DNA from: a virus
Length of the DNA: 64,000 nt
Strand: one strand, 5' to 3'
Virus record (IMG/VR): IMGVR_UViG_3300020178_000825
Location: 1 to 64,000 of that record
Shown here: positions 1 to 64,000 of the stretch, piece by piece
Position numbering within the stretch: the first letter of the stretch is position 1
How the letters are laid out: each line of letters opens with the position of its first letter
Program-made: the position numbers and the translations under genes
Notes under the pieces: generated by a model
The model's input: only the letters and a program-made list of their open reading frames with translations
What the model was told of the DNA's origin: nothing
The model's database searches: none

Positions 1-1063
1 TAACTTCAGAATCAATTGCTGAACGATTGGTTTGGGATGCTGTCCAAATAGGAATACCCAATTCACCACTAATACCTCTCAACTCAATGTAAACACCACC
101 TTGCTCACCATAGGTTGAATCGGATTTATTAGTGTGAGATAATAACAAATCAGCATAATCAATAATTATCAAATCAGGTTTATTTCCTGCTGCTGTCATC
201 TTCTCAATATGGGATTCTAATTTTTTAGCAGATATACCTTTTGGTGGGAAATACTTAATAAGAAGTTTTCCACTCAATCTATTGATTTTCTCTTTTACTT
301 CTTCTTTCTTATCTTTCACATCTGCTGATGGGATTTGTGTAAATACAGTATCGTATCTCTGTCCCACATAATGTTCTGATAATTCCAAAGAGTAATGTAC
401 TACATTTAATCCTCTCTTAACAGCTGCTGCTCCGATTGCACATAGTACCCAAGTTTTACCAACACCAGAAGGTGCTACTGCTACTCCTAATTCGCCAGGT
501 CCCAAACCACCATCCATCAATTCATTAATACAATCCCAACCAGTTGGAACTGTACTTCTATCAACTTCGTTAGTTCTTTCTTCAAAATCTAAAAGGTAAT
601 CGTGTCCCATATCTGAATCCACTCCTACCTTCATTGCTTTATCTACTAAATCTTTGATTCTATCATAGTTACCAGCTTTTAGTAAATCAACTGAACTAAC
701 AATAGCTTGTTTTAGGTTTTGGTTGATGCAAAATGAAGAAAACTCTTTCTTTACATAATCCAAATCAGAATCACCAACTTTGGTAAAAACTAATTTTAAT
801 TGCTCTACTACACTTTTCTGAAACCCTCTATCATCTAACTTCGAAACTTCGGATTTAAAAACGTCTAATGTTGGAGATTTCTTAAATTCATCGTAATATG
901 AAACAATCTCCTCTGCTATCCATTTATTAGCCTCAGCTTCAAAAAACTTTGGATGTATAATCTCACTAAGAGTATCCAATAAACGAACATCCGTAATCAA
1001 AGAAGAAAGTACCTTCGTTTGAAAGGATTGTCCGTATTTTGAAAGAGTATCTATATTTTGCAT
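1..1063 (-). CDS. Replicative DNA helicase, DnaB/gp41-like (3' end cut by window edge)
   Basis: The frame starts at an ATG (1061-1063) and is still open at position 1, so only the first 354 codons are present. By family it should form the hexameric helicase that unwinds DNA at the phage fork. I see a P-loop (APSGVGKT, about residue 200), preceded by a glycine-rich stretch around GGLGPGELG, and a Walker B segment LIIIDYADLLLS near residue 300. Further on is SQTNR, which fits the DnaB C-terminal RecA fold. The N-terminal 170 residues are helical and poorly conserved, as in T4 gp41. It is the last gene of the replication block in the direction of transcription and has its own host-type promoter at 1089-1119. 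The missing C-terminal part prevents a check of the arginine finger. Confidence 0.88.
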   Translation of the reverse strand, partial: MQNIDTLSKYGQSFQTKVLSSLITDVRLLDTLSEIIHPKFFEAEANKWIAEEIVSYYDEFKKSPTLDVFKSEVSKLDDRGFQKSVVEQLKLVFTKVGDSDLDYVKKEFSSFCINQNLKQAIVSSVDLLKAGNYDRIKDLVDKAMKVGVDSDMGHDYLLDFEERTNEVDRSTVPTGWDCINELMDGGLGPGELGVAVAPSGVGKTWVLCAIGAAAVKRGLNVVHYSLELSEHYVGQRYDTVFTQIPSADVKDKKEEVKEKINRLSGKLLIKYFPPKGISAKKLESHIEKMTAAGNKPDLIIIDYADLLLSHTNKSDSTYGEQGGVYIELRGISGELGIPIWTASQTNRSAIDSEV

Positions 1064-1088
1064 TTACCTATAACCTAATTTGATTTCA

Positions 1089-1119
1089 CAAATATAAGAA
1101 AAATTTGTGATATATCAAA
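1089..1119 (-). promoter_or_regulatory. Bacteroidota-type promoter before the helicase gene
   Basis: On the minus strand there is TTTG (1116-1119), a 19-nt spacer and TATATTTG (1089-1096). This is an exact match to the Bacteroidota vegetative consensus TTTG / TAnnTTTG. It lies in the 57-nt gap between the exonuclease stop and the helicase ATG, leaving a leader of roughly 20 nt. Confidence 0.82.
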
Positions 1120-1120
1120 A

Positions 1121-2167
1121 TTATTTTGTAATAATATTTTGAAAGGTTGAATGTAACCAATCATTTATATCTCTCCAATTTTGGAGAATTTTGTATTTTT
1201 GTCCAACTCTAAGAAAATCTAATTTCTTAAATTCAACATCATCTTCATTAAATCTATCTAAGATTTTTAACTTCTGATTTGTTGGGATATGGGGTTCATC
1301 TAACTCCATTAACCTCTTATTCATAAGAAGTTGGTCTTTTGCTTTTAAGATATCATCATATAATTTGATTTTACCTTGCTTATCTTCACACAATTGGAAG
1401 AACTCCTCATGTGTTATCAATCTATCCTCAGAAAGTTCAGGAAACCTCTTTAAAAGAGTTTTAATACCACATCCTTTGATGCCTGGTATGTTATCTGATT
1501 TATCACCATCCAATGTTCTATATAATAAAAGATTCTCAGGCCAAATTCCATACTCATCAAACACCATCTGTCTATCGTATAATTTCTTTTTAGTAGGTGA
1601 AAATACTTTTACTTTATCAGAAACTAACTGAAGAAAATCTTTATCAGTTGAAACAATAACAACTTCATTACCTAAATCCGATTCATTGTGTTTAGTTAGA
1701 TATGCTATTGTATCATCTGCTTCAATTCCATCATAAATCATAGTCTGAACAGGTAGATAATCTAAAATATCATTTAACCAAATGAATTGTTGTTTCATAG
1801 ATAATCTTTCCTCTTCCTCATCCATCATACCTTGATATTGACGGTTTACTCTAAATCGGTTCTTTTCTCTACCAGCTTTATATCCTTCGTGGATTTTCTT
1901 TCTGGATTGAGAACCATCTTTACCATCAAAGGTTACGATACATCGGGTTGGATTAAATTCTCTAATTTGGTATCCAATAGATTTGAGGGAGCCAATCACC
2001 CCACCCGTATGGTCACCATCCTCATTCATTGTGGGGTTGGTTGTCCAACTTCGGATGAAGGTGTTTAGTCCATCAATAATCAGAACTCTACTATTTCTCT
2101 CACGAAGGTGATTCGTTTCTCGTTCCTGCTCAACTTCGTTTAGAATGTTTTTATAGAGGTCTTTCAT
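1121..2167 (-). CDS. 5'-3' exonuclease (Pol I N-terminal / T4 RNase H-type)
   Basis: This 348-aa protein belongs to the PIN-like 5' nuclease family that removes RNA primers and flaps. Metal-binding acidic motifs appear in the family order: VLIIDGLNTF (Asp32), the EADDTIAYL motif, STDKDFLQL, and the helix-three-turn-helix region GDKSDNIPGIKGCGIKT. Members act on Okazaki fragments beside the polymerase. The start ATG overlaps the TAA stop of the upstream 81-aa gene by one base (TAATG), indicating translational coupling. It lies between the recombinase and the helicase. The family is clear; I did not assign a T4 gene symbol because the protein resembles the Pol I domain as much as T4 Rnh. Confidence 0.9.
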   Translation of the reverse strand: MKDLYKNILNEVEQERETNHLRERNSRVLIIDGLNTFIRSWTTNPTMNEDGDHTGGVIGSLKSIGYQIREFNPTRCIVTFDGKDGSQSRKKIHEGYKAGREKNRFRVNRQYQGMMDEEEERLSMKQQFIWLNDILDYLPVQTMIYDGIEADDTIAYLTKHNESDLGNEVVIVSTDKDFLQLVSDKVKVFSPTKKKLYDRQMVFDEYGIWPENLLLYRTLDGDKSDNIPGIKGCGIKTLLKRFPELSEDRLITHEEFFQLCEDKQGKIKLYDDILKAKDQLLMNKRLMELDEPHIPTNQKLKILDRFNEDDVEFKKLDFLRVGQKYKILQNWRDINDWLHSTFQNIITK

Positions 2168-2412
2168 TATGTAGTTGTTGTTGAATCAGAAAAATAATTG
2201 TGAATACCTTCACCGAAATAATTATCGATAGTTTGTAATCTATCTTCTGCATCACATAGTTTGGATAATGCCTCTTCTGCGTTTTTATAAAAATCCTCAG
2301 TTGAGTGGTCTCCAATACCCACTGCTTTGTTCTCCAACAACTCCAAAGTAAGGAGTGCTTTAGCTCTATCTGCTTTCGCAGATGCTTGTAACATTTCTTT
2401 TAATTTACTCAT
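2167..2412 (-). CDS. Hypothetical small helical protein
   Basis: This 81-aa protein lies between the recombinase (17-nt gap) and the exonuclease (1-base overlap), so it is almost certainly co-transcribed with them. The sequence is predicted to be helical (KEMLQASAKADRAKALLTLELLENKA) and ends in a short Ser/Thr tail. I recognise no family. Its position suggests an accessory role in replication or recombination, which is inference only. Confidence 0.7.
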   Translation of the reverse strand: MSKLKEMLQASAKADRAKALLTLELLENKAVGIGDHSTEDFYKNAEEALSKLCDAEDRLQTIDNYFGEGIHNYFSDSTTTT

Positions 2413-2428
2413 AACTTATTATTACTTT

Positions 2429-3547
2429 TTATTCTACCACCTCAGCTCCCTCAGTATCTAACTCATGTGCTTCGATATCTTTAGAATCTGATTTGTATTG
2501 TAAGATAGTTGCTTCGCAAATCTTTTTGTAGATTTGTTCTTTAACATCTTCTCTTTCTTCCATCAAATCAATGAAATCTTTGGATTGGAATTTAATTTCC
2601 TCTCCAGTTTCCGTATCAATGTAAGTGTACCATGCACCAGCCTGCTTCACCAACTTATTTTCCTTCATTACTCCTAACCAAGAACCGAAGTTATCGATTC
2701 CTCTATCAAAGAATATTTCGAAATCAGCTGCTCGAAGTGGTGGTCCCATTCGGTTTTTGATAACCTGACATCTAACTTTCATACCAATGGTTTTATCTTG
2801 CCCATTGACTTTTTGTTTGATTTGTCCCATATTCTTCAAACGAAGTCTAACTGATGCATGGAATGCAAGAGCTTTTCCTCCAGAAGTAGTCCACGGGTCA
2901 CCAAACATAGCGTTCATTTTCTGTCTTAATTGATTAGTGAATACTAAGGTGATTTTTTGCCTACCAATTAAATTGGTAATTTTTCTCATCGCCTTTGAGA
3001 TAATAATAGCTTTATCAGTAGCGTATCCATCTTTACCATAATCAGCTGCCAACTCATTCTTAGTTGAAGCTGCAGCAACTGAATCTACTACGATTGTTAC
3101 TAACTTATCCTTTTGTGTGGTTCTTACCTTTTCAATGATTGTTTCAGTAAATTCGAAAATTTGTTCTACTGAATCAGCTGATACATAAAGTAGTTTTGCT
3201 ACATCTACACCAATTGCTTCTAAGAATTCTCTACTTACCGCAGTTTCAGTATCAATTAGAACCGCAACACCACCTTGCCTTTGTGTTTCAGCAAGGAGGT
3301 GTGCAGATACTAATGATTTTCCACTTTGTTCTAAACCAGTTACTTCGGTAATTCTACCAACAGGAAGTCCACCATAAGGGCGATTCGAAATGGCAACATC
3401 TAACATAGCACAGCCAGTTGATATCCATCCATCCACATTTGTGGGTGCATCATCCTCTCCTAAGAAGAAGGCAACCTTCTGGTCTTTGTTTGTTTTGTTT
3501 AGCTCGGAAGCTAGTTCCGCCGCTAAGTCCATTTCTTTTTTTGCCAT
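2429..3547 (-). CDS. uvsX: RecA/UvsX-type recombinase
   Basis: This 372-aa strand-exchange ATPase is expected to coat single-stranded DNA for recombination-dependent replication and repair. It has Walker A GLEQSGKS (residues 71-78), Walker B LVTIVVDSVAA (Asp155), and the RecA L1/L2-side motif TNQLRQKMNAMFG followed by TTSGGKALAFHASVRL. It also has the core segment VIKNRMGPPLRAADFEI. These motifs are closer to bacterial RecA (MFG..TT.GG.AL.F..SVRL) than to T4 UvsX, so the symbol describes its role in this block rather than orthology. The C-terminus is acidic, as in RecA. It follows the SSB gene with a 10-nt gap and precedes the 81-aa gene. Confidence 0.92.
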   Translation of the reverse strand: MAKKEMDLAAELASELNKTNKDQKVAFFLGEDDAPTNVDGWISTGCAMLDVAISNRPYGGLPVGRITEVTGLEQSGKSLVSAHLLAETQRQGGVAVLIDTETAVSREFLEAIGVDVAKLLYVSADSVEQIFEFTETIIEKVRTTQKDKLVTIVVDSVAAASTKNELAADYGKDGYATDKAIIISKAMRKITNLIGRQKITLVFTNQLRQKMNAMFGDPWTTSGGKALAFHASVRLRLKNMGQIKQKVNGQDKTIGMKVRCQVIKNRMGPPLRAADFEIFFDRGIDNFGSWLGVMKENKLVKQAGAWYTYIDTETGEEIKFQSKDFIDLMEEREDVKEQIYKKICEATILQYKSDSKDIEAHELDTEGAEVVE

Positions 3548-3557
3548 TTAGTGTAAA

Positions 3558-4382
3558 TTATCCGTTAAATAAATCATCAAATGCTGATGCAACATCATCC
3601 ATTTTCTTTTTCTCTTCAGTAGTTACCTCATTTGAAGGTGCTGCAGCTGGTGCCGTAGTAGCTTCAGTTTTAGGTGCTGATGGAGTTGATAGAGTTTGTT
3701 GAGAAACACTCTCTTCACCTTCTTCAGCAGTTGGATTTAACCAACCTTCTAATACTGATTTTAATTCATCATAAGATAACTCTGAATAGATATCAGTAAT
3801 GTTACTTTGAGATTCCATAAAGTTTTGGATGTTAGTATCACCCTCTGCCAATGGAGTTACATTTGGTTTAACACGGATAGTAGTTACAGGATAAGAAGTT
3901 CCTGCATCTTCAGCTGATACATACTCAATAGTAATATCTCTACCATTATTAGGGTCAGTAATATCACCATAGTCTGGGTCAGCAATGTAACCTAAGATTT
4001 CCTGATAAACAGTTTTGCCGAATCCCCAAAACTTAACACCTTCTGATTCCTCTCCTCTTACGAGTACAGGTACAAAAGTTCTTAATTTTGGCTCCATTTT
4101 CTTCGCTGCTTTCCAATCTTCTTTATCACCCATTCTTTTCAACTTTTCAGCAAACTCAACGATTGGGTCTGGTCTACCAAATGAACTTGGAGACAAGTAC
4201 GTTTTGTTGTTGATGTTGTAATGGAAGAATAGTTCAATGAAAGGATTTTCAGGAGAAAATTTGTAAGGAACGATTCTGACTTGATGTTTACCCGGTGTGG
4301 GTTTCCACAGATTTGATGTTCTGTTTGAAGTGTTTTGTAGTTTGTTCAGTCTACCTCTGATTGCGCTTAAATCTAGTGCCAT
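3558..4382 (-). CDS. Single-stranded DNA-binding protein, gp32-like
   Basis: This 274-aa protein matches the T4 gp32 layout. It has a basic N-terminal stretch (LSAIRGRLNKLQN), an OB-type core with aromatic residues (GKHQVRIVPYKF, FFHYNINNKTYL, KFWGFGKTVYQEI), a Pro/Ala/Thr-rich linker and an acidic C-terminal tail (DDVASAFDDLFNG). In gp32 that tail contacts replication partners. The protein has no cysteine at all, so the zinc site of T4 gp32 is missing. It lies directly upstream of the recombinase. It has the richest upstream region of the window: two tandem host-type promoters, one late-type motif and a leader hairpin. That fits a gene needed early and late in large amounts. Confidence 0.85.
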   Translation of the reverse strand: MALDLSAIRGRLNKLQNTSNRTSNLWKPTPGKHQVRIVPYKFSPENPFIELFFHYNINNKTYLSPSSFGRPDPIVEFAEKLKRMGDKEDWKAAKKMEPKLRTFVPVLVRGEESEGVKFWGFGKTVYQEILGYIADPDYGDITDPNNGRDITIEYVSAEDAGTSYPVTTIRVKPNVTPLAEGDTNIQNFMESQSNITDIYSELSYDELKSVLEGWLNPTAEEGEESVSQQTLSTPSAPKTEATTAPAAAPSNEVTTEEKKKMDDVASAFDDLFNG

Positions 4383-4447
4383 AATTTTTAAATTTTAAAG
4401 TTTTAATTGTTTTATTGGTTTTATTATGGTGTCTTTCCTACACCTTA
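4383..4447 (-). promoter_or_regulatory. SSB mRNA leader with small hairpin and A/U-rich tract
   Basis: In the sense direction the leader has a 5-bp hairpin, GGTGT/ACACC (4440-4444 with 4428-4432, 7-nt loop). A 45-nt tract with only four C and no G then runs to the ATG. In T4, gp32 represses its own mRNA by binding such an unstructured A/U-rich stretch beyond a folded 5' element. The resemblance is suggestive only, because the hairpin is short. Confidence 0.35.
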
Positions 4448-4456
4448 TATAAATAT
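4448..4456 (-). promoter_or_regulatory. Late-type motif ATATTTATA upstream of SSB
   Basis: The sense strand reads ATATTTATA, 66 nt before the SSB ATG, with no TTTG at -33 spacing. The same 9-mer stands before the tail and lysis operons, so it is read here as a second, late-phase promoter for SSB. Confidence 0.5.
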
Positions 4457-4499
4457 CAAAATACCTGGTTTTAAGTGGAATTTTGAAGATATATTTATA

Positions 4500-4531
4500 C
4501 AAATATACGAAAAGTTTTTAACAATTCCAAA
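4500..4531 (-). promoter_or_regulatory. Bacteroidota-type promoter, SSB-proximal
   Basis: TTTG (4528-4531), a 20-nt spacer and TATATTTG (4500-4507) on the minus strand exactly match the Bacteroidota consensus. It is the nearer of two tandem promoters before the SSB gene. Confidence 0.8.
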
Positions 4532-4578
4532 TCTTTTTTAATTTTTTTTGAAATGTTAATTTTCCTCATTTGTTGATA

Positions 4579-4610
4579 CAAATATAAGGAATTATTTTGA
4601 GATTACCAAA
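4579..4610 (-). promoter_or_regulatory. Bacteroidota-type promoter, SSB-distal
   Basis: TTTG (4607-4610), a 20-nt spacer and TATATTTG (4579-4586) on the minus strand. It is 79 nt upstream of the proximal copy with the same spacing, giving a tandem pair that drives SSB, recombinase and exonuclease. The 243-nt gap 4383-4625 holds both promoters, the late motif and the leader, with no sign of a gene. Confidence 0.8.
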
Positions 4611-4625
4611 TTTATTTTGATTTTT

Positions 4626-4859
4626 TTATAGCTCTAGTATAATTTCACCATTAATGGTGTGTATATTAAACCGATGATTAGGAGTTTTTAACATTCTATC
4701 ATAGTCTAAAGCAGAATCCCATTCTCTGAGTCCATCCTCCATAACCTTATCAATATCAGATATTTCTAACATTAATCGGTTATCCAATGATTGAAGTGCT
4801 ATGTGTTCTGGTTCACCAGCTAAACCAGTGTTTACCAATCTATATACTATACTTGCCAT
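4626..4859 (-). CDS. Hypothetical 77-aa protein downstream of endolysin
   Basis: This is a small acidic protein without membrane segments or a recognised family. It starts one base after the endolysin stop, so it belongs to the lysis operon that begins at the late-type motif 6213-6221. A holin or spanin would be expected in such a place. However, the sequence (IVYRLVNTGLAGEPEHIAL, later EWDSALDYDRML) has no hydrophobic helix, signal peptide or lipobox, so I do not propose either. Confidence 0.65.
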   Translation of the reverse strand: MASIVYRLVNTGLAGEPEHIALQSLDNRLMLEISDIDKVMEDGLREWDSALDYDRMLKTPNHRFNIHTINGEIILEL

Positions 4860-4860
4860 T

Positions 4861-5772
4861 TTACAAAGATACTAGCATATCCAACAACTCTTGTTGTGGG
4901 AACAAATCAAATTTATCTTTACGAGTATTAGTGTGAGTCCACACACCTTTTACTTTACCATAGTAAGCATCTTCATTGAACTCAAATGCAGCTGCACCTT
5001 TTTCTTTGATTAAAGCAGGTAATCCAGCTCTGATATCAATTCCATCCCTTTCTCCAATAAACTTCATCCACTTTTCTAATTGTTCGATTTGTTTATCAGA
5101 ATATCTATGCCAAGTTTTGTGTCCTCTAAATTCTTCTTTTAGAGTTACAATTTGTGAATCTGCTACTTGAGTACCAGCATAAGTTTTTCCATCTACTACA
5201 TATCCAAAGTTACAAATTTCAATACCTACTGAATGCACGTGCATATGTTGTGAACCATTTTTACCTAAGTGCCATGCGTAGTTACCTTCTGGGAAACATT
5301 GTAGTAATTCACCATCGTATTTATCATCGTTTCCTTTTACCGATGGTCCACCCATTACCCATTCAGTTGCAATAGTACCATTATCCATATCCCAATACTC
5401 AACACACTTATAAGGATTATGCCATCCAGCGGTGTGGTGTAAGAAAAGATATTCGTAGTTTACAGGTCCATGTTTGTACTCATCTTCGGGCATAAAGTAT
5501 TCTACATACTCTAAATCACCCTTAGTTACTTTATTCTTTGAATAGATATCTGGTGCATCTGATTCTTCTTGTCCAGTTGCATCAGTATCGTTTAATCCCA
5601 TTGCTGCCCAAGTTCCTTTTCCAACTAAACCATCGGCAGTTAATCCATTTAAGGATTGAAAATCTTTTACGGCTTGTTCCGTACCTTTTCCGAAGATTCC
5701 ATCAGCACCAAGACCTAAGAATTCTTGAACTGCTTTTACATCTTCACCTCTTGAACCTACTTTTAATAGCAT
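4861..5772 (-). CDS. Endolysin: peptidoglycan-binding domain plus N-acetylmuramoyl-L-alanine amidase
   Basis: This 303-aa lysis enzyme should cut the amide bond between MurNAc and L-Ala in the cell wall. Residues 1-60 are a PG_binding_1 domain (VGSRGEDVKAVQEFLG, then DGIFGKGTEQAVKDFQ, and DGLVGKGTW). After a linker comes an Amidase_2 (T7 lysozyme-like) domain: HHTAG (His112/113), AWHLG (His168), a likely catalytic or structural Glu in VGIEICNFG (Glu185), and GVWTHTNTRKDKFD (His280, Asp289) as the third zinc-ligand region. An N-terminal wall-binding domain is uncommon in simple Gram-negative phage lysozymes but is known from large phages. There is no signal peptide, so a holin encoded elsewhere is expected. 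Confidence 0.93.
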   Translation of the reverse strand: MLLKVGSRGEDVKAVQEFLGLGADGIFGKGTEQAVKDFQSLNGLTADGLVGKGTWAAMGLNDTDATGQEESDAPDIYSKNKVTKGDLEYVEYFMPEDEYKHGPVNYEYLFLHHTAGWHNPYKCVEYWDMDNGTIATEWVMGGPSVKGNDDKYDGELLQCFPEGNYAWHLGKNGSQHMHVHSVGIEICNFGYVVDGKTYAGTQVADSQIVTLKEEFRGHKTWHRYSDKQIEQLEKWMKFIGERDGIDIRAGLPALIKEKGAAAFEFNEDAYYGKVKGVWTHTNTRKDKFDLFPQQELLDMLVSL

Positions 5773-5782
5773 ATTTTTTATT

Positions 5783-6184
5783 TTAGTTTTGATTAAATTC
5801 TATAACCTCAAAGATACGAGTCTGAATACGTTTCGTACCCTCAGTATTTGTAAGTATTATTGAATTTCTAAATTTTTGCCAATCTATTACGAATGTCTTA
5901 TCCAATACCCCACCATTTTCTTCTCTCACTAATTGATTTAGTGCGTTGATGGTGTATAGAGTATTTGATTCTTTTTTTCTGTGTATTAGTATTGTATCTT
6001 CTAAAGGTTGTGGTGGTTTGAACTCCGTATTAATATTATAGGTAACGTAAAGTTCATCTAAGTTTGATTTATTCTGTAAAATATAGATATAGTTATACAC
6101 TATCACATAAGTTTCTCTGATATCTTGCAGAGTCTTTTGTAACCCATCCTTTGAAGTAAATGTACACAATAATTGTGTTTTCAT
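5783..6184 (-). CDS. Hypothetical 133-aa protein, first gene of lysis operon
   Basis: The first gene behind the late-type motif at 6213-6221 (29 nt from the ATG), 10 nt ahead of the endolysin gene. It is a soluble-looking protein with aromatic-rich beta segments (YVIVYNYIYILQN, then ELYVTYNINTEF) and no membrane helix. I recognise no family. Confidence 0.65.
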   Translation of the reverse strand: MKTQLLCTFTSKDGLQKTLQDIRETYVIVYNYIYILQNKSNLDELYVTYNINTEFKPPQPLEDTILIHRKKESNTLYTINALNQLVREENGGVLDKTFVIDWQKFRNSIILTNTEGTKRIQTRIFEVIEFNQN

Positions 6185-6212
6185 ATATTTTTTTCTCTAT
6201 TAATCAATCACC

Positions 6213-6221
6213 TATAAATAT
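6213..6221 (-). promoter_or_regulatory. Late-type motif ATATTTATA before lysis operon
   Basis: The sense strand reads GATATTTATAG, 29 nt upstream of the 133-aa gene start, with no -33 TTTG. Spacing and sequence match the motifs before the tail genes. Confidence 0.6.
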
Positions 6222-6246
6222 CAGATTATTTTTTTGGGGGTAATTA

Positions 6247-8343
6247 TTATCCCTTTGAATCAAAGCATTGTTGCATTTCCCTACTCCAACCATATACAGA
6301 GTTCAATCTTCCCAAAATACCATTCTTAGAACGCTGTCTTTTTTCCATAATTGGAATTCGTTTACCTTTTTTAGAAATAGCGTAAACTAACTTTTTAGAA
6401 CCAGTTACACCACCACTCTTTCCTTCAACTTCTTCAGCAGTTCCCACTTCAAAGTGAGAGATGAAATCATTCTCATCTTCAATATTTGCACAACCTTTTA
6501 ACTCCTCTGGTCCGATTGGTACACCACCATTATTTACCTCAAACATACCATCATACTTAAATACACCGTTATCGGCGTTGATTGCGGTAAAGTGTCCTTT
6601 TTCCCAAATATTTTGAGCTTCTATATAAGTACCCAATCCGATTGATTTACCATCAATTTCAATTTGATGTTGAGTATCTAACTCATCAATCATTTGTTCT
6701 TGAATTTCAATAGTTTCTCTTCTGATTTTATCAATTTCTTGTAATACATCCGGTCCACCAAAGTTAGTGTTTAAATCATTAATTAACTTTTGGTCGTTCT
6801 TTGGAAGTGATTCTTCAGATTTACCCCAACTCTCATCCGAACACCAATTGATATAAGCTTCCACCATTTGTTCATCATTTGGTTCGGTTACACCTTCAGG
6901 TAAGTAATCAGATACTCTTTTTCTTGGTTCACCATCTTTTGGTGGTAACAATAAATTTGGATTTGAGAATCTTTTTTGAACTTGAGATTTCCAATATTTC
7001 TCTGGGTCTGCTCCAGCCGATGCGTTCTTTAGGAGATTTACCGCTTGTGATGATTGGATTGTATTCCCAATACCCTCTTTTAAGAATTTAGCAGGAGTTG
7101 ATGTTACATCATTCAATTTGTTTTCAGTTTCTTCAACTCTTCTACCATATGCACTTCTAGTTGTTTTTATAGTTTTTGCTTGCTCTGGTGTTAGTTTTTT
7201 ATCTGATACTAATTTGTCTATACTTTTTTCACCTTGCTCTATTTCTGCCCCAAATGTAGACTGTGCAATCAATGCAGCGGTTGAATCTTTATCAGAATGG
7301 AATAACAAAGTAACTACACCATTACTATTGTTAACAATTACAGTTCCAGTATCAGATGGATTTTCTCCACCACCAGATGTAGCAATCAATTCCAATGCTT
7401 CCTCTTTTGATATTGGATTTCCTCGTTGGTCAACAATACCATTAGAATTTTCTACAACACCACCCATTGCTTTTAATCCTTTAGTATCACCAAAGAAGTT
7501 TAAAGTTTTGGTATTCTCCCATCCCAATCGTTCATTTGCTATTTCAACTTTTTTAGCTTTTCTTTTAGCTGAACGAACTGCTATTAATCTTTTTGAAATC
7601 AACTCATTTGAATCACCACTACCCTCATATTCTTTTGTATCATTAGAAGTAATTCTACCTGGTCTATTTTTTGATTTATTATTTTGTTGAGCTAACTCAC
7701 CACCAGCTTCTAATTGGACTAAGTGATTATATGCTTGTTCTTCAGTTGCATTTGGATTATTTAAAAAGAATTCAGAAACTTTACAACTCATAATTTCATT
7801 ATACATAGAACCAGCATTACCTGGAGCTGCTCCAGCTTTGAATCCATTTTGAATGAAATCACTTTGAGTTTTTGTATTTTCTTCTGAAATTTTATCTAAT
7901 TTATTTTCTTCGGTTGGTTTATCTTCTTCTTTATCTATATCGGGTGCATCATAATTTTGTTGAAAGATTTTTGATTTTGATTCTTCACCACCTTCTCCAT
8001 CTTCACCATTACCAATCTGAACATACTTACCAGTTTCAGTTTTGCTAAATTTAGGACCTGTAAATCCGTCTGGATTTGATTGCCATTTTTGGTAATCTCC
8101 AGATTTTACATAAGCAGGTGGTTGTCCACCAATACCTTTGTATTTTTTATCTTCATCAGATTTTGTTTCGGCTTCAAAAAGGGTTTGGAATAATTCACCT
8201 TTAATTTCCGATAATCCCAACTCATCCAATACTTCAGATAAGATAGTAAGGTGTTCTGATTTTTTCAGGTCTACAATACCTCCTTCCGTTCTATACGAAA
8301 CTTCCGTTAATAAATCGTTTATAAATTCTTTAAAGTAATTCAT
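6247..8343 (-). CDS. Hypothetical 698-aa protein, probable virion or late protein
   Basis: A long hydrophilic protein that I cannot assign. The first 60 residues form a helical segment (FKEFINDLLTEVSYR, then LTILSEVLDELGLSEIKG). Residues 70-170 are low-complexity and acidic (GEDGEGGEESK). The rest is mixed, with a basic helical patch (LIAVRSAKRKAKKVEIANERLGW), a beta segment GTVIVNNSNGVVTLLFHSDKDST, and coiled-coil-like stretches. It has its own late-type motif 21 nt upstream, abutting the polymerase stop codon. Late expression and size suggest a virion-associated or injected protein; this is inference. I found no catalytic motif that I could defend. Confidence 0.75.
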   Translation of the reverse strand: MNYFKEFINDLLTEVSYRTEGGIVDLKKSEHLTILSEVLDELGLSEIKGELFQTLFEAETKSDEDKKYKGIGGQPPAYVKSGDYQKWQSNPDGFTGPKFSKTETGKYVQIGNGEDGEGGEESKSKIFQQNYDAPDIDKEEDKPTEENKLDKISEENTKTQSDFIQNGFKAGAAPGNAGSMYNEIMSCKVSEFFLNNPNATEEQAYNHLVQLEAGGELAQQNNKSKNRPGRITSNDTKEYEGSGDSNELISKRLIAVRSAKRKAKKVEIANERLGWENTKTLNFFGDTKGLKAMGGVVENSNGIVDQRGNPISKEEALELIATSGGGENPSDTGTVIVNNSNGVVTLLFHSDKDSTAALIAQSTFGAEIEQGEKSIDKLVSDKKLTPEQAKTIKTTRSAYGRRVEETENKLNDVTSTPAKFLKEGIGNTIQSSQAVNLLKNASAGADPEKYWKSQVQKRFSNPNLLLPPKDGEPRKRVSDYLPEGVTEPNDEQMVEAYINWCSDESWGKSEESLPKNDQKLINDLNTNFGGPDVLQEIDKIRRETIEIQEQMIDELDTQHQIEIDGKSIGLGTYIEAQNIWEKGHFTAINADNGVFKYDGMFEVNNGGVPIGPEELKGCANIEDENDFISHFEVGTAEEVEGKSGGVTGSKKLVYAISKKGKRIPIMEKRQRSKNGILGRLNSVYGWSREMQQCFDSKG

Positions 8344-8363
8344 ACTTAAATCTTCCTATATCA

Positions 8364-8372
8364 TATAAATAT
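8364..8372 (-). promoter_or_regulatory. Late-type motif ATATTTATA before the 698-aa gene
   Basis: Sense AATATTTATAT, 21 nt from the ATG at 8343 and immediately after the polymerase stop codon. No TTTG at -33 spacing. Confidence 0.58.
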
Positions 8373-9655
8373 TAAAGTTTTGAGTAATCCGTTCCCCAAC
8401 TAGCTTTTATAGGGAAACCATTACTCTCTACTATTTGTTTCAATTTTAGAGCGTGTTCTTTAGGAGTATCTAATGGATAAGAGAATAAGAATGAATCATA
8501 AGTATATAAGGTCAACTCAATATCGGTTTGTTGAATAAACTCCAACACTTTTTGGATTGTTTTCATATTCAACTCAGTTTCAGTTGCTTGTAATAAATAG
8601 TTGAATACTTTTTGAGGATTTGAATCTTCTATCGATGAGAGAGGTATATTTCGGTTGTAAGTCGATACATAACCCATTTCCGATGCCTTACTCCACATTA
8701 CATCGATGTACTCTCTAACCTTCTTATAATAAGGAATAGAGTCGAACTCTTCGGGTATCCCACCATAAAGGAGTTGGAATGTGATTCCCTTAGATTCATC
8801 GTATGGAACTCCATATTGGTCCGCTAACCATTGGTGAACGGAAGTATTGGGTAAATCGTAATCAATCAACTTACCGATGATTCGGGGGTGATAGGCATCA
8901 TAATCCATTTGTAGGAATATGTGCCCATCTTTGGGAATAAACACTTCTCTCGTACCATCCTTTTTATTTAAAGCAGAGAAGTTGATTCCCCCAAATCGGT
9001 TGGAAGGACGGGATGTAATGGTATATGGGTTATATTCGGTATATACGATATTGTTGTTTAAATGTTTAGTGGCTTGTGGATATCTATCAAAAAATTTTCT
9101 CCCATCGACCCGAACACCATATCGTTCAATCTGAGATAAAAGAGGAATCATCGTGTCATCAATCCAACTTTTAGGAGATAAATCGGGAGGAGGAATAGTA
9201 CTACTTATATTATCAACAAATGATTTTAAGTACTCTCCCCACTTCATCAAAGGTGCTATCTTTCCCAAACCATCTCTTATACCCATTCGGGTATAATGTG
9301 ATATAAATGGTTGATTTTGTACCTCATCGGGTATAGTTTGATTCTTTTCAAAGAAGTAATAATTGGATATATCAAAAATATTTTGTATATTTGTACCACT
9401 TTGTAATAAGCCCTTTTTATTCCACACCCATTTTGGTTGTGTAGATTTGGAAAGGTCTAAATGATGGGATTTCCCATCAATATGATTATATATGAGGATA
9501 AAGGTGGATTTTCCAATCATAACGAACAAAAACGCAAGTTCATTGTTCATCGGGTGTTTTTCTAAATCACACCATATGGGAACTACAATAGATGGTTCAG
9601 ATTCCCATCTTTTGATAAATTCTTCCTTCTCTTTGTTAGACTCTACTACAATCAT
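8372..9655 (-). CDS. DNA polymerase, divergent short family A (Pol I-like)
   Basis: This 427-aa protein has the palm and fingers of family A polymerases. Motif A is QMDYDAYHPRII (metal-binding Asp251). Motif B is K289-x3-F293-x3-Y297-G, the exact spacing of E. coli Pol I K758/F762/Y766. Motif C is YTYDSFLF (Asp387 in place of the HDE Asp). Upstream is the IDDTMIPLLSQIERYGVRVD segment seen before the Pol I palm. The first 150 residues keep traces of a 3'-5' exonuclease (D30-L-E32; N92-x-F94-D95), but the domain is compressed. Several usual family residues differ: Glu710 position is His256, Arg754 position is Tyr285, HDE is YDS. It has its own host-type promoter. T4-like phages normally use a family B polymerase, so this may be the replicase of a distinct lineage or a second polymerase. 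Confidence 0.85.
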   Translation of the reverse strand: MIVVESNKEKEEFIKRWESEPSIVVPIWCDLEKHPMNNELAFLFVMIGKSTFILIYNHIDGKSHHLDLSKSTQPKWVWNKKGLLQSGTNIQNIFDISNYYFFEKNQTIPDEVQNQPFISHYTRMGIRDGLGKIAPLMKWGEYLKSFVDNISSTIPPPDLSPKSWIDDTMIPLLSQIERYGVRVDGRKFFDRYPQATKHLNNNIVYTEYNPYTITSRPSNRFGGINFSALNKKDGTREVFIPKDGHIFLQMDYDAYHPRIIGKLIDYDLPNTSVHQWLADQYGVPYDESKGITFQLLYGGIPEEFDSIPYYKKVREYIDVMWSKASEMGYVSTYNRNIPLSSIEDSNPQKVFNYLLQATETELNMKTIQKVLEFIQQTDIELTLYTYDSFLFSYPLDTPKEHALKLKQIVESNGFPIKASWGTDYSKL

Positions 9656-9659
9656 CCAA

Positions 9660-9691
9660 CAAATATAAGAAAAATATTTTAATTATCCAAA
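9660..9691 (-). promoter_or_regulatory. Bacteroidota-type promoter before DNA polymerase
   Basis: TTTG (9688-9691), a 20-nt spacer and TATATTTG (9660-9667) on the minus strand. It sits just before the polymerase ATG at 9655, so the mRNA would have almost no leader. Leaderless or very short leaders are common in Bacteroidota. Confidence 0.78.
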
Positions 9692-10045
9692 TTATTTCTT
9701 ATGAAATTGTAAAAGGTTGGGAAGATATAGTTGAATATTTCTCATTGATTGAGATGCTATTCTTACAGATGCCGAATTTGATTTCTTTACTTCGGATGGA
9801 CTTCCTTTAATTCTCCAATCTAATGAAACTACATTATAAAATGAATTAGTAGAAAACTTAGAGGTAGATTTTTTTCTAATTTCGTATATTACGGAAGATG
9901 GGTCATTTGATTTTTGAATAAAGTATCTAGTAATATATCCTCGATTATAATCAATATCAATTGGTTTAGGTATATATGCTACTATGTTTGTCTGATTAAA
10001 CTCAGAACCCAAATGAGCTATTTCCTTATATCTATCTATATTCAT
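9692..10045 (-). CDS. Hypothetical 117-aa baseplate-associated protein
   Basis: It follows the hub gene by 2 nt and is the last gene of the tape-measure/baseplate operon. The central segment (DYNRGYITRYFIQKSND, then VIYEIRK, and VSLDWRIKG) and the ending LYLPNLLQFHKK look like a conserved short protein that accompanies baseplate genes in marine T4-like phages, from memory. No enzymatic motif is seen. A baseplate or assembly role is inferred from position. Confidence 0.7.
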   Translation of the reverse strand: MNIDRYKEIAHLGSEFNQTNIVAYIPKPIDIDYNRGYITRYFIQKSNDPSSVIYEIRKKSTSKFSTNSFYNVVSLDWRIKGSPSEVKKSNSASVRIASQSMRNIQLYLPNLLQFHKK

Positions 10046-10047
10046 AA

Positions 10048-12264
10048 TTATTTATTATTTCTATATCCACCACTTACTTCGGTTGTCCACATCATACCCT
10101 CAATACTATGTTTAACACTTAATACTTGAAAAAATCCATCATTATATACAGATGGTACTCCATTTACTTTAAACATATCACCTCTTCTTATACCACTAAC
10201 ACCATGAACCTTAAAAGTGAAGTTAATTGGCATTAAAGGAGTTGCGGATGAAGCATCTTCATCATTTCCTGTTTTTAGTGCGGTAAATATACCAGCATCT
10301 TTATAAGCCCCCAAATAACACAAATCATAAAGGTCTTGACTCATACTAGATTTATCATTTATTTCAACCTTTGGATAAAAACGAGCTTTACCTAACATAA
10401 TATTTAAATTAGCTTCTGCTATATCTTTTTTATCTTGCTCAGTTTGAGTCTTAGGGTCGTTTTTGTTTGTATTTTTTCTTTTTAATTTTACACCTAATTG
10501 GTCATTAAGTACATTCCCTTTAGAAAATAATGATACTTTTTTAGAATCACCATTTAAATCTGCTCCTAATTTTGAACCTATAACTTGATTCATTTTAGCA
10601 CCACTAATATCCAAATCTAAACTAGCATCAATAAATACCGAATCTGCTCCTATCATTTCAAATGTATATGCAGGAGTTTGTTTTCCATTCGATATAAGAT
10701 TCATTTCAAATATTTTTAATTTGTTTACTTTTTTCTTGCCAGATGTTACTTCTGATTCTTGTATTTGAAAATCCCACATACCATTTACAGCTGATGATAT
10801 TCCATTTAAAATTTGATAAAGAGCATCTTTTAGATAAAATTGTTTAGTATCTAATATACCTTTAAAAAAATCAAAGTTAACATACAAATCTTTTAAGTAT
10901 CCCCATTGATTAGGGTCTTTGGTCACTACCTTTCCTCCATCCGAAGGTGTAAATGAATAATTGTTTGGGTTTGGAAATTTAATTTTATTAAGTGGTGAAT
11001 TGTTTACTGTACCGGCATTTCTAATTTCTTCAATTGATGGTAATCCTTTATCAGCACTAATAGCAGCTAAATTAAATTTAGGTGATTGTGGATTTGGTAT
11101 AAATAATTTAGATGGGTCAGTACTATATATTTTTTCAAACGCTAAACATGCAGTATCTTTATAATCAATTTCAAAAGTTATTTCAGTACCATCAGGTAAA
11201 GTATAACCAGAAATACCAATTTCATATATGATATCCATCATACCATCAAATCGTATAAATCTTTCATCTCCAGTTATTTTTGTACCCGTTGGAAATTTGA
11301 CTTTTTTTCCATCAATTGTCATTTTTCCTTGTGTAACTTCCCAACCAAGACCAGGAATAGTAAATCCATCAGATTCATCATTTAATTCTTCAATAACCTC
11401 ATCATCAAAATTTATTAAATAAGTATCATCTGCTGCAAACTTACTTCGTAATCCCTTTACTGCTAAAGTTTGTCTTGTTTGTGGTAATTCATTAAACATT
11501 TTCATAAAACGTTCATCACCCAAACTACTATTTTTAGAATCAATAAAATTTAAACCAAATGGTTCAGCTGATGTTAATTTTTTTGATTCGTTTAGTTTTT
11601 GTTCACCGGTTTCGGTAGTAAGTAAATATGTTGGTAATTCCGTATATCCTGTACAATTTACATTTATTGTCCATTTATCACCATCTAAAGAAACACCACC
11701 ACCAGTTGAAAATCCCAAGTAATTATCATATTCACCACCAGTATTACTCCTTACATTATTAGTATTTGATGAATTTTGAAATTTAGATATTGCAGATGCA
11801 TTTAATGGTGTTAATCCACTAACACCATTTGATGTATTCCAGCCCCATTCTATAAACACACTCATACCAGGTTCTAAAAAGTATCTAGTTAACACTTCCA
11901 TTTGTTCTTTAGTAAAACAAGTTATAGAAAAACTTGCTTTTCTACTCAAATTACCAGAACCCTCATCCACTTCTAATGAGGTTACAATTGGAGAAGGTCT
12001 ATAACCTTGTCCAGCAGAGGGATTTATATCAGCACCACCCCAAGTTGTACCTATTCTACCAGCTTGTGTAGATGAACCATATGTTCTACCAGCTGCTCTA
12101 AACAAATTATTATCTGGATTTGAATCTAAAACTAATCCACCCCCACCACCAGAAACCAATCTTACAAATGGATTTAGTTTTGATAATAATTCAGTATTGC
12201 CTACTCTTTTTAATAAAGTACTTCTAACAAAATCCTGAATATTTGAGAAATTCGGAAATGACAT
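10048..12264 (-). CDS. Baseplate hub protein (gp27/gpD-like)
   Basis: This 738-aa protein sits after the LysM-type gene, where contractile tails encode the hub. The N-terminal quarter holds a glycine-rich stretch and a beta-rich region with SVFIEWGWNT (about residue 130). The C-terminal 80 residues carry the typical hub ending: FTFKVHGVSGIRRGDMFKV followed by VPSVYNDGFFQVLSVKHSIEG and WTTEVSGG. This resembles the late-control gpD/gp27 fold, where an extended beta domain closes the tube base. A mid-protein insert (residues 400-560) is unlike short hubs, and the protein is about twice the length of T4 gp27, so it may combine functions. It starts 5 nt after the preceding stop. Confidence 0.75.
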   Translation of the reverse strand: MSFPNFSNIQDFVRSTLLKRVGNTELLSKLNPFVRLVSGGGGGLVLDSNPDNNLFRAAGRTYGSSTQAGRIGTTWGGADINPSAGQGYRPSPIVTSLEVDEGSGNLSRKASFSITCFTKEQMEVLTRYFLEPGMSVFIEWGWNTSNGVSGLTPLNASAISKFQNSSNTNNVRSNTGGEYDNYLGFSTGGGVSLDGDKWTINVNCTGYTELPTYLLTTETGEQKLNESKKLTSAEPFGLNFIDSKNSSLGDERFMKMFNELPQTRQTLAVKGLRSKFAADDTYLINFDDEVIEELNDESDGFTIPGLGWEVTQGKMTIDGKKVKFPTGTKITGDERFIRFDGMMDIIYEIGISGYTLPDGTEITFEIDYKDTACLAFEKIYSTDPSKLFIPNPQSPKFNLAAISADKGLPSIEEIRNAGTVNNSPLNKIKFPNPNNYSFTPSDGGKVVTKDPNQWGYLKDLYVNFDFFKGILDTKQFYLKDALYQILNGISSAVNGMWDFQIQESEVTSGKKKVNKLKIFEMNLISNGKQTPAYTFEMIGADSVFIDASLDLDISGAKMNQVIGSKLGADLNGDSKKVSLFSKGNVLNDQLGVKLKRKNTNKNDPKTQTEQDKKDIAEANLNIMLGKARFYPKVEINDKSSMSQDLYDLCYLGAYKDAGIFTALKTGNDEDASSATPLMPINFTFKVHGVSGIRRGDMFKVNGVPSVYNDGFFQVLSVKHSIEGMMWTTEVSGGYRNNK

Positions 12265-12269
12265 ATAAC

Positions 12270-12560
12270 TTATTTTTTAAATTGATTGTTTATCTCTATA
12301 AAGTTTTGTGGTATTCTTAAAATCGTACCATCTTTTAAACCAAATGGTGCATTGTGAATGTTATTGGCAGCTGCGATAATCCACCAAAGGGATGCATCAC
12401 CATAATAGTGATAAGCAATTGTATCCAATCTATCACCAGTCTCAGATGCTACTATAATATCATCATCTCTCAATGGTATTTGAGGATATATTTTAGAACG
12501 ATATACTATTCTACCATCTCCTATTTTTTTAACTTCGTTATTTTGATATCTACTTGCCAT
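12270..12560 (-). CDS. LysM-domain baseplate protein (gp53/gpX-like)
   Basis: This 96-aa protein has the short LysM-like core of baseplate gp53 proteins: GDRLDTIAYHYYGDASLWWIIAAANNI followed by DGTILRIP. In tails this fold joins the hub to the wedges around the tube rather than binding peptidoglycan. The order tape measure, cap, LysM protein, hub is standard for contractile injection machines. It has 5-6 nt gaps to both neighbours, so it is translated from the same operon. Confidence 0.85.
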   Translation of the reverse strand: MASRYQNNEVKKIGDGRIVYRSKIYPQIPLRDDDIIVASETGDRLDTIAYHYYGDASLWWIIAAANNIHNAPFGLKDGTILRIPQNFIEINNQFKK

Positions 12561-12566
12561 AGTTTA

Positions 12567-14300
12567 TTATGTTTGTGATGTAAATGTATAAAGTTTTCTA
12601 TTACCATCTTCAGTACCAGTTTCTTTTCTATTTTCAACAAATTTAATGGTAATAGCCACATCAACAATTGTAGGTAATCTATAACCAGTCATATCTATTT
12701 CATTATTTTGTGGGTTTTGGGGTATTCCGTTTGGTTTACCATATAATAGTTGACTTGTAATTTGAGCTGTATTATTTAAATGAGTATTTTCCTCACTCAT
12801 CACTTGCCAAGGTGTAGTATCATCAATAGTATATGAAAGAGATTCTATAAAACCTGCCTTTTTATTATACATATCACCCAATGTAAACATTATAAGTGGT
12901 GATTTTATAGCGGAGTTTCCATAATAATCAGCTGGATAAGTTAATCCAGATAAAAAGTTAAGTTTATCCCAAGCCTTTTTATGTTCTGCTGCGTTTAAAG
13001 AATATGTTTTAAAATTAAAAGAAACACTTCGTTCTATTCCATCGTATGTATAATAACTAAATGGGTTTCCAATAAATTTTTGTCCACTCCAAGAGGGAGA
13101 AAAGGTTTCAGTTAATCCACTAATAGTTGCTCTAAAATTTGCTGAACGTAATGCTCCACTAACTGTACCTAATGAAGTAAATTTAAGAGTTACGAAATCT
13201 AATGCATCTAATTCATCATCACCCTCACCAGCATACACACCACTCATATTTACTTTATCACTAATGGTGTACATTCCTCTTTTTGTTTCTAAGAAGTTTT
13301 CCGTAGATACATCTTTATAATTTGGGTTTTTAGTTACATTTGAAAATTTACTTGCTCTTTCAGGTTCAGCACTAAATTTAATAGTTGGTACATTTTCAAC
13401 TTCTTGTTTATAAGATAAATCATTTTTATCATTACCTTCTTTGATGATAGTTTTACTATACCTATTTCCCTTTTTATCTTCTTTTAATCTTTGAGCACCA
13501 GTAGTTGGTTCTAACGAACCATAATTAAATCCAAATTTACCCCAATTTCTTAAACTTTTATCAGTATATAAAGTTGGAAATTCGTTAGATGGGGTTGGTG
13601 TAATTCCACTTGGTATTCTACCCGTTGCTAATCCCAAAGAACTACCACCTCTACTTCCAAATAGTTTTTTACCTAATTCTTGCTTACCAGCACTTATAGC
13701 ACCACCCACTAAATTTCTACCAATAGCATCTGGTGTACCACCTCCAGCATTTTCACCAATAAATCCTAAAAGTTTTCCTGCAGCTGTTCCTTCTGCTGAT
13801 TTTAAAATCTTTTGTAATTGGCTCATTCTTTTTTGAGTTTCACCAATTCTTTCACTTTCCAATCCATTTACTACAAATGTTGGAATTGCTTTGGTTGGTA
13901 ATCCTAATGCACTTTTTACACTTGATGCCGCACTTCCTATCTTAGCCATTAAACCAGTAGCACCTGTTATTTCTCCAGATGTCTCTGCTTTCATTTTTGA
14001 AATCGAATCGGTTGTTCTTAAAGTTATTCTTGGTGTATCCGAACCATATATCATAGGTATCGAACCAAATCTAATAACTCTTAAACCAGTTACTTCTTGT
14101 TCTACTAAAGATTCATCAGTTCTAATTCCTAACAACTTTCTAGCACCCCTAGCCAATAACATACCAGTTACATTCACTAATGGATTTGATGAAGATATTC
14201 GTATATCCTTACTATCTCTAATAGCATAAGCTTCCTCAGCAGTTTTTCCGCCCTGAGAGGGTAATTGTTTACTTTTAAATAATTCTTCTAATGTTGGCAT
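12567..14300 (-). CDS. Tail tube cap / baseplate protein (gp48-like, tentative)
   Basis: A 577-aa protein encoded between the tape measure and the LysM protein. Its C-terminal 170 residues look like a tube-initiator domain: RSVSFNFKTYSLN, HKKAWDKLNFLSGLTYPADY, LIMFTLGDMYNKKAGFIESLSY and DDTTPWQVMSEE. The motif order (load in-plane beta domain, then GFIESLSYTI) is what tube-cap and initiator proteins of contractile tails show. The N-terminal half is Gly/Ala/Ser-rich and less ordered and may interact with the tape measure. The assignment rests on gene order plus C-terminal character. Confidence 0.65.
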   Translation of the reverse strand: MPTLEELFKSKQLPSQGGKTAEEAYAIRDSKDIRISSSNPLVNVTGMLLARGARKLLGIRTDESLVEQEVTGLRVIRFGSIPMIYGSDTPRITLRTTDSISKMKAETSGEITGATGLMAKIGSAASSVKSALGLPTKAIPTFVVNGLESERIGETQKRMSQLQKILKSAEGTAAGKLLGFIGENAGGGTPDAIGRNLVGGAISAGKQELGKKLFGSRGGSSLGLATGRIPSGITPTPSNEFPTLYTDKSLRNWGKFGFNYGSLEPTTGAQRLKEDKKGNRYSKTIIKEGNDKNDLSYKQEVENVPTIKFSAEPERASKFSNVTKNPNYKDVSTENFLETKRGMYTISDKVNMSGVYAGEGDDELDALDFVTLKFTSLGTVSGALRSANFRATISGLTETFSPSWSGQKFIGNPFSYYTYDGIERSVSFNFKTYSLNAAEHKKAWDKLNFLSGLTYPADYYGNSAIKSPLIMFTLGDMYNKKAGFIESLSYTIDDTTPWQVMSEENTHLNNTAQITSQLLYGKPNGIPQNPQNNEIDMTGYRLPTIVDVAITIKFVENRKETGTEDGNRKLYTFTSQT

Positions 14301-14306
14301 AATATA

Positions 14307-16913
14307 TTATGTTGCGTAAGAATTACTTCCCACTCTACTTACTACTCTTGAAACTCCAGCAGTTACTTTCTGCCCATCTAAGTAAACTGCAACTTTACCA
14401 TTGTTTAAATCTTCTCTCAATCCTCTAATTTCAGTTATTAAATCAGAATCAGAACCTCCACCTTCATCTCCACCAAATCCTAATAGAGAACCAACTCCCA
14501 TTGCGATTGTTCCAACAGCAGCAACTGCCATCAGACCTGGTAGAGCAGCAATACCAGCTACACCAACCAGTGTTAATGCACCAGCTAATCCAACCAATGC
14601 CAATGCTAATGCGGCAATAGGTGCGATATATTGGAACATACCACCTAAAACATCTTTAACTTGAGATATAAGTGATACCACACTTCCCATCGAACCTCCA
14701 ATTGCTTGGAATCCAGCTGCTGCAACTAATAAACCAGCACCCAATACCATCATAGATACACCCAATCCAGCTAATGCAGCTAATCCAGCACCAAATATAA
14801 ATGCCCCTACACCAGTCATCATTAATGCACCAAGTCCGAACACAGCTGCTGAGAATACTACCAATCCTGCCGCTGCTGCCATTACTGAACCAATATCCAA
14901 TCCAGCAATTAAACTCATTGAGAATGCGAATGGAATAAGTGCAGCTCCTAAAATAGCCACAGCAATTGCACCCTTAATCATTTCACCTTGAGCTTTTCCT
15001 AACACATAAGCAATTGCAGCTAAACCAACTAAACTAGCTAATCCCATCCCAACAGCAGGCCATGTTACTGAACCGAATTCTTGGAATGCTTTAGCAGCAA
15101 CGAATAATGCAGCTGCTAGAATAAGGATAGCAGCAGCACCTTTTATTAAATTACTAGCTTTAGGTCCTTTACTACCTGCGGTTTTATTTAAATTATCACT
15201 AACTGAAGTTTCTGGTACTTTTGGTGTTTTAGCTGCTAACATATCTTTGGCTTTCTTACCCCCAAATCCAGCTGCTATTTGTTTATCTGATAAGTTCTTT
15301 CTTGCTTTTGATAATGCATCTTTACCCAATAATCCTTTAAGTTTTCCGGTTAACCCACCCATTCCTTTCATGGATTTTAAACCATCCTTTAAATTGAATC
15401 CCATCTGCCCAGCAGCAACTGCCACACTACCTAAACCTTGTACACCACTCAAAATTTGCGAACCAAATGCTTTAGCAGTGTTTGTTAATTTATCATAAGT
15501 AGATAAGGTTATCTGGCCGTTTTTATCCAATTTATCAGCATTATCAGCCATCTTTTGGAATTCTTCCACCGATACGCCTAATAGTGCTGCGGTTTGTTTC
15601 TTTTGGAAATAATCCATTTTATTGAATTCCTCAATACCACCCAATGCGGAAAGTGTTTCTCTTACTGAACCACCTATATCTCCTTCGTATGCTAATGCTC
15701 TGGCTCTATCTAAGTTGATATTCTTACCTAACATTGCACCTAATTCTAATTCGGCGTTTATCGATGATTCAAAATCTAATAGGTTATCGGTGATACCACT
15801 AAGGGTTTTCATACTAACACCTAACTTACCAGCAGCAACAGCAGCTTCAGCTATATTCGTACCACCAGCCTTACCATAGAGTGCAAACTCTTCAGCAGAT
15901 GCGGCTACATCAGCCATTACATCGGCAGGAACTAATCCATTTTGTTGTGCTAAATTCTGGGTTTGTTGAATTAAGTTTTGTGCAGTTTCGGCAGAACCAT
16001 CATTTAAACGAGCAAACGAACCTGTTAAAGATGCCGCTTCACCAGCACTAATACCTAAGTTCTTAGCTATTACGTTAGTTCTGAATTGTGTTTTTAATGA
16101 TACATCACTTAATCCACCAAATTCTTTTGAAAGAGATTTAGTAACACCAACTGCGTCTGGGAACACTGTCCCAAATAATGTGGTTGCTATATTAGAGGTA
16201 GAAGTTAGAGAACCACCCAATTCATATGAAGTTTTCAATAATTTTTTACCAGCAACACCAGCACCAATTAAAGCACTACCTAATACTCCACCAACAGTTG
16301 ATGTAAGTAATGATGCAGTTTCTAATATTCCACCAATGGTATCTTTTATACCATCATATACTTCTAATTGTTTATTTAAGAATTTTTTCTGTTTTTCAGT
16401 CAATCCAGACATTTTGAGGGCAACATCTCTTTGTTGTTCTAAATTATTTAGAATCTCTTCACTAACAGTTCCTTTTTTCCTTAAAGCTGCAATTTGTTCA
16501 TTTATAGATTTTTCTTGAAGTTCTCGTGCAACAGAATCTTCAGCTGACATTGATAACAAATCCTGATTCAATGATGCAATTGAATTTATCGCATCTTGCG
16601 TAGGCCCTTTAAGACCTTGTTGTATTTTTAACCTATCTCTATCTAAATTAACTAAAGATGCTTGAATACCAGTTAATCCTTTTAGTTTTGATTCTTGTTG
16701 AATTAAACTATCTACTACAATTTTGTGATTGGCTTGTATTTCTTTTATTTGTTCATTTATCTCTTTTAATTTTGCTAGCTGGGCTTTATATTCCGGAAGT
16801 TTTTTTGCATCAATGCGCCCTTCAGCAGTTTTACCCGCTAAAAGTTCATCAAGATAAGCTTTTGACTCTCTTCTTAGTTGTTGTAAAATTTGTAATTCGT
16901 CTCTGCTAGCCAT
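14307..16913 (-). CDS. Tail tape measure protein
   Basis: This 868-aa protein should set tail length and be ejected during infection. Residues 1-190 are predicted coiled coil (LQQLRRESKAYLDELL, then KLKEINEQIKEIQANHK). Around residues 280-480 is an Ala/Gly-rich helical region. Residues 590-830 contain several long hydrophobic helices (AAILILAAALFVAAKAF, then GMGLASLVGLAAIAYVLG, and VMAAAAGLVVFSAAVFGLGA), a layout typical of tape measures that insert into the host membrane. At roughly 1.5 angstrom per residue the predicted tail is about 130 nm; this is an estimate from the family rule. It begins 13 nt after the stop of the 78-codon frame and ends 7 nt before the cap gene. Confidence 0.88.
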   Translation of the reverse strand: MASRDELQILQQLRRESKAYLDELLAGKTAEGRIDAKKLPEYKAQLAKLKEINEQIKEIQANHKIVVDSLIQQESKLKGLTGIQASLVNLDRDRLKIQQGLKGPTQDAINSIASLNQDLLSMSAEDSVARELQEKSINEQIAALRKKGTVSEEILNNLEQQRDVALKMSGLTEKQKKFLNKQLEVYDGIKDTIGGILETASLLTSTVGGVLGSALIGAGVAGKKLLKTSYELGGSLTSTSNIATTLFGTVFPDAVGVTKSLSKEFGGLSDVSLKTQFRTNVIAKNLGISAGEAASLTGSFARLNDGSAETAQNLIQQTQNLAQQNGLVPADVMADVAASAEEFALYGKAGGTNIAEAAVAAGKLGVSMKTLSGITDNLLDFESSINAELELGAMLGKNINLDRARALAYEGDIGGSVRETLSALGGIEEFNKMDYFQKKQTAALLGVSVEEFQKMADNADKLDKNGQITLSTYDKLTNTAKAFGSQILSGVQGLGSVAVAAGQMGFNLKDGLKSMKGMGGLTGKLKGLLGKDALSKARKNLSDKQIAAGFGGKKAKDMLAAKTPKVPETSVSDNLNKTAGSKGPKASNLIKGAAAILILAAALFVAAKAFQEFGSVTWPAVGMGLASLVGLAAIAYVLGKAQGEMIKGAIAVAILGAALIPFAFSMSLIAGLDIGSVMAAAAGLVVFSAAVFGLGALMMTGVGAFIFGAGLAALAGLGVSMMVLGAGLLVAAAGFQAIGGSMGSVVSLISQVKDVLGGMFQYIAPIAALALALVGLAGALTLVGVAGIAALPGLMAVAAVGTIAMGVGSLLGFGGDEGGGSDSDLITEIRGLREDLNNGKVAVYLDGQKVTAGVSRVVSRVGSNSYAT

Positions 16914-16925
16914 ACTGAGATATTA

Positions 16926-17135
16926 TTATGAATAGTACTTTAAATCATCTTCTAGCTCTTTAGCTAGTTTATCGATTTGTTTCATTTTTTTAATAATAGG
17001 AGATGGAACTTTTTTGTTCTTTTCGGCTTGTTTTAATGCTTTATTAACTGCATTAGTTTTCAAACCATCAAAAAATGCATCAGAGAATTTTTTGGCTGCC
17101 CCAAATAATCCTTCGTTTGTTTTTTCTTTTGACAT
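16926..17135 (-). CDS. Hypothetical small basic protein before tape measure
   Basis: I chose the ATG at 17133-17135 (MSKEKTNEGLFG, 69 aa) over the ATG nine codons upstream at 17162. The late-type motif at 17164-17172 ends only two bases from the upstream ATG, while the chosen start leaves the usual 29-nt distance. The protein is rich in lysine and helical (KALKQAEKNKKVPSPIIKKMKQIDKLAKELEDDLKYYS). It may be a tape-measure helper, but I recognise no family. Confidence 0.65.
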   Translation of the reverse strand: MSKEKTNEGLFGAAKKFSDAFFDGLKTNAVNKALKQAEKNKKVPSPIIKKMKQIDKLAKELEDDLKYYS

Positions 17136-17163
17136 AGGTAATCTCTTTATAGTTTTATACATC

Positions 17164-17172
17164 TATAAATAT
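17164..17172 (-). promoter_or_regulatory. Late-type motif ATATTTATA before tape-measure operon
   Basis: Sense AATATTTATAG. It lies just beyond the terminator hairpin 17178-17215 and 29 nt before the chosen start of the 69-aa gene. It would drive the six-gene tape-measure/baseplate operon. Confidence 0.62.
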
Positions 17173-17177
17173 TGGAT

Positions 17178-17215
17178 AAAAAAAAAGTAAGGATTATTTC
17201 CTAACCCTTACTTTT
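17178..17215 (-). terminator. Rho-independent terminator at end of the chaperone operon
   Basis: On the minus strand AAAAGTAAGG (17206-17215) pairs with CCTTACTTTT (17183-17192) around a 13-nt loop, followed by a T tract (17178-17186). The stem overlaps the last codons and stop (17194-17196) of the second chaperone frame. It separates that operon from the tape-measure operon. Confidence 0.75.
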
Positions 17216-17445
17216 GATTTACGTTCTGCTTTTTTGTATTCGTCTGCTTCCTTCTTTTTTAAATCGACCAATTTCTTAAAGTAAAACTTTCTCCATTGGA
17301 TTGGCATGAAGTAAACATCTCTCCAAGTAAATCCATTACCAAAGTTAACCAACTCCCAAATTTGGTTATGAAGTTGGATACTATAATCATTCGGAAGGGT
17401 AAAAAAACGATACCCCAAACGGGATATCGAGTGCCTCCTCTTCAC
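17194..17445 (-). CDS. Tail assembly chaperone C-terminal frame, probably reached by frameshift
   Basis: This 83-codon frame overlaps the end of the gp26-like gene by 59 nt in another frame. Its only possible start is a GTG (17443-17445) without a convincing ribosome binding site, and the first 15 residues look like non-coding noise. The part beyond the overlap is protein-like (NQIWELVNFGNGFTWRDV, then YFMPIQWRKFYFKKLVDL) and ends in a basic tail. That is the type of segment that follows gp26-like proteins before tape measures. A run of seven T (sense; + strand 17401-17407) lies at the place where the two frames could be joined, giving a fusion of about 321 residues. An independent short gene is possible but less likely. 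Confidence 0.6.
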   Translation of the reverse strand: MKRRHSISRLGYRFFTLPNDYSIQLHNQIWELVNFGNGFTWRDVYFMPIQWRKFYFKKLVDLKKKEADEYKKAERKSKVRVRK

Positions 17446-18160
17446 CCGTCAACTCTGAAACAAAGTTGAATGTTAAATCCATATCAGGACTTAACTCTCT
17501 AACAAATTTTCTGAATGCTTTTGTATCTAATGCTAAGAATGAATTTTGAACCCACTTAGTAATATATCCTCTATCTTGATTACCATCTACCGATTGAATC
17601 ATATATTTCAAACGAGTAGTTACATCGAATGAAGTATCACCTTTACCTTTGTACAATCTAACCAATGCTTGATTTTCTTTTGTGATTTCAATTTCATCAC
17701 CATGTGTAAGAAGTTTAAATTCTAATTCAGTTCCACTTTTAGGTAAAGTAAATTTATACAAATTATCACCATTTAAGATTTTTTCATCAAAATCTTTGGT
17801 TTTTACTTTAGATAAATCAATAGTTACTGTTTGTGGTTCTAATGTAGATGGGTCAGTTACTTCTACTTTATAATCAGCACCATAACCCATTACTCTGGTT
17901 GCTAAAAGAATAGCGTTTTTATCACCAATAAAGATATCATTGATATCAACATCTGGCTCTACTACTACTGATTCAAATAGTTTATCTAAAACTACCCCCT
18001 TTTTAATTAGAGATTGTGATGCAAGAATATCTTCTTCTCTTGCTGTCATATATTTAATCTCAATGTTTCCTTTTCTTAAAGGATGTCCTTCTGGATAAAC
18101 TAATCCCTTTGATGGTAAATCCACTACCTCAGTTGGGAAATCAAATTTATTTTCGCTCAT
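17387..18160 (-). CDS. gp26-like baseplate/tail assembly chaperone
   Basis: This 257-aa protein opens with the signature of the T4 gp26 baseplate family: FPTEVVDLPSKGLVYPEGHPL followed closely by IEIKYMTAREEDIL. It then has a beta/alpha domain with GYGADYKVEVTDP and KFTLPKSGTELEFKLLTHGDE. It lies between the tube gene and the tape measure, the place of tail-assembly chaperones (lambda gpG/GT analogues). The last residues (GVSFFYPSE) are read through a T7 run that probably promotes frameshifting into the next frame. A variant late motif stands 25 nt upstream. Confidence 0.8.
   Translation of the reverse strand: MSENKFDFPTEVVDLPSKGLVYPEGHPLRKGNIEIKYMTAREEDILASQSLIKKGVVLDKLFESVVVEPDVDINDIFIGDKNAILLATRVMGYGADYKVEVTDPSTLEPQTVTIDLSKVKTKDFDEKILNGDNLYKFTLPKSGTELEFKLLTHGDEIEITKENQALVRLYKGKGDTSFDVTTRLKYMIQSVDGNQDRGYITKWVQNSFLALDTKAFRKFVRELSPDMDLTFNFVSELTGEEEALDIPFGVSFFYPSE
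17401..17407 (-). promoter_or_regulatory. Candidate ribosomal frameshift site (T7 run)
   Basis: Sense-strand codons TCG TTT TTT TAC end the gp26-like frame four codons before its TGA. A +1 (or -2) slip of the Phe-tRNA on the T run moves reading into the 83-codon frame at ACC. A purine-rich AGGAGG lies about 25 nt upstream in the sense strand. Confidence 0.5.
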
Positions 18161-18184
18161 AATTAACCTTTATTTGTTTGTATA

Positions 18185-18193
18185 TATAAGTAT
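18185..18193 (-). promoter_or_regulatory. Late-type motif variant (ATACTTATA) before gp26-like gene
   Basis: One mismatch from the 9-mer, 25 nt upstream of the ATG, immediately after the terminator 18211-18245. Its position matches the other late motifs. Confidence 0.45.
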
Positions 18194-18210
18194 ATCAAAA
18201 TAAAAAAGTT

Positions 18211-18245
18211 GTAAAACGAAAAAAGGTTCTCACTAAGAGAACCTT
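18211..18245 (-). terminator. Rho-independent terminator after tail tube gene
   Basis: A 9-bp perfect stem AAGGTTCTC/GAGAACCTT (18223-18231 with 18237-18245) has a 5-nt loop. In the sense direction it is followed by TTTTCGTTTT. It ends the abundant tube transcript 31 nt after its stop codon. Confidence 0.85.
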
Positions 18246-18276
18246 CTTCAATTTATAGATAGTAGTGGATAATATC

Positions 18277-18765
18277 TTAAAATTCTAATATTGCGTAATC
18301 ATACGAAAGCGTTAATTCAATATCGGCAGGGTCATTAGATGAGAAATCTAAATCATTGAAATTAGCTGCTTGAATGAATGCACCTTTTAGTTTCCATTGT
18401 TCAATTTTATCACCAACAGGTCCTAACATATAGAAATCGATATCTTTTTTGTAGAAATCTGCGTATCCTTTTCTACCAGTTAAAGATTCATATCCTAATC
18501 TCACCCATTCCATCACTTGTTGTGCTCCACTTGGAACGATTGGGTCATATAATGTGATTGTGATATCTTGCCACTCACCCTTACCTTGTAATTTTCTATA
18601 AGTGTTAATGTGGTCTAACTTCACAGTTTCGAAATTGATAGATGGTCTCGCTGCTGTTTTAATTAAGTATGATTGAATACCATCAATCTCCATAATATAG
18701 CGATTCTTCATCTTCGGTTCGAAGTTGGTGAAGAACATTTCGTTAAATTCTAATACTTCTGCCAT
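18277..18765 (-). CDS. Tail tube protein (gp19-like)
   Basis: This 162-aa protein has the length and layout of T4 gp19: MKNRYIMEIDGIQSYLIKTAARPSI, then INTYRKLQGKGEWQDITITLYDPI, and a closing GAFIQAANFNDLDFSSNDPADIELTLSYDYAI-type beta segment. It should polymerise into hexameric rings forming the inner tail tube. It follows the sheath gene in transcription and is flanked by its own late motif (23 nt upstream) and a strong terminator, consistent with separate high expression. Confidence 0.92.
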   Translation of the reverse strand: MAEVLEFNEMFFTNFEPKMKNRYIMEIDGIQSYLIKTAARPSINFETVKLDHINTYRKLQGKGEWQDITITLYDPIVPSGAQQVMEWVRLGYESLTGRKGYADFYKKDIDFYMLGPVGDKIEQWKLKGAFIQAANFNDLDFSSNDPADIELTLSYDYAILEF

Positions 18766-18787
18766 TTTTTTATTTCCCTTTTATACT

Positions 18788-18796
18788 AATAAATAT
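18788..18796 (-). promoter_or_regulatory. Late-type motif before tail tube gene
   Basis: Sense ATATTTATT (one mismatch at the last base), 23 nt before the ATG. It lies inside a short inverted repeat ACTAATA-TT-TATTAGT (18783-18798 region). Confidence 0.52.
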
Positions 18797-18816
18797 TAGT
18801 TATTCATTTTTTTGTT

Positions 18817-21126
18817 TTATGCTGAGAACGATGCTCCCGTTGGTAAGATGTTGAAATCAATTACAATGAATTCAGCGGTCTTAGCAGGTTGTAGGAATAT
18901 CTGTCCAGCTAAAATGTTTCTATCAACCACATCAGGTGTGTTGTTAGTCTCATCCATAACTACTTTAAATGCGTACAGTCCTTGTCTTTGTTGGATACCT
19001 TCTAAGTAAGGTTGTACAGTGTTGATAAATCTACCTCTAGTCGATGCCGTATTTTGTTCGAATACTAAGAATCGAGATGTAGATGCTACAAATTTCTTAA
19101 CATTGATTAATAATCTTCTAACATTGATTCTATCTAATGCTGATGCTCTATCTTGCAATGTTTTCTGTCCGAATGCCACAATACCTTGTCCAGGGAATGC
19201 TGCGATTGGGTTTACTTTGTTTTCATATAAAGTATCTCTTTCAGAATGAGTTAATCTATTCAATACTGATGCTGCTCCTATGATACCACCTCTATTTAAA
19301 CCAGCAGGTGCGAACCATTCAGCTGCGATAGCGTCATTTGCTGCGTACACAGCAGGTAATAATACTGAAGGTGGAACACTTACTAATTTATTAGTGTTTG
19401 TATCTACTGTCTTAACCCAAGGATAGTAAGTTCCAACATAGTTAGAATCTACTGCGTTTGCCTGAGTTGTTACATCAGAAATTGTTGAACTAGCATCAGC
19501 GAAATCAGCGATGTAAAATGCATCTGCTCTAGCTTCAACAACATCAATTGCCTTACTAACAACTGCTGGGTGTAATGTTCTTACAACACCAGGAGTTACT
19601 AACATATTGATATCCCACTCATCAGCGTTTGAAATTGCGTTCAAACCTTTAGAGTATGATAGGTAACCACCAGCCGTAGTTGATGATAAATCAAGTCCTT
19701 GCGAATTACCAGCACTCATATCAGAACCTAAGTTGATATTAGTTGCAGGTGATTGTCCATCAAATCCACCTTGGAATGCAATTGAAAATTGTCTCTTCAC
19801 CATATCAGATGAATCAGAACCACTCATTACATAAGAAAGTTGAGAATCGAATCCGAAATCAACATTCGAACCAACTCCTACACTTTCAGGTAAAGGTTTG
19901 ATATAATTGTTGTTATCATATTTTACACCAACTGTTTCGAAATCGAAACCAGCAAAATATGTTGGGTTACCAGCAGTATTTACTACTGAACCGGTTTGGT
20001 AAACAACTGCTGGAACGATAGTTTCATCGGTTGCTTTAATTGGGTTAGAGTATGCTCCATGTCCGAATGGTGCAGCAGATACAGGATATGAACCCTGAGC
20101 TGCTACTTGTACTCTAATATATTTTGAATTGTTTACCCAATCACCATTTTCAGTAATCTTACCATTTGAATCGATAGTTAAATATCTATCACCGATTCTT
20201 CTAGCGATAAAGTTTGGTGATGCTGGGTCTAAGTTTACATTACTAAATGTTTCTAATACAACAGGTCTTTTATCCGTATCAGAGAATGAACGAATAATTA
20301 CTGTGAATACTGAATAATCAGTACCTCCATCTTCACCGGCAGCTTTCACATTGGAGATTGAAATTTTGAATCTGGAGTTTTCATTTGTTCCATATCCTAA
20401 TGTATGGAATTTAAATAAATCACTTCTTACACCTGAGATTAGTTGTGATTTAACAAATGGTGTAGATGCCCAACTTGCTTCATAAGTAAAGTTTTGAGTT
20501 GGAAGTACTTCAGCAGTAACTGCCTCACCATTAGCAACTTCTAAGTTAATACTATTTACTGCATTTTTAAAGTAAGAATACACATAAGCTTCTTTAGAAC
20601 CTAATGGGTCAGAACCAAATACATCAGTTACATCATTACCAGCTGATGATAATAGTGAAGATGATATGTTACTTAATCCACTACCACTTACCACAAATGA
20701 ACCAGATGTAGTTAATGATGGGGATACAGTAAAAGGACCAAATCCTACTTCGTCATCACCATTTACAGTATTATGTAATGTTGCAATAAGTGTTTGACTA
20801 CCATCAGAACCACTAGCTACTAAACCAACAGGTGTTACTTGAGAATAACCAGCATCAGCGCCAGTTTTACCCAAAACTCTAACAACTGTTGCTGTTCCAG
20901 CTTCTCTAAGATAGTTTTGTACTGCGTACTCTGTATAATAAGTTCCATCAGGTGTTCCGAACTTATCTTCAAATTCTGATTGTGTTCTTACAATCGTTGG
21001 AACAAACGCTGGTCCTTGTTTAAAAGGTCCTACAAACGCTGCTCCGATTTCTCCTACTCCCTGCGCTAAGAACGAAAGGTCATTTTCTCTCGTAAATACT
21101 CCAGGTGATACTATTCTTTCTGCCAT
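18817..21126 (-). CDS. Tail sheath protein (gp18-like)
   Basis: A 769-aa contractile sheath subunit. The start IVSPGVFTRENDLSFLAQGVGEIGAAFVGPFKQGPAF is the classic sheath N-terminus that links to neighbouring subunits. The C-terminal third has the conserved core: QGIVAFGQKTLQ, then LDRINVRRLLINVKKFVAS, RFLVFEQNT and RGRFINTVQPYLEGIQQRQGLYAF. The middle insert (about residues 90-430) is a variable Ser/Gly-rich surface domain. It is the first tail-core gene transcribed here and has two late-type motifs in its 151-nt upstream region. Confidence 0.94.
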   Translation of the reverse strand: MAERIVSPGVFTRENDLSFLAQGVGEIGAAFVGPFKQGPAFVPTIVRTQSEFEDKFGTPDGTYYTEYAVQNYLREAGTATVVRVLGKTGADAGYSQVTPVGLVASGSDGSQTLIATLHNTVNGDDEVGFGPFTVSPSLTTSGSFVVSGSGLSNISSSLLSSAGNDVTDVFGSDPLGSKEAYVYSYFKNAVNSINLEVANGEAVTAEVLPTQNFTYEASWASTPFVKSQLISGVRSDLFKFHTLGYGTNENSRFKISISNVKAAGEDGGTDYSVFTVIIRSFSDTDKRPVVLETFSNVNLDPASPNFIARRIGDRYLTIDSNGKITENGDWVNNSKYIRVQVAAQGSYPVSAAPFGHGAYSNPIKATDETIVPAVVYQTGSVVNTAGNPTYFAGFDFETVGVKYDNNNYIKPLPESVGVGSNVDFGFDSQLSYVMSGSDSSDMVKRQFSIAFQGGFDGQSPATNINLGSDMSAGNSQGLDLSSTTAGGYLSYSKGLNAISNADEWDINMLVTPGVVRTLHPAVVSKAIDVVEARADAFYIADFADASSTISDVTTQANAVDSNYVGTYYPWVKTVDTNTNKLVSVPPSVLLPAVYAANDAIAAEWFAPAGLNRGGIIGAASVLNRLTHSERDTLYENKVNPIAAFPGQGIVAFGQKTLQDRASALDRINVRRLLINVKKFVASTSRFLVFEQNTASTRGRFINTVQPYLEGIQQRQGLYAFKVVMDETNNTPDVVDRNILAGQIFLQPAKTAEFIVIDFNILPTGASFSA

Positions 21127-21154
21127 AATTTTATTTCTCCAATAAGTTTATTTT

Positions 21155-21184
21155 GATAAATAAATCAAATACACATATAAATAT
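21155..21184 (-). promoter_or_regulatory. Two late-type motifs before sheath gene
   Basis: An exact ATATTTATA (sense, 21176-21184) lies 50 nt from the sheath ATG. A close TATTTATC (21155-21162) lies 29 nt from it, the usual distance. Either could serve the sheath promoter. Confidence 0.52.
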
Positions 21185-21237
21185 AACGAAAATCTCCAAA
21201 AGATAAATTTCATTTCTATTAACCACATACAATCAAA

Positions 21238-21270
21238 CTTAAATTGTACATAGGTTATTATGAATTTAAG
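21238..21270 (-). terminator. Weak hairpin after the 173-aa gene (tentative terminator)
   Basis: CTTAAATT/AATTTAAG stem of 8 bp with a 17-nt loop, 8 nt beyond the stop at 21278. The stem is all A/T-rich and the following T tract is poor (TTTG), so termination is doubtful. Confidence 0.25.
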
Positions 21271-21277
21271 ATTTTAA

Positions 21278-21799
21278 CTACACATTCACAATAACATCAC
21301 CAAAAACTTCTTTTAGTTCTGTTTTTAATAATGGATATGCAAAATCATAAATAGATGAGCCGGTTAATGCATTAGTTGTGATTACATCTGCTGTATATTC
21401 TTCACTACCACTAACATTTACAGTATCGTATGTCCAAGAAGATTGAGTAATCATATTCTCAGGGTCTTCTGGGTCTGGAACCATTTGTTCTACAGATGAA
21501 GATACAGTTTCTACTCTTAAAAATTCTCTACTTCTAACTTGAGATTCTGTTAAATGAAAACTATACACCTCTTTTACCTCATAACTCTTTGCTTCCCATT
21601 CTTCAACTAACATAGCAGGTGAATGTTCATCAAATAAATCTCTAGAAGCACTAGAAGCAGCTCCTTCATTTAGATATAATGTGGGATATACTCTTAATGT
21701 ACCATTTGATTTTCTAAATTCAAAAGATTCTATTCTTACATATCCTTCAGAAGTGATACCTCTACTTGTACCTATTTGTTTTTGTATTTCTAAAGCCAT
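21278..21799 (-). CDS. Hypothetical 173-aa virion-type protein
   Basis: A single-gene unit with its own late motif 23 nt upstream, between the S74 fibre and the sheath. Beta-rich sequence (GYVRIESFEFRKSNGTLRVYPTLYLN, then YEVKEVYSFHLTESQVRSREFLRVE) with an acidic C-terminal half. It resembles small tail-completion or collar proteins in size and position, but I recognise no family. Confidence 0.7.
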   Translation of the reverse strand: MALEIQKQIGTSRGITSEGYVRIESFEFRKSNGTLRVYPTLYLNEGAASSASRDLFDEHSPAMLVEEWEAKSYEVKEVYSFHLTESQVRSREFLRVETVSSSVEQMVPDPEDPENMITQSSWTYDTVNVSGSEEYTADVITTNALTGSSIYDFAYPLLKTELKEVFGDVIVNV

Positions 21800-21821
21800 T
21801 TTGTTTTTTTTACTTTATGTT

Positions 21822-21830
21822 TATAAATAT
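21822..21830 (-). promoter_or_regulatory. Late-type motif ATATTTATA before the 173-aa gene
   Basis: Sense TATATTTATAA, 23 nt upstream of the ATG at 21799, just beyond the stop of the giant S74 fibre gene. Confidence 0.6.
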
Positions 21831-21849
21831 AACTATATTAGTAAAAAGA

Positions 21850-22290
21850 TTAACCTTTATTAATTAATTGTTTTACTAATTTTTTTAATTCTTCAATTTC
21901 AGATTGTTGTTTTTCAATAATACCTTCTAATTCTTTCATTTTGGTGTTGTTCCAACTTACAATCTTATGCTGGTCTTTAATACCTTCAATTACTAAAGGA
22001 ATTAATCTATCGTATTTTATTGTTAAGTAATCTTCACCAGATTTAGAATATAGATTTCCATTTTCATCGTAATCGGAATCAAATGGTGCTAAGTGAACAA
22101 CCTCAGGTACAACATCTCTAACCTGTTGTGCTGATAAACCTACTTGTAATCCTTCTTCGGTAAATCCAACTTTTTTTGCTAAATCATTAGTTTCGTAGTA
22201 GAAACCATCTAATGAAAGAATCTTAGAAAGTGCATTTCCAATTTTACCTTTCTTATCTTTTAATCTTTCATCTGAGTAGTATGCTATAAT
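21850..22290 (-). other. Peptidase S74 chaperone domain of the 3866-aa fibre
   Basis: Signature YYSDERLKDKKGKI followed by LSLDGFYYETN, VGLSAQQVRDVVPEVV and IKYDRLIPLVIEGIK, then a coiled coil rich in Glu/Lys. The Ser/Lys dyad is spaced S-x4-K as in phage endosialidase chaperones. Self-cleavage just before Ser3726 would release about 141 residues. Confidence 0.9.
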
Positions 22291-25200
22291 ATCTTGCGTA
22301 CATCTAAATACTCGAGTAGCGTAGATTTGTGAGTTGTTTACCTCTAATCTTTCCGAACCACCAGTTACAACTCTCCATTGGTCAGATGCATGGAACTGCA
22401 TATATGTATTGGTATCACCTCTATGCCTAATTTGCGAATTGATATCAATCCGATTCAGTTGAGATGTCCCATTCGGGTCTACATAGTAATTACCATCATT
22501 TCTATCATAGTAGATAGCACCATATACTCTATTGTAGAAGTATGCTATTGCATTTCCATTTTCCCGTCCAATATATGCTACGTTCATAGAATTACCAGCA
22601 CCATTATCATGTATTCTTAGATAAGAGTTAGTATTATTATTGTTACTATCTAATCTAATATTAACATCATTAAATGAGTTTAATGACATTGAATCACTAA
22701 AGTTACCATTGATATCAGTAGATGCTAATCCGTGATAGTAGTAGTAATCGTATTGAGCGTTCCAGTCAAAGGACATATATGCAATTTTATGCATAGACGA
22801 TGAATAAGTCCCATAACCCTGTGCTCTACCCTTATTTGTATCTGAACCAAAGTATGAAGTATTGGTTACGGTTGCATTAAATCTAGAAGTAGAATTAAAG
22901 TTACCATAGTATCCAGTATCGTGGTCATAGTAAACTTGTGCTCTTACTTGGTCTCTTACATAGATACCATAAGAATCGGTATTCATTTGTCTAGCACCAT
23001 TCCACATTAGTTCGGTACTACCATTTCTATTGAAATAAGCCATCCACTCGTTATCAATATCGTTGAAGATACCAGCACCAGAAGAATCAGCAGACATGAA
23101 TACATATCTACCATTGATTGAGTATCCTTCCCAACCACCTTTACCTCCACCATGAGTTTGAACAGTACCATAGTTTCCATCTACACCACCTTGCCCAGCT
23201 CTGAAGGTAACTTCATTATTGTCTCTAAGTTCTACATACGAATCTCTAACTACTCTTACTGCCCAGTTTCCATCAGAATCTAAGATACCAATAGTATTGT
23301 TATCTTCTGCGTAGAAATAACCTCTAATAGTACCTTGGTGTCCATCTCTAATTCTAATACCTTTAGCGTTATCACTTTCACCAATACTCCAATATGTACC
23401 ATCTGCATACCAATGGTTAGCAGTTGCTTGGTTGTATAAACCTTCATATTGATTATAGTTTCTGAACCAATCATCAGCGTAGAAGTTCCACGCTCTAGCA
23501 GTATTCATACGAGCATCACCCTGTCCACTACCGAAGTAGTATGCAGTATTCTCTCTATCGTAAATGATATTAGTTCTAATATCGTTGAAGTACGATGTTT
23601 GACCAGGGTTAGCGTAATATGAGGTATTATCTCTATCATAGTAGATATTTGCCCTCATATCGTTGAAGTACGATGTAGAAGCAGGGTCTGCGTAATATGA
23701 TGTACTGTTTTGGTCATAGTAACGAGGAGAGTAAGTTACATCATAGTTGTACATCCAACCATCCACTCTCAAATTCAAGTTACCACTATCCGAACTCATT
23801 CTGAATTCATCAGTACCCGTTCCGATAAAGTCAATACCAGTTCTACTATCCCAATGTGTGTTGGTTCTAAATCTTACCGTACCTCCACCATATGCGGGCA
23901 TTATAATTTGAGATGCGTTATTAAATGTTAAACCATTACCATCATTTGCTCTATTACCAGTTAATGTTTCAATAGATGGTTCGTTACCATTAATTTCATA
24001 TACACCAGGTCCCCACCATTTTAATTGTGCAGCAGGATTTGTTGAATAATATAAATAAGTTCTATGAGTTTGGTTTCTCGTACCAGTGTACCTCATTTTA
24101 TAATCAGTACAACCCCGAATTTTTTCACCAGTATCCAATCTCCAAACACCACCTTTTCCACTACTACTAGTAGATGGGTGATTGTTTGCATGTACTATAC
24201 CAACTACTAAACACCAAACATCTTGTGGTAATCCACTAATTCCAAATGCCGTAAAATATGGGTTACCATTAGCTGAACCACTCATATTAAGTGTTTCTCC
24301 ACCACTACAACCTAAATAGAATGTACCAGATGTATTTGAACCAACACGCTTCACATATGTTACCCACATATATGATTTGTTACCATCTAAGTTTGATACA
24401 GTTTTGTTCCAACCACCATCGGAGTTCGAACCAGCATCATTATTTAATGCTCTCCAAACAATAGCCGGTCTACCCCAAGGGTCATAATCTTGTATGATTG
24501 AGTTTTCATTGGATGCTCCATTGTTTGAGAATGTTCCACCCAATGCAGCTGCACCATTACCAGTTGAACTTACTGCCCAATCTTCAGCGGTTGCTAAGTT
24601 AGTAAATGAACCAACATGATGGTTACGAGAGTTAATTGCTTTCTGTCCACCAACTCTTAGGTTGTAAGTAACTTCAACGTCTTGAGAACTTCTACCAACT
24701 GAGAATAACATTGTTGATAAATCTTCATTGTTGTACATTCTGATACCACCATAACCAGGTTGTGCACCCATACGGATACCAGTATGCCATCTTAAATCTA
24801 ACTTAGTGTAGTTACCACCATAGTTTTCTAAATTTGTACCAATATAGTAGTTAGCATTTGCATCTGAGTTACCACCACCAAAATGTAATCTCGTAGAACC
24901 TACTGAGTTATATGCGTTGTAGTCAAATCTACCACCAATTACAACTCTATTGATGAATTCAGCTGCGTACATACGAGAAGTAGAACCACCATGCCAATAA
25001 TATCCAGTTGCTCCTCTATCATAAAGAATGTTTACTCTAACATCATTTAAGTAAGAAGTAGAAGCAGGGTCTAAGTAGTAAGATGTATTGGTATCATAGA
25101 ATCTTGATGCAAAAATATTTCCATTTACATAAACACCATCTGAACGAGTGTAGATTTTCTCAGCACCATCGTAATACATTGATGTTTGTACATTAGTTGT

Positions 25201-28200
25201 TCTAACTGCCCATTGTCCATCCCGATTTAATAAACCGAAGTTTGCACCATCACCATCACCATACACATATCCATATTGTGTACCATTTCCATCTCTGAAT
25301 CGAATACCAGTTGGTCCGTTTGTATCATCGGCTTGGAAATTTAGGTAATTGTTATTAGAATCATCATAGAATCTAACACCAGCGTTAAAGTGTAATTGGT
25401 TTACATAGTTGATATCATAGTTGTTCATATGGAAATGACGATACCAATAAACATATCCATTGTTATTGGTAATGTATCTCATCATTAAGGTATCTGAGTT
25501 GTTGTTTCTCATATACCAAGAGAAAGTGTATCCACTATCCCAATACCAATGTGCACCATATGAAATAGCATGATAACCACCCTCACCAAAGTATAAGTGA
25601 GAATCACCACTATCAGTAGCACCCACATATAACATATCGTTGATGTGAGTTCTATCATCGTTACCATTACCTATTCGGTTTCGGTTACCATTTACATATA
25701 AGTTGTTTTGTACAGTAGTTGTACCATTGTTTACTTCTAATCTTTCACCACCACCAGTTACAACTCTCCATTGGTCATTTGCATGGAATTGGATGTAAGT
25801 ATTGGTATCTGAATCGTGGTAAATCCGGTCATTTAAGAAGATATCCTCTACATCGTAGATTCTACCATTATCCATATATAAATCAGTACGGATAATAACC
25901 GAACCATTTACATCTAATCGTTGTGAAGCAGTATCATGCCCAATACCCACATTACCGCCACTAGCACAAACCATATAAATGTTTTGATTTGCTGAGTGGT
26001 TTAAGTGAAGTGGTCTATTATAAGAGTAAATCTGGTCATAGTTAATTCTTAAACCATCACTTACACCAGAAGTATCAAACTGTACCCAATCTAATCTACT
26101 ACTATTTCCTCTAAATTTAAGTATATCTTCTGGCCCATCATATTCGATTACAGGTCCACCATAACCATATTGGTGGAATTGAATTTGTGGATGACGTGAA
26201 TTTGTACCACCATTACCACTTTGAATTTGAATTGCAGTTGAGAATGTTGCAGAAGGTCTATTAAAGTATCCACTATCTCCACCCCAATGCGGTTGTCCAG
26301 CTGGAGCTGAATAATATGATGAGTAATCATTTGCGTAGTAATCGTATTCATCGGTGTAACCACCTTTAACAAATAAACCACCATCAACTACTAATTTCGA
26401 TGCATCCCGTGCATCACCACTATGCCATTTACCTAATCTCCAACCACTATTCTCATCATTGTTATTTGATACCGCAAAAGTAATACCCCTATCATAACTA
26501 GCATCAGAATACATAGTTGTAATTAAAAGGTCATGTGCGTAATTCGCATCAGCTGCTAAACCAGATGCTTGTGATTTTTGGTTAGCCGTTCCAGTAAACC
26601 AAGTACCATTACCCGCTCCAATCCAGAACATTTGATGTCCTTGGAAGTGTAGGTTTGTTTGTGCATATTGTCCAACTGCATCCCAATTGTTTGATACACC
26701 TAAGATGTGGTATTTTGAATCCATATCTAATGTACCCGTACCAACAACATTACCAGTTACACTAATACCCGTATTGGTAGTTTCTAATTTACCAGCACCA
26801 TTAAAATGTAATCGAACATATGAGTTTCTATACATTAAGATAGCCCACTCATTTTCGTAATCGTTGTAGATACCAGCTGCATTTGAATGGTCGTGCATAA
26901 ACACCCAACCACCATTGATTGAGTATCCACCCCAACCACCTCTAGTAGTCCGAGTTTGGACAGTACCATAGTTACCACTTACAGTATCTCTACCAATTCT
27001 AAATTCTTCAGTTGTACCATCGGTATAGAACTGAGTACCATAATCATTTTGGTGTCTGATTGCCCAACTTCCACCAGCATCTAAAATACCAATTTGATTA
27101 GAACTATTTGCGTAGAAAGAACCTCTTTCGGAACTTCCATTAGTTTTCATTCTAATTCTTATAGAAGATGCTGAATCTCTAGCAGTCCAAGATGCATCTG
27201 CATCTGAAACCCAATGTGCTCCAGTTGCTTGGTTATATAAACCTTCACCACTTTGGTTGTTTCTAAACCAACCATTGTTATAAATTTCGTTAAATGTTAC
27301 ACTATCCGTTGTACGAACATATTGGTTCATATTTGCAGCGTATGGATAGTTTGTAGAATCTAAAATTCTTCTCCAACCAGAATAGTTATCGTTATTCCAT
27401 TGAGTTTTGTATGCTAAATCACCAGTATGTGCTGCGTATAATTGGAATGAATGATTTGCACCTCTCAAACTAAGAACACCACCATAAGTGTACACACCAG
27501 TTGGATGATTTGAGAATCCAGAGGCCAAGTTATTGACCTGAATATAATTCATCTCACCAGCAGAGTTTGTCCAATCTTGGAAATTACCACTACCTACTGC
27601 ACCACCATAGTTAAATACATTCCAAGCACCAACCGAAGTAGATGTGAATCTAACTCTCGGTACTGCAATCTGTCCACTATTTGCGGTTGGGAATACTTCA
27701 GAATCCGGTGTGAAATCTGAGATATTAGTTGCGCCAGGTGATTTGTTAATGTAAGCTTGTCCGCCTGATGGAGTATTATCGGTATATTGTACTGTCTTAT
27801 TGGTTTTAATCATTACATCAACCTGTCCGTAGTATCTAACATCTACATAAACAGGAACATATCTGATATCACCACTAATAGTTACTGGTGAACCGATTCT
27901 CACCTGCATTCTATTATCAGCCCAAACTCTACTATCGGTTAGATATACTTGCCAAGCATTATAGTATCCCCACCAAACAGTATAAGTTTTTCTATCACCT
28001 CTACCATAGTAATCTTCATGTAATTCTACTTCGAATGTACCAGCATCGTTCCAATCGTTGTAATCCATTGCTAATCTAGCAATTTCAAATGTACGAGCTT
28101 GCGTTCCACTAGCACCTAAATCACCAATTGAAACATAAGTAAACTTACCAATAGTGTAATCATCACCCAAATTAACCCCACCATTATAGGTAACATTACC

Positions 28201-31200
28201 ATTAACAATTAAGTTATTTTGAATTGTTGTATTTGTATTATTTACTTCTAATCTTTCGCCACCGCCAGTTACAACTCTCCATTCGTTGGATGCATGGAAT
28301 TGAATGTAAGTATCGGAATCACCTTCATGAATGATTTGGTCTACACCAACTATATCATTGTTGTTCATATCAAGTGTACCACCTGATATACTGAATCCAT
28401 TACTTACATAACTTCTTTCCCAAGATGAGATTAATGCTCTTACCGTACCATCATTTCTTCTCAATCTCATATCAGGGTAACCATTACTACCTACCCAGAA
28501 TCCAGATGAGTTATCGTTACCAACACCATTCGTTACAAAGACAAATGGCCATGTACTATTCCGAACTTCTCTAAGAGAAATAGCGTTATCAGCTACATTA
28601 TTTAAATCCATATCAATAGCATGACTATTGATTTGTAGGTTAGTAGCTAATGTAGTAGTACTATTGTTTACTTCTAACCGTTCCGAACCACCAGTTACAA
28701 CTCTAAATTGGTCTCCAGCGTGGAATTGGATGTAAGTATTAGTATCACCTTGACTAATAATAGCATTATCTAAATAAATGTTTTCAACAGTATTTAAATT
28801 ACCATTTCCTAAGTTTAACCCAGCAAATGTTGGTGAATCGGTTGTACGAACATCTTGATTCATTCTGAACGCATATGGAATATTTCCATCGTGTCCGATT
28901 GTTCTCCAAGTTTGATATGTCCCAGCTTGCAATCTTCTAAATCTCATATCATCTGAGAAGAAACTGATTGCTAGTGTTGCACTATAATAAGTTGATGCGT
29001 TTCCGTGTCCTAATCTCATCCCATACCACCAATTGGTATCAGGATTAAGAGTTGAGTTATTGATTGTGTTCCAATATTGGAAACTATCTGATTCAGTACC
29101 AGTATTTGATGATAATCTTGTTGCTGCATCAATAGAACCATTGATTTCACCATTAACAGTCAATCCATTTAAGTTCGAAGTTCCTGCAGGATTTACATAA
29201 TAATTATCATCATTCGAATCATAGTAAATTGGTGCATACATTGCTACACCAGCATCTACGATTTTAGCTGCATCAATCGAACCTAAGTAAAGAATCGAAG
29301 CGTTTTGGTCTTTATCACCATAGAAGGTAAACTGCCCACCATGTCCTTGTCCTCTGAATGTTGGATTAGCATCACTAAAGTTAATGTAAACATCAAATCC
29401 ACTATCATTGATACCAATGTTAGAAGTATAAACACCACTAAATGTTGGAGTACTATTTGTTTTTACCGCTTGGTTTAAATAATCTGAGAATTGATACCCA
29501 TCCCAAAGGTCAGCATCCAATCCAGAACCAGCACCATCAGAAAGTGAAGTCCAAACTTCTCTCCAACCGGGTGCATAACTACTACCTTGGTCGTTGTAAA
29601 TGAATACTCTACCAGCAGAACCACCTGTATTTGGTGCAATTGCTAATGCTGTAATATTACCTCTTGTAGAATCTGATGAGTTATCAGTCCAAGTTATCCA
29701 AGAAGAACCTGCCGTTTCGGTAAACCTACCAGCATCAGTTAAGTTGTAATTTCCAGCATAACTCCAAGAAGTTTTGAATACCGAAGTATATGAATCAAAT
29801 GCCCCATCACTTTCCATTTCGGAAATTACTTGAGCAGTTGTTATATTTGGATTTGAACCATTAGTAAATGCTCTTGTTCCTAATGAACGAATGTGGTCAT
29901 ATATAGCGTAGTAAGAACCATGTTGTCCATCCAATAAATCAGCATTAAGGTTTGATACTAATGTTGTAGATGAAACGGTCAAAGGAGCCGTTCCAGTTGC
30001 TTGTGATAAAGTTAATCTGTTAAATGTGGGTGAATCTGAACTTCTAACATTTTGGTTCATTAAATAAACCTCAGTTGCACCCTGTCCAGTATTAATTGTA
30101 CCAATGTTTACTAAGTTACGAGATGTATCAATTACAGTTGTACCATTTAATTGATAACCATATGGTGCATTTACACCTGTATCATCTAAAATTTGGAACT
30201 GAATTCTATTACTTTGCTCCGGCTCAATAAAGTTTAAACCTTCTGGTGTAGCTTGGATAGCCATATCAGAACTTGCACCATCACCACCATCAGATGTACC
30301 ATTAAAGTAAATTGTAGGTGTATTGTTTGATGATAATTGTAAGTTAGCAAATTTAGGAGTATCAGTTGTACGAACATTTTGGTTCATTAAATAAACCTCA
30401 GTATTCCCTTGTCCAGTATTTACTGTATTTGCAAAGAATGTACCATTTACATACATCGTATATGATGTATTTAATGTTCCCGTATTAAAACTAAAGTTAC
30501 CACCATTTAATCCAAATACTGCTTTAGTACTACTCGCATCACTCTCTAAGAAGTTTACTAAGTGGTCTGAATAAATTGATAGATTATTTTCATTAGTAAT
30601 TTTGGTTATTGCACCAGCAGTTTCATTTAAGAATAATTGTCCACCTGTTGAATATAAATTACCAGAAGTTTGTAAGTTTGAATCGGCTACCCATCTATCA
30701 GAAGATTCGTTCCAAATAAATTGTTTGTTAGAAGCAGTTCCTCTTTCAATCTCAATACCAGCATTTTGTGAAGGAGTACCAGTCTCATTTGAGTTAAGAA
30801 GTATAATATTATCTGCTAAATTAATGGTTTCAGTATTAACAGTTGTTGTTGTACCTGTTACTGTTAAGTTACCTTGTACATTAAGAGTTGTACCATCAAA
30901 AGTAAGATTTGATTCAACAGTTGCATTTGGTGCTGAACCATTAAGTGTAATTACACCATTATCAGTATTGCCAGTTAGAGAAAGTGTTCCAGAAGAACCA
31001 GCAGAACCTGAAGTTCCTCCACTTCCGCTTGTTCCAGATGAACCCCCAGAACCCGAAGTTCCTCCACTACCAGCAGTTCCCGAAGAACCTCCACTACCAG
31101 ATGTACCCGAACTACCTCCGCTACCAGCAGTTCCCGAAGAACCTCCACTACCAGATGTACCCGAACTACCTCCGCTACCAGAAGTACCCCCACTACCAGC

Positions 31201-33450
31201 AGTTGCAGATGTACCACCCGAACCGCTTGTACCACTTGAACCACCAGAGCCCGAAGTTCCACCACTACCAGATGTTCCTCCACTACCAGATGTACCATCA
31301 CTACCTGAAGTTCCTTGTTCACCACTTGTACCAGATGAACCACCACTACCAGATGTTCCAGAAGAACCACCACTGCCAGAAGTACCAGCAGAACCACCAC
31401 TACCAGAGGTTGCAGAAGTACCTGATGTACCACCCGAACCGCTTGTACCAGATGAACCACCACTACCAGAAGTACCAGCTGTACCACCAGTACCAGAAGA
31501 TGCTGAAGTACCAGACGAACCACCCGAACCAGATGTTCCCCCACTACCACTTGTACCATCATCACCAGATGTACCCGAAGAACCTGAAGTTCCTCCACTA
31601 CCACTTGTACCAGCTGAACCACCTGCTCCAGTTATACCACTCGAACCACCACTACCTGATGTTCCAGATGAACCTCCACTACCACTTGTTCCACCAGAGC
31701 CGGATGTTCCCCCACTTCCAGATGTACCTGCTGAACCTCCTGTCCCAGATGAACCTGTTGTACCAGAAGTACCACCAGAACCACTTGTTCCAGACGAACC
31801 TCCACTTCCTGCTGTCCCAGAACTTCCACCACTACCAGAAGAACCACCAGTTCCACTTGAACCAGCTGAACCCGTTGAACCTGCACTACCACTTGTTCCA
31901 GATGAACCTCCACTTCCAGAAGTTCCACTTGTTCCTCCACTACCCGATGTACCACCCGTACCAGAAGATGCTGAAGTTCCTGATGAACCACCACTACCTG
32001 ATGTACCACTTGTTCCACCAGAACCTGATGTACCAGCAGAACCAGTTGTACCACTCGAACCACTTGAACCCGATGTACCAGCCGTTCCAGCAGTTGCTGA
32101 AGTACCAGCACTACCCGATGTACCAGCTGAACCTCCCGTACCAGAAGAACCTCCTGTACCAGAAGAACCTCCCGTACCACTTGTACCATCTTCTCCACTT
32201 GTTCCACCACTACCAGATGTACCTGATGAACCAGTTGTTCCAGATGAACCACCACTACCTGATGTACCGCTTGAGCCACCAGAGCCGGATGTACCTGAAC
32301 TACCTCCACTTCCAGAAGTTCCACTTGTTCCACCAGAACCAGATGTTCCAGATGAACCTCCACTACCAGATGTTCCTCCACTACCAGATGTACCAGAAGA
32401 ACCTCCACTTCCGCTTGTACCACTTGAACCACCAGAACCAGATGTTCCAGATGAACCACCACTTCCGCTTGTTCCAGAAGAACCACCAGAACCCGAAGTT
32501 CCCGAAGTACCACCAGAACCAGATGTACCACCAGAACCAGATGAACCTGATGAACCAGAGGTACCTGATGTACCAGAAGATGATGCGTTAAACTTTCTTT
32601 GGAATGTACCTGTTGTTGTATCGAAAACTACAACTTCAGAAGAAGTACCTGTTGGTAAATCATCTGCAGTTAAGTTTCCACTAAAATCTATATTACCATC
32701 AACACTTAAATCACCCTTTATACCAACCGAACCAGTGAACTCTTGCTTATCAGAAGCACCATCACCAAATTTGTTTGAACCAGTAGCATAAACTACTGAA
32801 GATGATAAGTATGTTGTATGAAGTTCGGTAGAAGTAATTTTACCTGCTACCGTTAAATCATTTCCTATTGTTACATTGTTACCAACATCTAAATCAGTAC
32901 CAATATCCGCAGATTTATCTACTTTTAAAGTATCATCTGTTCTTAACGAACCACTAATATCTAATGTACCACTTATTTCAGTATCTACATTAATTTCAAA
33001 TCCTAAATTTGGTGAAATCACAGCTTCAGCTGAACCTGATTTTAATTTATCAATATCACCAATGGAATCCGCATTAATATTTGTAATTCCACTACCATCA
33101 CCACTAATTACTCCACCAACAGTTAAAGATTCGGATACATTTAATGCACCACTAATAGATGTATCTACATTTACTTTAAATCCCTTATTAGGTGAAATTG
33201 ATGCTGTTGCGGAACCACTAAATATTTGATTTTGAGCATCGGTTGTAAGAGCCGTTGGTGGTATGTTAAATAATTCCTCACCACTACCACTAAATATGGA
33301 TGCAGATACACTACCTTGAACATTAAGGTCATTGATTATATCAACATTTTCAGTAGATATATCAATTTGCCTTTCCCCATTCACATAAAGTGAAACTAAG
33401 GATTGTGAAATCTGATTTATACCATTTGGGTCTATACCTTTATAGCTCAT
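21850..33450 (-). CDS. Giant tail fibre (3866 aa) with Gly-X-Y shaft and S74 chaperone
   Basis: Residues 1-290 carry short fibre modules (GSGEELFNIP, GDGSGITNIN; ASISPN.GF.VN). Residues about 290-820 are a proline-free Gly-X-Y shaft. After residue 825 come beta-helical fibre repeats: four copies of the type TYIQFHA.DQWRVVTGG.ERLEVNN and several YY.DP..TSY.ND repeats alternating with YDR.NT. A Cys-containing domain near residues 3080-3170 (GVWRLDTGEKIRGCTDY, then RTYLYYSTNPAAQLKWW) may be a carbohydrate-binding module. The last 160 residues are a peptidase S74 intramolecular chaperone, with Ser3726 and Lys3731 in SDERLK and a coiled-coil end. Such domains trimerise the fibre and then cut themselves off. 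It is co-transcribed with the 105- and 110-aa genes. Confidence 0.92.
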   Translation of the reverse strand: MSYKGIDPNGINQISQSLVSLYVNGERQIDISTENVDIINDLNVQGSVSASIFSGSGEELFNIPPTALTTDAQNQIFSGSATASISPNKGFKVNVDTSISGALNVSESLTVGGVISGDGSGITNINADSIGDIDKLKSGSAEAVISPNLGFEINVDTEISGTLDISGSLRTDDTLKVDKSADIGTDLDVGNNVTIGNDLTVAGKITSTELHTTYLSSSVVYATGSNKFGDGASDKQEFTGSVGIKGDLSVDGNIDFSGNLTADDLPTGTSSEVVVFDTTTGTFQRKFNASSSGTSGTSGSSGSSGSGGTSGSGGTSGTSGSGGSSGTSGSGGSSGTSGSGGSSGTSGSGGSSGTSGSGGTSGSGGSSGTSGSGGTSGTSGSGGSSGTSGSGGSSGTSGSGGSSGTTGSSGTSGSGGTSGEDGTSGTGGSSGTGGSSGTGGSAGTSGSAGTSATAGTAGTSGSSGSSGTTGSAGTSGSGGTSGTSGSGGSSGTSASSGTGGTSGSGGTSGTSGSGGSSGTSGSAGSTGSAGSSGTGGSSGSGGSSGTAGSGGSSGTSGSGGTSGTTGSSGTGGSAGTSGSGGTSGSGGTSGSGGSSGTSGSGGSSGITGAGGSAGTSGSGGTSGSSGTSGDDGTSGSGGTSGSGGSSGTSASSGTGGTAGTSGSGGSSGTSGSGGTSGTSATSGSGGSAGTSGSGGSSGTSGSGGSSGTSGEQGTSGSDGTSGSGGTSGSGGTSGSGGSSGTSGSGGTSATAGSGGTSGSGGSSGTSGSGGSSGTAGSGGSSGTSGSGGSSGTAGSGGTSGSGGSSGTSGSGGTSGSAGSSGTLSLTGNTDNGVITLNGSAPNATVESNLTFDGTTLNVQGNLTVTGTTTTVNTETINLADNIILLNSNETGTPSQNAGIEIERGTASNKQFIWNESSDRWVADSNLQTSGNLYSTGGQLFLNETAGAITKITNENNLSIYSDHLVNFLESDASSTKAVFGLNGGNFSFNTGTLNTSYTMYVNGTFFANTVNTGQGNTEVYLMNQNVRTTDTPKFANLQLSSNNTPTIYFNGTSDGGDGASSDMAIQATPEGLNFIEPEQSNRIQFQILDDTGVNAPYGYQLNGTTVIDTSRNLVNIGTINTGQGATEVYLMNQNVRSSDSPTFNRLTLSQATGTAPLTVSSTTLVSNLNADLLDGQHGSYYAIYDHIRSLGTRAFTNGSNPNITTAQVISEMESDGAFDSYTSVFKTSWSYAGNYNLTDAGRFTETAGSSWITWTDNSSDSTRGNITALAIAPNTGGSAGRVFIYNDQGSSYAPGWREVWTSLSDGAGSGLDADLWDGYQFSDYLNQAVKTNSTPTFSGVYTSNIGINDSGFDVYINFSDANPTFRGQGHGGQFTFYGDKDQNASILYLGSIDAAKIVDAGVAMYAPIYYDSNDDNYYVNPAGTSNLNGLTVNGEINGSIDAATRLSSNTGTESDSFQYWNTINNSTLNPDTNWWYGMRLGHGNASTYYSATLAISFFSDDMRFRRLQAGTYQTWRTIGHDGNIPYAFRMNQDVRTTDSPTFAGLNLGNGNLNTVENIYLDNAIISQGDTNTYIQFHAGDQFRVVTGGSERLEVNNSTTTLATNLQINSHAIDMDLNNVADNAISLREVRNSTWPFVFVTNGVGNDNSSGFWVGSNGYPDMRLRRNDGTVRALISSWERSYVSNGFSISGGTLDMNNNDIVGVDQIIHEGDSDTYIQFHASNEWRVVTGGGERLEVNNTNTTIQNNLIVNGNVTYNGGVNLGDDYTIGKFTYVSIGDLGASGTQARTFEIARLAMDYNDWNDAGTFEVELHEDYYGRGDRKTYTVWWGYYNAWQVYLTDSRVWADNRMQVRIGSPVTISGDIRYVPVYVDVRYYGQVDVMIKTNKTVQYTDNTPSGGQAYINKSPGATNISDFTPDSEVFPTANSGQIAVPRVRFTSTSVGAWNVFNYGGAVGSGNFQDWTNSAGEMNYIQVNNLASGFSNHPTGVYTYGGVLSLRGANHSFQLYAAHTGDLAYKTQWNNDNYSGWRRILDSTNYPYAANMNQYVRTTDSVTFNEIYNNGWFRNNQSGEGLYNQATGAHWVSDADASWTARDSASSIRIRMKTNGSSERGSFYANSSNQIGILDAGGSWAIRHQNDYGTQFYTDGTTEEFRIGRDTVSGNYGTVQTRTTRGGWGGYSINGGWVFMHDHSNAAGIYNDYENEWAILMYRNSYVRLHFNGAGKLETTNTGISVTGNVVGTGTLDMDSKYHILGVSNNWDAVGQYAQTNLHFQGHQMFWIGAGNGTWFTGTANQKSQASGLAADANYAHDLLITTMYSDASYDRGITFAVSNNNDENSGWRLGKWHSGDARDASKLVVDGGLFVKGGYTDEYDYYANDYSSYYSAPAGQPHWGGDSGYFNRPSATFSTAIQIQSGNGGTNSRHPQIQFHQYGYGGPVIEYDGPEDILKFRGNSSRLDWVQFDTSGVSDGLRINYDQIYSYNRPLHLNHSANQNIYMVCASGGNVGIGHDTASQRLDVNGSVIIRTDLYMDNGRIYDVEDIFLNDRIYHDSDTNTYIQFHANDQWRVVTGGGERLEVNNGTTTVQNNLYVNGNRNRIGNGNDDRTHINDMLYVGATDSGDSHLYFGEGGYHAISYGAHWYWDSGYTFSWYMRNNNSDTLMMRYITNNNGYVYWYRHFHMNNYDINYVNQLHFNAGVRFYDDSNNNYLNFQADDTNGPTGIRFRDGNGTQYGYVYGDGDGANFGLLNRDGQWAVRTTNVQTSMYYDGAEKIYTRSDGVYVNGNIFASRFYDTNTSYYLDPASTSYLNDVRVNILYDRGATGYYWHGGSTSRMYAAEFINRVVIGGRFDYNAYNSVGSTRLHFGGGNSDANANYYIGTNLENYGGNYTKLDLRWHTGIRMGAQPGYGGIRMYNNEDLSTMLFSVGRSSQDVEVTYNLRVGGQKAINSRNHHVGSFTNLATAEDWAVSSTGNGAAALGGTFSNNGASNENSIIQDYDPWGRPAIVWRALNNDAGSNSDGGWNKTVSNLDGNKSYMWVTYVKRVGSNTSGTFYLGCSGGETLNMSGSANGNPYFTAFGISGLPQDVWCLVVGIVHANNHPSTSSSGKGGVWRLDTGEKIRGCTDYKMRYTGTRNQTHRTYLYYSTNPAAQLKWWGPGVYEINGNEPSIETLTGNRANDGNGLTFNNASQIIMPAYGGGTVRFRTNTHWDSRTGIDFIGTGTDEFRMSSDSGNLNLRVDGWMYNYDVTYSPRYYDQNSTSYYADPASTSYFNDMRANIYYDRDNTSYYANPGQTSYFNDIRTNIIYDRENTAYYFGSGQGDARMNTARAWNFYADDWFRNYNQYEGLYNQATANHWYADGTYWSIGESDNAKGIRIRDGHQGTIRGYFYAEDNNTIGILDSDGNWAVRVVRDSYVELRDNNEVTFRAGQGGVDGNYGTVQTHGGGKGGWEGYSINGRYVFMSADSSGAGIFNDIDNEWMAYFNRNGSTELMWNGARQMNTDSYGIYVRDQVRAQVYYDHDTGYYGNFNSTSRFNATVTNTSYFGSDTNKGRAQGYGTYSSSMHKIAYMSFDWNAQYDYYYYHGLASTDINGNFSDSMSLNSFNDVNIRLDSNNNNTNSYLRIHDNGAGNSMNVAYIGRENGNAIAYFYNRVYGAIYYDRNDGNYYVDPNGTSQLNRIDINSQIRHRGDTNTYMQFHASDQWRVVTGGSERLEVNNSQIYATRVFRCTQDIIAYYSDERLKDKKGKIGNALSKILSLDGFYYETNDLAKKVGFTEEGLQVGLSAQQVRDVVPEVVHLAPFDSDYDENGNLYSKSGEDYLTIKYDRLIPLVIEGIKDQHKIVSWNNTKMKELEGIIEKQQSEIEELKKLVKQLINKG
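30990..32580 (-). repeat. Proline-free Gly-X-Y triplet array in the 3866-aa fibre
   Basis: About 530 residues follow Gly-X-Y with X and Y almost only Ser, Thr, Gly and Ala, with occasional Asp/Glu. A 9-residue subperiod (GTS GSG GSS) dominates. At DNA level this is a long imperfect 9/27-nt repeat and causes long open frames on the opposite strand. Confidence 0.9.
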
Positions 33451-33461
33451 ACATTATTACT

Positions 33462-33794
33462 TTATGTAATTTCTAATACTGATACTACAACATCTGCCGA
33501 TGAATTCACCGAAGATGTTACAGTTATTGAATCGTTTGCTTCTAATACTACTTTTTGCTCCCCACCAACCAATATTGTTGAAGAACCTTGTGGAATTACA
33601 GCACCTTTTAATAAATATTTAGTTACCGATGCAGAGTTATCAGTTATCTGAACATCTACATTAATATTTTGTGATACTATATTTGCCACATTTACACCAA
33701 TCACAGTTGCCGAAGTTGCAGCAGGACAGGTATAAACTGATAAACCGCCTGTTCCAGCGGGTCCTTTAATACTATTTTTAAATGTATTTGCCAT
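33462..33794 (-). CDS. Short virion structural protein (110 aa), decoration-like
   Basis: An all-beta protein of the type common in marine T4-like phage virions: YTCPAATSATVIGVNVAN, then VDVQITDNSASVTKYLLKGAVIP and GGEQKVVLEANDSITVTSS...VVSVLEIT. The N-terminal KGPAGTGG resembles a collagen-like or attachment tip. The 287-aa gene at 49329-50192 has a similar start and end, suggesting paralogy. It lies 11 nt upstream of the 3866-aa fibre gene and may be its adaptor; the exact role is unknown. Confidence 0.75.
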   Translation of the reverse strand: MANTFKNSIKGPAGTGGLSVYTCPAATSATVIGVNVANIVSQNINVDVQITDNSASVTKYLLKGAVIPQGSSTILVGGEQKVVLEANDSITVTSSVNSSADVVVSVLEIT

Positions 33795-33805
33795 ATTTTA
33801 TTCCT

Positions 33806-34123
33806 TTATCCCAAAGCAATTGCAAAAGCGATTGCTGAATCTAAAACATTTACTCCATCAACATTGAACGAATCATCAGGTCCAATGTTAACAGAACCAC
33901 TAACTTGAATGGATTGAGAAACAATTACAGACGTACCACTTGTATTTTCTTCACCAATTGTAATTGTATCGTTTACAATCAATCTATCAAACTCTGCTTC
34001 AGTTACCGATATATCTCCAGTAAAGGAACCAGTAAAGGAACCAGTAAACGAACCACTTAAATCAGCGTATGCTGATAACGATTGTTCAATCGAACCTGAA
34101 AAAATGGGTGAATCTATTCTCAT
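33806..34123 (-). CDS. Mini-fibre protein (105 aa) with GSFTGSF repeats
   Basis: First gene behind the late motif at 34147-34155. It contains SGSFTGSFTGSFTGD followed by a single beta-helical fibre unit (FDRLIVNDTITIGE, then VIVSQSIQVSGSVNIG). The same SGSF.GSF.GD module recurs in the N-terminal regions of the giant fibres. It reads as one isolated fibre module and may be an adaptor or a remnant of module exchange. Confidence 0.7.
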   Translation of the reverse strand: MRIDSPIFSGSIEQSLSAYADLSGSFTGSFTGSFTGDISVTEAEFDRLIVNDTITIGEENTSGTSVIVSQSIQVSGSVNIGPDDSFNVDGVNVLDSAIAFAIALG

Positions 34124-34146
34124 TTATCTAATCCATTGGTTATAGG

Positions 34147-34155
34147 TATAAATAT
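34147..34155 (-). promoter_or_regulatory. Late-type motif ATATTTATA before the 105/110/3866-aa operon
   Basis: Sense TATATTTATAC, 24 nt from the ATG at 34123. No -33 TTTG. It would drive the S74 fibre operon. Confidence 0.6.
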
Positions 34156-34171
34156 AACTAATTTTTGTTTA

Positions 34172-34630
34172 CTACTCCGGCTTAGTGGGCCAAGTTATTT
34201 CAAATGGATTTGATTGGGATGTAATATCTCTTAATGATTGTCTGTATGTTTGCCATTCAGTTAATTTAGAACCACTAATTGGAGTATCATTCATTTGTGT
34301 CCAATCACATTCACTTAATAAATTATTTCGTATTTCTCTAATTTCTGTCCACTTTTCTTCTTTTCTTTGTGCAATTTCTTCAACAGATGCCGAAGAAGTT
34401 ATCCAATTCTGAACATAAACAGAACCGCTTTGAATTGGAGTACCTTCAACATAATTTTTTTCATAATCGGAATCAATATCAACAGCCACATATATTATTG
34501 GATATGTGTGAAAAGATGCCAATATATCATTTGTTAAGTTTTTTGGAAAACTAACATTAGTATTATCATTCCTTAAATTATCTAAGGTGTATGGATATGT
34601 TATTTCTGAACCGCTTACTTTTATATACAT
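34172..34630 (-). CDS. Tail fibre assembly chaperone-like protein
   Basis: This 152-aa protein ends with the hallmark of phage tail-fibre assembly proteins: IREIRNNLLSECDWTQMNDTPI, then WQTYRQSLRDI and FEITWPTKPE. Such proteins help fibres fold or attach. The N-terminal half (KVSGSEITYPYTLDNLRND...) is the usual partner-specific region. It lies within the fibre cluster, 12 nt after the LRR gene, and is the last gene of the operon starting at 50212. Confidence 0.82.
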   Translation of the reverse strand: MYIKVSGSEITYPYTLDNLRNDNTNVSFPKNLTNDILASFHTYPIIYVAVDIDSDYEKNYVEGTPIQSGSVYVQNWITSSASVEEIAQRKEEKWTEIREIRNNLLSECDWTQMNDTPISGSKLTEWQTYRQSLRDITSQSNPFEITWPTKPE

Positions 34631-34642
34631 AACTTTATATTT

Positions 34643-35524
34643 TTATTTCCAATTTGCTGGTATTGATGCGTAATTACTTAATCCCGTTGCATTTCTAAAT
34701 GCATATAATCCCAACGGAACTGGATTTCTAGTCCAAAGTTCTGGAGCATTTCCAACTAATGAATTAGAAGTTGTTGGCATTCTAAATACTGAGAAAAATG
34801 TTGTAACTGATGTGCAATTATCGAATAATCCCGTTGGGATTGAACCAATTGATGTACAACTTTTAAATGTTGATGAAAAGTTGGTTACATTTGTATTATT
34901 ATCAAATAACCCAGATGGAATAGCACTTAAACTAAAACATTGGTTAAATGTGGAGTTGAATGATGTTATTTGAGTACAACTATCAAAAAATCCACTTGGA
35001 ATTGATGATATTTGCATAAACGAAAAACTATCTACCAAAGATGTTACATTTACCATATAATCTAATAAACCAGTTGGTAGTGTTGTTATACCACTACTTC
35101 TTAAAAAGTTATCCAAATTAAATATAGTACTTAATCCTTCAAAATCAGTAGTTGGTAATGATGTTAAATTATTACAACCATGAAAGTTTATAGTTCTAAA
35201 TGAGCATTGACCCCAAGAAATAACCGCTGTATATAAACTTCTATATAAGGAATTGTTATCTACCTTAAAAGAAGGTACAGTTCCATTTAATTCAATATCA
35301 TAAGTACCGGCTGAACTAAAAGTATGTAATTTATTCACATCAGATGAAGATTGTATTACATTATCAGTACCATCATCCCAATTTACTGTAAAATTAGGTG
35401 TATTACTCCCATAATCGGCGATAGGCAATTCATATGTTTGATTTGCCGAAGTTGTTACTATTCTAAAAATAAATGATTCCAATTCTCCTCCTGTTACACT
35501 TGTTAATCTTCTTGCTATTCCCAT
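34643..35524 (-). CDS. BspA-type leucine-rich-repeat protein (293 aa)
   Basis: From about residue 90 the protein repeats units of the kind IPSGLFDNNTNVTNFSSTF and IPTGLFDNCTSVTTFFSVF, five or more times. That is the DUF285/BspA-like LRR seen in bacterial surface adhesins. The N-terminal 90 residues form a separate beta domain (FTVNWDDGTDNVIQSS, then HTFSSAGTYDIELNGTVPS) that looks PKD-like. There is no signal peptide, so it is presumably a virion component. Placed between the 4590-aa fibre and its assembly protein, it is a candidate receptor-binding accessory. Four Cys are present in the LRR turns. Confidence 0.75.
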   Translation of the reverse strand: MGIARRLTSVTGGELESFIFRIVTTSANQTYELPIADYGSNTPNFTVNWDDGTDNVIQSSSDVNKLHTFSSAGTYDIELNGTVPSFKVDNNSLYRSLYTAVISWGQCSFRTINFHGCNNLTSLPTTDFEGLSTIFNLDNFLRSSGITTLPTGLLDYMVNVTSLVDSFSFMQISSIPSGFFDSCTQITSFNSTFNQCFSLSAIPSGLFDNNTNVTNFSSTFKSCTSIGSIPTGLFDNCTSVTTFFSVFRMPTTSNSLVGNAPELWTRNPVPLGLYAFRNATGLSNYASIPANWK

Positions 35525-35540
35525 TTTATATAACTATTTG

Positions 35541-38500
35541 TTAACTCATATTTGCTGCACTTAGGAAACCATAATAAGTTGTTCCCGTATCATAAGTATA
35601 GAATACTAAGATATCTTTACCAGATGTTGTTAGCGTTGGTGCGTTACCATTTGCCCACAATACTCCAGTTGGCCAACTTACTGTAAATGCTCCACCATTT
35701 TCTATCACCAATGTGAATCCAAATGCTTTTGGATTTCCTGGTGGGTTTGAGAATGTAAATGTACAGTTATTATTTACTTCATATTCGAAGTTATTTCCTT
35801 GTTCTAAATCGATTGTTACATTGGCACCAGCTCCTAAATCTTTATAAAGTTCAATAAAGATTTTTGATTCAATATAAACTGAACCTGATATTTGTGGTAC
35901 TTCTAATGTAACTCCATCATAAATAAGATTACTCTCAACAGTTGCTTCATTTCCAGTACCATTATAGGTAATTACACCATTTGGTGTTACACCATTTAAC
36001 TCAAGTAATCCAGAAGTACCAGAAGTACCAGCTCCAGAAGTACCCGATGTACCAGCGGTTCCGGTTGCATCAACTCCAGAAGTACCCGATGTACCACCAG
36101 TTCCAGATGAACCTATCGCAGAAGTACCCGATGTACCACTGCTACCAAGTCCAGATGTTCCATCTGAACCACTTACACCCGAAGTACCACCAGTTCCAGT
36201 TGTACCCGATGAACCACTACTTCCGAAGAATGTTCCATTTAATCCACTTGTACCAGAAGAACCAGCAGTTCCAGATGAACCATCAGTACCTGTTGTTCCA
36301 GAAGTTGCCGATGTACCACTACTTCCGAAGAATGTTCCATTTAAACCAGAAGTACCACTTGTTCCAGAAGTACCAGCTGAACCAGTACTACCAGCAGAAC
36401 CATCTGTACCAGCTCCTGATGTACCCGAAGAACCACTACTACCTTCAGCTGATGTACCTGATGTACCATTAGTACCCAATCCAGAAGTACCCGAAGTACC
36501 AGAACCAGATGTTCCTGAAGAACCAGTTATACCAGAAGTACCTGATGAACCTGCCGAACCAAAATTTGTACCATCTAAACCAGAAGAACCAGAAGTTCCA
36601 GATGAACCATCAGTACCTGTTGTTCCAGAAGTACCAGTTACACCAGAAGTACCTGATGAACCAAAGTTAGTTCCATCTAAACCACTTGTACCTGATGTAC
36701 CAGTCGAACCAGAAGTACCAGCCGAACCTGAAGTTCCAGTTGAACCAGAAGTACCTGATGTACCAGCTGAACCAAAGTTAGTTCCATCTAAACCAGAAGA
36801 ACCCGAAGTACCAGTTGTACCACTACTTCCGCTTGTACCAGCACCAGATGTACCAGAAGTACCTGCTGAACCGAAGAAAGTGCCATCTAAACCAGAAGTA
36901 CCCGATGAACCTAAACCACTTGTACCTGATGTACCAGTCGAACCAGAAGAACCTGATGTACCAGTTGTACCACTAGTACCAAAAAATGTACCATCAACAC
37001 CGCTTGTGCCAGCTGTACCATTTATACCATCAAAACCAGAAGTACCAGAAGTACCAGCTCCAGAAGTACCAGAAGTACCCCCAGTACCTGTTGTTCCACT
37101 ACTACCAAAGAAAGTACCATCTAATCCAGAAGTACCAGCAGTTCCAGTTGAACCGCTTGTTCCATTGATTCCAGATGTTCCAGATGTCCCAGCACCACTT
37201 GTACCAGAAGAACCTGAAGTACCTTCAGCTGATGTACCCGATGAACCTGTACTACCAGAAGTTCCAGTTAAACCAGATGTTCCTGATGAACCAGATGAGC
37301 CAGATGTTGCTGAAGTTCCGCTTGTTCCACTACTACCAAAGAAAGTACCATCTAAACCACTCGTTCCAGAAGAACCTGATGTACCCGCTGAACCATCAGT
37401 ACCAGCTCCTGATGTACCAGCTGAACCGCCCGTACCACTTGTTCCACTACTACCAAAGAATGTTCCATCTAAACCACTCGTTCCAGATGTTCCAGAAGTT
37501 GATGAAGAACCTGATGTACCAGCACTACCACTTGTTCCATTGATTCCAGATGTTCCAGATGTACCACTACTTCCTTCAGCTGATGTACCAGAAGAACCAC
37601 CACTACCAGCAGTTCCAGTTGAACCAGAAGTTCCATCCGTACCTGAAGTTCCACTTGTTCCATTTGTACCAGATGTACCCGCTGAACCTGAAGTCCCCTC
37701 AGCTGATGTACCTGATGTACCACCCGTTCCAGTTGAACCTGCTGAACCCGAAGTTCCAGAAGTTCCTCCACTACCTGTTGTACCACTTGTTCCGCCAGTT
37801 CCAGTTGTACCACTTGTTCCACTACTACCTTCAGCTGATGTACCTGATGTACCTCCACTACCAGCAGTTCCAGTTGAACCAGCTGAACCAGCTGAACCTG
37901 ATGAGCCAGATGTACCACTTGTTCCAGAAGTTCCTGAAGTTGCGCTTGTTCCAGAAGTTCCAGCTGAACCTGTTGTTCCTCCACTACCAGACGTACCCGC
38001 AGTTCCGGTTGTACCCGATGTTCCATCGGAGCCGGAAGTTCCACTACTTCCATCAGTACCAGATGTTCCACTACTTCCACTCTCACCAGATGAACCTGAT
38101 GTACCCGATGAACCAGCTGAACCTGTTGTTCCAGAAGTTCCCGATGTACCATCAGTACCAGAAGTACCTGATGTTCCATTTGTTCCTGAAGTTCCAGATG
38201 TACCAGCAGAACCAGTTGAACCTGAAGTTCCACTACTACCACTTGTACCAGCAGTTCCATCTAAGCCACTCGTTCCAGATGTACCATCAGAACCAGAAGT
38301 ACCACTTGTTCCAGAAGTACCAGCTGAACCAGTACTACCAGCAGAACCTGTTGTACCAGCTGAACCAGTAGAACCAGACGTACCAGCTGAACCCGAAGTT
38401 CCTTGCTCACCAGATGTACCACTTGAACCACTTGTACCAGCAGAACCGCTTGTACCTTGTGCCCCACTTGTACCACTACTACCGCTTGTTCCAGATGAAC

Positions 38501-41500
38501 CCGATGAACCAGCAGAACCAGCAGAACCTGTCGAACCATCACTACCAGATGTTCCACTTGTACCACTTGTACCGCTTGTTCCAGAAGTTGCTGAAGTTCC
38601 ACTACTTCCGCTTGTACCAGAAGTTGAAGAAGAACCAGAAGTACCAGCAGTGCCTGATGTGCCCGAAGTTCCACTTGTTCCTTCAGAACCAGTTGTACCA
38701 CTTGAACCCGTTGAACCCGAAGTTCCAGAAGTTGAAGATGTACCACTACTACCTGATGTTCCATTTGTACCAGAAGAACCCGAAGTTCCATCAGTACCTA
38801 TACCACTTGTACCAGCCGAACCTGTCGAACCACTACTTCCACTACTTCCACTTGAGCCCGATGAACCAGAAGTTCCAGATGTACCCGAAGAACCTGAAGT
38901 TCCCTCTGAACCAGTTGTACCACTTGAACCAGTTGAACCACTACTTCCACTACTACCCGATGTACCAGCAGAACCAGAAGTACCTGATGTACCAGCTGAG
39001 CCGGATGTACCACTTGTTCCAGAAGTTCCAGCTGAACCAGAAGAACCAGATGTACCCCCACTACCAGTTGAACCATCGGTACCTGAAGTTCCAGAAGTAC
39101 CACTTGAACCAGAAGAGCCCGAAGTACCTGTTGAACCAGTTGTACCCGATGAACCAGCTGAACCAGTAGAACCCGCTGAACCAGTAGAACCATCAGTACC
39201 AGATGTTCCCGATGTACCACGTGTTCCACTACTACCCGATGTACCAAATGAACCAGTTGTACCTGATGAACCAGTTGTTCCAGCAGTACCAGATGTACCA
39301 GCAGACCCGGTCGAACCATCAGTACCAGAAGTACCTGATGTTCCTGATGTTCCGCTTGTTCCAGAAGTACCAGAAGTTGCCGATGTACCAGAAGAACCAT
39401 TTTTATCTACTATCTCAATAGTACCAATCATTGATGAATGAATAGCACATTGATAAACTATACTATCAGGTGCATTTTCAGGTACTCTATATTTTATTAA
39501 TACATTTGTACTATGATTTCCGTTTGTTGGGTCATTGTTTGTAGTACCCGGAACTGCTGATGTATTACCATCTGCCAATCTCAATGCGAATGGATGCGAT
39601 GAACTTACATTACTTACATCAAAGTAGAATAATTCCCCTCTTACCACTGTTAGGGTTGGGAAATCTCCAGAAGTACCATCTATATTATATACAAACCCAT
39701 TACTTCTAACCACAAACATTCCACCACCTTCGATACCAGATGTTCCACTTGAACCACTACTTCCACTTGTCCCAGAAGTACCCGATGTTCCAGCAGTACC
39801 AGTTGAACCAGAAGTACCACTACTTCCACTTGTCCCAGAAGTTCCAGAAGAACCAGATGTCCCCGCTGAACCAGTTGTACCACTACTACCAGTAGTACCA
39901 CTACTTCCACTTGAACCAGATGAACCCGAAGTTCCAGAAGAACCAGAAGTACCATCTGAACCTGAGGTTCCAGAAGAACCAGATGTCCCCGCTGAACCAG
40001 TTGTACCAGAAGAACCAGTTGTACCAGAACTACCTGAAGTTCCATCAGTACCTGATGTTCCAGAAGTACCATCTATACCAGATGTACCAGAAGAACCAGT
40101 TGTACCTGATGAACCAGTTGTTCCAGCAGTACCAGATGTACCAGCAGTACCTGTTGTACCAGAAGTACCAGCTACTTCAGCTATACTCTTAGTTTGTAAT
40201 TTTTTATTAGTTGTATCATAGATTACTAAATCATTGGAACTACCAGTTTCTAAATCTAAGAATACACTACCAGTTACAACTAAACTTCCAGTTACATTTA
40301 AACTACCACTTAATTCAGCTTTTCCTGAGAATGGGAATCCATCACCAGTAGAGTTACTTAATACTTCTACCAATACTCCATCTGAACCAGAAGGTGTTAC
40401 ACTAACACCAGAACCAGTAAAGTTCATATTTCCTACTAATCCATTTACTACTGAACCAGTTTCAAATATGTATAAATCAGTTCCACCACCACCAGCACCA
40501 GCATTTAATGCGTATGAAGCGGTTACTGCAAATAATGAATATGATGATGTAGCCACACTCATTGAAGAGGTTTGGCTATTTTGTATGTATTCACTTAAAT
40601 CAACACTAACTTCAGCATTTTCAGCGTAAGATGCTGTAATTGCGAATGAAGAAGAAAGAACGGTCATTGATGCCGTTTGTTCGTTTCTTACAAAGTTTTC
40701 TAAATCTTGTAGTGCTGCTAATGATGCTGAATCTAATCCAGCTACCGAAGATGCAGTTCCAGCAGTTTCAGCGAATATAGCATATGATGCTGAACTAACT
40801 GTTCCTATTACATTATCACCACTTATTGCTCCACTAATTTTAGAACCACCACTACCAACAACGATTTGTCCACTTGTTAATCCACTAAACTTAACTTTAA
40901 CAGTATTATTATCAATAGATTCAATAGCTAAAGGAATAATCATTCCATTTGAACCAGTTTCATAAACCTGTACTATTGGATATGCTACATCAAAGTTATG
41001 AACAATAGTTACTTCAGTAGCATTTGAGAATGGTTCGGTTGTAGTTGGAGTAGATTCAGGTACAGGTACAAATTTGTTTGATGCCGCATCAAATATTAGA
41101 ATTTCTCTATCTTCAGCATCACCCTCACCTCTATATGCTCCCTCAAATGAACCAGAAAGTAAACCACCTCTAAATACACTTGCGGTAATATCGTTTGCAG
41201 TAATATCGTTTACTGTAATATCATTTTGAACTGTCAAATCACCCTCAATAGATGCCGAAGTGTTTACTACGAAACCTTGAACAGGTGATACAGATGCCGT
41301 TACCGAACCAGAAGTAATTCTAGTTTGGTCTAAATCAAAGATTGCATCCGCTGGAATATCAAATAGATTTCTACCACTACCACTAAATGATGAACCACTA
41401 ATTAGTGAGATTGCCCCACTTACGAATAATGAACCAGTTAATTGTGAACCACTCTCAGGTGCAAATACTACAAATCCGTTGTTATCACTTACTTGTGCGA

Positions 41501-44500
41501 ATGTTGAACCAGAAGTAATTAAATCTAATTCTAAATCTGTCAACGATTCCGCTGGGATATTGAATAATCCACCACCATCACCTCTGAATAGAGATGCCGA
41601 TAATGGAACATTTACAGTTAATTGATTTGGGTCAATCACAGCTTCACCAGAACCAGATTTGATTCTATCCAATTCTAAGTCTTGAAGTGCTTCCGCTGGA
41701 ATGTTAAATAATCCACCACCATCACCTACAAATAGAGATGCTGATATTGATTCTGATATAAATACCGAACCACTAAATTCTGATTTTACAGATGATGTAG
41801 AGAATACTCTAAAGAACCCACTTTCATCAATAGATGCAGTTACAGAACCCGTAGCAATTCTATCAGCATCAAATGCTAAGTTAGCGATTGAAATATTTGT
41901 TAAACCACTACCATCACCACTAATTACACCACCTACATTTAGGGATTGCGATATTTCAACCGAACCACTAAACTCAGATTTAACTCCACCAAACGGGTCC
42001 TCAACAATGAATCTACCATCTTCATTTGTAGATGCAGTTACCGAACCAGTTACGATTTGTGCTACATCAAATGCTAAGTTAGCAAGTGAGATATTTGTAA
42101 GACCGGAACCATCACCAGTATAGATACCACCAATTTCTATTGATTCAGAAACAAATAACGAACCACTAAGTTCGGTTCTAACAGAACCAGTAGATTCTAC
42201 TACAAATTTACCATCGTTAGATACCGATGCCGTTACTGAACCGGTTACTAATCTATTTACATCAAATGATAAGTTTGCTAATGAAATGTTGGTTAATTGA
42301 GAACCATCACCAGCAAATGAACCAGAGAATGAACCACTAAGTTCTAAATTTTCTCTTGTATTTTCCCATCTTTGAGAACCACTATTCCAAACTAATAAAT
42401 CACCATCATCGGATTTAATTGAACCACTATCAACCAATATAGCATCAGATGTAGTAATTTGTACATCATGTAAATCATATAAGTGGTCTCCCAAATGAGG
42501 TCTTACCAATAATGTTACATTGTTACCATTCTTAGCAGTAACTACAGCGATAGATGATTTTAAGTTTGGAGCTTCAGGTTGAACATTTGTTAAACCACCT
42601 GGTCTTTGAGGGTCTCCATAAAGAATATCACCCTCTGCCCAAACTGAACCACTATCTTTTAAAGAACCCGATTCTAATGCGTTTATCTGAACTCCTCTTA
42701 CATATCCAAACCAAGTTACAAATCCTTCTTGATTATTATCGATAGGTTCGGTAAGAATACCAACTAATAAATCCTCAGCGTAAGTTCCATCGGTTACTGA
42801 TTTTATTACTCTAATTCTATTACCTTGTGCTGGTTGAGCTGGGTCAACCATTACTAAAGTACCATTGATTAGATTATTACCATCTTTGTTTACAACAGGC
42901 GGATAATATAATTCTTGTCCTAATTGAAGTGTAGCTTCATTGCCCTTCATTCCTAAATCAAGAGTACCATCGGTTTCGTTCCACTTCAATCTACCAGCTA
43001 CACTCTGAATTCCATTATCAAAATTAATGAAATCTAAATAAGATGCGGTAATTGAAGATGCTGTGATATGATTTGCTACTAATTTTTCAGTAGTTGTTGT
43101 ATCACCAACAATTAAATCGTTTGTTATAGAACCATCATTTGCGATAATAGTTTGTGATACATCTAAATTACCACTAACTTCAGTCTTACCTTCAAATGCA
43201 ATTCTTTCATTTATATTAAGATTATCAGCAACTCTAATACTACCACTTAATGAAGAAGATTCTTCAGAAATATAGTAAAGTGTACCAGGAGCTGATTGAG
43301 GAACTGTAAATACGATTGAACCACTATCCTCACCATTATTGGTTACACCAGTTGAGAATAAATCACCACTACCAGTTGTATTGTTTGTTTTTAAGTAGAA
43401 GTTGTAATTTGGTGTATTTACATTGAATGTGTATTCAATACCTCTTACCAGCGTTAAAGTTGGTTCTTCTACACTATCCACCAAGTATGATGAACTATCA
43501 GCGTTAAATGTTATATAGAATGATTGAGATACAGCCTCTACTTCAGTAATTGATGATGAAATCACCAATCCACCAGTTACGAAAGTATCACCAATAACTT
43601 TTAAGTTACCTTCAATTGATGCTGATGAGTTTACTTCAAATCCATTATTTGGTGAAACCGATGCGGTTACTGAACCACTTGCGATAAATGAACGAGGAAG
43701 TACATCCTCAGCAAGTGCTGAAAGTGGAATATTAAATAAATCTCTACCACTTCCACTAAATGAACCACTAAAGTCTCCTAAGAATTTACTAGCACTTACC
43801 TCATTAGCTGTTATAGTGTTGGATACATCTAAATTACCAGTTACAAATGTACTACCTGTTATATTTAGATTACCAACTACCTCAGTATCACCAATTAAAT
43901 CAATTTGTCCGTATAGTGGTATTTCATCAACTATATTGAATTCACCAGCCATTGCAAGGTGATTTTCACAATTATAATAAAGTGTATTTGGAGCGGAACC
44001 AGAAACTATCCAAGTTATAGTACCATTTTCAGTACCATTATTTGTTATTACACTACCACTATATTCAAATTCAGTTCCATCGGAATTTTGAGTTTTTATA
44101 TAGAATGGATGTGAAGGTGCATTTACATTGAATGTATAAGTTAATCCTCTTACAATTGTAATTGTTGGGTTATCACCAACTACACCACCACTAAATCTAT
44201 ATGCGGATGAACCCTCATTGATAACATTAAATGTTGTATTTATTGAACCAGTATCAACAAATCCGTTTGATGATGATACTATGAAACTACCTGTTATTCT
44301 TACATCATCCTCTAAGTTAGTTGTTGTATTGACTACAAACCCTAAGTTGGGTGAAATGGATGCAGTAGCAGAACCACTAGCTATTCTCTTAGCTTCCTCA
44401 GCGAACTCAGCCGCAGGTAAGTTGGTTAATTGAGAACCATCACCCACAAAGAATGATGCCGATACCGTACCTTCACTTGCAGTAATATCAGTACCAACTT

Positions 44501-47500
44501 TAAATCCTTCATTTACATCTAAACTTCCACTAATTTTAACTGAACCCGTAAATTCAGAACCACTTTCAGTAGATTCTACAAAGAATCCTCTTTCAGGTGT
44601 TACTGAAGCAGAAACGCTACCACTAGCAATTCTAAATGCTTCTTCAGTAAGTGCCGATTGTGGAATGTTGAATAAACCACTACCATCACCAGTTATAACA
44701 CCATCTACATCTAATGAATTAGTTACAAATACTGAACCTGTAAATTCTTGTCTATTATCTAAACTATTTCCAAATGTATTTGAACCAGAAGATGTAATTA
44801 CAACCGAATCTATAAATGTTACATTTAACTCTCTAGCATTTATAGCCCCACTTACATATAAATCATTATCAATTGTTAAATCACCTTGAATCGAACCAGA
44901 AGTATTAACTACAAATCCTAAATTAGGTGATACAGACGCAGTTACAGAACCACTAGCAATTCTTGGAGAATCTTCTGCTAATGCCGATTGAGGAATATTA
45001 AATAATCCAGCACCATCACCTTTAAAAATACCATCGTTTATTTGAACATTTCCACTTACGAAAAGTGAACCAGTGAATAATGAACCACTATCTAAAGATT
45101 CTACAACAAATCCTCTATCTGGGTCAGTTGATGCGGTTACCGAACCACTACCGATTCTAGGTGCATCCCCACTAAGAGATGTAAATGGAATATTATTAAG
45201 TTGTGAACCATCACCAGCAAATGAACCAGAAAATGAACCAGTAAATTCTTCTGAAGTGATAATCGTAGCATCTAACTCATCTACATTAATCTTACTAGCA
45301 GTTAAATCATTTGAAATTACTACAGAACCAGTTATATCAATACTACTTGTAAATTGAGAACCACTACCAGCATTTACGATAAAGAACTCTCCACTTTCAA
45401 CCGATGCCGTAGCAGAACCACTAGCAATTACAGGAGATTCTTCAGCTTGTACATTTGTTAATTGAGAACCATCACCAATGAAAAATTTAGAAGTAATTGA
45501 TTCTGAAACAAATACAGAACCACTAAATTCTGATTTGGTAGTTCCAGTAGAATCTTCTACTCTAAATATGTTACTACCAGATTCAGGCGGTACTACTATC
45601 ACCGATGCAGTAATAGAACCACTTGTAATATTATTTGTAAGTAATGCATCTTCAGTTAATGCTGAACGAGGAATATCAAATAAATCTCTACCACTACCAC
45701 TAAATGCGCCACTAACTTCATTACCAATGAATCTATCAGCGGTTACATCATCAGTAACTTCAACATCTTTAGCAAATATCGTAGTTGATGCAGAAATACT
45801 ACTATCAAATGTTGCTGGTACATTTACTTGGAATCCTAAGTTAGGTGAAATCGATGCGGTTGCCGAACCAGATGCTATTCTTGGTGAATCACCAGAAAGT
45901 TGTGCGGCCGGAATATTAAATAAACCACTACCATCACCCTGAAATAGTGATGCGGTTACTGATTCTGAAATAAATAATGACCCACTAATTCTAGTAGTAT
46001 CACCCAATTCTATAAGTGATACTTCAGCTTGACCTGGAGTTTGTTCTGCTTTTACAAATAATCCACCAGTGATTGTTGTGAATGTATTTACATTCATTCC
46101 ACCATTTGGATTAAGAGAAGCAGTAATTGAACCAGTTGCTATTAAATTTGATAATAATGCATCTGGTGCTAATGCTGAACGAGGAATATCAAATAAACCT
46201 TCACCACTACCACTAAACATAGATGCGGATAAACTACCACTTACTCCAAGAGAACCACTTAATTCAGTTCGTATTTCTTTTCTAGTTGTATCTTCTACTC
46301 TAAAAAGACTTGGTTCATCTGAACCTGATTTGTATAATAATGAAGCCGATACTGAACCACTAGCAATTCTAAATGCTTCTTCTGATAATGCGTTTAATGG
46401 TATATTGAATAATCTACTACCATCACCTTCAAATGATGAACTTATAATTCCACTTGCGGTTACATTACCAACAATCTCAGTTTCACCAATTAATGTTTGT
46501 TTATCTTCAGCTGAATCACCAAATATATTTGAACCAGATGAATAAACAATCGATGATGAAATAAAGTTTGTATATAATTCGTTTGTTGTAATTCTACCCG
46601 TTACAACCAAATCACTATCTATTCTAACATCTTGCTCAAATAATGAAGATGTATTAACTACAAATCCTAAGTTTGGAGAAACGGATGCAGTTGCTGAACC
46701 ACTTGCAATTCTAAATGCTTCTTCAGTTAATGCTGATTGTGGAATATCAAATAATCCAGCACCACTACCACTAAACATAGATGCTGATACTGGGAATTCA
46801 AATTTTGAGAATGTATTAACTACAAATCCTTCATTTGGTGAAATTGATGCAGTTGCAGAACCACTACTAATTTTATTAATATCAAATGCTAAAGCTGATT
46901 CCGGTATATCAGTTAACCCAGCACCACTACCACTAAATACCGATGCAGAAACTCCACTTTCTACAAACACCGAAGAACTAAATTCTGCTCTATTAGTACC
47001 TTCTAATCTAAATCCAAATACTGGGGATACTGATGCCGTTACCGAACCACTAGCTATAAATGATGAAAGTAATGCATCTTCTGTTAGTGCACTTCTTGGT
47101 ATATCAAATAAATCCCTACCACTACCACTAAATACTGAACCTGAAGATAGTTTTACATCACCGAAGAATGTTGAACCACTTTCTATCGAAGTTACTACAA
47201 ATCCATCTTCTGGGTTTGTAGATGCGGTAATTGAACCACTAAATATTAATGAAGTATCTAAATCTACAATAGCAGCTACTGGAATATCAAATAGTTTAGC
47301 ACCACTACCACTATATGATGAACCGCTTTCTACTCTAACCTCTCCAAAGAATGTTGAACCACTAGCGATTGAAGTTACAACAAAACCATCTTCAGCATCA
47401 ACGGATGCGGTTACTGAACCAGAAGTAATTTTACTTATTTCAAAAGAAAGTGCTGATTCTGGAATATCGAATAAGTTAGCACCACTACCACTAAACGAAC

Positions 47501-49313
47501 CACTAATTTCCTTTGCTTCAATTGATTCAGATACAAATAATGAAGAACTAAATTCTGCTCTATCTGCTCCAAAGAATTTAAAACCATCCTCTGGGTCAAC
47601 TGATGCTGTTGCTGAACCACTAGCAATTCTTGGTGAATCACCAGCTAAGTTAGATATCGGAATATTAAATAATCCACTACCATCACCAGTGTATATTCCA
47701 TCTTCTAATGTAACTCCACCACTTACAAATAAAGAACCTGTAAATTGTGAACCACTTGCTTCAGATATTACTATAAAACCATTTTGTTCATCAACTGAGG
47801 CTGTTACATTACCATCTTGTATTTTTGTTGCAGCTACAACCTCTTCAGCTAATGCAGATAATGGAATATCAAATAAACCAGCACCACTACCAGAAAAGAA
47901 CGAACCAGAAATACCACCACTTACAAAAAGTGAACCACTTAATTCAGTTTTTACCGAACCAGTTGATTCCACTTTAAAGAATCCTTGAGGTGAAACAGAT
48001 GCGGTTACAGAACCAGATGTAATTTGATTTGTTACTAATGCATCTTCAGTAAGAGCAGAACGAGGTATATCAAATAAATCAGCACCACTACCAGAATATG
48101 TTTCTCCATCGGATAATGTAATACTACCACTAATTCTAATTGAACCCGTGATTTGAGAACCACTTTCTAATGATTCTACTTTAAATCCTTCATCGGGTGA
48201 AACCGATGCGGTTACACTACCACTTTCTAAAGATGTTGCTATTAATGTTTCTGTTGATAATGCAGATAATGGAATATCGAATAAATTAGCACCACTACCA
48301 GAATAAGATTCACCATCTGCTAAGGTTATACTACCACTAACTTTAATTGAACCAGTTATCTGAGAACCACTTTCTAATGATTCTACTTTAAATCCTTCAT
48401 CGGGTGAAACAGATGCGGTTACACTACCACTTGTTATTTTATTTGTTACTAATGCATCTTCAGTAAGAGCAGAACGAGGTATATCAAATAATCCAGCACC
48501 ACTACCACTAAAGATAGATGCAGATACTGAACTACTTACAAATACAGAACCACTAAATTCTGCTTTAACATCACCTTCAGTATCTTCTAATATAAATCCT
48601 CTTTGTGGGTCAACCGAAGCGGTTACTGAACCTGAAGTAATTTTATTGGTTACTAATGCATCTTCTGTAAGTGCTGAACGAGGAATGTTAGTTAATCCCT
48701 CACCACTACCACTAAAGAATCCCGCGCTATCAAATGGTATTTCAACAACACCATCGGTAGTTAGTGAACCAGTTATTTCAACCGAACCTGTAAATTCTTG
48801 TCTATCGGTTAGTTCATCACCAAATTTATTTGAACCAGATGAGAAAAATATAGATGAAGAAATAAATTCAACTAAAATTTCTCTTGCTACAATTTTATTA
48901 TCAACAACTAAATCACCAGTAAATCTACCATTACCATCAACAGTCAATCCACCATCAAATGAACCAGATGTGTTAACTAAGAATCCAGTTTGTGGAGAAA
49001 TTGATGCCGATGCAGAACCTGATATTAATCTACTAGCATCTTCTACTAAGGGTAAATTTGTTAATTGTGAACCATCACCTTGAAATGAACCACTAAATGA
49101 ACCACTAAACTCTTCTAATTGAATTTTAGTAACAAATAGTCTATTACCAGCATCATCCGATGCAACTAATGCAAAAGAACCAGAACTAATACTACCACTT
49201 TCAGGAACCCCCAAATTAGGCTCGGCTTCTGAAAGGGATAAATACTGATACCTATCCAGCGATACGTCCTGCGGACGAGTTACTTTTACTTTACCACTTA
49301 GTAATTGACCCAT
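35541..49313 (-). CDS. Giant tail fibre (4590 aa) with fibre modules, cupredoxin domains and Gly-X-Y shafts
   Basis: Residues 1-2600 are built from about 28 modules, each with GSG.GLFDIPRSAL or GDGSGLFNIP, then SGSVTASVSP..GF.V and a beta stretch. Two cupredoxin-like domains interrupt this region (about residues 1700-1800 and 1920-2040). A carrier-like domain (DPAQPAQGNRIRVIKS, then VWAEGDILYGDPQRPGG) lies near residues 2140-2280. Near residue 2770 is the beta domain YPIVQVYETGSNGMIIP. Residues about 3050-3195 and 3305-4435 are Gly-X-Y shafts separated by a third cupredoxin-like domain with complete ligands (His3240, Cys3289, His3292, Met3295). The last 150 residues (FTLVIENGGAFTVSWPTG, then GTTYYGFLSAANMS) form a probable receptor-binding tip. 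Co-transcribed with the 287-aa gene upstream. Confidence 0.9.
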   Translation of the reverse strand: MGQLLSGKVKVTRPQDVSLDRYQYLSLSEAEPNLGVPESGSISSGSFALVASDDAGNRLFVTKIQLEEFSGSFSGSFQGDGSQLTNLPLVEDASRLISGSASASISPQTGFLVNTSGSFDGGLTVDGNGRFTGDLVVDNKIVAREILVEFISSSIFFSSGSNKFGDELTDRQEFTGSVEITGSLTTDGVVEIPFDSAGFFSGSGEGLTNIPRSALTEDALVTNKITSGSVTASVDPQRGFILEDTEGDVKAEFSGSVFVSSSVSASIFSGSGAGLFDIPRSALTEDALVTNKITSGSVTASVSPDEGFKVESLESGSQITGSIKVSGSITLADGESYSGSGANLFDIPLSALSTETLIATSLESGSVTASVSPDEGFKVESLESGSQITGSIRISGSITLSDGETYSGSGADLFDIPRSALTEDALVTNQITSGSVTASVSPQGFFKVESTGSVKTELSGSLFVSGGISGSFFSGSGAGLFDIPLSALAEEVVAATKIQDGNVTASVDEQNGFIVISEASGSQFTGSLFVSGGVTLEDGIYTGDGSGLFNIPISNLAGDSPRIASGSATASVDPEDGFKFFGADRAEFSSSLFVSESIEAKEISGSFSGSGANLFDIPESALSFEISKITSGSVTASVDAEDGFVVTSIASGSTFFGEVRVESGSSYSGSGAKLFDIPVAAIVDLDTSLIFSGSITASTNPEDGFVVTSIESGSTFFGDVKLSSGSVFSGSGRDLFDIPRSALTEDALLSSFIASGSVTASVSPVFGFRLEGTNRAEFSSSVFVESGVSASVFSGSGAGLTDIPESALAFDINKISSGSATASISPNEGFVVNTFSKFEFPVSASMFSGSGAGLFDIPQSALTEEAFRIASGSATASVSPNLGFVVNTSSLFEQDVRIDSDLVVTGRITTNELYTNFISSSIVYSSGSNIFGDSAEDKQTLIGETEIVGNVTASGIISSSFEGDGSRLFNIPLNALSEEAFRIASGSVSASLLYKSGSDEPSLFRVEDTTRKEIRTELSGSLGVSGSLSASMFSGSGEGLFDIPRSALAPDALLSNLIATGSITASLNPNGGMNVNTFTTITGGLFVKAEQTPGQAEVSLIELGDTTRISGSLFISESVTASLFQGDGSGLFNIPAAQLSGDSPRIASGSATASISPNLGFQVNVPATFDSSISASTTIFAKDVEVTDDVTADRFIGNEVSGAFSGSGRDLFDIPRSALTEDALLTNNITSGSITASVIVVPPESGSNIFRVEDSTGTTKSEFSGSVFVSESITSKFFIGDGSQLTNVQAEESPVIASGSATASVESGEFFIVNAGSGSQFTSSIDITGSVVISNDLTASKINVDELDATIITSEEFTGSFSGSFAGDGSQLNNIPFTSLSGDAPRIGSGSVTASTDPDRGFVVESLDSGSLFTGSLFVSGNVQINDGIFKGDGAGLFNIPQSALAEDSPRIASGSVTASVSPNLGFVVNTSGSIQGDLTIDNDLYVSGAINARELNVTFIDSVVITSSGSNTFGNSLDNRQEFTGSVFVTNSLDVDGVITGDGSGLFNIPQSALTEEAFRIASGSVSASVTPERGFFVESTESGSEFTGSVKISGSLDVNEGFKVGTDITASEGTVSASFFVGDGSQLTNLPAAEFAEEAKRIASGSATASISPNLGFVVNTTTNLEDDVRITGSFIVSSSNGFVDTGSINTTFNVINEGSSAYRFSGGVVGDNPTITIVRGLTYTFNVNAPSHPFYIKTQNSDGTEFEYSGSVITNNGTENGTITWIVSGSAPNTLYYNCENHLAMAGEFNIVDEIPLYGQIDLIGDTEVVGNLNITGSTFVTGNLDVSNTITANEVSASKFLGDFSGSFSGSGRDLFNIPLSALAEDVLPRSFIASGSVTASVSPNNGFEVNSSASIEGNLKVIGDTFVTGGLVISSSITEVEAVSQSFYITFNADSSSYLVDSVEEPTLTLVRGIEYTFNVNTPNYNFYLKTNNTTGSGDLFSTGVTNNGEDSGSIVFTVPQSAPGTLYYISEESSSLSGSIRVADNLNINERIAFEGKTEVSGNLDVSQTIIANDGSITNDLIVGDTTTTEKLVANHITASSITASYLDFINFDNGIQSVAGRLKWNETDGTLDLGMKGNEATLQLGQELYYPPVVNKDGNNLINGTLVMVDPAQPAQGNRIRVIKSVTDGTYAEDLLVGILTEPIDNNQEGFVTWFGYVRGVQINALESGSLKDSGSVWAEGDILYGDPQRPGGLTNVQPEAPNLKSSIAVVTAKNGNNVTLLVRPHLGDHLYDLHDVQITTSDAILVDSGSIKSDDGDLLVWNSGSQRWENTRENLELSGSFSGSFAGDGSQLTNISLANLSFDVNRLVTGSVTASVSNDGKFVVESTGSVRTELSGSLFVSESIEIGGIYTGDGSGLTNISLANLAFDVAQIVTGSVTASTNEDGRFIVEDPFGGVKSEFSGSVEISQSLNVGGVISGDGSGLTNISIANLAFDADRIATGSVTASIDESGFFRVFSTSSVKSEFSGSVFISESISASLFVGDGGGLFNIPAEALQDLELDRIKSGSGEAVIDPNQLTVNVPLSASLFRGDGGGLFNIPAESLTDLELDLITSGSTFAQVSDNNGFVVFAPESGSQLTGSLFVSGAISLISGSSFSGSGRNLFDIPADAIFDLDQTRITSGSVTASVSPVQGFVVNTSASIEGDLTVQNDITVNDITANDITASVFRGGLLSGSFEGAYRGEGDAEDREILIFDAASNKFVPVPESTPTTTEPFSNATEVTIVHNFDVAYPIVQVYETGSNGMIIPLAIESIDNNTVKVKFSGLTSGQIVVGSGGSKISGAISGDNVIGTVSSASYAIFAETAGTASSVAGLDSASLAALQDLENFVRNEQTASMTVLSSSFAITASYAENAEVSVDLSEYIQNSQTSSMSVATSSYSLFAVTASYALNAGAGGGGTDLYIFETGSVVNGLVGNMNFTGSGVSVTPSGSDGVLVEVLSNSTGDGFPFSGKAELSGSLNVTGSLVVTGSVFLDLETGSSNDLVIYDTTNKKLQTKSIAEVAGTSGTTGTAGTSGTAGTTGSSGTTGSSGTSGIDGTSGTSGTDGTSGSSGTTGSSGTTGSAGTSGSSGTSGSDGTSGSSGTSGSSGSSGSSGTTGSSGTTGSAGTSGSSGTSGTSGSSGTSGSTGTAGTSGTSGTSGSSGSSGTSGIEGGGMFVVRSNGFVYNIDGTSGDFPTLTVVRGELFYFDVSNVSSSHPFALRLADGNTSAVPGTTNNDPTNGNHSTNVLIKYRVPENAPDSIVYQCAIHSSMIGTIEIVDKNGSSGTSATSGTSGTSGTSGTSGTSGTDGSTGSAGTSGTAGTTGSSGTTGSFGTSGSSGTRGTSGTSGTDGSTGSAGSTGSAGSSGTTGSTGTSGSSGSSGTSGTSGTDGSTGSGGTSGSSGSAGTSGTSGTSGSAGTSGTSGSAGTSGSSGSSGSTGSSGTTGSEGTSGSSGTSGTSGSSGSSGSSGSSGSTGSAGTSGIGTDGTSGSSGTNGTSGSSGTSSTSGTSGSTGSSGTTGSEGTSGTSGTSGTAGTSGSSSTSGTSGSSGTSATSGTSGTSGTSGTSGSDGSTGSAGSAGSSGSSGTSGSSGTSGAQGTSGSAGTSGSSGTSGEQGTSGSAGTSGSTGSAGTTGSAGSTGSAGTSGTSGTSGSDGTSGTSGLDGTAGTSGSSGTSGSTGSAGTSGTSGTNGTSGTSGTDGTSGTSGTTGSAGSSGTSGSSGESGSSGTSGTDGSSGTSGSDGTSGTTGTAGTSGSGGTTGSAGTSGTSATSGTSGTSGTSGSSGSAGSAGSTGTAGSGGTSGTSAEGSSGTSGTTGTGGTSGTTGSGGTSGTSGSAGSTGTGGTSGTSAEGTSGSAGTSGTNGTSGTSGTDGTSGSTGTAGSGGSSGTSAEGSSGTSGTSGINGTSGSAGTSGSSSTSGTSGTSGLDGTFFGSSGTSGTGGSAGTSGAGTDGSAGTSGSSGTSGLDGTFFGSSGTSGTSATSGSSGSSGTSGLTGTSGSTGSSGTSAEGTSGSSGTSGAGTSGTSGINGTSGSTGTAGTSGLDGTFFGSSGTTGTGGTSGTSGAGTSGTSGFDGINGTAGTSGVDGTFFGTSGTTGTSGSSGSTGTSGTSGLGSSGTSGLDGTFFGSAGTSGTSGAGTSGSSGTTGTSGSSGLDGTNFGSAGTSGTSGSTGTSGSAGTSGSTGTSGTSGLDGTNFGSSGTSGVTGTSGTTGTDGSSGTSGSSGLDGTNFGSAGSSGTSGITGSSGTSGSGTSGTSGLGTNGTSGTSAEGSSGSSGTSGAGTDGSAGSTGSAGTSGTSGTSGLNGTFFGSSGTSATSGTTGTDGSSGTAGSSGTSGLNGTFFGSSGSSGTTGTGGTSGVSGSDGTSGLGSSGTSGTSAIGSSGTGGTSGTSGVDATGTAGTSGTSGAGTSGTSGLLELNGVTPNGVITYNGTGNEATVESNLIYDGVTLEVPQISGSVYIESKIFIELYKDLGAGANVTIDLEQGNNFEYEVNNNCTFTFSNPPGNPKAFGFTLVIENGGAFTVSWPTGVLWANGNAPTLTTSGKDILVFYTYDTGTTYYGFLSAANMS
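36010..39400 (-). repeat. Long proline-free Gly-X-Y array of the 4590-aa fibre
   Basis: About 1130 residues of Gly-X-Y with X/Y mostly Ser, Thr and Ala and scattered Asp/Asn/Glu. About ten copies of G[LV][DN]GT[FN]FG[ST] interrupt the triplet register. Codon usage in the repeat makes both strands look open. Confidence 0.9.
39405..39725 (-). other. Cupredoxin-like domain with full copper ligand set (second intact copy)
   Basis: Residues about 3197-3304 of the 4590-aa fibre: FPTLTVVRGELFYFDVSN, SHPFALRL (His3240), VPENAPDSIVYQCAIHSSMIG (Cys3289, His3292, Met3295; first 20 residues shown in part). The His-to-Cys distance is 49 and the C-x2-H-x2-M spacing equals that of amicyanin. Confidence 0.75.
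39735..40170 (-). repeat. Short Gly-X-Y array of the 4590-aa fibre
   Basis: About 145 residues of Gly-X-Y (GTSGTTGTAGTSG type), separated from the long array by the cupredoxin-like domain at 39405-39725. Confidence 0.88.
43195..43560 (-). other. Cupredoxin-like domain without copper ligands
   Basis: In the 4590-aa fibre: PTLTLVRGIEYTFNVNTP, NYNFYLKT (His replaced by Asn), then APGTLYYISEESSSLSG (no Cys/His/Met). The scaffold residues match the intact copies, so the fold is kept and the metal site lost. Confidence 0.65.
43905..44225 (-). other. Cupredoxin-like domain with full copper ligand set (first intact copy)
   Basis: Residues about 1697-1803 of the 4590-aa fibre: PTITIVRGLTYTFNVN, SHPFYIKT (His1735), YYNCENHLAMAG (Cys1782, His1785, Met1788). 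The His-Cys gap of 47 equals that of plastocyanin, and C-x2-H-x2-M equals amicyanin. Confidence 0.78.
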
Positions 49314-49328
49314 TTACAACTCTTATTT

Positions 49329-50192
49329 TTATTCATTAGCGGTTTCTAATATAGATAGAACCACACTTAAATCAGTAGAACCAGAAAAAACCAGTCCATA
49401 ATCTTCCTCCAATACTAATTTACCAGCCACAACAGGGGAAAATGAATCACCTGTTGGTATCGGAAAATTAGTTACAAACTCTACTGGAGTTTGTGTTTCC
49501 GTTACTGGGTCTTGAATTGCTCCAGATATTACAGTAAATAGTTCTCTTATAATATTTGATGAACCACTTTCAGCTATTAAATTAGTATTAATTGATTGTG
49601 TTACGCTTGATTGATATAATCTATCTACATCATCAGAACCCGTTACTGATTCATTTAGAATAATTTTCTGAGCAAGTGTATTTGTGTACGATATTGCATT
49701 TATTGATGCTGTAATTTGATTTGATGGAATCAATAATACACCATCTTTATCATAAAAAGATAGTGCCGCTTTATTGGTTCTAATTGTACTACCACTATTA
49801 ATTATATCAAATGTTACAGCGTTTACAGCGGTTTCAACATATTCTTCATATCTTGATGATGAAAATCCAAATGGAATTTCTTGAAGATTATTATTGAATC
49901 TAGTGTAAGCAGCTACTTCTTTTTTAAGGAAATTTTTATTTTCAACTATTAATGCTGATGATGAGAAGAAACTTCCTGAATTTGCAATTCCAGCAACTTG
50001 TGGAACTGGTAAAATTCTGTTTGGTGCTAACTTAATTACAACTTCTTGGGTTTGTGTACCATTGTTTGTAATTTGAGCCGATAATATAATAGTAGAAACA
50101 CCAGTAGGTGCTTTATACACCTGGTCTTCCTCACCAGTCAAAGTTGCAACTACTGATTTAAATGCGTTTAATGGAATTAATTCATCTGCCAT
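49329..50192 (-). CDS. Virion structural protein (287 aa), attachment/decoration-like
   Basis: First gene of the operon that contains the 4590-aa fibre, LRR and assembly proteins, with a late motif 20 nt upstream. Beta-rich, with EEDQVYKAPTGVSTIILSAQITN near the N-terminus and GKLVLEEDYGLVFSGS plus VVLSILETANE at the end. The same start and end appear in the 110-aa protein at 33462-33794; here about 170 residues are inserted between them. I infer a fibre-base or virion surface protein. Confidence 0.72.
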   Translation of the reverse strand: MADELIPLNAFKSVVATLTGEEDQVYKAPTGVSTIILSAQITNNGTQTQEVVIKLAPNRILPVPQVAGIANSGSFFSSSALIVENKNFLKKEVAAYTRFNNNLQEIPFGFSSSRYEEYVETAVNAVTFDIINSGSTIRTNKAALSFYDKDGVLLIPSNQITASINAISYTNTLAQKIILNESVTGSDDVDRLYQSSVTQSINTNLIAESGSSNIIRELFTVISGAIQDPVTETQTPVEFVTNFPIPTGDSFSPVVAGKLVLEEDYGLVFSGSTDLSVVLSILETANE

Positions 50193-50211
50193 GTTTTTTC
50201 ACTTTATCTTA

Positions 50212-50220
50212 TATAAATAT
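50212..50220 (-). promoter_or_regulatory. Late-type motif ATATTTATA before the 287/4590-aa operon
   Basis: Sense AATATTTATAT, 20 nt from the ATG at 50192, in the 42-nt gap after the giant gene 50235-64000. Confidence 0.6.
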
Positions 50221-50234
50221 TCAACTTTAATTTA

Positions 50235-53200
50235 TTACCCTTCCAGAGCGAGAGAGAATGGTGTAACTAATGAGAATAATGAACGAGAGAATGTTCTACC
50301 CTGTAATGTACCAGTTGCCTGATTAATTACAAGTCCCGTACCAATCTTAAAGTCACCAAGTTCGTTACCCGCAGTGAAGAATACTCTACCTCCACCCAAT
50401 TCAACAATTTCTTTATCTGGGTCTGGAACTCCATTACCACCTTGGTTAGGAGGTAATGCTTTATAAGTTACACCAGAACCAGCATATGAGAAATCATGTC
50501 CAGTAGTAATAATTAGTGAACCAAATAATTCCAATGGTGCATTTCTAGCAACTTTTTGGAATAAAGTTCTTAAATATCTATTTGTTTCTGCCGTTTCTTT
50601 CTTTTGTTCGTTTATCACTACACTAGCATCACCATAAACACCATTGTAGTAAGATTTTGCAGCTTCAATACTTCTCTCATTACCACCATATAGTAAATCA
50701 GTTGAAATAGCATCTAAAATAAATCCAGTATCTCTATAACATTTTTCTTCGTTATATTCAAAACCTGGGAATGCTGCTTCAGTATATGAAATTGCCGATG
50801 ATTGTAAATATTTCTTCGCTGCTCTTAATTCATTGTAACCATTTCTTCTATTCAAACTAGCGAATGTTAATTGGTCTTGCTTAATAACTTTTTCAGCCAT
50901 TCCTTTTGCGAAATCAATACCATCGATTGTTTGGGGTTTTTGTTCAGTAATTGCTACTGAAGGAATATAGTAATAGAATGTAGCCGCTTGGATACTTCTT
51001 TCGTTACCACCATATACCAAATCAGTTCTAACCGCATCTATGATGTAACCCAAATCTCTACTACAACTTACATCATTGTAAGCGAACTCACTCCAAGATG
51101 AAGATAAAAATGCGATAGTTTCTTTTTGAATAAATGTTTTGTTATTCACCAATAAATCAGCCGCAACTAATACCGATGCTGATGGTTCGTTCCATTCAAT
51201 ATTTTGAATCACATTTTGAGCCAATCCACTAGCATATTTGATACCAGTAGTTGTTGGGTCTAATTGAGATACCACCGAAGGTACACCTCTTTCAGTTGCC
51301 GATGATGGGTATTTGAAGTAGTAATTACCAGCGATAACACTTCTTTCGTTACCACCATACAATAAATCGGTTGCTGCTGCATCTACTATGAATCCAGTAT
51401 CTCTTCTACATTTAGCTTCATCATAGTAAACACCACTCCAAGAAGAAGATACATACTGAATTGTTTCTTCAGCGATAAATGGTTTGTTCTTTCTCAACAA
51501 GTCAAACGATGCGGATACTTCGGTAGATGCTGTTACGAATTGGATATTTTGAACCAATGCTTCAGAGATTCTACCAGCGTATTTCACACCATCAGTTGTT
51601 TGATTTGCTTGAACTGAAGTTGCTTCCGATGGATATAAGTAGTAGTATTCACCAGCGGTTCTACTTCTTTCATTTCCACCATATAAGAAATCAGTTGCAA
51701 CTGCATCCACAATATATCCAACATCTCTAGCACACTTATCTTTGTTGTACTCAAATGTACTCCAACTAGCAGTTAAGTAAGCCAATGATTCTGATTGAAT
51801 GAATGTTCTATTGTTTAGTAACGATTCGTTACCAGCAATTCTTTCAGCTGATGGAGATTGGAATATTTGGTTTACAATTACTTTTTCCATCATATCACCC
51901 GCGTACTCAATTCCAGTTACCGTTGGGTCTAATTGAGCGTTAGTTGCTGATGATGGATATTTGTAATAGTAATTTCCAGCTATTACACTTCTCTCAGTTC
52001 CACCATAAAGAATATCAGTTGAAATAGCATCTAAGATGTATCCAATATCTCTCTTACAAGTTTCTTGGTTGTAATCAAACTCACTCCAAGAAGATGATAA
52101 GTAAGCGATTGATTCACTTTGAATGAATCCTTTGTTATCTCTTAATAAATCATAAGATTGTTGAGAAGCTGATGATGGTGATACTAATTGAATATTACTA
52201 GCAACTTTCTCAGCCAATCTACCAGCGTATCTGATTCCATCCAATGTTTGGTCTAATTGAGAACCAGTTGCTTGTGATGGATATAAGTAGTAGAAGTTTC
52301 CTGCTTTGTTAGTTCTTTCGTTACCACCATATACAATATCAGTTCTTACAGCATCAATAATGTATCCAACATCTCTCTTACAAGTTACTTCATCATAATC
52401 AAAAGTTGACCAAGATGAAGATAAGTAAGCGATTGTTTCAGTCTGAATGAATGGTGTGTTCAATCTCAACAATTCAGATGTTACAACTCTTTCAGAAGAT
52501 GCAGTTACAAATTCAATATTTTGAATAAGTTTTTGTGCCAATCTACTTGCGTAATTGATACCATCTAAAGTTTGATTTAATTGAGCTCCTTGCGCTTGGG
52601 ATGGGTATTCATAGTAGAATTTACCATTTACAATAGATGCGGAATTAGCGTTCCAAATTAAATCTTCAGCTGCTCCACTAATAATCAACTTAATATCTCT
52701 AGCACATTTAGCTTCATCATAAGATGCCGTACTCCAAGAAGATGATAAGTAAGCTATTGATTCCGATTGAATGAATGAAATATTACTTCTTAGGATTTGG
52801 TAAGCTGCGATTGTACTTTCATCAGTTGATGGAGTTGTATAAGTTCCAAACAATGGAAGTGAACCAGTTCCATTAGAAATAATATCAGTTACAATCTCAA
52901 CCGATTCTGAAATAAATGAAATATTTTCTAATGAACCACTAGCTGATGAAGAAATGTATTGAGTAACATTTGTTACTTTAATGTTCTCATTTAAGTTTTC
53001 AACTAATGTTGGGATAACACTCACACCATCTTCAACAATACCACTAACTGATGCGAATGAAGAACTAATCTTAGTTAATTCAACTTCACCAGCAGAAGAT
53101 GCTGAAATGTATTGAGGTGTTGATGTTACTTTAATATTATTGTTAGTATTCAAACTAGCTGATGGAATTGGTAAAGTATTCTTATCAATCAATTCAGTTA

Positions 53201-56200
53201 CCAACTTAGATGCGTAAATTACTGCATCAGTAGTTTCACCCAATTGTGCGGTTGTTGCTTGTGATGGGAATTTATAGTAGTACTGTCCAGCTACGATTGA
53301 GCGTTGGTTACCACCCCATCTTAAATCAGTTGCTACCGCATCTACGATGAATCCAGCATCTCTACTACAACTAGCTTCGTTGTATTCTAAGTTTGGATAT
53401 TTAGCGTTTACAAATGCAACAGTTTCCGCTTGGATAAATTCTCTATTTTCTCTAATTGAATCGTAAACGAATTCAACTTCGTTTGAAGCAGTTACAAACT
53501 GAGAACCACTTAGTAACTCATTTGCCAATGATTTAGCGTAATTGATACCAGTTACAGTTGGGTCTTTTTGTTGGTCTACATTTGGTACACCACCCACAAT
53601 CGCTGCTGATGGATATCTATAATAGTAATCTCCAGCAATAACACTTCTTTCATTACCACCATATTTCAAATCAGTTGCTACTGCATCTATAATATACCCA
53701 ACATCTCTCTTACACTTAGATTCGGAGTAATAGAAATCACTCCAAGAAGAAGATAAGTAAGCGATAGTTTCGTTTTGGATAAATTCTTTGTTTTCAACCA
53801 ATAAGTTGTAAGATGCCGAAACTGATGATGATGCGGTTACGAATGTTCTATTTCTTACAATGTGTTGAGTTAGAGTACTAGCATAATTGATACCATCTAA
53901 TGTTTGTTGTAATTGAGAACCAGTTGCGGCAGATGGATATTCTAAGTAGAACTTACCATTTACCACCGATGCGGAATTTGAGTTCCAAATTAAATCTTCC
54001 GCTGCACCACTCACAATCAATGCAACATCTCTACTACAACTTGCTTCGTTGTATGAGAAATCACTCCAAGAAGATGAAATGTAAGCGATTGATTCAGATA
54101 CAATAAATGGTAGGTTATTCTTAATTAACTGATAAGCCAATTTAGCTTTTGGAGAATCAGATGGAGTTGTGTACTCAATAATCGTAGGTGCCGAACCACT
54201 TCCATTCTCAATAATATCAGTTACAATAGCGATTGATGAAGATACAATCTTAGATTGTAGTTTATCAGCTGATGATGCTGAAATATATTGTGGAGTATCC
54301 GTTACCTTAATTAGGTTATCAACATCGGTATTATTTCTTACGATAGTTGGTTTTTGAGATAATCCATTTTCAACAATGTCCACCACAATTCCAAATCTAT
54401 TATCAACAATTGAAAGTTCAGCCGTTGATGCAGATACAGAAGATGAATATTGAGTTGTGTTTGTAAACTTACGTTTGTTGTAAGTATTATCAACAAAATC
54501 AGCAATAGATGATGTTGTATTTTCAATAATATCATTAATTAATGAGAATGAACTACTTACGATTGCTAATTCAGTATCAGTTGTATAAGTTCCAGTTGGA
54601 GTTACAACATATCCAGATTCACCTGCTATTGTTGGGTCACCCAAATCACCATCTTGGAATATACTTCTAATAGTTGCCAATGATGGTTTACTAATTGTAG
54701 GTGAAATATATGTGTTATGGAATGCATAACCTAATGGGTTATTTGCTAAAATTCCAGCTTGTGTTCTCATTGAATCATCCCACTCAGGAGAAAGACTTCC
54801 ATTTTCCCATAAATCGGTATATTCAAACATTGAGAAGTTTAACAAATATAGATATTCTTTAGCAGCTACCTCAAATGCATCAGAATCAGTTTTCCAACTA
54901 TTACCACCATATCCCGATGAATCCCACAATCCAGCATCATATGCCTCTTCCATTGCAAGATATAAATCACCAGTCTGCCAATCAGATGCCAAATAAGAAT
55001 ATAGTTTTATATCATCTGCAGGTAAACCATGCATATGTAATGTGTGGAATATGTGTTCAATTACTTCTTGTGCATCTATATCACCAGAACCAGATATATC
55101 ACCTGTTGAGTTTAGATACCAAACCATATCGTTTTGTACATGAGTATCAAACAAGTTTGTTAAGTTCCAATATAAAATACCAGCATCATCAAGGAAGTTT
55201 GGAGTATAATCACTTCCAGCTCCTCTTGCTACTCTTTGTATAGTTGGTAATCCAGCGTGGTAAGTTCCACTATCACCACTTAATGTTTTAATTAAATTTC
55301 TTTGGAATGTTTCATTTATTCCCGAACCACTTGGGTCAGTAAATAATTCAAACATACGAGCAACTTTCTCAGTAAATGCATCAGGTACAGCAGTTTGTCC
55401 ACCAACATCACCGGCTACAACAATTCTTACACCATTGACTGTAACTTCTTTTTTGAAGAAATCACTACCATCACCAGTTAAAGATATAATTGAACCATTG
55501 TTGTATTCTGAATCTAATGTAGGTCCAGCTATTTGAGTATAAGAACCCGTTGTTAATTGTTGTGGAGTATCTAACTCAGAAGTTTGGAAATGCTTAGCGA
55601 TAGTAAATGGAATATCATCAGAACCTAATCTAATAATATCGTTAATCATATCAATACTTGCCGATACAATTCCAATTTGTGTTCCTTTGTTTTGAGATGC
55701 AACCTCAGTTAATCTTTGTGCGTACTCAATACCAGCAACAGTTTCTTCTAATTGATATCCAGTTGCTTGTGATGGATATTTGTAATAGTAATTTCCTGAT
55801 TTAACGCTTCTTTCATTACCACCATATAGTAAGTCAGTTGCTACACCATCAATGATGTAACCCACATCTCTACTACACTTACTTTCATTGTATTGGTGAG
55901 TTGGGAATGAGGATGATAAGTATGCAATTACCTTAGATTGGATAGTTGCTTTTTCATTTACAATTGAGTTATAAGAATCAACAATAGTAGAATCTGCCGA
56001 TGAGAATGTTACATTCTGAATCAATTTCTGAGCTAAATTACTAGCGTAGAAAATACCATCTAATGTTTGGTCTAATTGTGAGCTTGTTGCCTGAGATGGG
56101 TATTCTAAATAGAACTTACCATTTACAATTGAAGATGAATCAGTATTCCAAATTAAATCTTCAGCTGCCCCACTTACAATCAATCCAACATCTCTTCTAC

Positions 56201-59200
56201 ATTTTGATTCATCATATACAAATCCACTCCAAGAAGATGATAAATAAGCTATTGTTTCTTCCTGAATGAAATCAATGTTATTTCTTAGGATTTGGTAAGC
56301 CGCAATTGTTGATTCATCGGTAGATGAAGTTGTGTAATTTGTAGGTACATATCCACCAACACCATTTGTTATAATATCGGTTACAATATCAATAGAAGAT
56401 GAAATAAAGTTTACATTTTCTAAACTACCACTAGCAGATGAAGAAATGTATTGTTCAATATTTCCAACTTTGATATTGTTGTTTGTGTTTGATACAATCG
56501 TTGGAATATTTCCAACTCCATTTTGAATCACATCAATCACAATTGCGAATGATGAACTAATATCAGATACGGATTGAGTAGCTGAGTTAGTTGTTTGAAT
56601 TGCGTTTGTTACTTTAGTTAATGATTCAATACCCTTATGTTCTGTTGGTAAGTTATTTAATCCACCTAAAATTACATTGTTAATAATTTCAAATGAAGAA
56701 CTAATTTCAGTTAAATTACTACCACTAATAGCCATTGAACCACTATATTGTGGAACACCATCAACCTTAATATGATTTTCACTATTAAGGATAATTCTTG
56801 GTCTTTCAAACTCTTTGTTTAGAATCACATCCTTAGTAAGAGCTTTAGCGTATCTAATACCCTCAATAGTTTCTCTTAATTGGAAAGTGGTTGCCTGTGA
56901 TGGATATCTGTAATAGTAATCACCAGCAATAATACTTCTTTCATTGCCTCCCCATAATAAATCAGTTGCTACCGCATCTAAAATAAATCCAACATCTCTC
57001 TTACACTTAACTCTATTGTAAGTAAAGTATGGATATAAGTTATCAACAAACTCAATAACTTCGGATTGTATAAATAATTTATTATTTCTAATTCTATTGT
57101 AAGCTTCTAATGTGTTACTATCGGGATTTACTAATAGTGTGTTTTGAATAATTTTTTCTGATAATCCAGCTGCATGTTTTACACCTGTAATTGTTTGGTC
57201 TAATTGAGTAGTTGTTGCCTCAGATGGATATCTATAATAGAACTCACCAGCCACTACACTTCTTTCATTACCACCATAAACAATATCAGTAGCGATAGCA
57301 TCTAGGATATACCCAACATCTCTCTTACACTTAGATTCATTATATTCAAATGTACTCCAAGAAGAACTTATAAAGTGGATAACTTCATTTTGAATCAATC
57401 CTTTGTTATCCATTAATAAATCTTTAGTTGCTCTTCTTTCTAATGATGAAGTTACTAAAGTTATATTATTAATTAATTTATTTGTCAATCGTTGTGCGTA
57501 AGTGATTCCATCAACAGTTTGTGTTAATTGTGAACCAGTTGCATCTGATGGGTATAGGTAATAGAATTCTCCAGCATTTACTGCTCTTTCATTACCACCA
57601 TATACGAAGTCGGTTACAACCGCATCTATAATGTATCCAGTATCTCTTCTACATTTAGCTTCATTGTATTCAAATGTACTCCAAGAAGAAGAAAGGAATT
57701 GAATAGTTTCTTCTTGAATTAAACTTTTATTTTCAGAGATTAATTCTGCTACTCCTAAAGTTTGTAATTCAGGTAATTCTAAAACTTGATTTTGAAGTAT
57801 TTTATTAGATATTCTTCTAGCGTAATTAATCGCATCAACAGTTTGATTCAATTGTGAACCAGTTGCTGCGGATGGATTACTGTAATAGAAAGATGCCGCT
57901 TGTACAGAACGTTCATTACCACCATAAAGAATATCAGTTGCTGCAGCATCTACAATATGTCCAATATCTCTTCTACATAATATATCTGAGTAAACAAAAT
58001 CACTCCAAGATGATGATATGTATTCAATTGTTTCATTTTGAATTAATACCTTATTATCTAACAATAATTGATGTGATGCAGATGCTTCATTTGAAGCAGT
58101 TACAAATTGAATATTTTGAATTAATTTTTGAGTAAGTTTACTAGCATATTCAATACCATCCAATGTTTGATTTAATTGAGATGTTTCAGCTTGAGATGGA
58201 TATTCTAAATAGAACCTACCATTTACAACTGATGATGATACAGTACCCCAAATTAAATCTTCAGCCGCACCAGATATTATTAAGCCAATATCTCTACCAC
58301 ATTTTACTTCATCATAAGAAGCAGTACTCCAAGACGAAGATAGGTATGCTAAACTTTCTGATTGAATAAATGGAATATTATTTCTAATAATTTGATATGC
58401 AGCTATCGTTGATTCATCGGTAGATACTCCACTACCAGTATCATATAAACTAGCGGTGTACGAACCAGATGAACCTAATTGTACTATGTTATAAACTATT
58501 GATACCGATGAAGATATAAAATTAACATTTTCTAATGTACCACTTACCGAAGATGAAATATATTGAGGTACATCAGTTACTTTTATACTAGCTGATGTAT
58601 TTGATATTTCGGTTGGTAAAGAACTTGTTCCATTTTGTAAAACATCAATAACAATTGCATATGATGAACTTACATTATTTAGTTCATATTCAGATGGTGT
58701 TATTGAAGATGTAATTTGTGATGTATTTGTTACTTTTATTGAACCAGATGTATTTTCAACAATAGTTGGTAAATCATCTACACCATTTTTCAATATTTCT
58801 ATTGTAGTTGCAAATGATGAACTAATTTCATGTGATTCATCAACCGAAGCACTGAATGAAGATGAATATTGAGATATATTTGATATCTTAATATTATCAA
58901 CATTGTTAGTAGTTATTTCAACAAATCCTTTAGATGGAACTTCAATATATCTTTGAGTATCCGAAATTGGTAAATTATCAACTACATTGATAATACCACT
59001 AGCAGATACATTATTACCATTTACATAATATAATCTATCCGGTGCTTCTAGTGGAACGATAAATGTTAAAGTTCCAAAGTTTACACCATTATTAGTTACA
59101 CCTTCATTATAAAGAGCTTCTTTATTTGGCTTTCTAGCAGTTTTAATGTAGAATGGATTTAAATCGTATTTTAGAGCATTTACTGAGAAGGTGTACATTT

Positions 59201-62200
59201 CACCCCTTTTCAATGTTAAAGTTGGGTCTTTAATACCATCTGAGAATGAACCTGTATTTTCTTCGGTATTAAAATATCCACCTGCTCTTACACCATCAAA
59301 CTCATCCAATTGAGCTCTATTGATAATATAATAATCACCAGTTTCTGGAGTAACAACTTCGTAGTAAGTTGAGGTATCAAAAGAACCACTCAAACTTAAA
59401 CTACCAGAAGTACCATATTTAATGATATCAATAATATCTGAGAATGAAGATGATACTTTTAATGATTCACTAACTGATGAAGTTATAGAACCTGTAATTT
59501 GTGTATCACTACCAAACTTAATACCCGAATCTGTGTTTTCAGTCAATTCAAAAGTTGGTATGGAAGTAGTAATTACAGTTTTTACTAAACCATCACCATA
59601 TGAATCTTTAGGAATTCCAATAGTAGAAATTGGGTCTCCTATTTGAGATTCAGGCACTGGAGCTGAACCTGTTCCGATTGTTTCTTCAGTTACAATAGAA
59701 CTACCACTTTCAATAATTTTAATTACAGTATCGAATGAATTCTCTACTGAATTAGCTCCTCTTAAATCTAATTTAATTAAATCTCTAGCGAAGTTGATAC
59801 CATCTACCGTTTCACTTAATTGTGAGAATGTAGCTTGTGATGGGAATCTATAATAGAATGCTCCAGCTTGAACACTTCTACCATTTCCACCATATACTAA
59901 ATCAGTTACAACTGCATCTATGATGAACCCAACATCTCTAAAACACTTATCGTTGTTATAGTTTAGATTTGGGTAAGTATCATTGATGTAATCAATTGTT
60001 TGTTGTTGTACATTTGATTTGTTATCAATGATTGAGTTTTTAATTGTTATCTTAGTGCTATCCGCTGATGTGAATGTTTCACCCAATACAATCTTCTCAG
60101 AAATACCACCCACATATTTGATACCATCAACCGTTGGGTCTTTTTGTTGAGTTGTTGAAGGAACACCACCTACAATTGCTGCAGATGGATAACGATAGTA
60201 GAAATTAGATGCGATTCTACTTCTCTCATTACCACCATAAACTACATCAGTTACAGCAGCATCTATAATAAATCCTATATCTCTCTTACAAGTTGTTTGG
60301 TTGTATGAGAACTCACTCCAAGAAGAAGATAGGTATGCTATTGTTTCATCTTGTACAAATTGTTTGTTATTAAGAAGAACATTCTTAGCATCTAATTTTG
60401 CTTGAGATGGGAATGAGAATGAACTACCAGTTACAACTGCTTCAGTAATTCTACCAGCATATCTCAATCCATCTAATGTTGGTACTAATTGTGTTGTAGG
60501 TGTTGGAGATGCACTACCACTTAAAATTGCTGCCGATGGATATAGGTAATAGAAGTTACCAGCAATAGCACTTCTCTCATTACCACCATAGTAGATATCA
60601 GTTTTAACTGCATCTAAAATATATCCAGCATCTCTTCTACAAGTTGTTTCGTTATAATCAAAAGTACTCCAAGAAGAAGATAGATATTGAATCATTTCTT
60701 CTTTAATGAAATCTTCATTTTCAGTAATTGCGTTCCAAGCTCCCCTTCTTTCAACAGATGCGGTTACGAACTCAATATTCTGAATAAGTTTTTGTGCTAC
60801 TTCACTTGCGAAAAATACACCATCTAATGTTTGATTTAATTGTGCACCTTGTGCTTGTGAAGGATATTCATAGTAGAACTTACCATTTACTATTGAAGAT
60901 GATACAGTTCCCCAAATTAAATCTTCTGCGGCGCCTGAGATAATTAAACCAACATCTCTTCTACATTTACTTTCATCATAAGATGCGGTACTCCAAGAAG
61001 AACTCAAATATGCAATTGTTTCATCTTTGATGAAATCAATATTGTTTCTTAGGATTTGGTATGCCGCAATTGCATTTGATGATGAAAGTGGTTGTGATGG
61101 ATATTCACTAGCAGTATATGAGCCAGTTCCATTTGCGATAATTGATGTTACATAAGAAATAGAAGATGAAATGAATGATACATCCTCTAAACTTCCACTA
61201 AACGAAGAAGATATGTATTGAACACTATCGTTAAAGAACTTAATATTTTCGTTTGTATTTGATACAATTGTAGGAATCACACCTACACCATTTTCTACAA
61301 TATTTGTTATAGTAGCAAATGATGAACTAACTTTAGTTGCCTCAGTTAAAGAACCACTATAATCCGTATTCTGAAGTTGATTTGTTACTTTGATTAACCC
61401 ATCTATACTAGCTGTTAATGGTGGTAATGAATCAACACCATTTTGTACTATATTTGCCACAATAGCAATTGATTGAGAAACCAAAGTTGCTTCGGTAGAT
61501 GTTGATGATAAACTACTACTAATGTATTGTGGAGTATCAGTTACTTTAATTGTACCTTCCCAAGAAGATGTTGGTTGAGGTATAACAGATTCACCACCAG
61601 CTATGATTGAGGTAACAATATCAAACCCATCACTTACATTTTGTATGTTAACGGATTCAGTTACCGATGATGTTATTGGAAGTACACTACTTACATTTAT
61701 TGGTGAAGATATACTCCAATTAAAACTTCCAGTATTTTCAGCAATTGAAGCTAATACCGAATCATTACCAAATCTAATGATATCTTCAACGATTCCAATT
61801 GAACCACTAATATACTTAGATTCAAACTCAGTACCACTAATCGATGATGTTATGTATTGCACATCACCAACCTTAATTCGTTTTTCAATATTTCGTTTAG
61901 CGGTTGGTATTTCAATCAAATTAGATTGAGCAACTTCCAATGCAAATCCTTTAGAATATCTGATACCCTCTAAGGTTTCTTCTAATTGAGTTGTGTTTGC
62001 GATTGATGGATATAGGTAGTAGTATAGACCCGATAATTGAGAGCGTTCCACCCCACCATATCTTAAATCGGTAATCACACCATCCAAAATATATCCAGTA
62101 TCTCTTCTACATTTTGCTTCGTTATATGAGAAGTTTGGATATGTTGTATTAATATATGTAATCGTTTCGTCTTGAATTAGAGAACGATTTTGTAATAGTG

Positions 62201-64000
62201 TATCAGCGATAGTAAGTGTAGATGCCGATTGAGTTACGAATGTTTCGTTTTTAGCTAACTTCTGAGCTATCCTCTTAGCGTACTTAATACCATCAATTGT
62301 TTGATTTAATTGTCCACCAACAGTACTATTATTTACAGTTGCCTGGGATGGGTATTTGTAATAGAAATTACCAGCGATTACACTTCTCTCATTACCACCA
62401 TATTTGATATCAGTTGCTACCGCATCTATGATGTATCCCAAATCTCTTACACACTTAGCTTCATTGTACTCAAATGTACTCCAAGAAGAACTTACATATG
62501 CAATAGATTCGGATTGTATAAATCGTTTATTTTCAAACAATAAGCTGTATGCATTATCAGCCTCAGCAGTTGTTTCTACAAAAGTTGTATCTGATAATAT
62601 ATTATCAACCATACCAGCAACATATTTGATTGCCGTTAGGGTTGGGTCTTTTTGAGTTGTTGTTGCATCCGATGGATAGAGGTAATAGAAGTTACCATTT
62701 CTCACCGATTCTTCATTACCACCATATAATAAATCATGCGCAGCACCACTTACGATATAACCAACATCTCTCTTACAAGTAGTTTGGTTGTATTCAAACT
62801 CACTCCAAGACGAACTCAAATAAGCAATCGTTTCTTCTTGAATAAATGGAATGTTTTCAATTAGTAATGCGTAAGCATTTTGATAATCAATCGTTGGATT
62901 TTCGTTTGAACTACTCTGAATAATTGCTGGTGCTGAACCTGTTCCATTATCCAAAATATTATATACAATAGATAACGAAGAACTTACTGCTTCTCTAACA
63001 TTTAATGATGAAGATAAATCAGTAATATATTGAGTTGTATCGGTTACCTTAAACGATTGAGATGTATTTAATTTTATTTCTGGAATAAAATCTAAACCAT
63101 TTTCTATGATGGAAATAATAGTATCAAATCGTTCACCAATTGTATCTTCCGTAATATCAGATACCGGTGATGATTTGTATTGCTCGACATCACTTATTTT
63201 AATTGAAGAACTAACATTATCTACATAAATGTATGATGATGTAGCTGCATTACCTCTTTCAATTATATCTAAAACAATATCATAATTAGTATTGATTGTA
63301 CTTAAATCATCTTCAGATGCCGTAGTTGATGAAGTTATTTGATTATCACCACTAACATTCCATACTGAACCCGAATTATATCCTCTATCCGATGATACGG
63401 CTAAAATAGGAATTTTATTTTCAACTCCTCTTTCAATCAAATTAGATATTAATCTATAATCAGATACAACTGTTTTTGCATCTTTATCACTTGCTTGTGC
63501 ACCTGTATTGAATTTTTGTAATTCATTAGTTACTTTAATACCATCTTCAGTATTTGTAACTAAATCAGGAATTTCACCCAATCCCCTTTCAATTGTATCA
63601 ACAATAATTGAGTAATTATCTTGTACATTTAAAAATGCTTCAGTATTACCACCACTACCAGTGATGAAACGAGAACCAGACGCATACATACCAAAATCAC
63701 CAAATGAAGTGTTGGAGTTAAGTAATACTGCTTGCCCACCATCAATTACTTTTACTGAATATGCAGAGAAGTTTGTGAAGAACGATACTAACTGAATAAA
63801 TCCTCTACCTACAACTTGACAACCAACACCGTTTGGTGCAACCTGTGTATATGCATCAAGTACCATTGAAGCAAGAGGTGAATCAGGATGAATTCTATTA
63901 CCATCTACATTCAATCCACCACCACCAGCAGGAATATCCTCATATGCTTCTAAGAATGAGTTTTCCTGATTGGAAATCATTGAACAGTTCTGAACATAAG
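50235..64000 (-). CDS. Giant virion protein (>4581 aa, 5' end outside window) with CxRD repeats
   Basis: An ATG exists at 63980, but the frame stays open to the window edge, reading YVQNCS just before it. That is a typical internal segment of the beta-helix of marine T4-like virion proteins (YxQNC, then DAYTQ...GVG, QLVSFFT, SNTSFGDFG). So the true start lies beyond position 64000. The body holds at least 24 modules with the form YLSSSWS.F.YNE.KC.RDVGYIIDAV.TD..YGGNERS, FYY.YPSQAT and LDGI.YA. These alternate with linkers of the type IKVTNTPQYISSS and ENVNFISSSI. A ligand-free cupredoxin-like domain lies at 58960-59330, and an unrelated insert of about 330 residues at 54590-55570. It probably forms a long tail-associated structure; the exact position in the virion is unknown. 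Confidence 0.88.
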   Translation of the reverse strand, partial: YVQNCSMISNQENSFLEAYEDIPAGGGGLNVDGNRIHPDSPLASMVLDAYTQVAPNGVGCQVVGRGFIQLVSFFTNFSAYSVKVIDGGQAVLLNSNTSFGDFGMYASGSRFITGSGGNTEAFLNVQDNYSIIVDTIERGLGEIPDLVTNTEDGIKVTNELQKFNTGAQASDKDAKTVVSDYRLISNLIERGVENKIPILAVSSDRGYNSGSVWNVSGDNQITSSTTASEDDLSTINTNYDIVLDIIERGNAATSSYIYVDNVSSSIKISDVEQYKSSPVSDITEDTIGERFDTIISIIENGLDFIPEIKLNTSQSFKVTDTTQYITDLSSSLNVREAVSSSLSIVYNILDNGTGSAPAIIQSSSNENPTIDYQNAYALLIENIPFIQEETIAYLSSSWSEFEYNQTTCKRDVGYIVSGAAHDLLYGGNEESVRNGNFYYLYPSDATTTQKDPTLTAIKYVAGMVDNILSDTTFVETTAEADNAYSLLFENKRFIQSESIAYVSSSWSTFEYNEAKCVRDLGYIIDAVATDIKYGGNERSVIAGNFYYKYPSQATVNNSTVGGQLNQTIDGIKYAKRIAQKLAKNETFVTQSASTLTIADTLLQNRSLIQDETITYINTTYPNFSYNEAKCRRDTGYILDGVITDLRYGGVERSQLSGLYYYLYPSIANTTQLEETLEGIRYSKGFALEVAQSNLIEIPTAKRNIEKRIKVGDVQYITSSISGTEFESKYISGSIGIVEDIIRFGNDSVLASIAENTGSFNWSISSPINVSSVLPITSSVTESVNIQNVSDGFDIVTSIIAGGESVIPQPTSSWEGTIKVTDTPQYISSSLSSTSTEATLVSQSIAIVANIVQNGVDSLPPLTASIDGLIKVTNQLQNTDYSGSLTEATKVSSSFATITNIVENGVGVIPTIVSNTNENIKFFNDSVQYISSSFSGSLEDVSFISSSISYVTSIIANGTGSYTASEYPSQPLSSSNAIAAYQILRNNIDFIKDETIAYLSSSWSTASYDESKCRRDVGLIISGAAEDLIWGTVSSSIVNGKFYYEYPSQAQGAQLNQTLDGVFFASEVAQKLIQNIEFVTASVERRGAWNAITENEDFIKEEMIQYLSSSWSTFDYNETTCRRDAGYILDAVKTDIYYGGNERSAIAGNFYYLYPSAAILSGSASPTPTTQLVPTLDGLRYAGRITEAVVTGSSFSFPSQAKLDAKNVLLNNKQFVQDETIAYLSSSWSEFSYNQTTCKRDIGFIIDAAVTDVVYGGNERSRIASNFYYRYPSAAIVGGVPSTTQQKDPTVDGIKYVGGISEKIVLGETFTSADSTKITIKNSIIDNKSNVQQQTIDYINDTYPNLNYNNDKCFRDVGFIIDAVVTDLVYGGNGRSVQAGAFYYRFPSQATFSQLSETVDGINFARDLIKLDLRGANSVENSFDTVIKIIESGSSIVTEETIGTGSAPVPESQIGDPISTIGIPKDSYGDGLVKTVITTSIPTFELTENTDSGIKFGSDTQITGSITSSVSESLKVSSSFSDIIDIIKYGTSGSLSLSGSFDTSTYYEVVTPETGDYYIINRAQLDEFDGVRAGGYFNTEENTGSFSDGIKDPTLTLKRGEMYTFSVNALKYDLNPFYIKTARKPNKEALYNEGVTNNGVNFGTLTFIVPLEAPDRLYYVNGNNVSASGIINVVDNLPISDTQRYIEVPSKGFVEITTNNVDNIKISNISQYSSSFSASVDESHEISSSFATTIEILKNGVDDLPTIVENTSGSIKVTNTSQITSSITPSEYELNNVSSSYAIVIDVLQNGTSSLPTEISNTSASIKVTDVPQYISSSVSGTLENVNFISSSVSIVYNIVQLGSSGSYTASLYDTGSGVSTDESTIAAYQIIRNNIPFIQSESLAYLSSSWSTASYDEVKCGRDIGLIISGAAEDLIWGTVSSSVVNGRFYLEYPSQAETSQLNQTLDGIEYASKLTQKLIQNIQFVTASNEASASHQLLLDNKVLIQNETIEYISSSWSDFVYSDILCRRDIGHIVDAAATDILYGGNERSVQAASFYYSNPSAATGSQLNQTVDAINYARRISNKILQNQVLELPELQTLGVAELISENKSLIQEETIQFLSSSWSTFEYNEAKCRRDTGYIIDAVVTDFVYGGNERAVNAGEFYYLYPSDATGSQLTQTVDGITYAQRLTNKLINNITLVTSSLERRATKDLLMDNKGLIQNEVIHFISSSWSTFEYNESKCKRDVGYILDAIATDIVYGGNERSVVAGEFYYRYPSEATTTQLDQTITGVKHAAGLSEKIIQNTLLVNPDSNTLEAYNRIRNNKLFIQSEVIEFVDNLYPYFTYNRVKCKRDVGFILDAVATDLLWGGNERSIIAGDYYYRYPSQATTFQLRETIEGIRYAKALTKDVILNKEFERPRIILNSENHIKVDGVPQYSGSMAISGSNLTEISSSFEIINNVILGGLNNLPTEHKGIESLTKVTNAIQTTNSATQSVSDISSSFAIVIDVIQNGVGNIPTIVSNTNNNIKVGNIEQYISSSASGSLENVNFISSSIDIVTDIITNGVGGYVPTNYTTSSTDESTIAAYQILRNNIDFIQEETIAYLSSSWSGFVYDESKCRRDVGLIVSGAAEDLIWNTDSSSIVNGKFYLEYPSQATSSQLDQTLDGIFYASNLAQKLIQNVTFSSADSTIVDSYNSIVNEKATIQSKVIAYLSSSFPTHQYNESKCSRDVGYIIDGVATDLLYGGNERSVKSGNYYYKYPSQATGYQLEETVAGIEYAQRLTEVASQNKGTQIGIVSASIDMINDIIRLGSDDIPFTIAKHFQTSELDTPQQLTTGSYTQIAGPTLDSEYNNGSIISLTGDGSDFFKKEVTVNGVRIVVAGDVGGQTAVPDAFTEKVARMFELFTDPSGSGINETFQRNLIKTLSGDSGTYHAGLPTIQRVARGAGSDYTPNFLDDAGILYWNLTNLFDTHVQNDMVWYLNSTGDISGSGDIDAQEVIEHIFHTLHMHGLPADDIKLYSYLASDWQTGDLYLAMEEAYDAGLWDSSGYGGNSWKTDSDAFEVAAKEYLYLLNFSMFEYTDLWENGSLSPEWDDSMRTQAGILANNPLGYAFHNTYISPTISKPSLATIRSIFQDGDLGDPTIAGESGYVVTPTGTYTTDTELAIVSSSFSLINDIIENTTSSIADFVDNTYNKRKFTNTTQYSSSVSASTAELSIVDNRFGIVVDIVENGLSQKPTIVRNNTDVDNLIKVTDTPQYISASSADKLQSKIVSSSIAIVTDIIENGSGSAPTIIEYTTPSDSPKAKLAYQLIKNNLPFIVSESIAYISSSWSDFSYNEASCSRDVALIVSGAAEDLIWNSNSASVVNGKFYLEYPSAATGSQLQQTLDGINYASTLTQHIVRNRTFVTASSSVSASYNLLVENKEFIQNETIAYLSSSWSDFYYSESKCKRDVGYIIDAVATDLKYGGNERSVIAGDYYYRYPSAAIVGGVPNVDQQKDPTVTGINYAKSLANELLSGSQFVTASNEVEFVYDSIRENREFIQAETVAFVNAKYPNLEYNEASCSRDAGFIVDAVATDLRWGGNQRSIVAGQYYYKFPSQATTAQLGETTDAVIYASKLVTELIDKNTLPIPSASLNTNNNIKVTSTPQYISASSAGEVELTKISSSFASVSGIVEDGVSVIPTLVENLNENIKVTNVTQYISSSASGSLENISFISESVEIVTDIISNGTGSLPLFGTYTTPSTDESTIAAYQILRSNISFIQSESIAYLSSSWSTASYDEAKCARDIKLIISGAAEDLIWNANSASIVNGKFYYEYPSQAQGAQLNQTLDGINYASRLAQKLIQNIEFVTASSERVVTSELLRLNTPFIQTETIAYLSSSWSTFDYDEVTCKRDVGYIIDAVRTDIVYGGNERTNKAGNFYYLYPSQATGSQLDQTLDGIRYAGRLAEKVASNIQLVSPSSASQQSYDLLRDNKGFIQSESIAYLSSSWSEFDYNQETCKRDIGYILDAISTDILYGGTERSVIAGNYYYKYPSSATNAQLDPTVTGIEYAGDMMEKVIVNQIFQSPSAERIAGNESLLNNRTFIQSESLAYLTASWSTFEYNKDKCARDVGYIVDAVATDFLYGGNERSRTAGEYYYLYPSEATSVQANQTTDGVKYAGRISEALVQNIQFVTASTEVSASFDLLRKNKPFIAEETIQYVSSSWSGVYYDEAKCRRDTGFIVDAAATDLLYGGNERSVIAGNYYFKYPSSATERGVPSVVSQLDPTTTGIKYASGLAQNVIQNIEWNEPSASVLVAADLLVNNKTFIQKETIAFLSSSWSEFAYNDVSCSRDLGYIIDAVRTDLVYGGNERSIQAATFYYYIPSVAITEQKPQTIDGIDFAKGMAEKVIKQDQLTFASLNRRNGYNELRAAKKYLQSSAISYTEAAFPGFEYNEEKCYRDTGFILDAISTDLLYGGNERSIEAAKSYYNGVYGDASVVINEQKKETAETNRYLRTLFQKVARNAPLELFGSLIITTGHDFSYAGSGVTYKALPPNQGGNGVPDPDKEIVELGGGRVFFTAGNELGDFKIGTGLVINQATGTLQGRTFSRSLFSLVTPFSLALEG
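54590..55570 (-). other. Unique insert domain in the giant CxRD protein
   Basis: About 330 residues without the CxRD repeat. It includes VTVNGVRIVVAGDVGG, a soluble helical part, QEVIEHIFHTLHMHGLP (near residue 2970) and a Trp/Tyr-rich end. The His-rich EHxxHxxHxH cluster could bind metal. I know no family for it. Confidence 0.6.
58960..59330 (-). other. Cupredoxin-like domain without copper ligands in the CxRD protein
   Basis: PTLTLKRGEMYTFSVNAL, LNPFYIKTARKP, FIVPLEAPDRLYYVNG. The scaffold matches the copies in the 4590-aa fibre, but the His, Cys, His and Met positions are not conserved. Confidence 0.62.

Follow-up and report, generated by a model that had tools for sequence, protein, structure and literature searches.

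Can the tail fiber of a virus carry a copper site of the type found in plastocyanin? The question is raised by a stretch of 64,000 nucleotides from an uncultured phage (positions 1 to 64,000 of IMG/VR virus record IMGVR_UViG_3300020178_000825, which comprises 126,056 bases), referred to here as the window. An initial annotation, made from the letters alone, had placed at positions 43905-44225 a type-1 copper site with amicyanin spacing, inside a phage tail fiber.

A giant tail fiber with two complete ligand sets

The fiber gene is an open reading frame on the minus strand (35541-49313) that encodes a protein of 4590 residues, with PHROG tail fiber families among its matches (best 1.5e-102). 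The second open reading frame after it (34172-34630, minus strand) resembles tail fiber assembly proteins (PHROG 4912, 1.1e-22). A tail sheath is encoded at 18817-21126 on the same strand (PHROG 23, 1.4e-73; the closest sheath among named phages, that of Microcystis phage Mel-JY01, shows 46% identity), and a baseplate hub-like gene was recognized by PHROG profile match further along from the fiber. The presence of both points to a contractile tail. Elsewhere in the window, an open reading frame of 427 residues (8372-9655, minus strand) has only a partial DNA polymerase PHROG match (1.3e-13, positions 957-1223 of 1445).

Translation of the fiber gene returned the four proposed ligands exactly where they had been located: His1735, with its codon at 44109-44111, and the loop C1782-E-N-H1785-L-A-M1788 at 43950-43970, in which C1782 is encoded by 43968-43970, H1785 by 43959-43961 and M1788 by 43950-43952 (all minus strand). 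The surrounding domain, denoted here as D1, is real as well, but its range had been drawn slightly too narrow, since it spans about 43920-44246 (minus strand, fiber residues 1690-1798). It had also been called a first copy, and indeed a search of the record with the domain D3 as query yielded four copies, two intact (D1 and D3) and two ligand-less (D2 and D4). D3, whose fold is assigned by homology, lies at 39399-39725 on the minus strand (fiber residues 3197-3305) and contributes H3240, C3289, H3292 and M3295. D2 (43221-43538, minus strand, fiber residues 1926-2031) has all four ligand positions replaced. D4 (58977-59291, minus strand, fold by homology) belongs to the neighboring giant open reading frame (50235-63998, minus strand). 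The latter comprises 4835 codons in the full record, and contains 24 copies of a SWSxFxYNExKCxRDxGYIIDAVA-like motif, many of them exactly 108 residues apart.

The order His...Cys-x(n)-His-x(n)-Met that characterizes type-1 sites is present in both D1 and D3, with placement at the strand ends checked for D1. The whole fiber contains 3 Cys, 10 His and 14 Met, and two of those three Cys are ligands within a C-x2-H-x2-M motif; around 2e-5 such motifs would be expected by chance, two are observed, and none of 20,000 shuffled fiber sequences contained any. The loop had been described as amicyanin-like, which is correct for the loop alone, as amicyanin shares it with D1 and D3. The distance from the first His to the Cys, 47 residues in D1 and 49 in D3, had been likened to both plastocyanin and amicyanin; the D1 value agrees with plastocyanin, where H37 and C84 are 47 residues apart, but not with amicyanin, for which a hand count on the aligned chain gave 39 (H53/C92). 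Amicyanins proper combine that gap of 39 with an Asn after the first His, whereas D1 and D3 have a Pro at this position and longer gaps, and therefore fall outside that family.

Predicted fold of the domains

The AlphaFold2 model of D1, obtained from an alignment with 21 other domains, has nine strands, a pLDDT of 92.6 and a pTM of 0.85. When it was compared with the PDB using Foldseek, the best matches were copper proteins (E 5e-5), and the nine chains found at E<=0.001 all belonged to copper proteins (nitrite reductase, rusticyanin, AcoP and laccase), in a list that is impure, with an aspartic peptidase occupying 5 of 50 rows (best E 1.7e-3). Alignment with VIA-align, in which rows less than 1 Z apart count as tied, gave Z values of 10.4-11.0 for three-domain nitrite reductase over 97-98 residues at 2.5-2.9 Å (the best being Z 11.0 at 97 residues and 2.5 Å), 9.0-10.2 for rusticyanin (94 residues, 2.1-2.3 Å), and near 9 for multicopper oxidases and laccases. 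Structure prediction followed by comparison with known proteins had been put forward as the check on the proposed site, and its outcome, with cupredoxins ranking best and the strand order of the ligands fitting, agrees with the proposal as far as fold and strand order go. Amicyanin, plastocyanin, rusticyanin and the cupredoxin domain of nitrite reductase (PDB 2DV6) have in common with D1 both the fold and the ligand order H...C..H..M. Among the predicted viral proteins of BFVD, the top D1 matches were cyanophage virion proteins or unnamed proteins, with TM up to 0.84. Further matches of this model there include small "beta-sandwich proteins" from relatives of Pithovirus and Marseillevirus, with E values of about 1e-7 to 1e-6.

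In the model, His1735 is found in a loop with strands 39-45 and 51-54 on either side, the Cys closes the next-to-last strand (91-96), and the Met stands just before the last one (103-109). Cupredoxins place their Cys, Met and first His in the same manner relative to the strands, and, as far as the order of the strands goes, the modeled arrangement agrees with a cupredoxin site. The AlphaFold2 model of D2 (pLDDT 89.2) scored Z 11.4 against the nitrite reductase matched by D1, and both domains are predicted to be cupredoxin folds, that is, Greek-key beta-sandwiches of 7-9 strands. Because the ligand-less D2 has the same predicted fold, the copper site would be dispensable for folding, which weakens the suggestion that copper might serve for stability. 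It also lends weight, together with the existence of the ligand-less relative D4, to a rival explanation: that the knob is free of metal, fibers having adopted the fold as a robust beta-sandwich, with Cys, His and Met retained so that the loops pack. The behavior of the ligands across relatives, described below, makes this rather unlikely in our judgment.

Sequence relation to cupredoxins

D1 alone matched no NCBIfam model at a limit of 0.1 and no cupredoxin in Pfam, where its sole match was a sub-threshold plant family, and a phmmer search of the PDB with D3 retrieved no cupredoxin, but two matches at chance level (0.46 and 0.65). A profile built from 22 domains of the window and of viral contigs (A1), in contrast, reached in the PDB a nitrite reductase (entry 2VMJ, 3.4e-5), another nitrite reductase (6.5e-4) and plastocyanin (0.0038), followed more weakly by amicyanins (from 0.049) and by rusticyanin, pseudoazurin and azurin, although this list, taken as the best 60 of 83 sequences, is also impure, containing a xylanase at 0.13 and an antibody chain at 0.22. 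When the members were compared individually with NCBIfam at the limit of 0.1, in a scan that did not show curated cut-offs, plastocyanin was reached by 6 of the 22 (best 9e-5), amicyanin by 5 (best 7.1e-7) and rusticyanin by 2 (best 1.6e-4). At the same limit, Pfam Copper-bind was reached by 7 of the 22 (best 3e-4), in a scan where unrelated families got to 0.003-0.004. In one relative aligned to amicyanin, the C-x2-H-x2-M motifs of both proteins coincide; its first His falls on the ligand His of plastocyanin 1B3I, and next to that ligand when the partner is amicyanin or 2PLT. At the sequence level, a relation to cupredoxins is detectable through the relatives and the profile, and not from D1 or D3 alone.

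These relatives bear on the nature of the metal. Copper might be replaced in the virion by another metal, most likely zinc acting as a structural ion, given that the Cys-His2-Met sites of recombinant cupredoxins take zinc too, and that fibers are produced in the cytosol, a compartment with more available zinc than copper. However, copper outcompetes zinc at such sites, following the Irving-Williams order, and the relatives that score best by sequence are copper proteins, so that we regard a zinc site as quite unlikely. The same relatives raise the idea of a redox domain, in which copper would shuttle electrons or sense the redox state at the host surface, as plastocyanin, amicyanin and rusticyanin, all among the nearest ones, are electron carriers. 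Yet some 1500 residues separate the two intact sites, site-less copies are retained, and the whole fiber matches in PHROG tail families and families without function (a result for PHROG that leaves room for a redox partner), all of which renders this role highly improbable.

Conservation and loss of the ligands

The collected relatives comprised 267 loci, which gave 188 unique domains of at least 70 residues and, at 85% identity, 137 clusters. The complete four-ligand set was present in 116 of these 137 clusters, and the 121 clusters with the first His had counts of H 121, C 120, H 117 and M 117, figures inflated by the fact that several search patterns held ligands. The ligands constitute four of the five best-conserved columns among the 121, the other high columns being a Tyr two residues before the Cys (119), a Pro after the first His (116, as in D1 and D3, whereas the amicyanin and plastocyanin chains aligned here have Asn) and a Phe (114). 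Five exceptions were noted in this set: one cluster without the Met, one reduced to the first His and the Met by loss of the Cys and the second His, and three with a longer loop. In L214, L216 and L218 the first His and the Cys are followed by a longer loop ending like (N)EHI(D/N)EGGF(D/N)NRE, without C-x2-H-x2-M, perhaps an altered site. Where the first His is missing (15 clusters), the second is absent throughout and the Cys from 13, and the Met is retained in 9. Departures from the ligand set are thus not always all-or-none.

A tree was built with the ligand columns masked from 133 clusters, the remaining 4 of the 137 being left out because a ligand column fell in a gap (three of them, L214, L216 and L218, are real exceptions). 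It contains one clade of 15 in which His, Cys and His are lost together and, separately, L047, which is devoid of the Cys and the second His. Shared-loss branches numbered one, against a null mean of 0.013 and a null maximum of 1. Two apparent Cys gains inside the degenerate clade more likely represent residues retained, or reverted, under relaxed constraint. Joint loss was rejected as a strong statistical argument, since the tree holds only about two loss events. The pattern itself speaks for what would be a joint constraint on the ligands.

A control for retrieval bias used D2 as query and took the best 80 of its 261 relatives which, minus the two copies of the window itself, left 78; one of the six patterns spans the first-His position, with a degenerate letter. 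From 109 unique matches, 50 were dropped for gaps at ligand columns, and the 59 complete unique domains divided into 26 with all four ligands and 33 with neither His (the latter keeping the Cys in 2 cases and the Met in 16). A ligand-less cupredoxin-like subfamily (L106-L183, with the pattern Y...S-x2-Q-x2-M/L) occurs on many viral contigs near residues 208-316 of the open frame, and is followed by an apparent partial repeat.

A metal-free knob would be compatible with the altered ligand loop of a few members, and with the Pro that takes the place of the usual residue after the first His. What argues against it is the standing of the ligands among the best-kept columns of the 121 clusters and the fact that loss of the first His is accompanied by loss of the second in every case and of the Cys in nearly all; such joint loss, even if it amounts to about two events, is not predicted by packing alone.

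A putative copper-binding knob on the fiber

The notion that a phage fiber contains a cupredoxin fold bearing all the type-1 ligands is therefore supported by the model, the sequence profile and the conservation of the ligands. In the reading that we favor, to which we assign a probability of roughly 0.6, D1 and D3 would be side knobs of the fiber, each with a complete type-1-type site that most likely binds one copper ion. What the analysis establishes is the sequence, a predicted fold, kinship to cupredoxins and four conserved ligands; metal binding is proposed on top of this. By our own estimate, it is likely that an intact domain, once purified, would hold one copper, and the chances are about even that it does so in the virion; virus particles may, in consequence, carry copper. 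D1 and D3 differ from classical cupredoxins in being parts of a giant virion fiber, in having site-less counterparts, and in that their copper site is predicted.

D3 is flanked by two Gly-X-Y tracts devoid of proline, one of 50 triplets before it (39720-40169, minus strand, residues 3049-3198) and one of 64 triplets after it (38796-39371, minus strand, residues 3315-3506), both matched by the PHROG "collagen like minor tail". The tracts suggest a homotrimeric fiber, which would therefore bear up to six intact sites; since they lack proline, they are not typical collagen and the trimer is less certain. A related virus (L007) provides a view of how the knobs may evolve. Its fiber is 83% identical to that of the window in D1 and 98% in the stretch after it, and 89% identical behind the D2 slot, whereas the slot itself shows 21% identity and is occupied by a cupredoxin-like domain from a different subfamily, with its ligands intact (H-D...C-x2-H-x2-M). 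One slot thus appears to swap whole domains between related viruses, which fits a surface module under selection.

Judging from its position, and hence more tentatively, the knob might serve in adhesion or recognition. The two chain ends of a cupredoxin are remote from its metal site, so that in the knob the site would face outward from the shaft, and the bound metal could preorganize the outward tip. Copper is kept very low in the cytosol, and for this reason it would probably be loaded after lysis. D2 and D4 would be copies that lost the site and persist as metal-free knobs. Our reading is, then, one of an exchangeable fiber knob that is predicted to bind metal in some of its copies. Blue copper sites are known to have a backbone hydrogen bond to the Cys sulfur, which a Pro is unable to give; because of the Pro after the first His, the predicted site may differ in potential, color or affinity.

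Relation to known metal sites in phage fibers

The nearest known idea is that of iron in phage fibers: PMC11705849 describes HxH iron sites, reported or proposed, in the tail fibers of T4 (gp37) and of Alteromonas phage R22Y, and suggests a "Trojan horse" role. Those sites are octahedral and bind iron through pairs of His, whereas D1 and D3 each present a Cys-His2-Met site of blue copper type inside a single domain. As regards copper, the relevant passages of other reports concern different matters: the copper motifs in PMC8115048 belong to a viral NirK, plastocyanin appears in PMC6563490 and PMC10436341 as a gene name in a legend, and the distal fiber is not resolved in PMC10575957. Among the matches listed for titles and abstracts of the open-licence literature, phage virions with a cupredoxin or a copper domain do not figure. 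A functional study, of which the initial annotation knew none, is likewise absent from the matches listed in that literature. Cupredoxins themselves are old; a type-1-type site in a conserved family of virion proteins is what those listed matches lack, and some members may already be annotated as cupredoxin-like in individual genomes. If the main reading is true, the site would be a copper counterpart to the iron-in-tails idea, would tie copper to marine phage adsorption in a way open to testing, and would provide a natural pair of domains, with and without the site, from which the role of the metal could be learned.

Occurrence in marine phages

Similar domains had been surmised to occur in structural proteins of marine phages, and a tblastn search with D1 (E<=0.001) found them in 285 of 50,697 phage records, named Synechococcus (213), Cyanophage (47), Prochlorococcus (19), Marine (5) and Actinomycetia (1), the domain often forming the end of gp9-like baseplate connectors. 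Of the 22 phage loci examined, the D1 search supplied 20 (8 high in the list and 12 of 24 rows spread down the ranking) and a D2 search the other 2. The full ligand set was present in 20 of 20 and 1 of 2, respectively, the exception being S-B05, in which it is lost. Twelve of the 22 were annotated as gp9 or baseplate wedge tail fiber connector; in these the domain is at the C-terminal end, the set is complete in all 12, and 10 of the 12 open frames have 407-420 codons. In two of these 12 (L272 and L273) the next large structural protein carries another C-x2-H-x2-M domain (L272 and L281 each also gave a second-domain match that stops short of the ligand loop and did not enter the count).

This agrees with PHROG 677 (gp9-like baseplate wedge tail fiber protein connector of cyanophages), whose last approximately 106 positions are a D1-type domain (1.8e-22). 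The match of D1 covers only profile positions 306-411 of 412, and that of the record starts at position 244; the fiber of the window, with its 4590 residues and strong matches to tail fiber families, is not a PHROG 677 protein as a whole (about 412 residues). If copper were held, many cultured marine cyanophages would carry a virion metalloprotein currently labeled "baseplate wedge tail fiber connector", "tail fiber" or "hypothetical". A far-reaching extension, unlikely when taken as a whole, would be that genuine blue copper sites are widespread on the fibers and baseplate connectors of tailed phages infecting marine bacteria, that virions load seawater copper after lysis, that the metal-bound tip grips a host surface component, perhaps one that handles copper, and that the particles form an unrecognized pool of strong organic copper ligands.

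A first genome scan for the domain gave 42 candidates, none of them confirmed. A second one, with a query from another subfamily, gave 41 loci on bacterial or archaeal contigs, mostly marine by title; the clusters from these loci were intact in 36 of 36 cases, in a search in which one pattern held a ligand stretch. By eye, L247 and L260 look like phage fibers in single-cell contigs and, since some loci have this appearance, no reading on a cellular function is drawn. Also by eye, a 353-codon open frame of a marine genome contig (L241) is lipoprotein-like; it contains Gly-X-Y tracts and ends in this same domain. In Prochlorococcus phage P-SSM2, a gene annotated as PiuC (L268, 10137-10730) is the third after the domain-bearing fiber gene.
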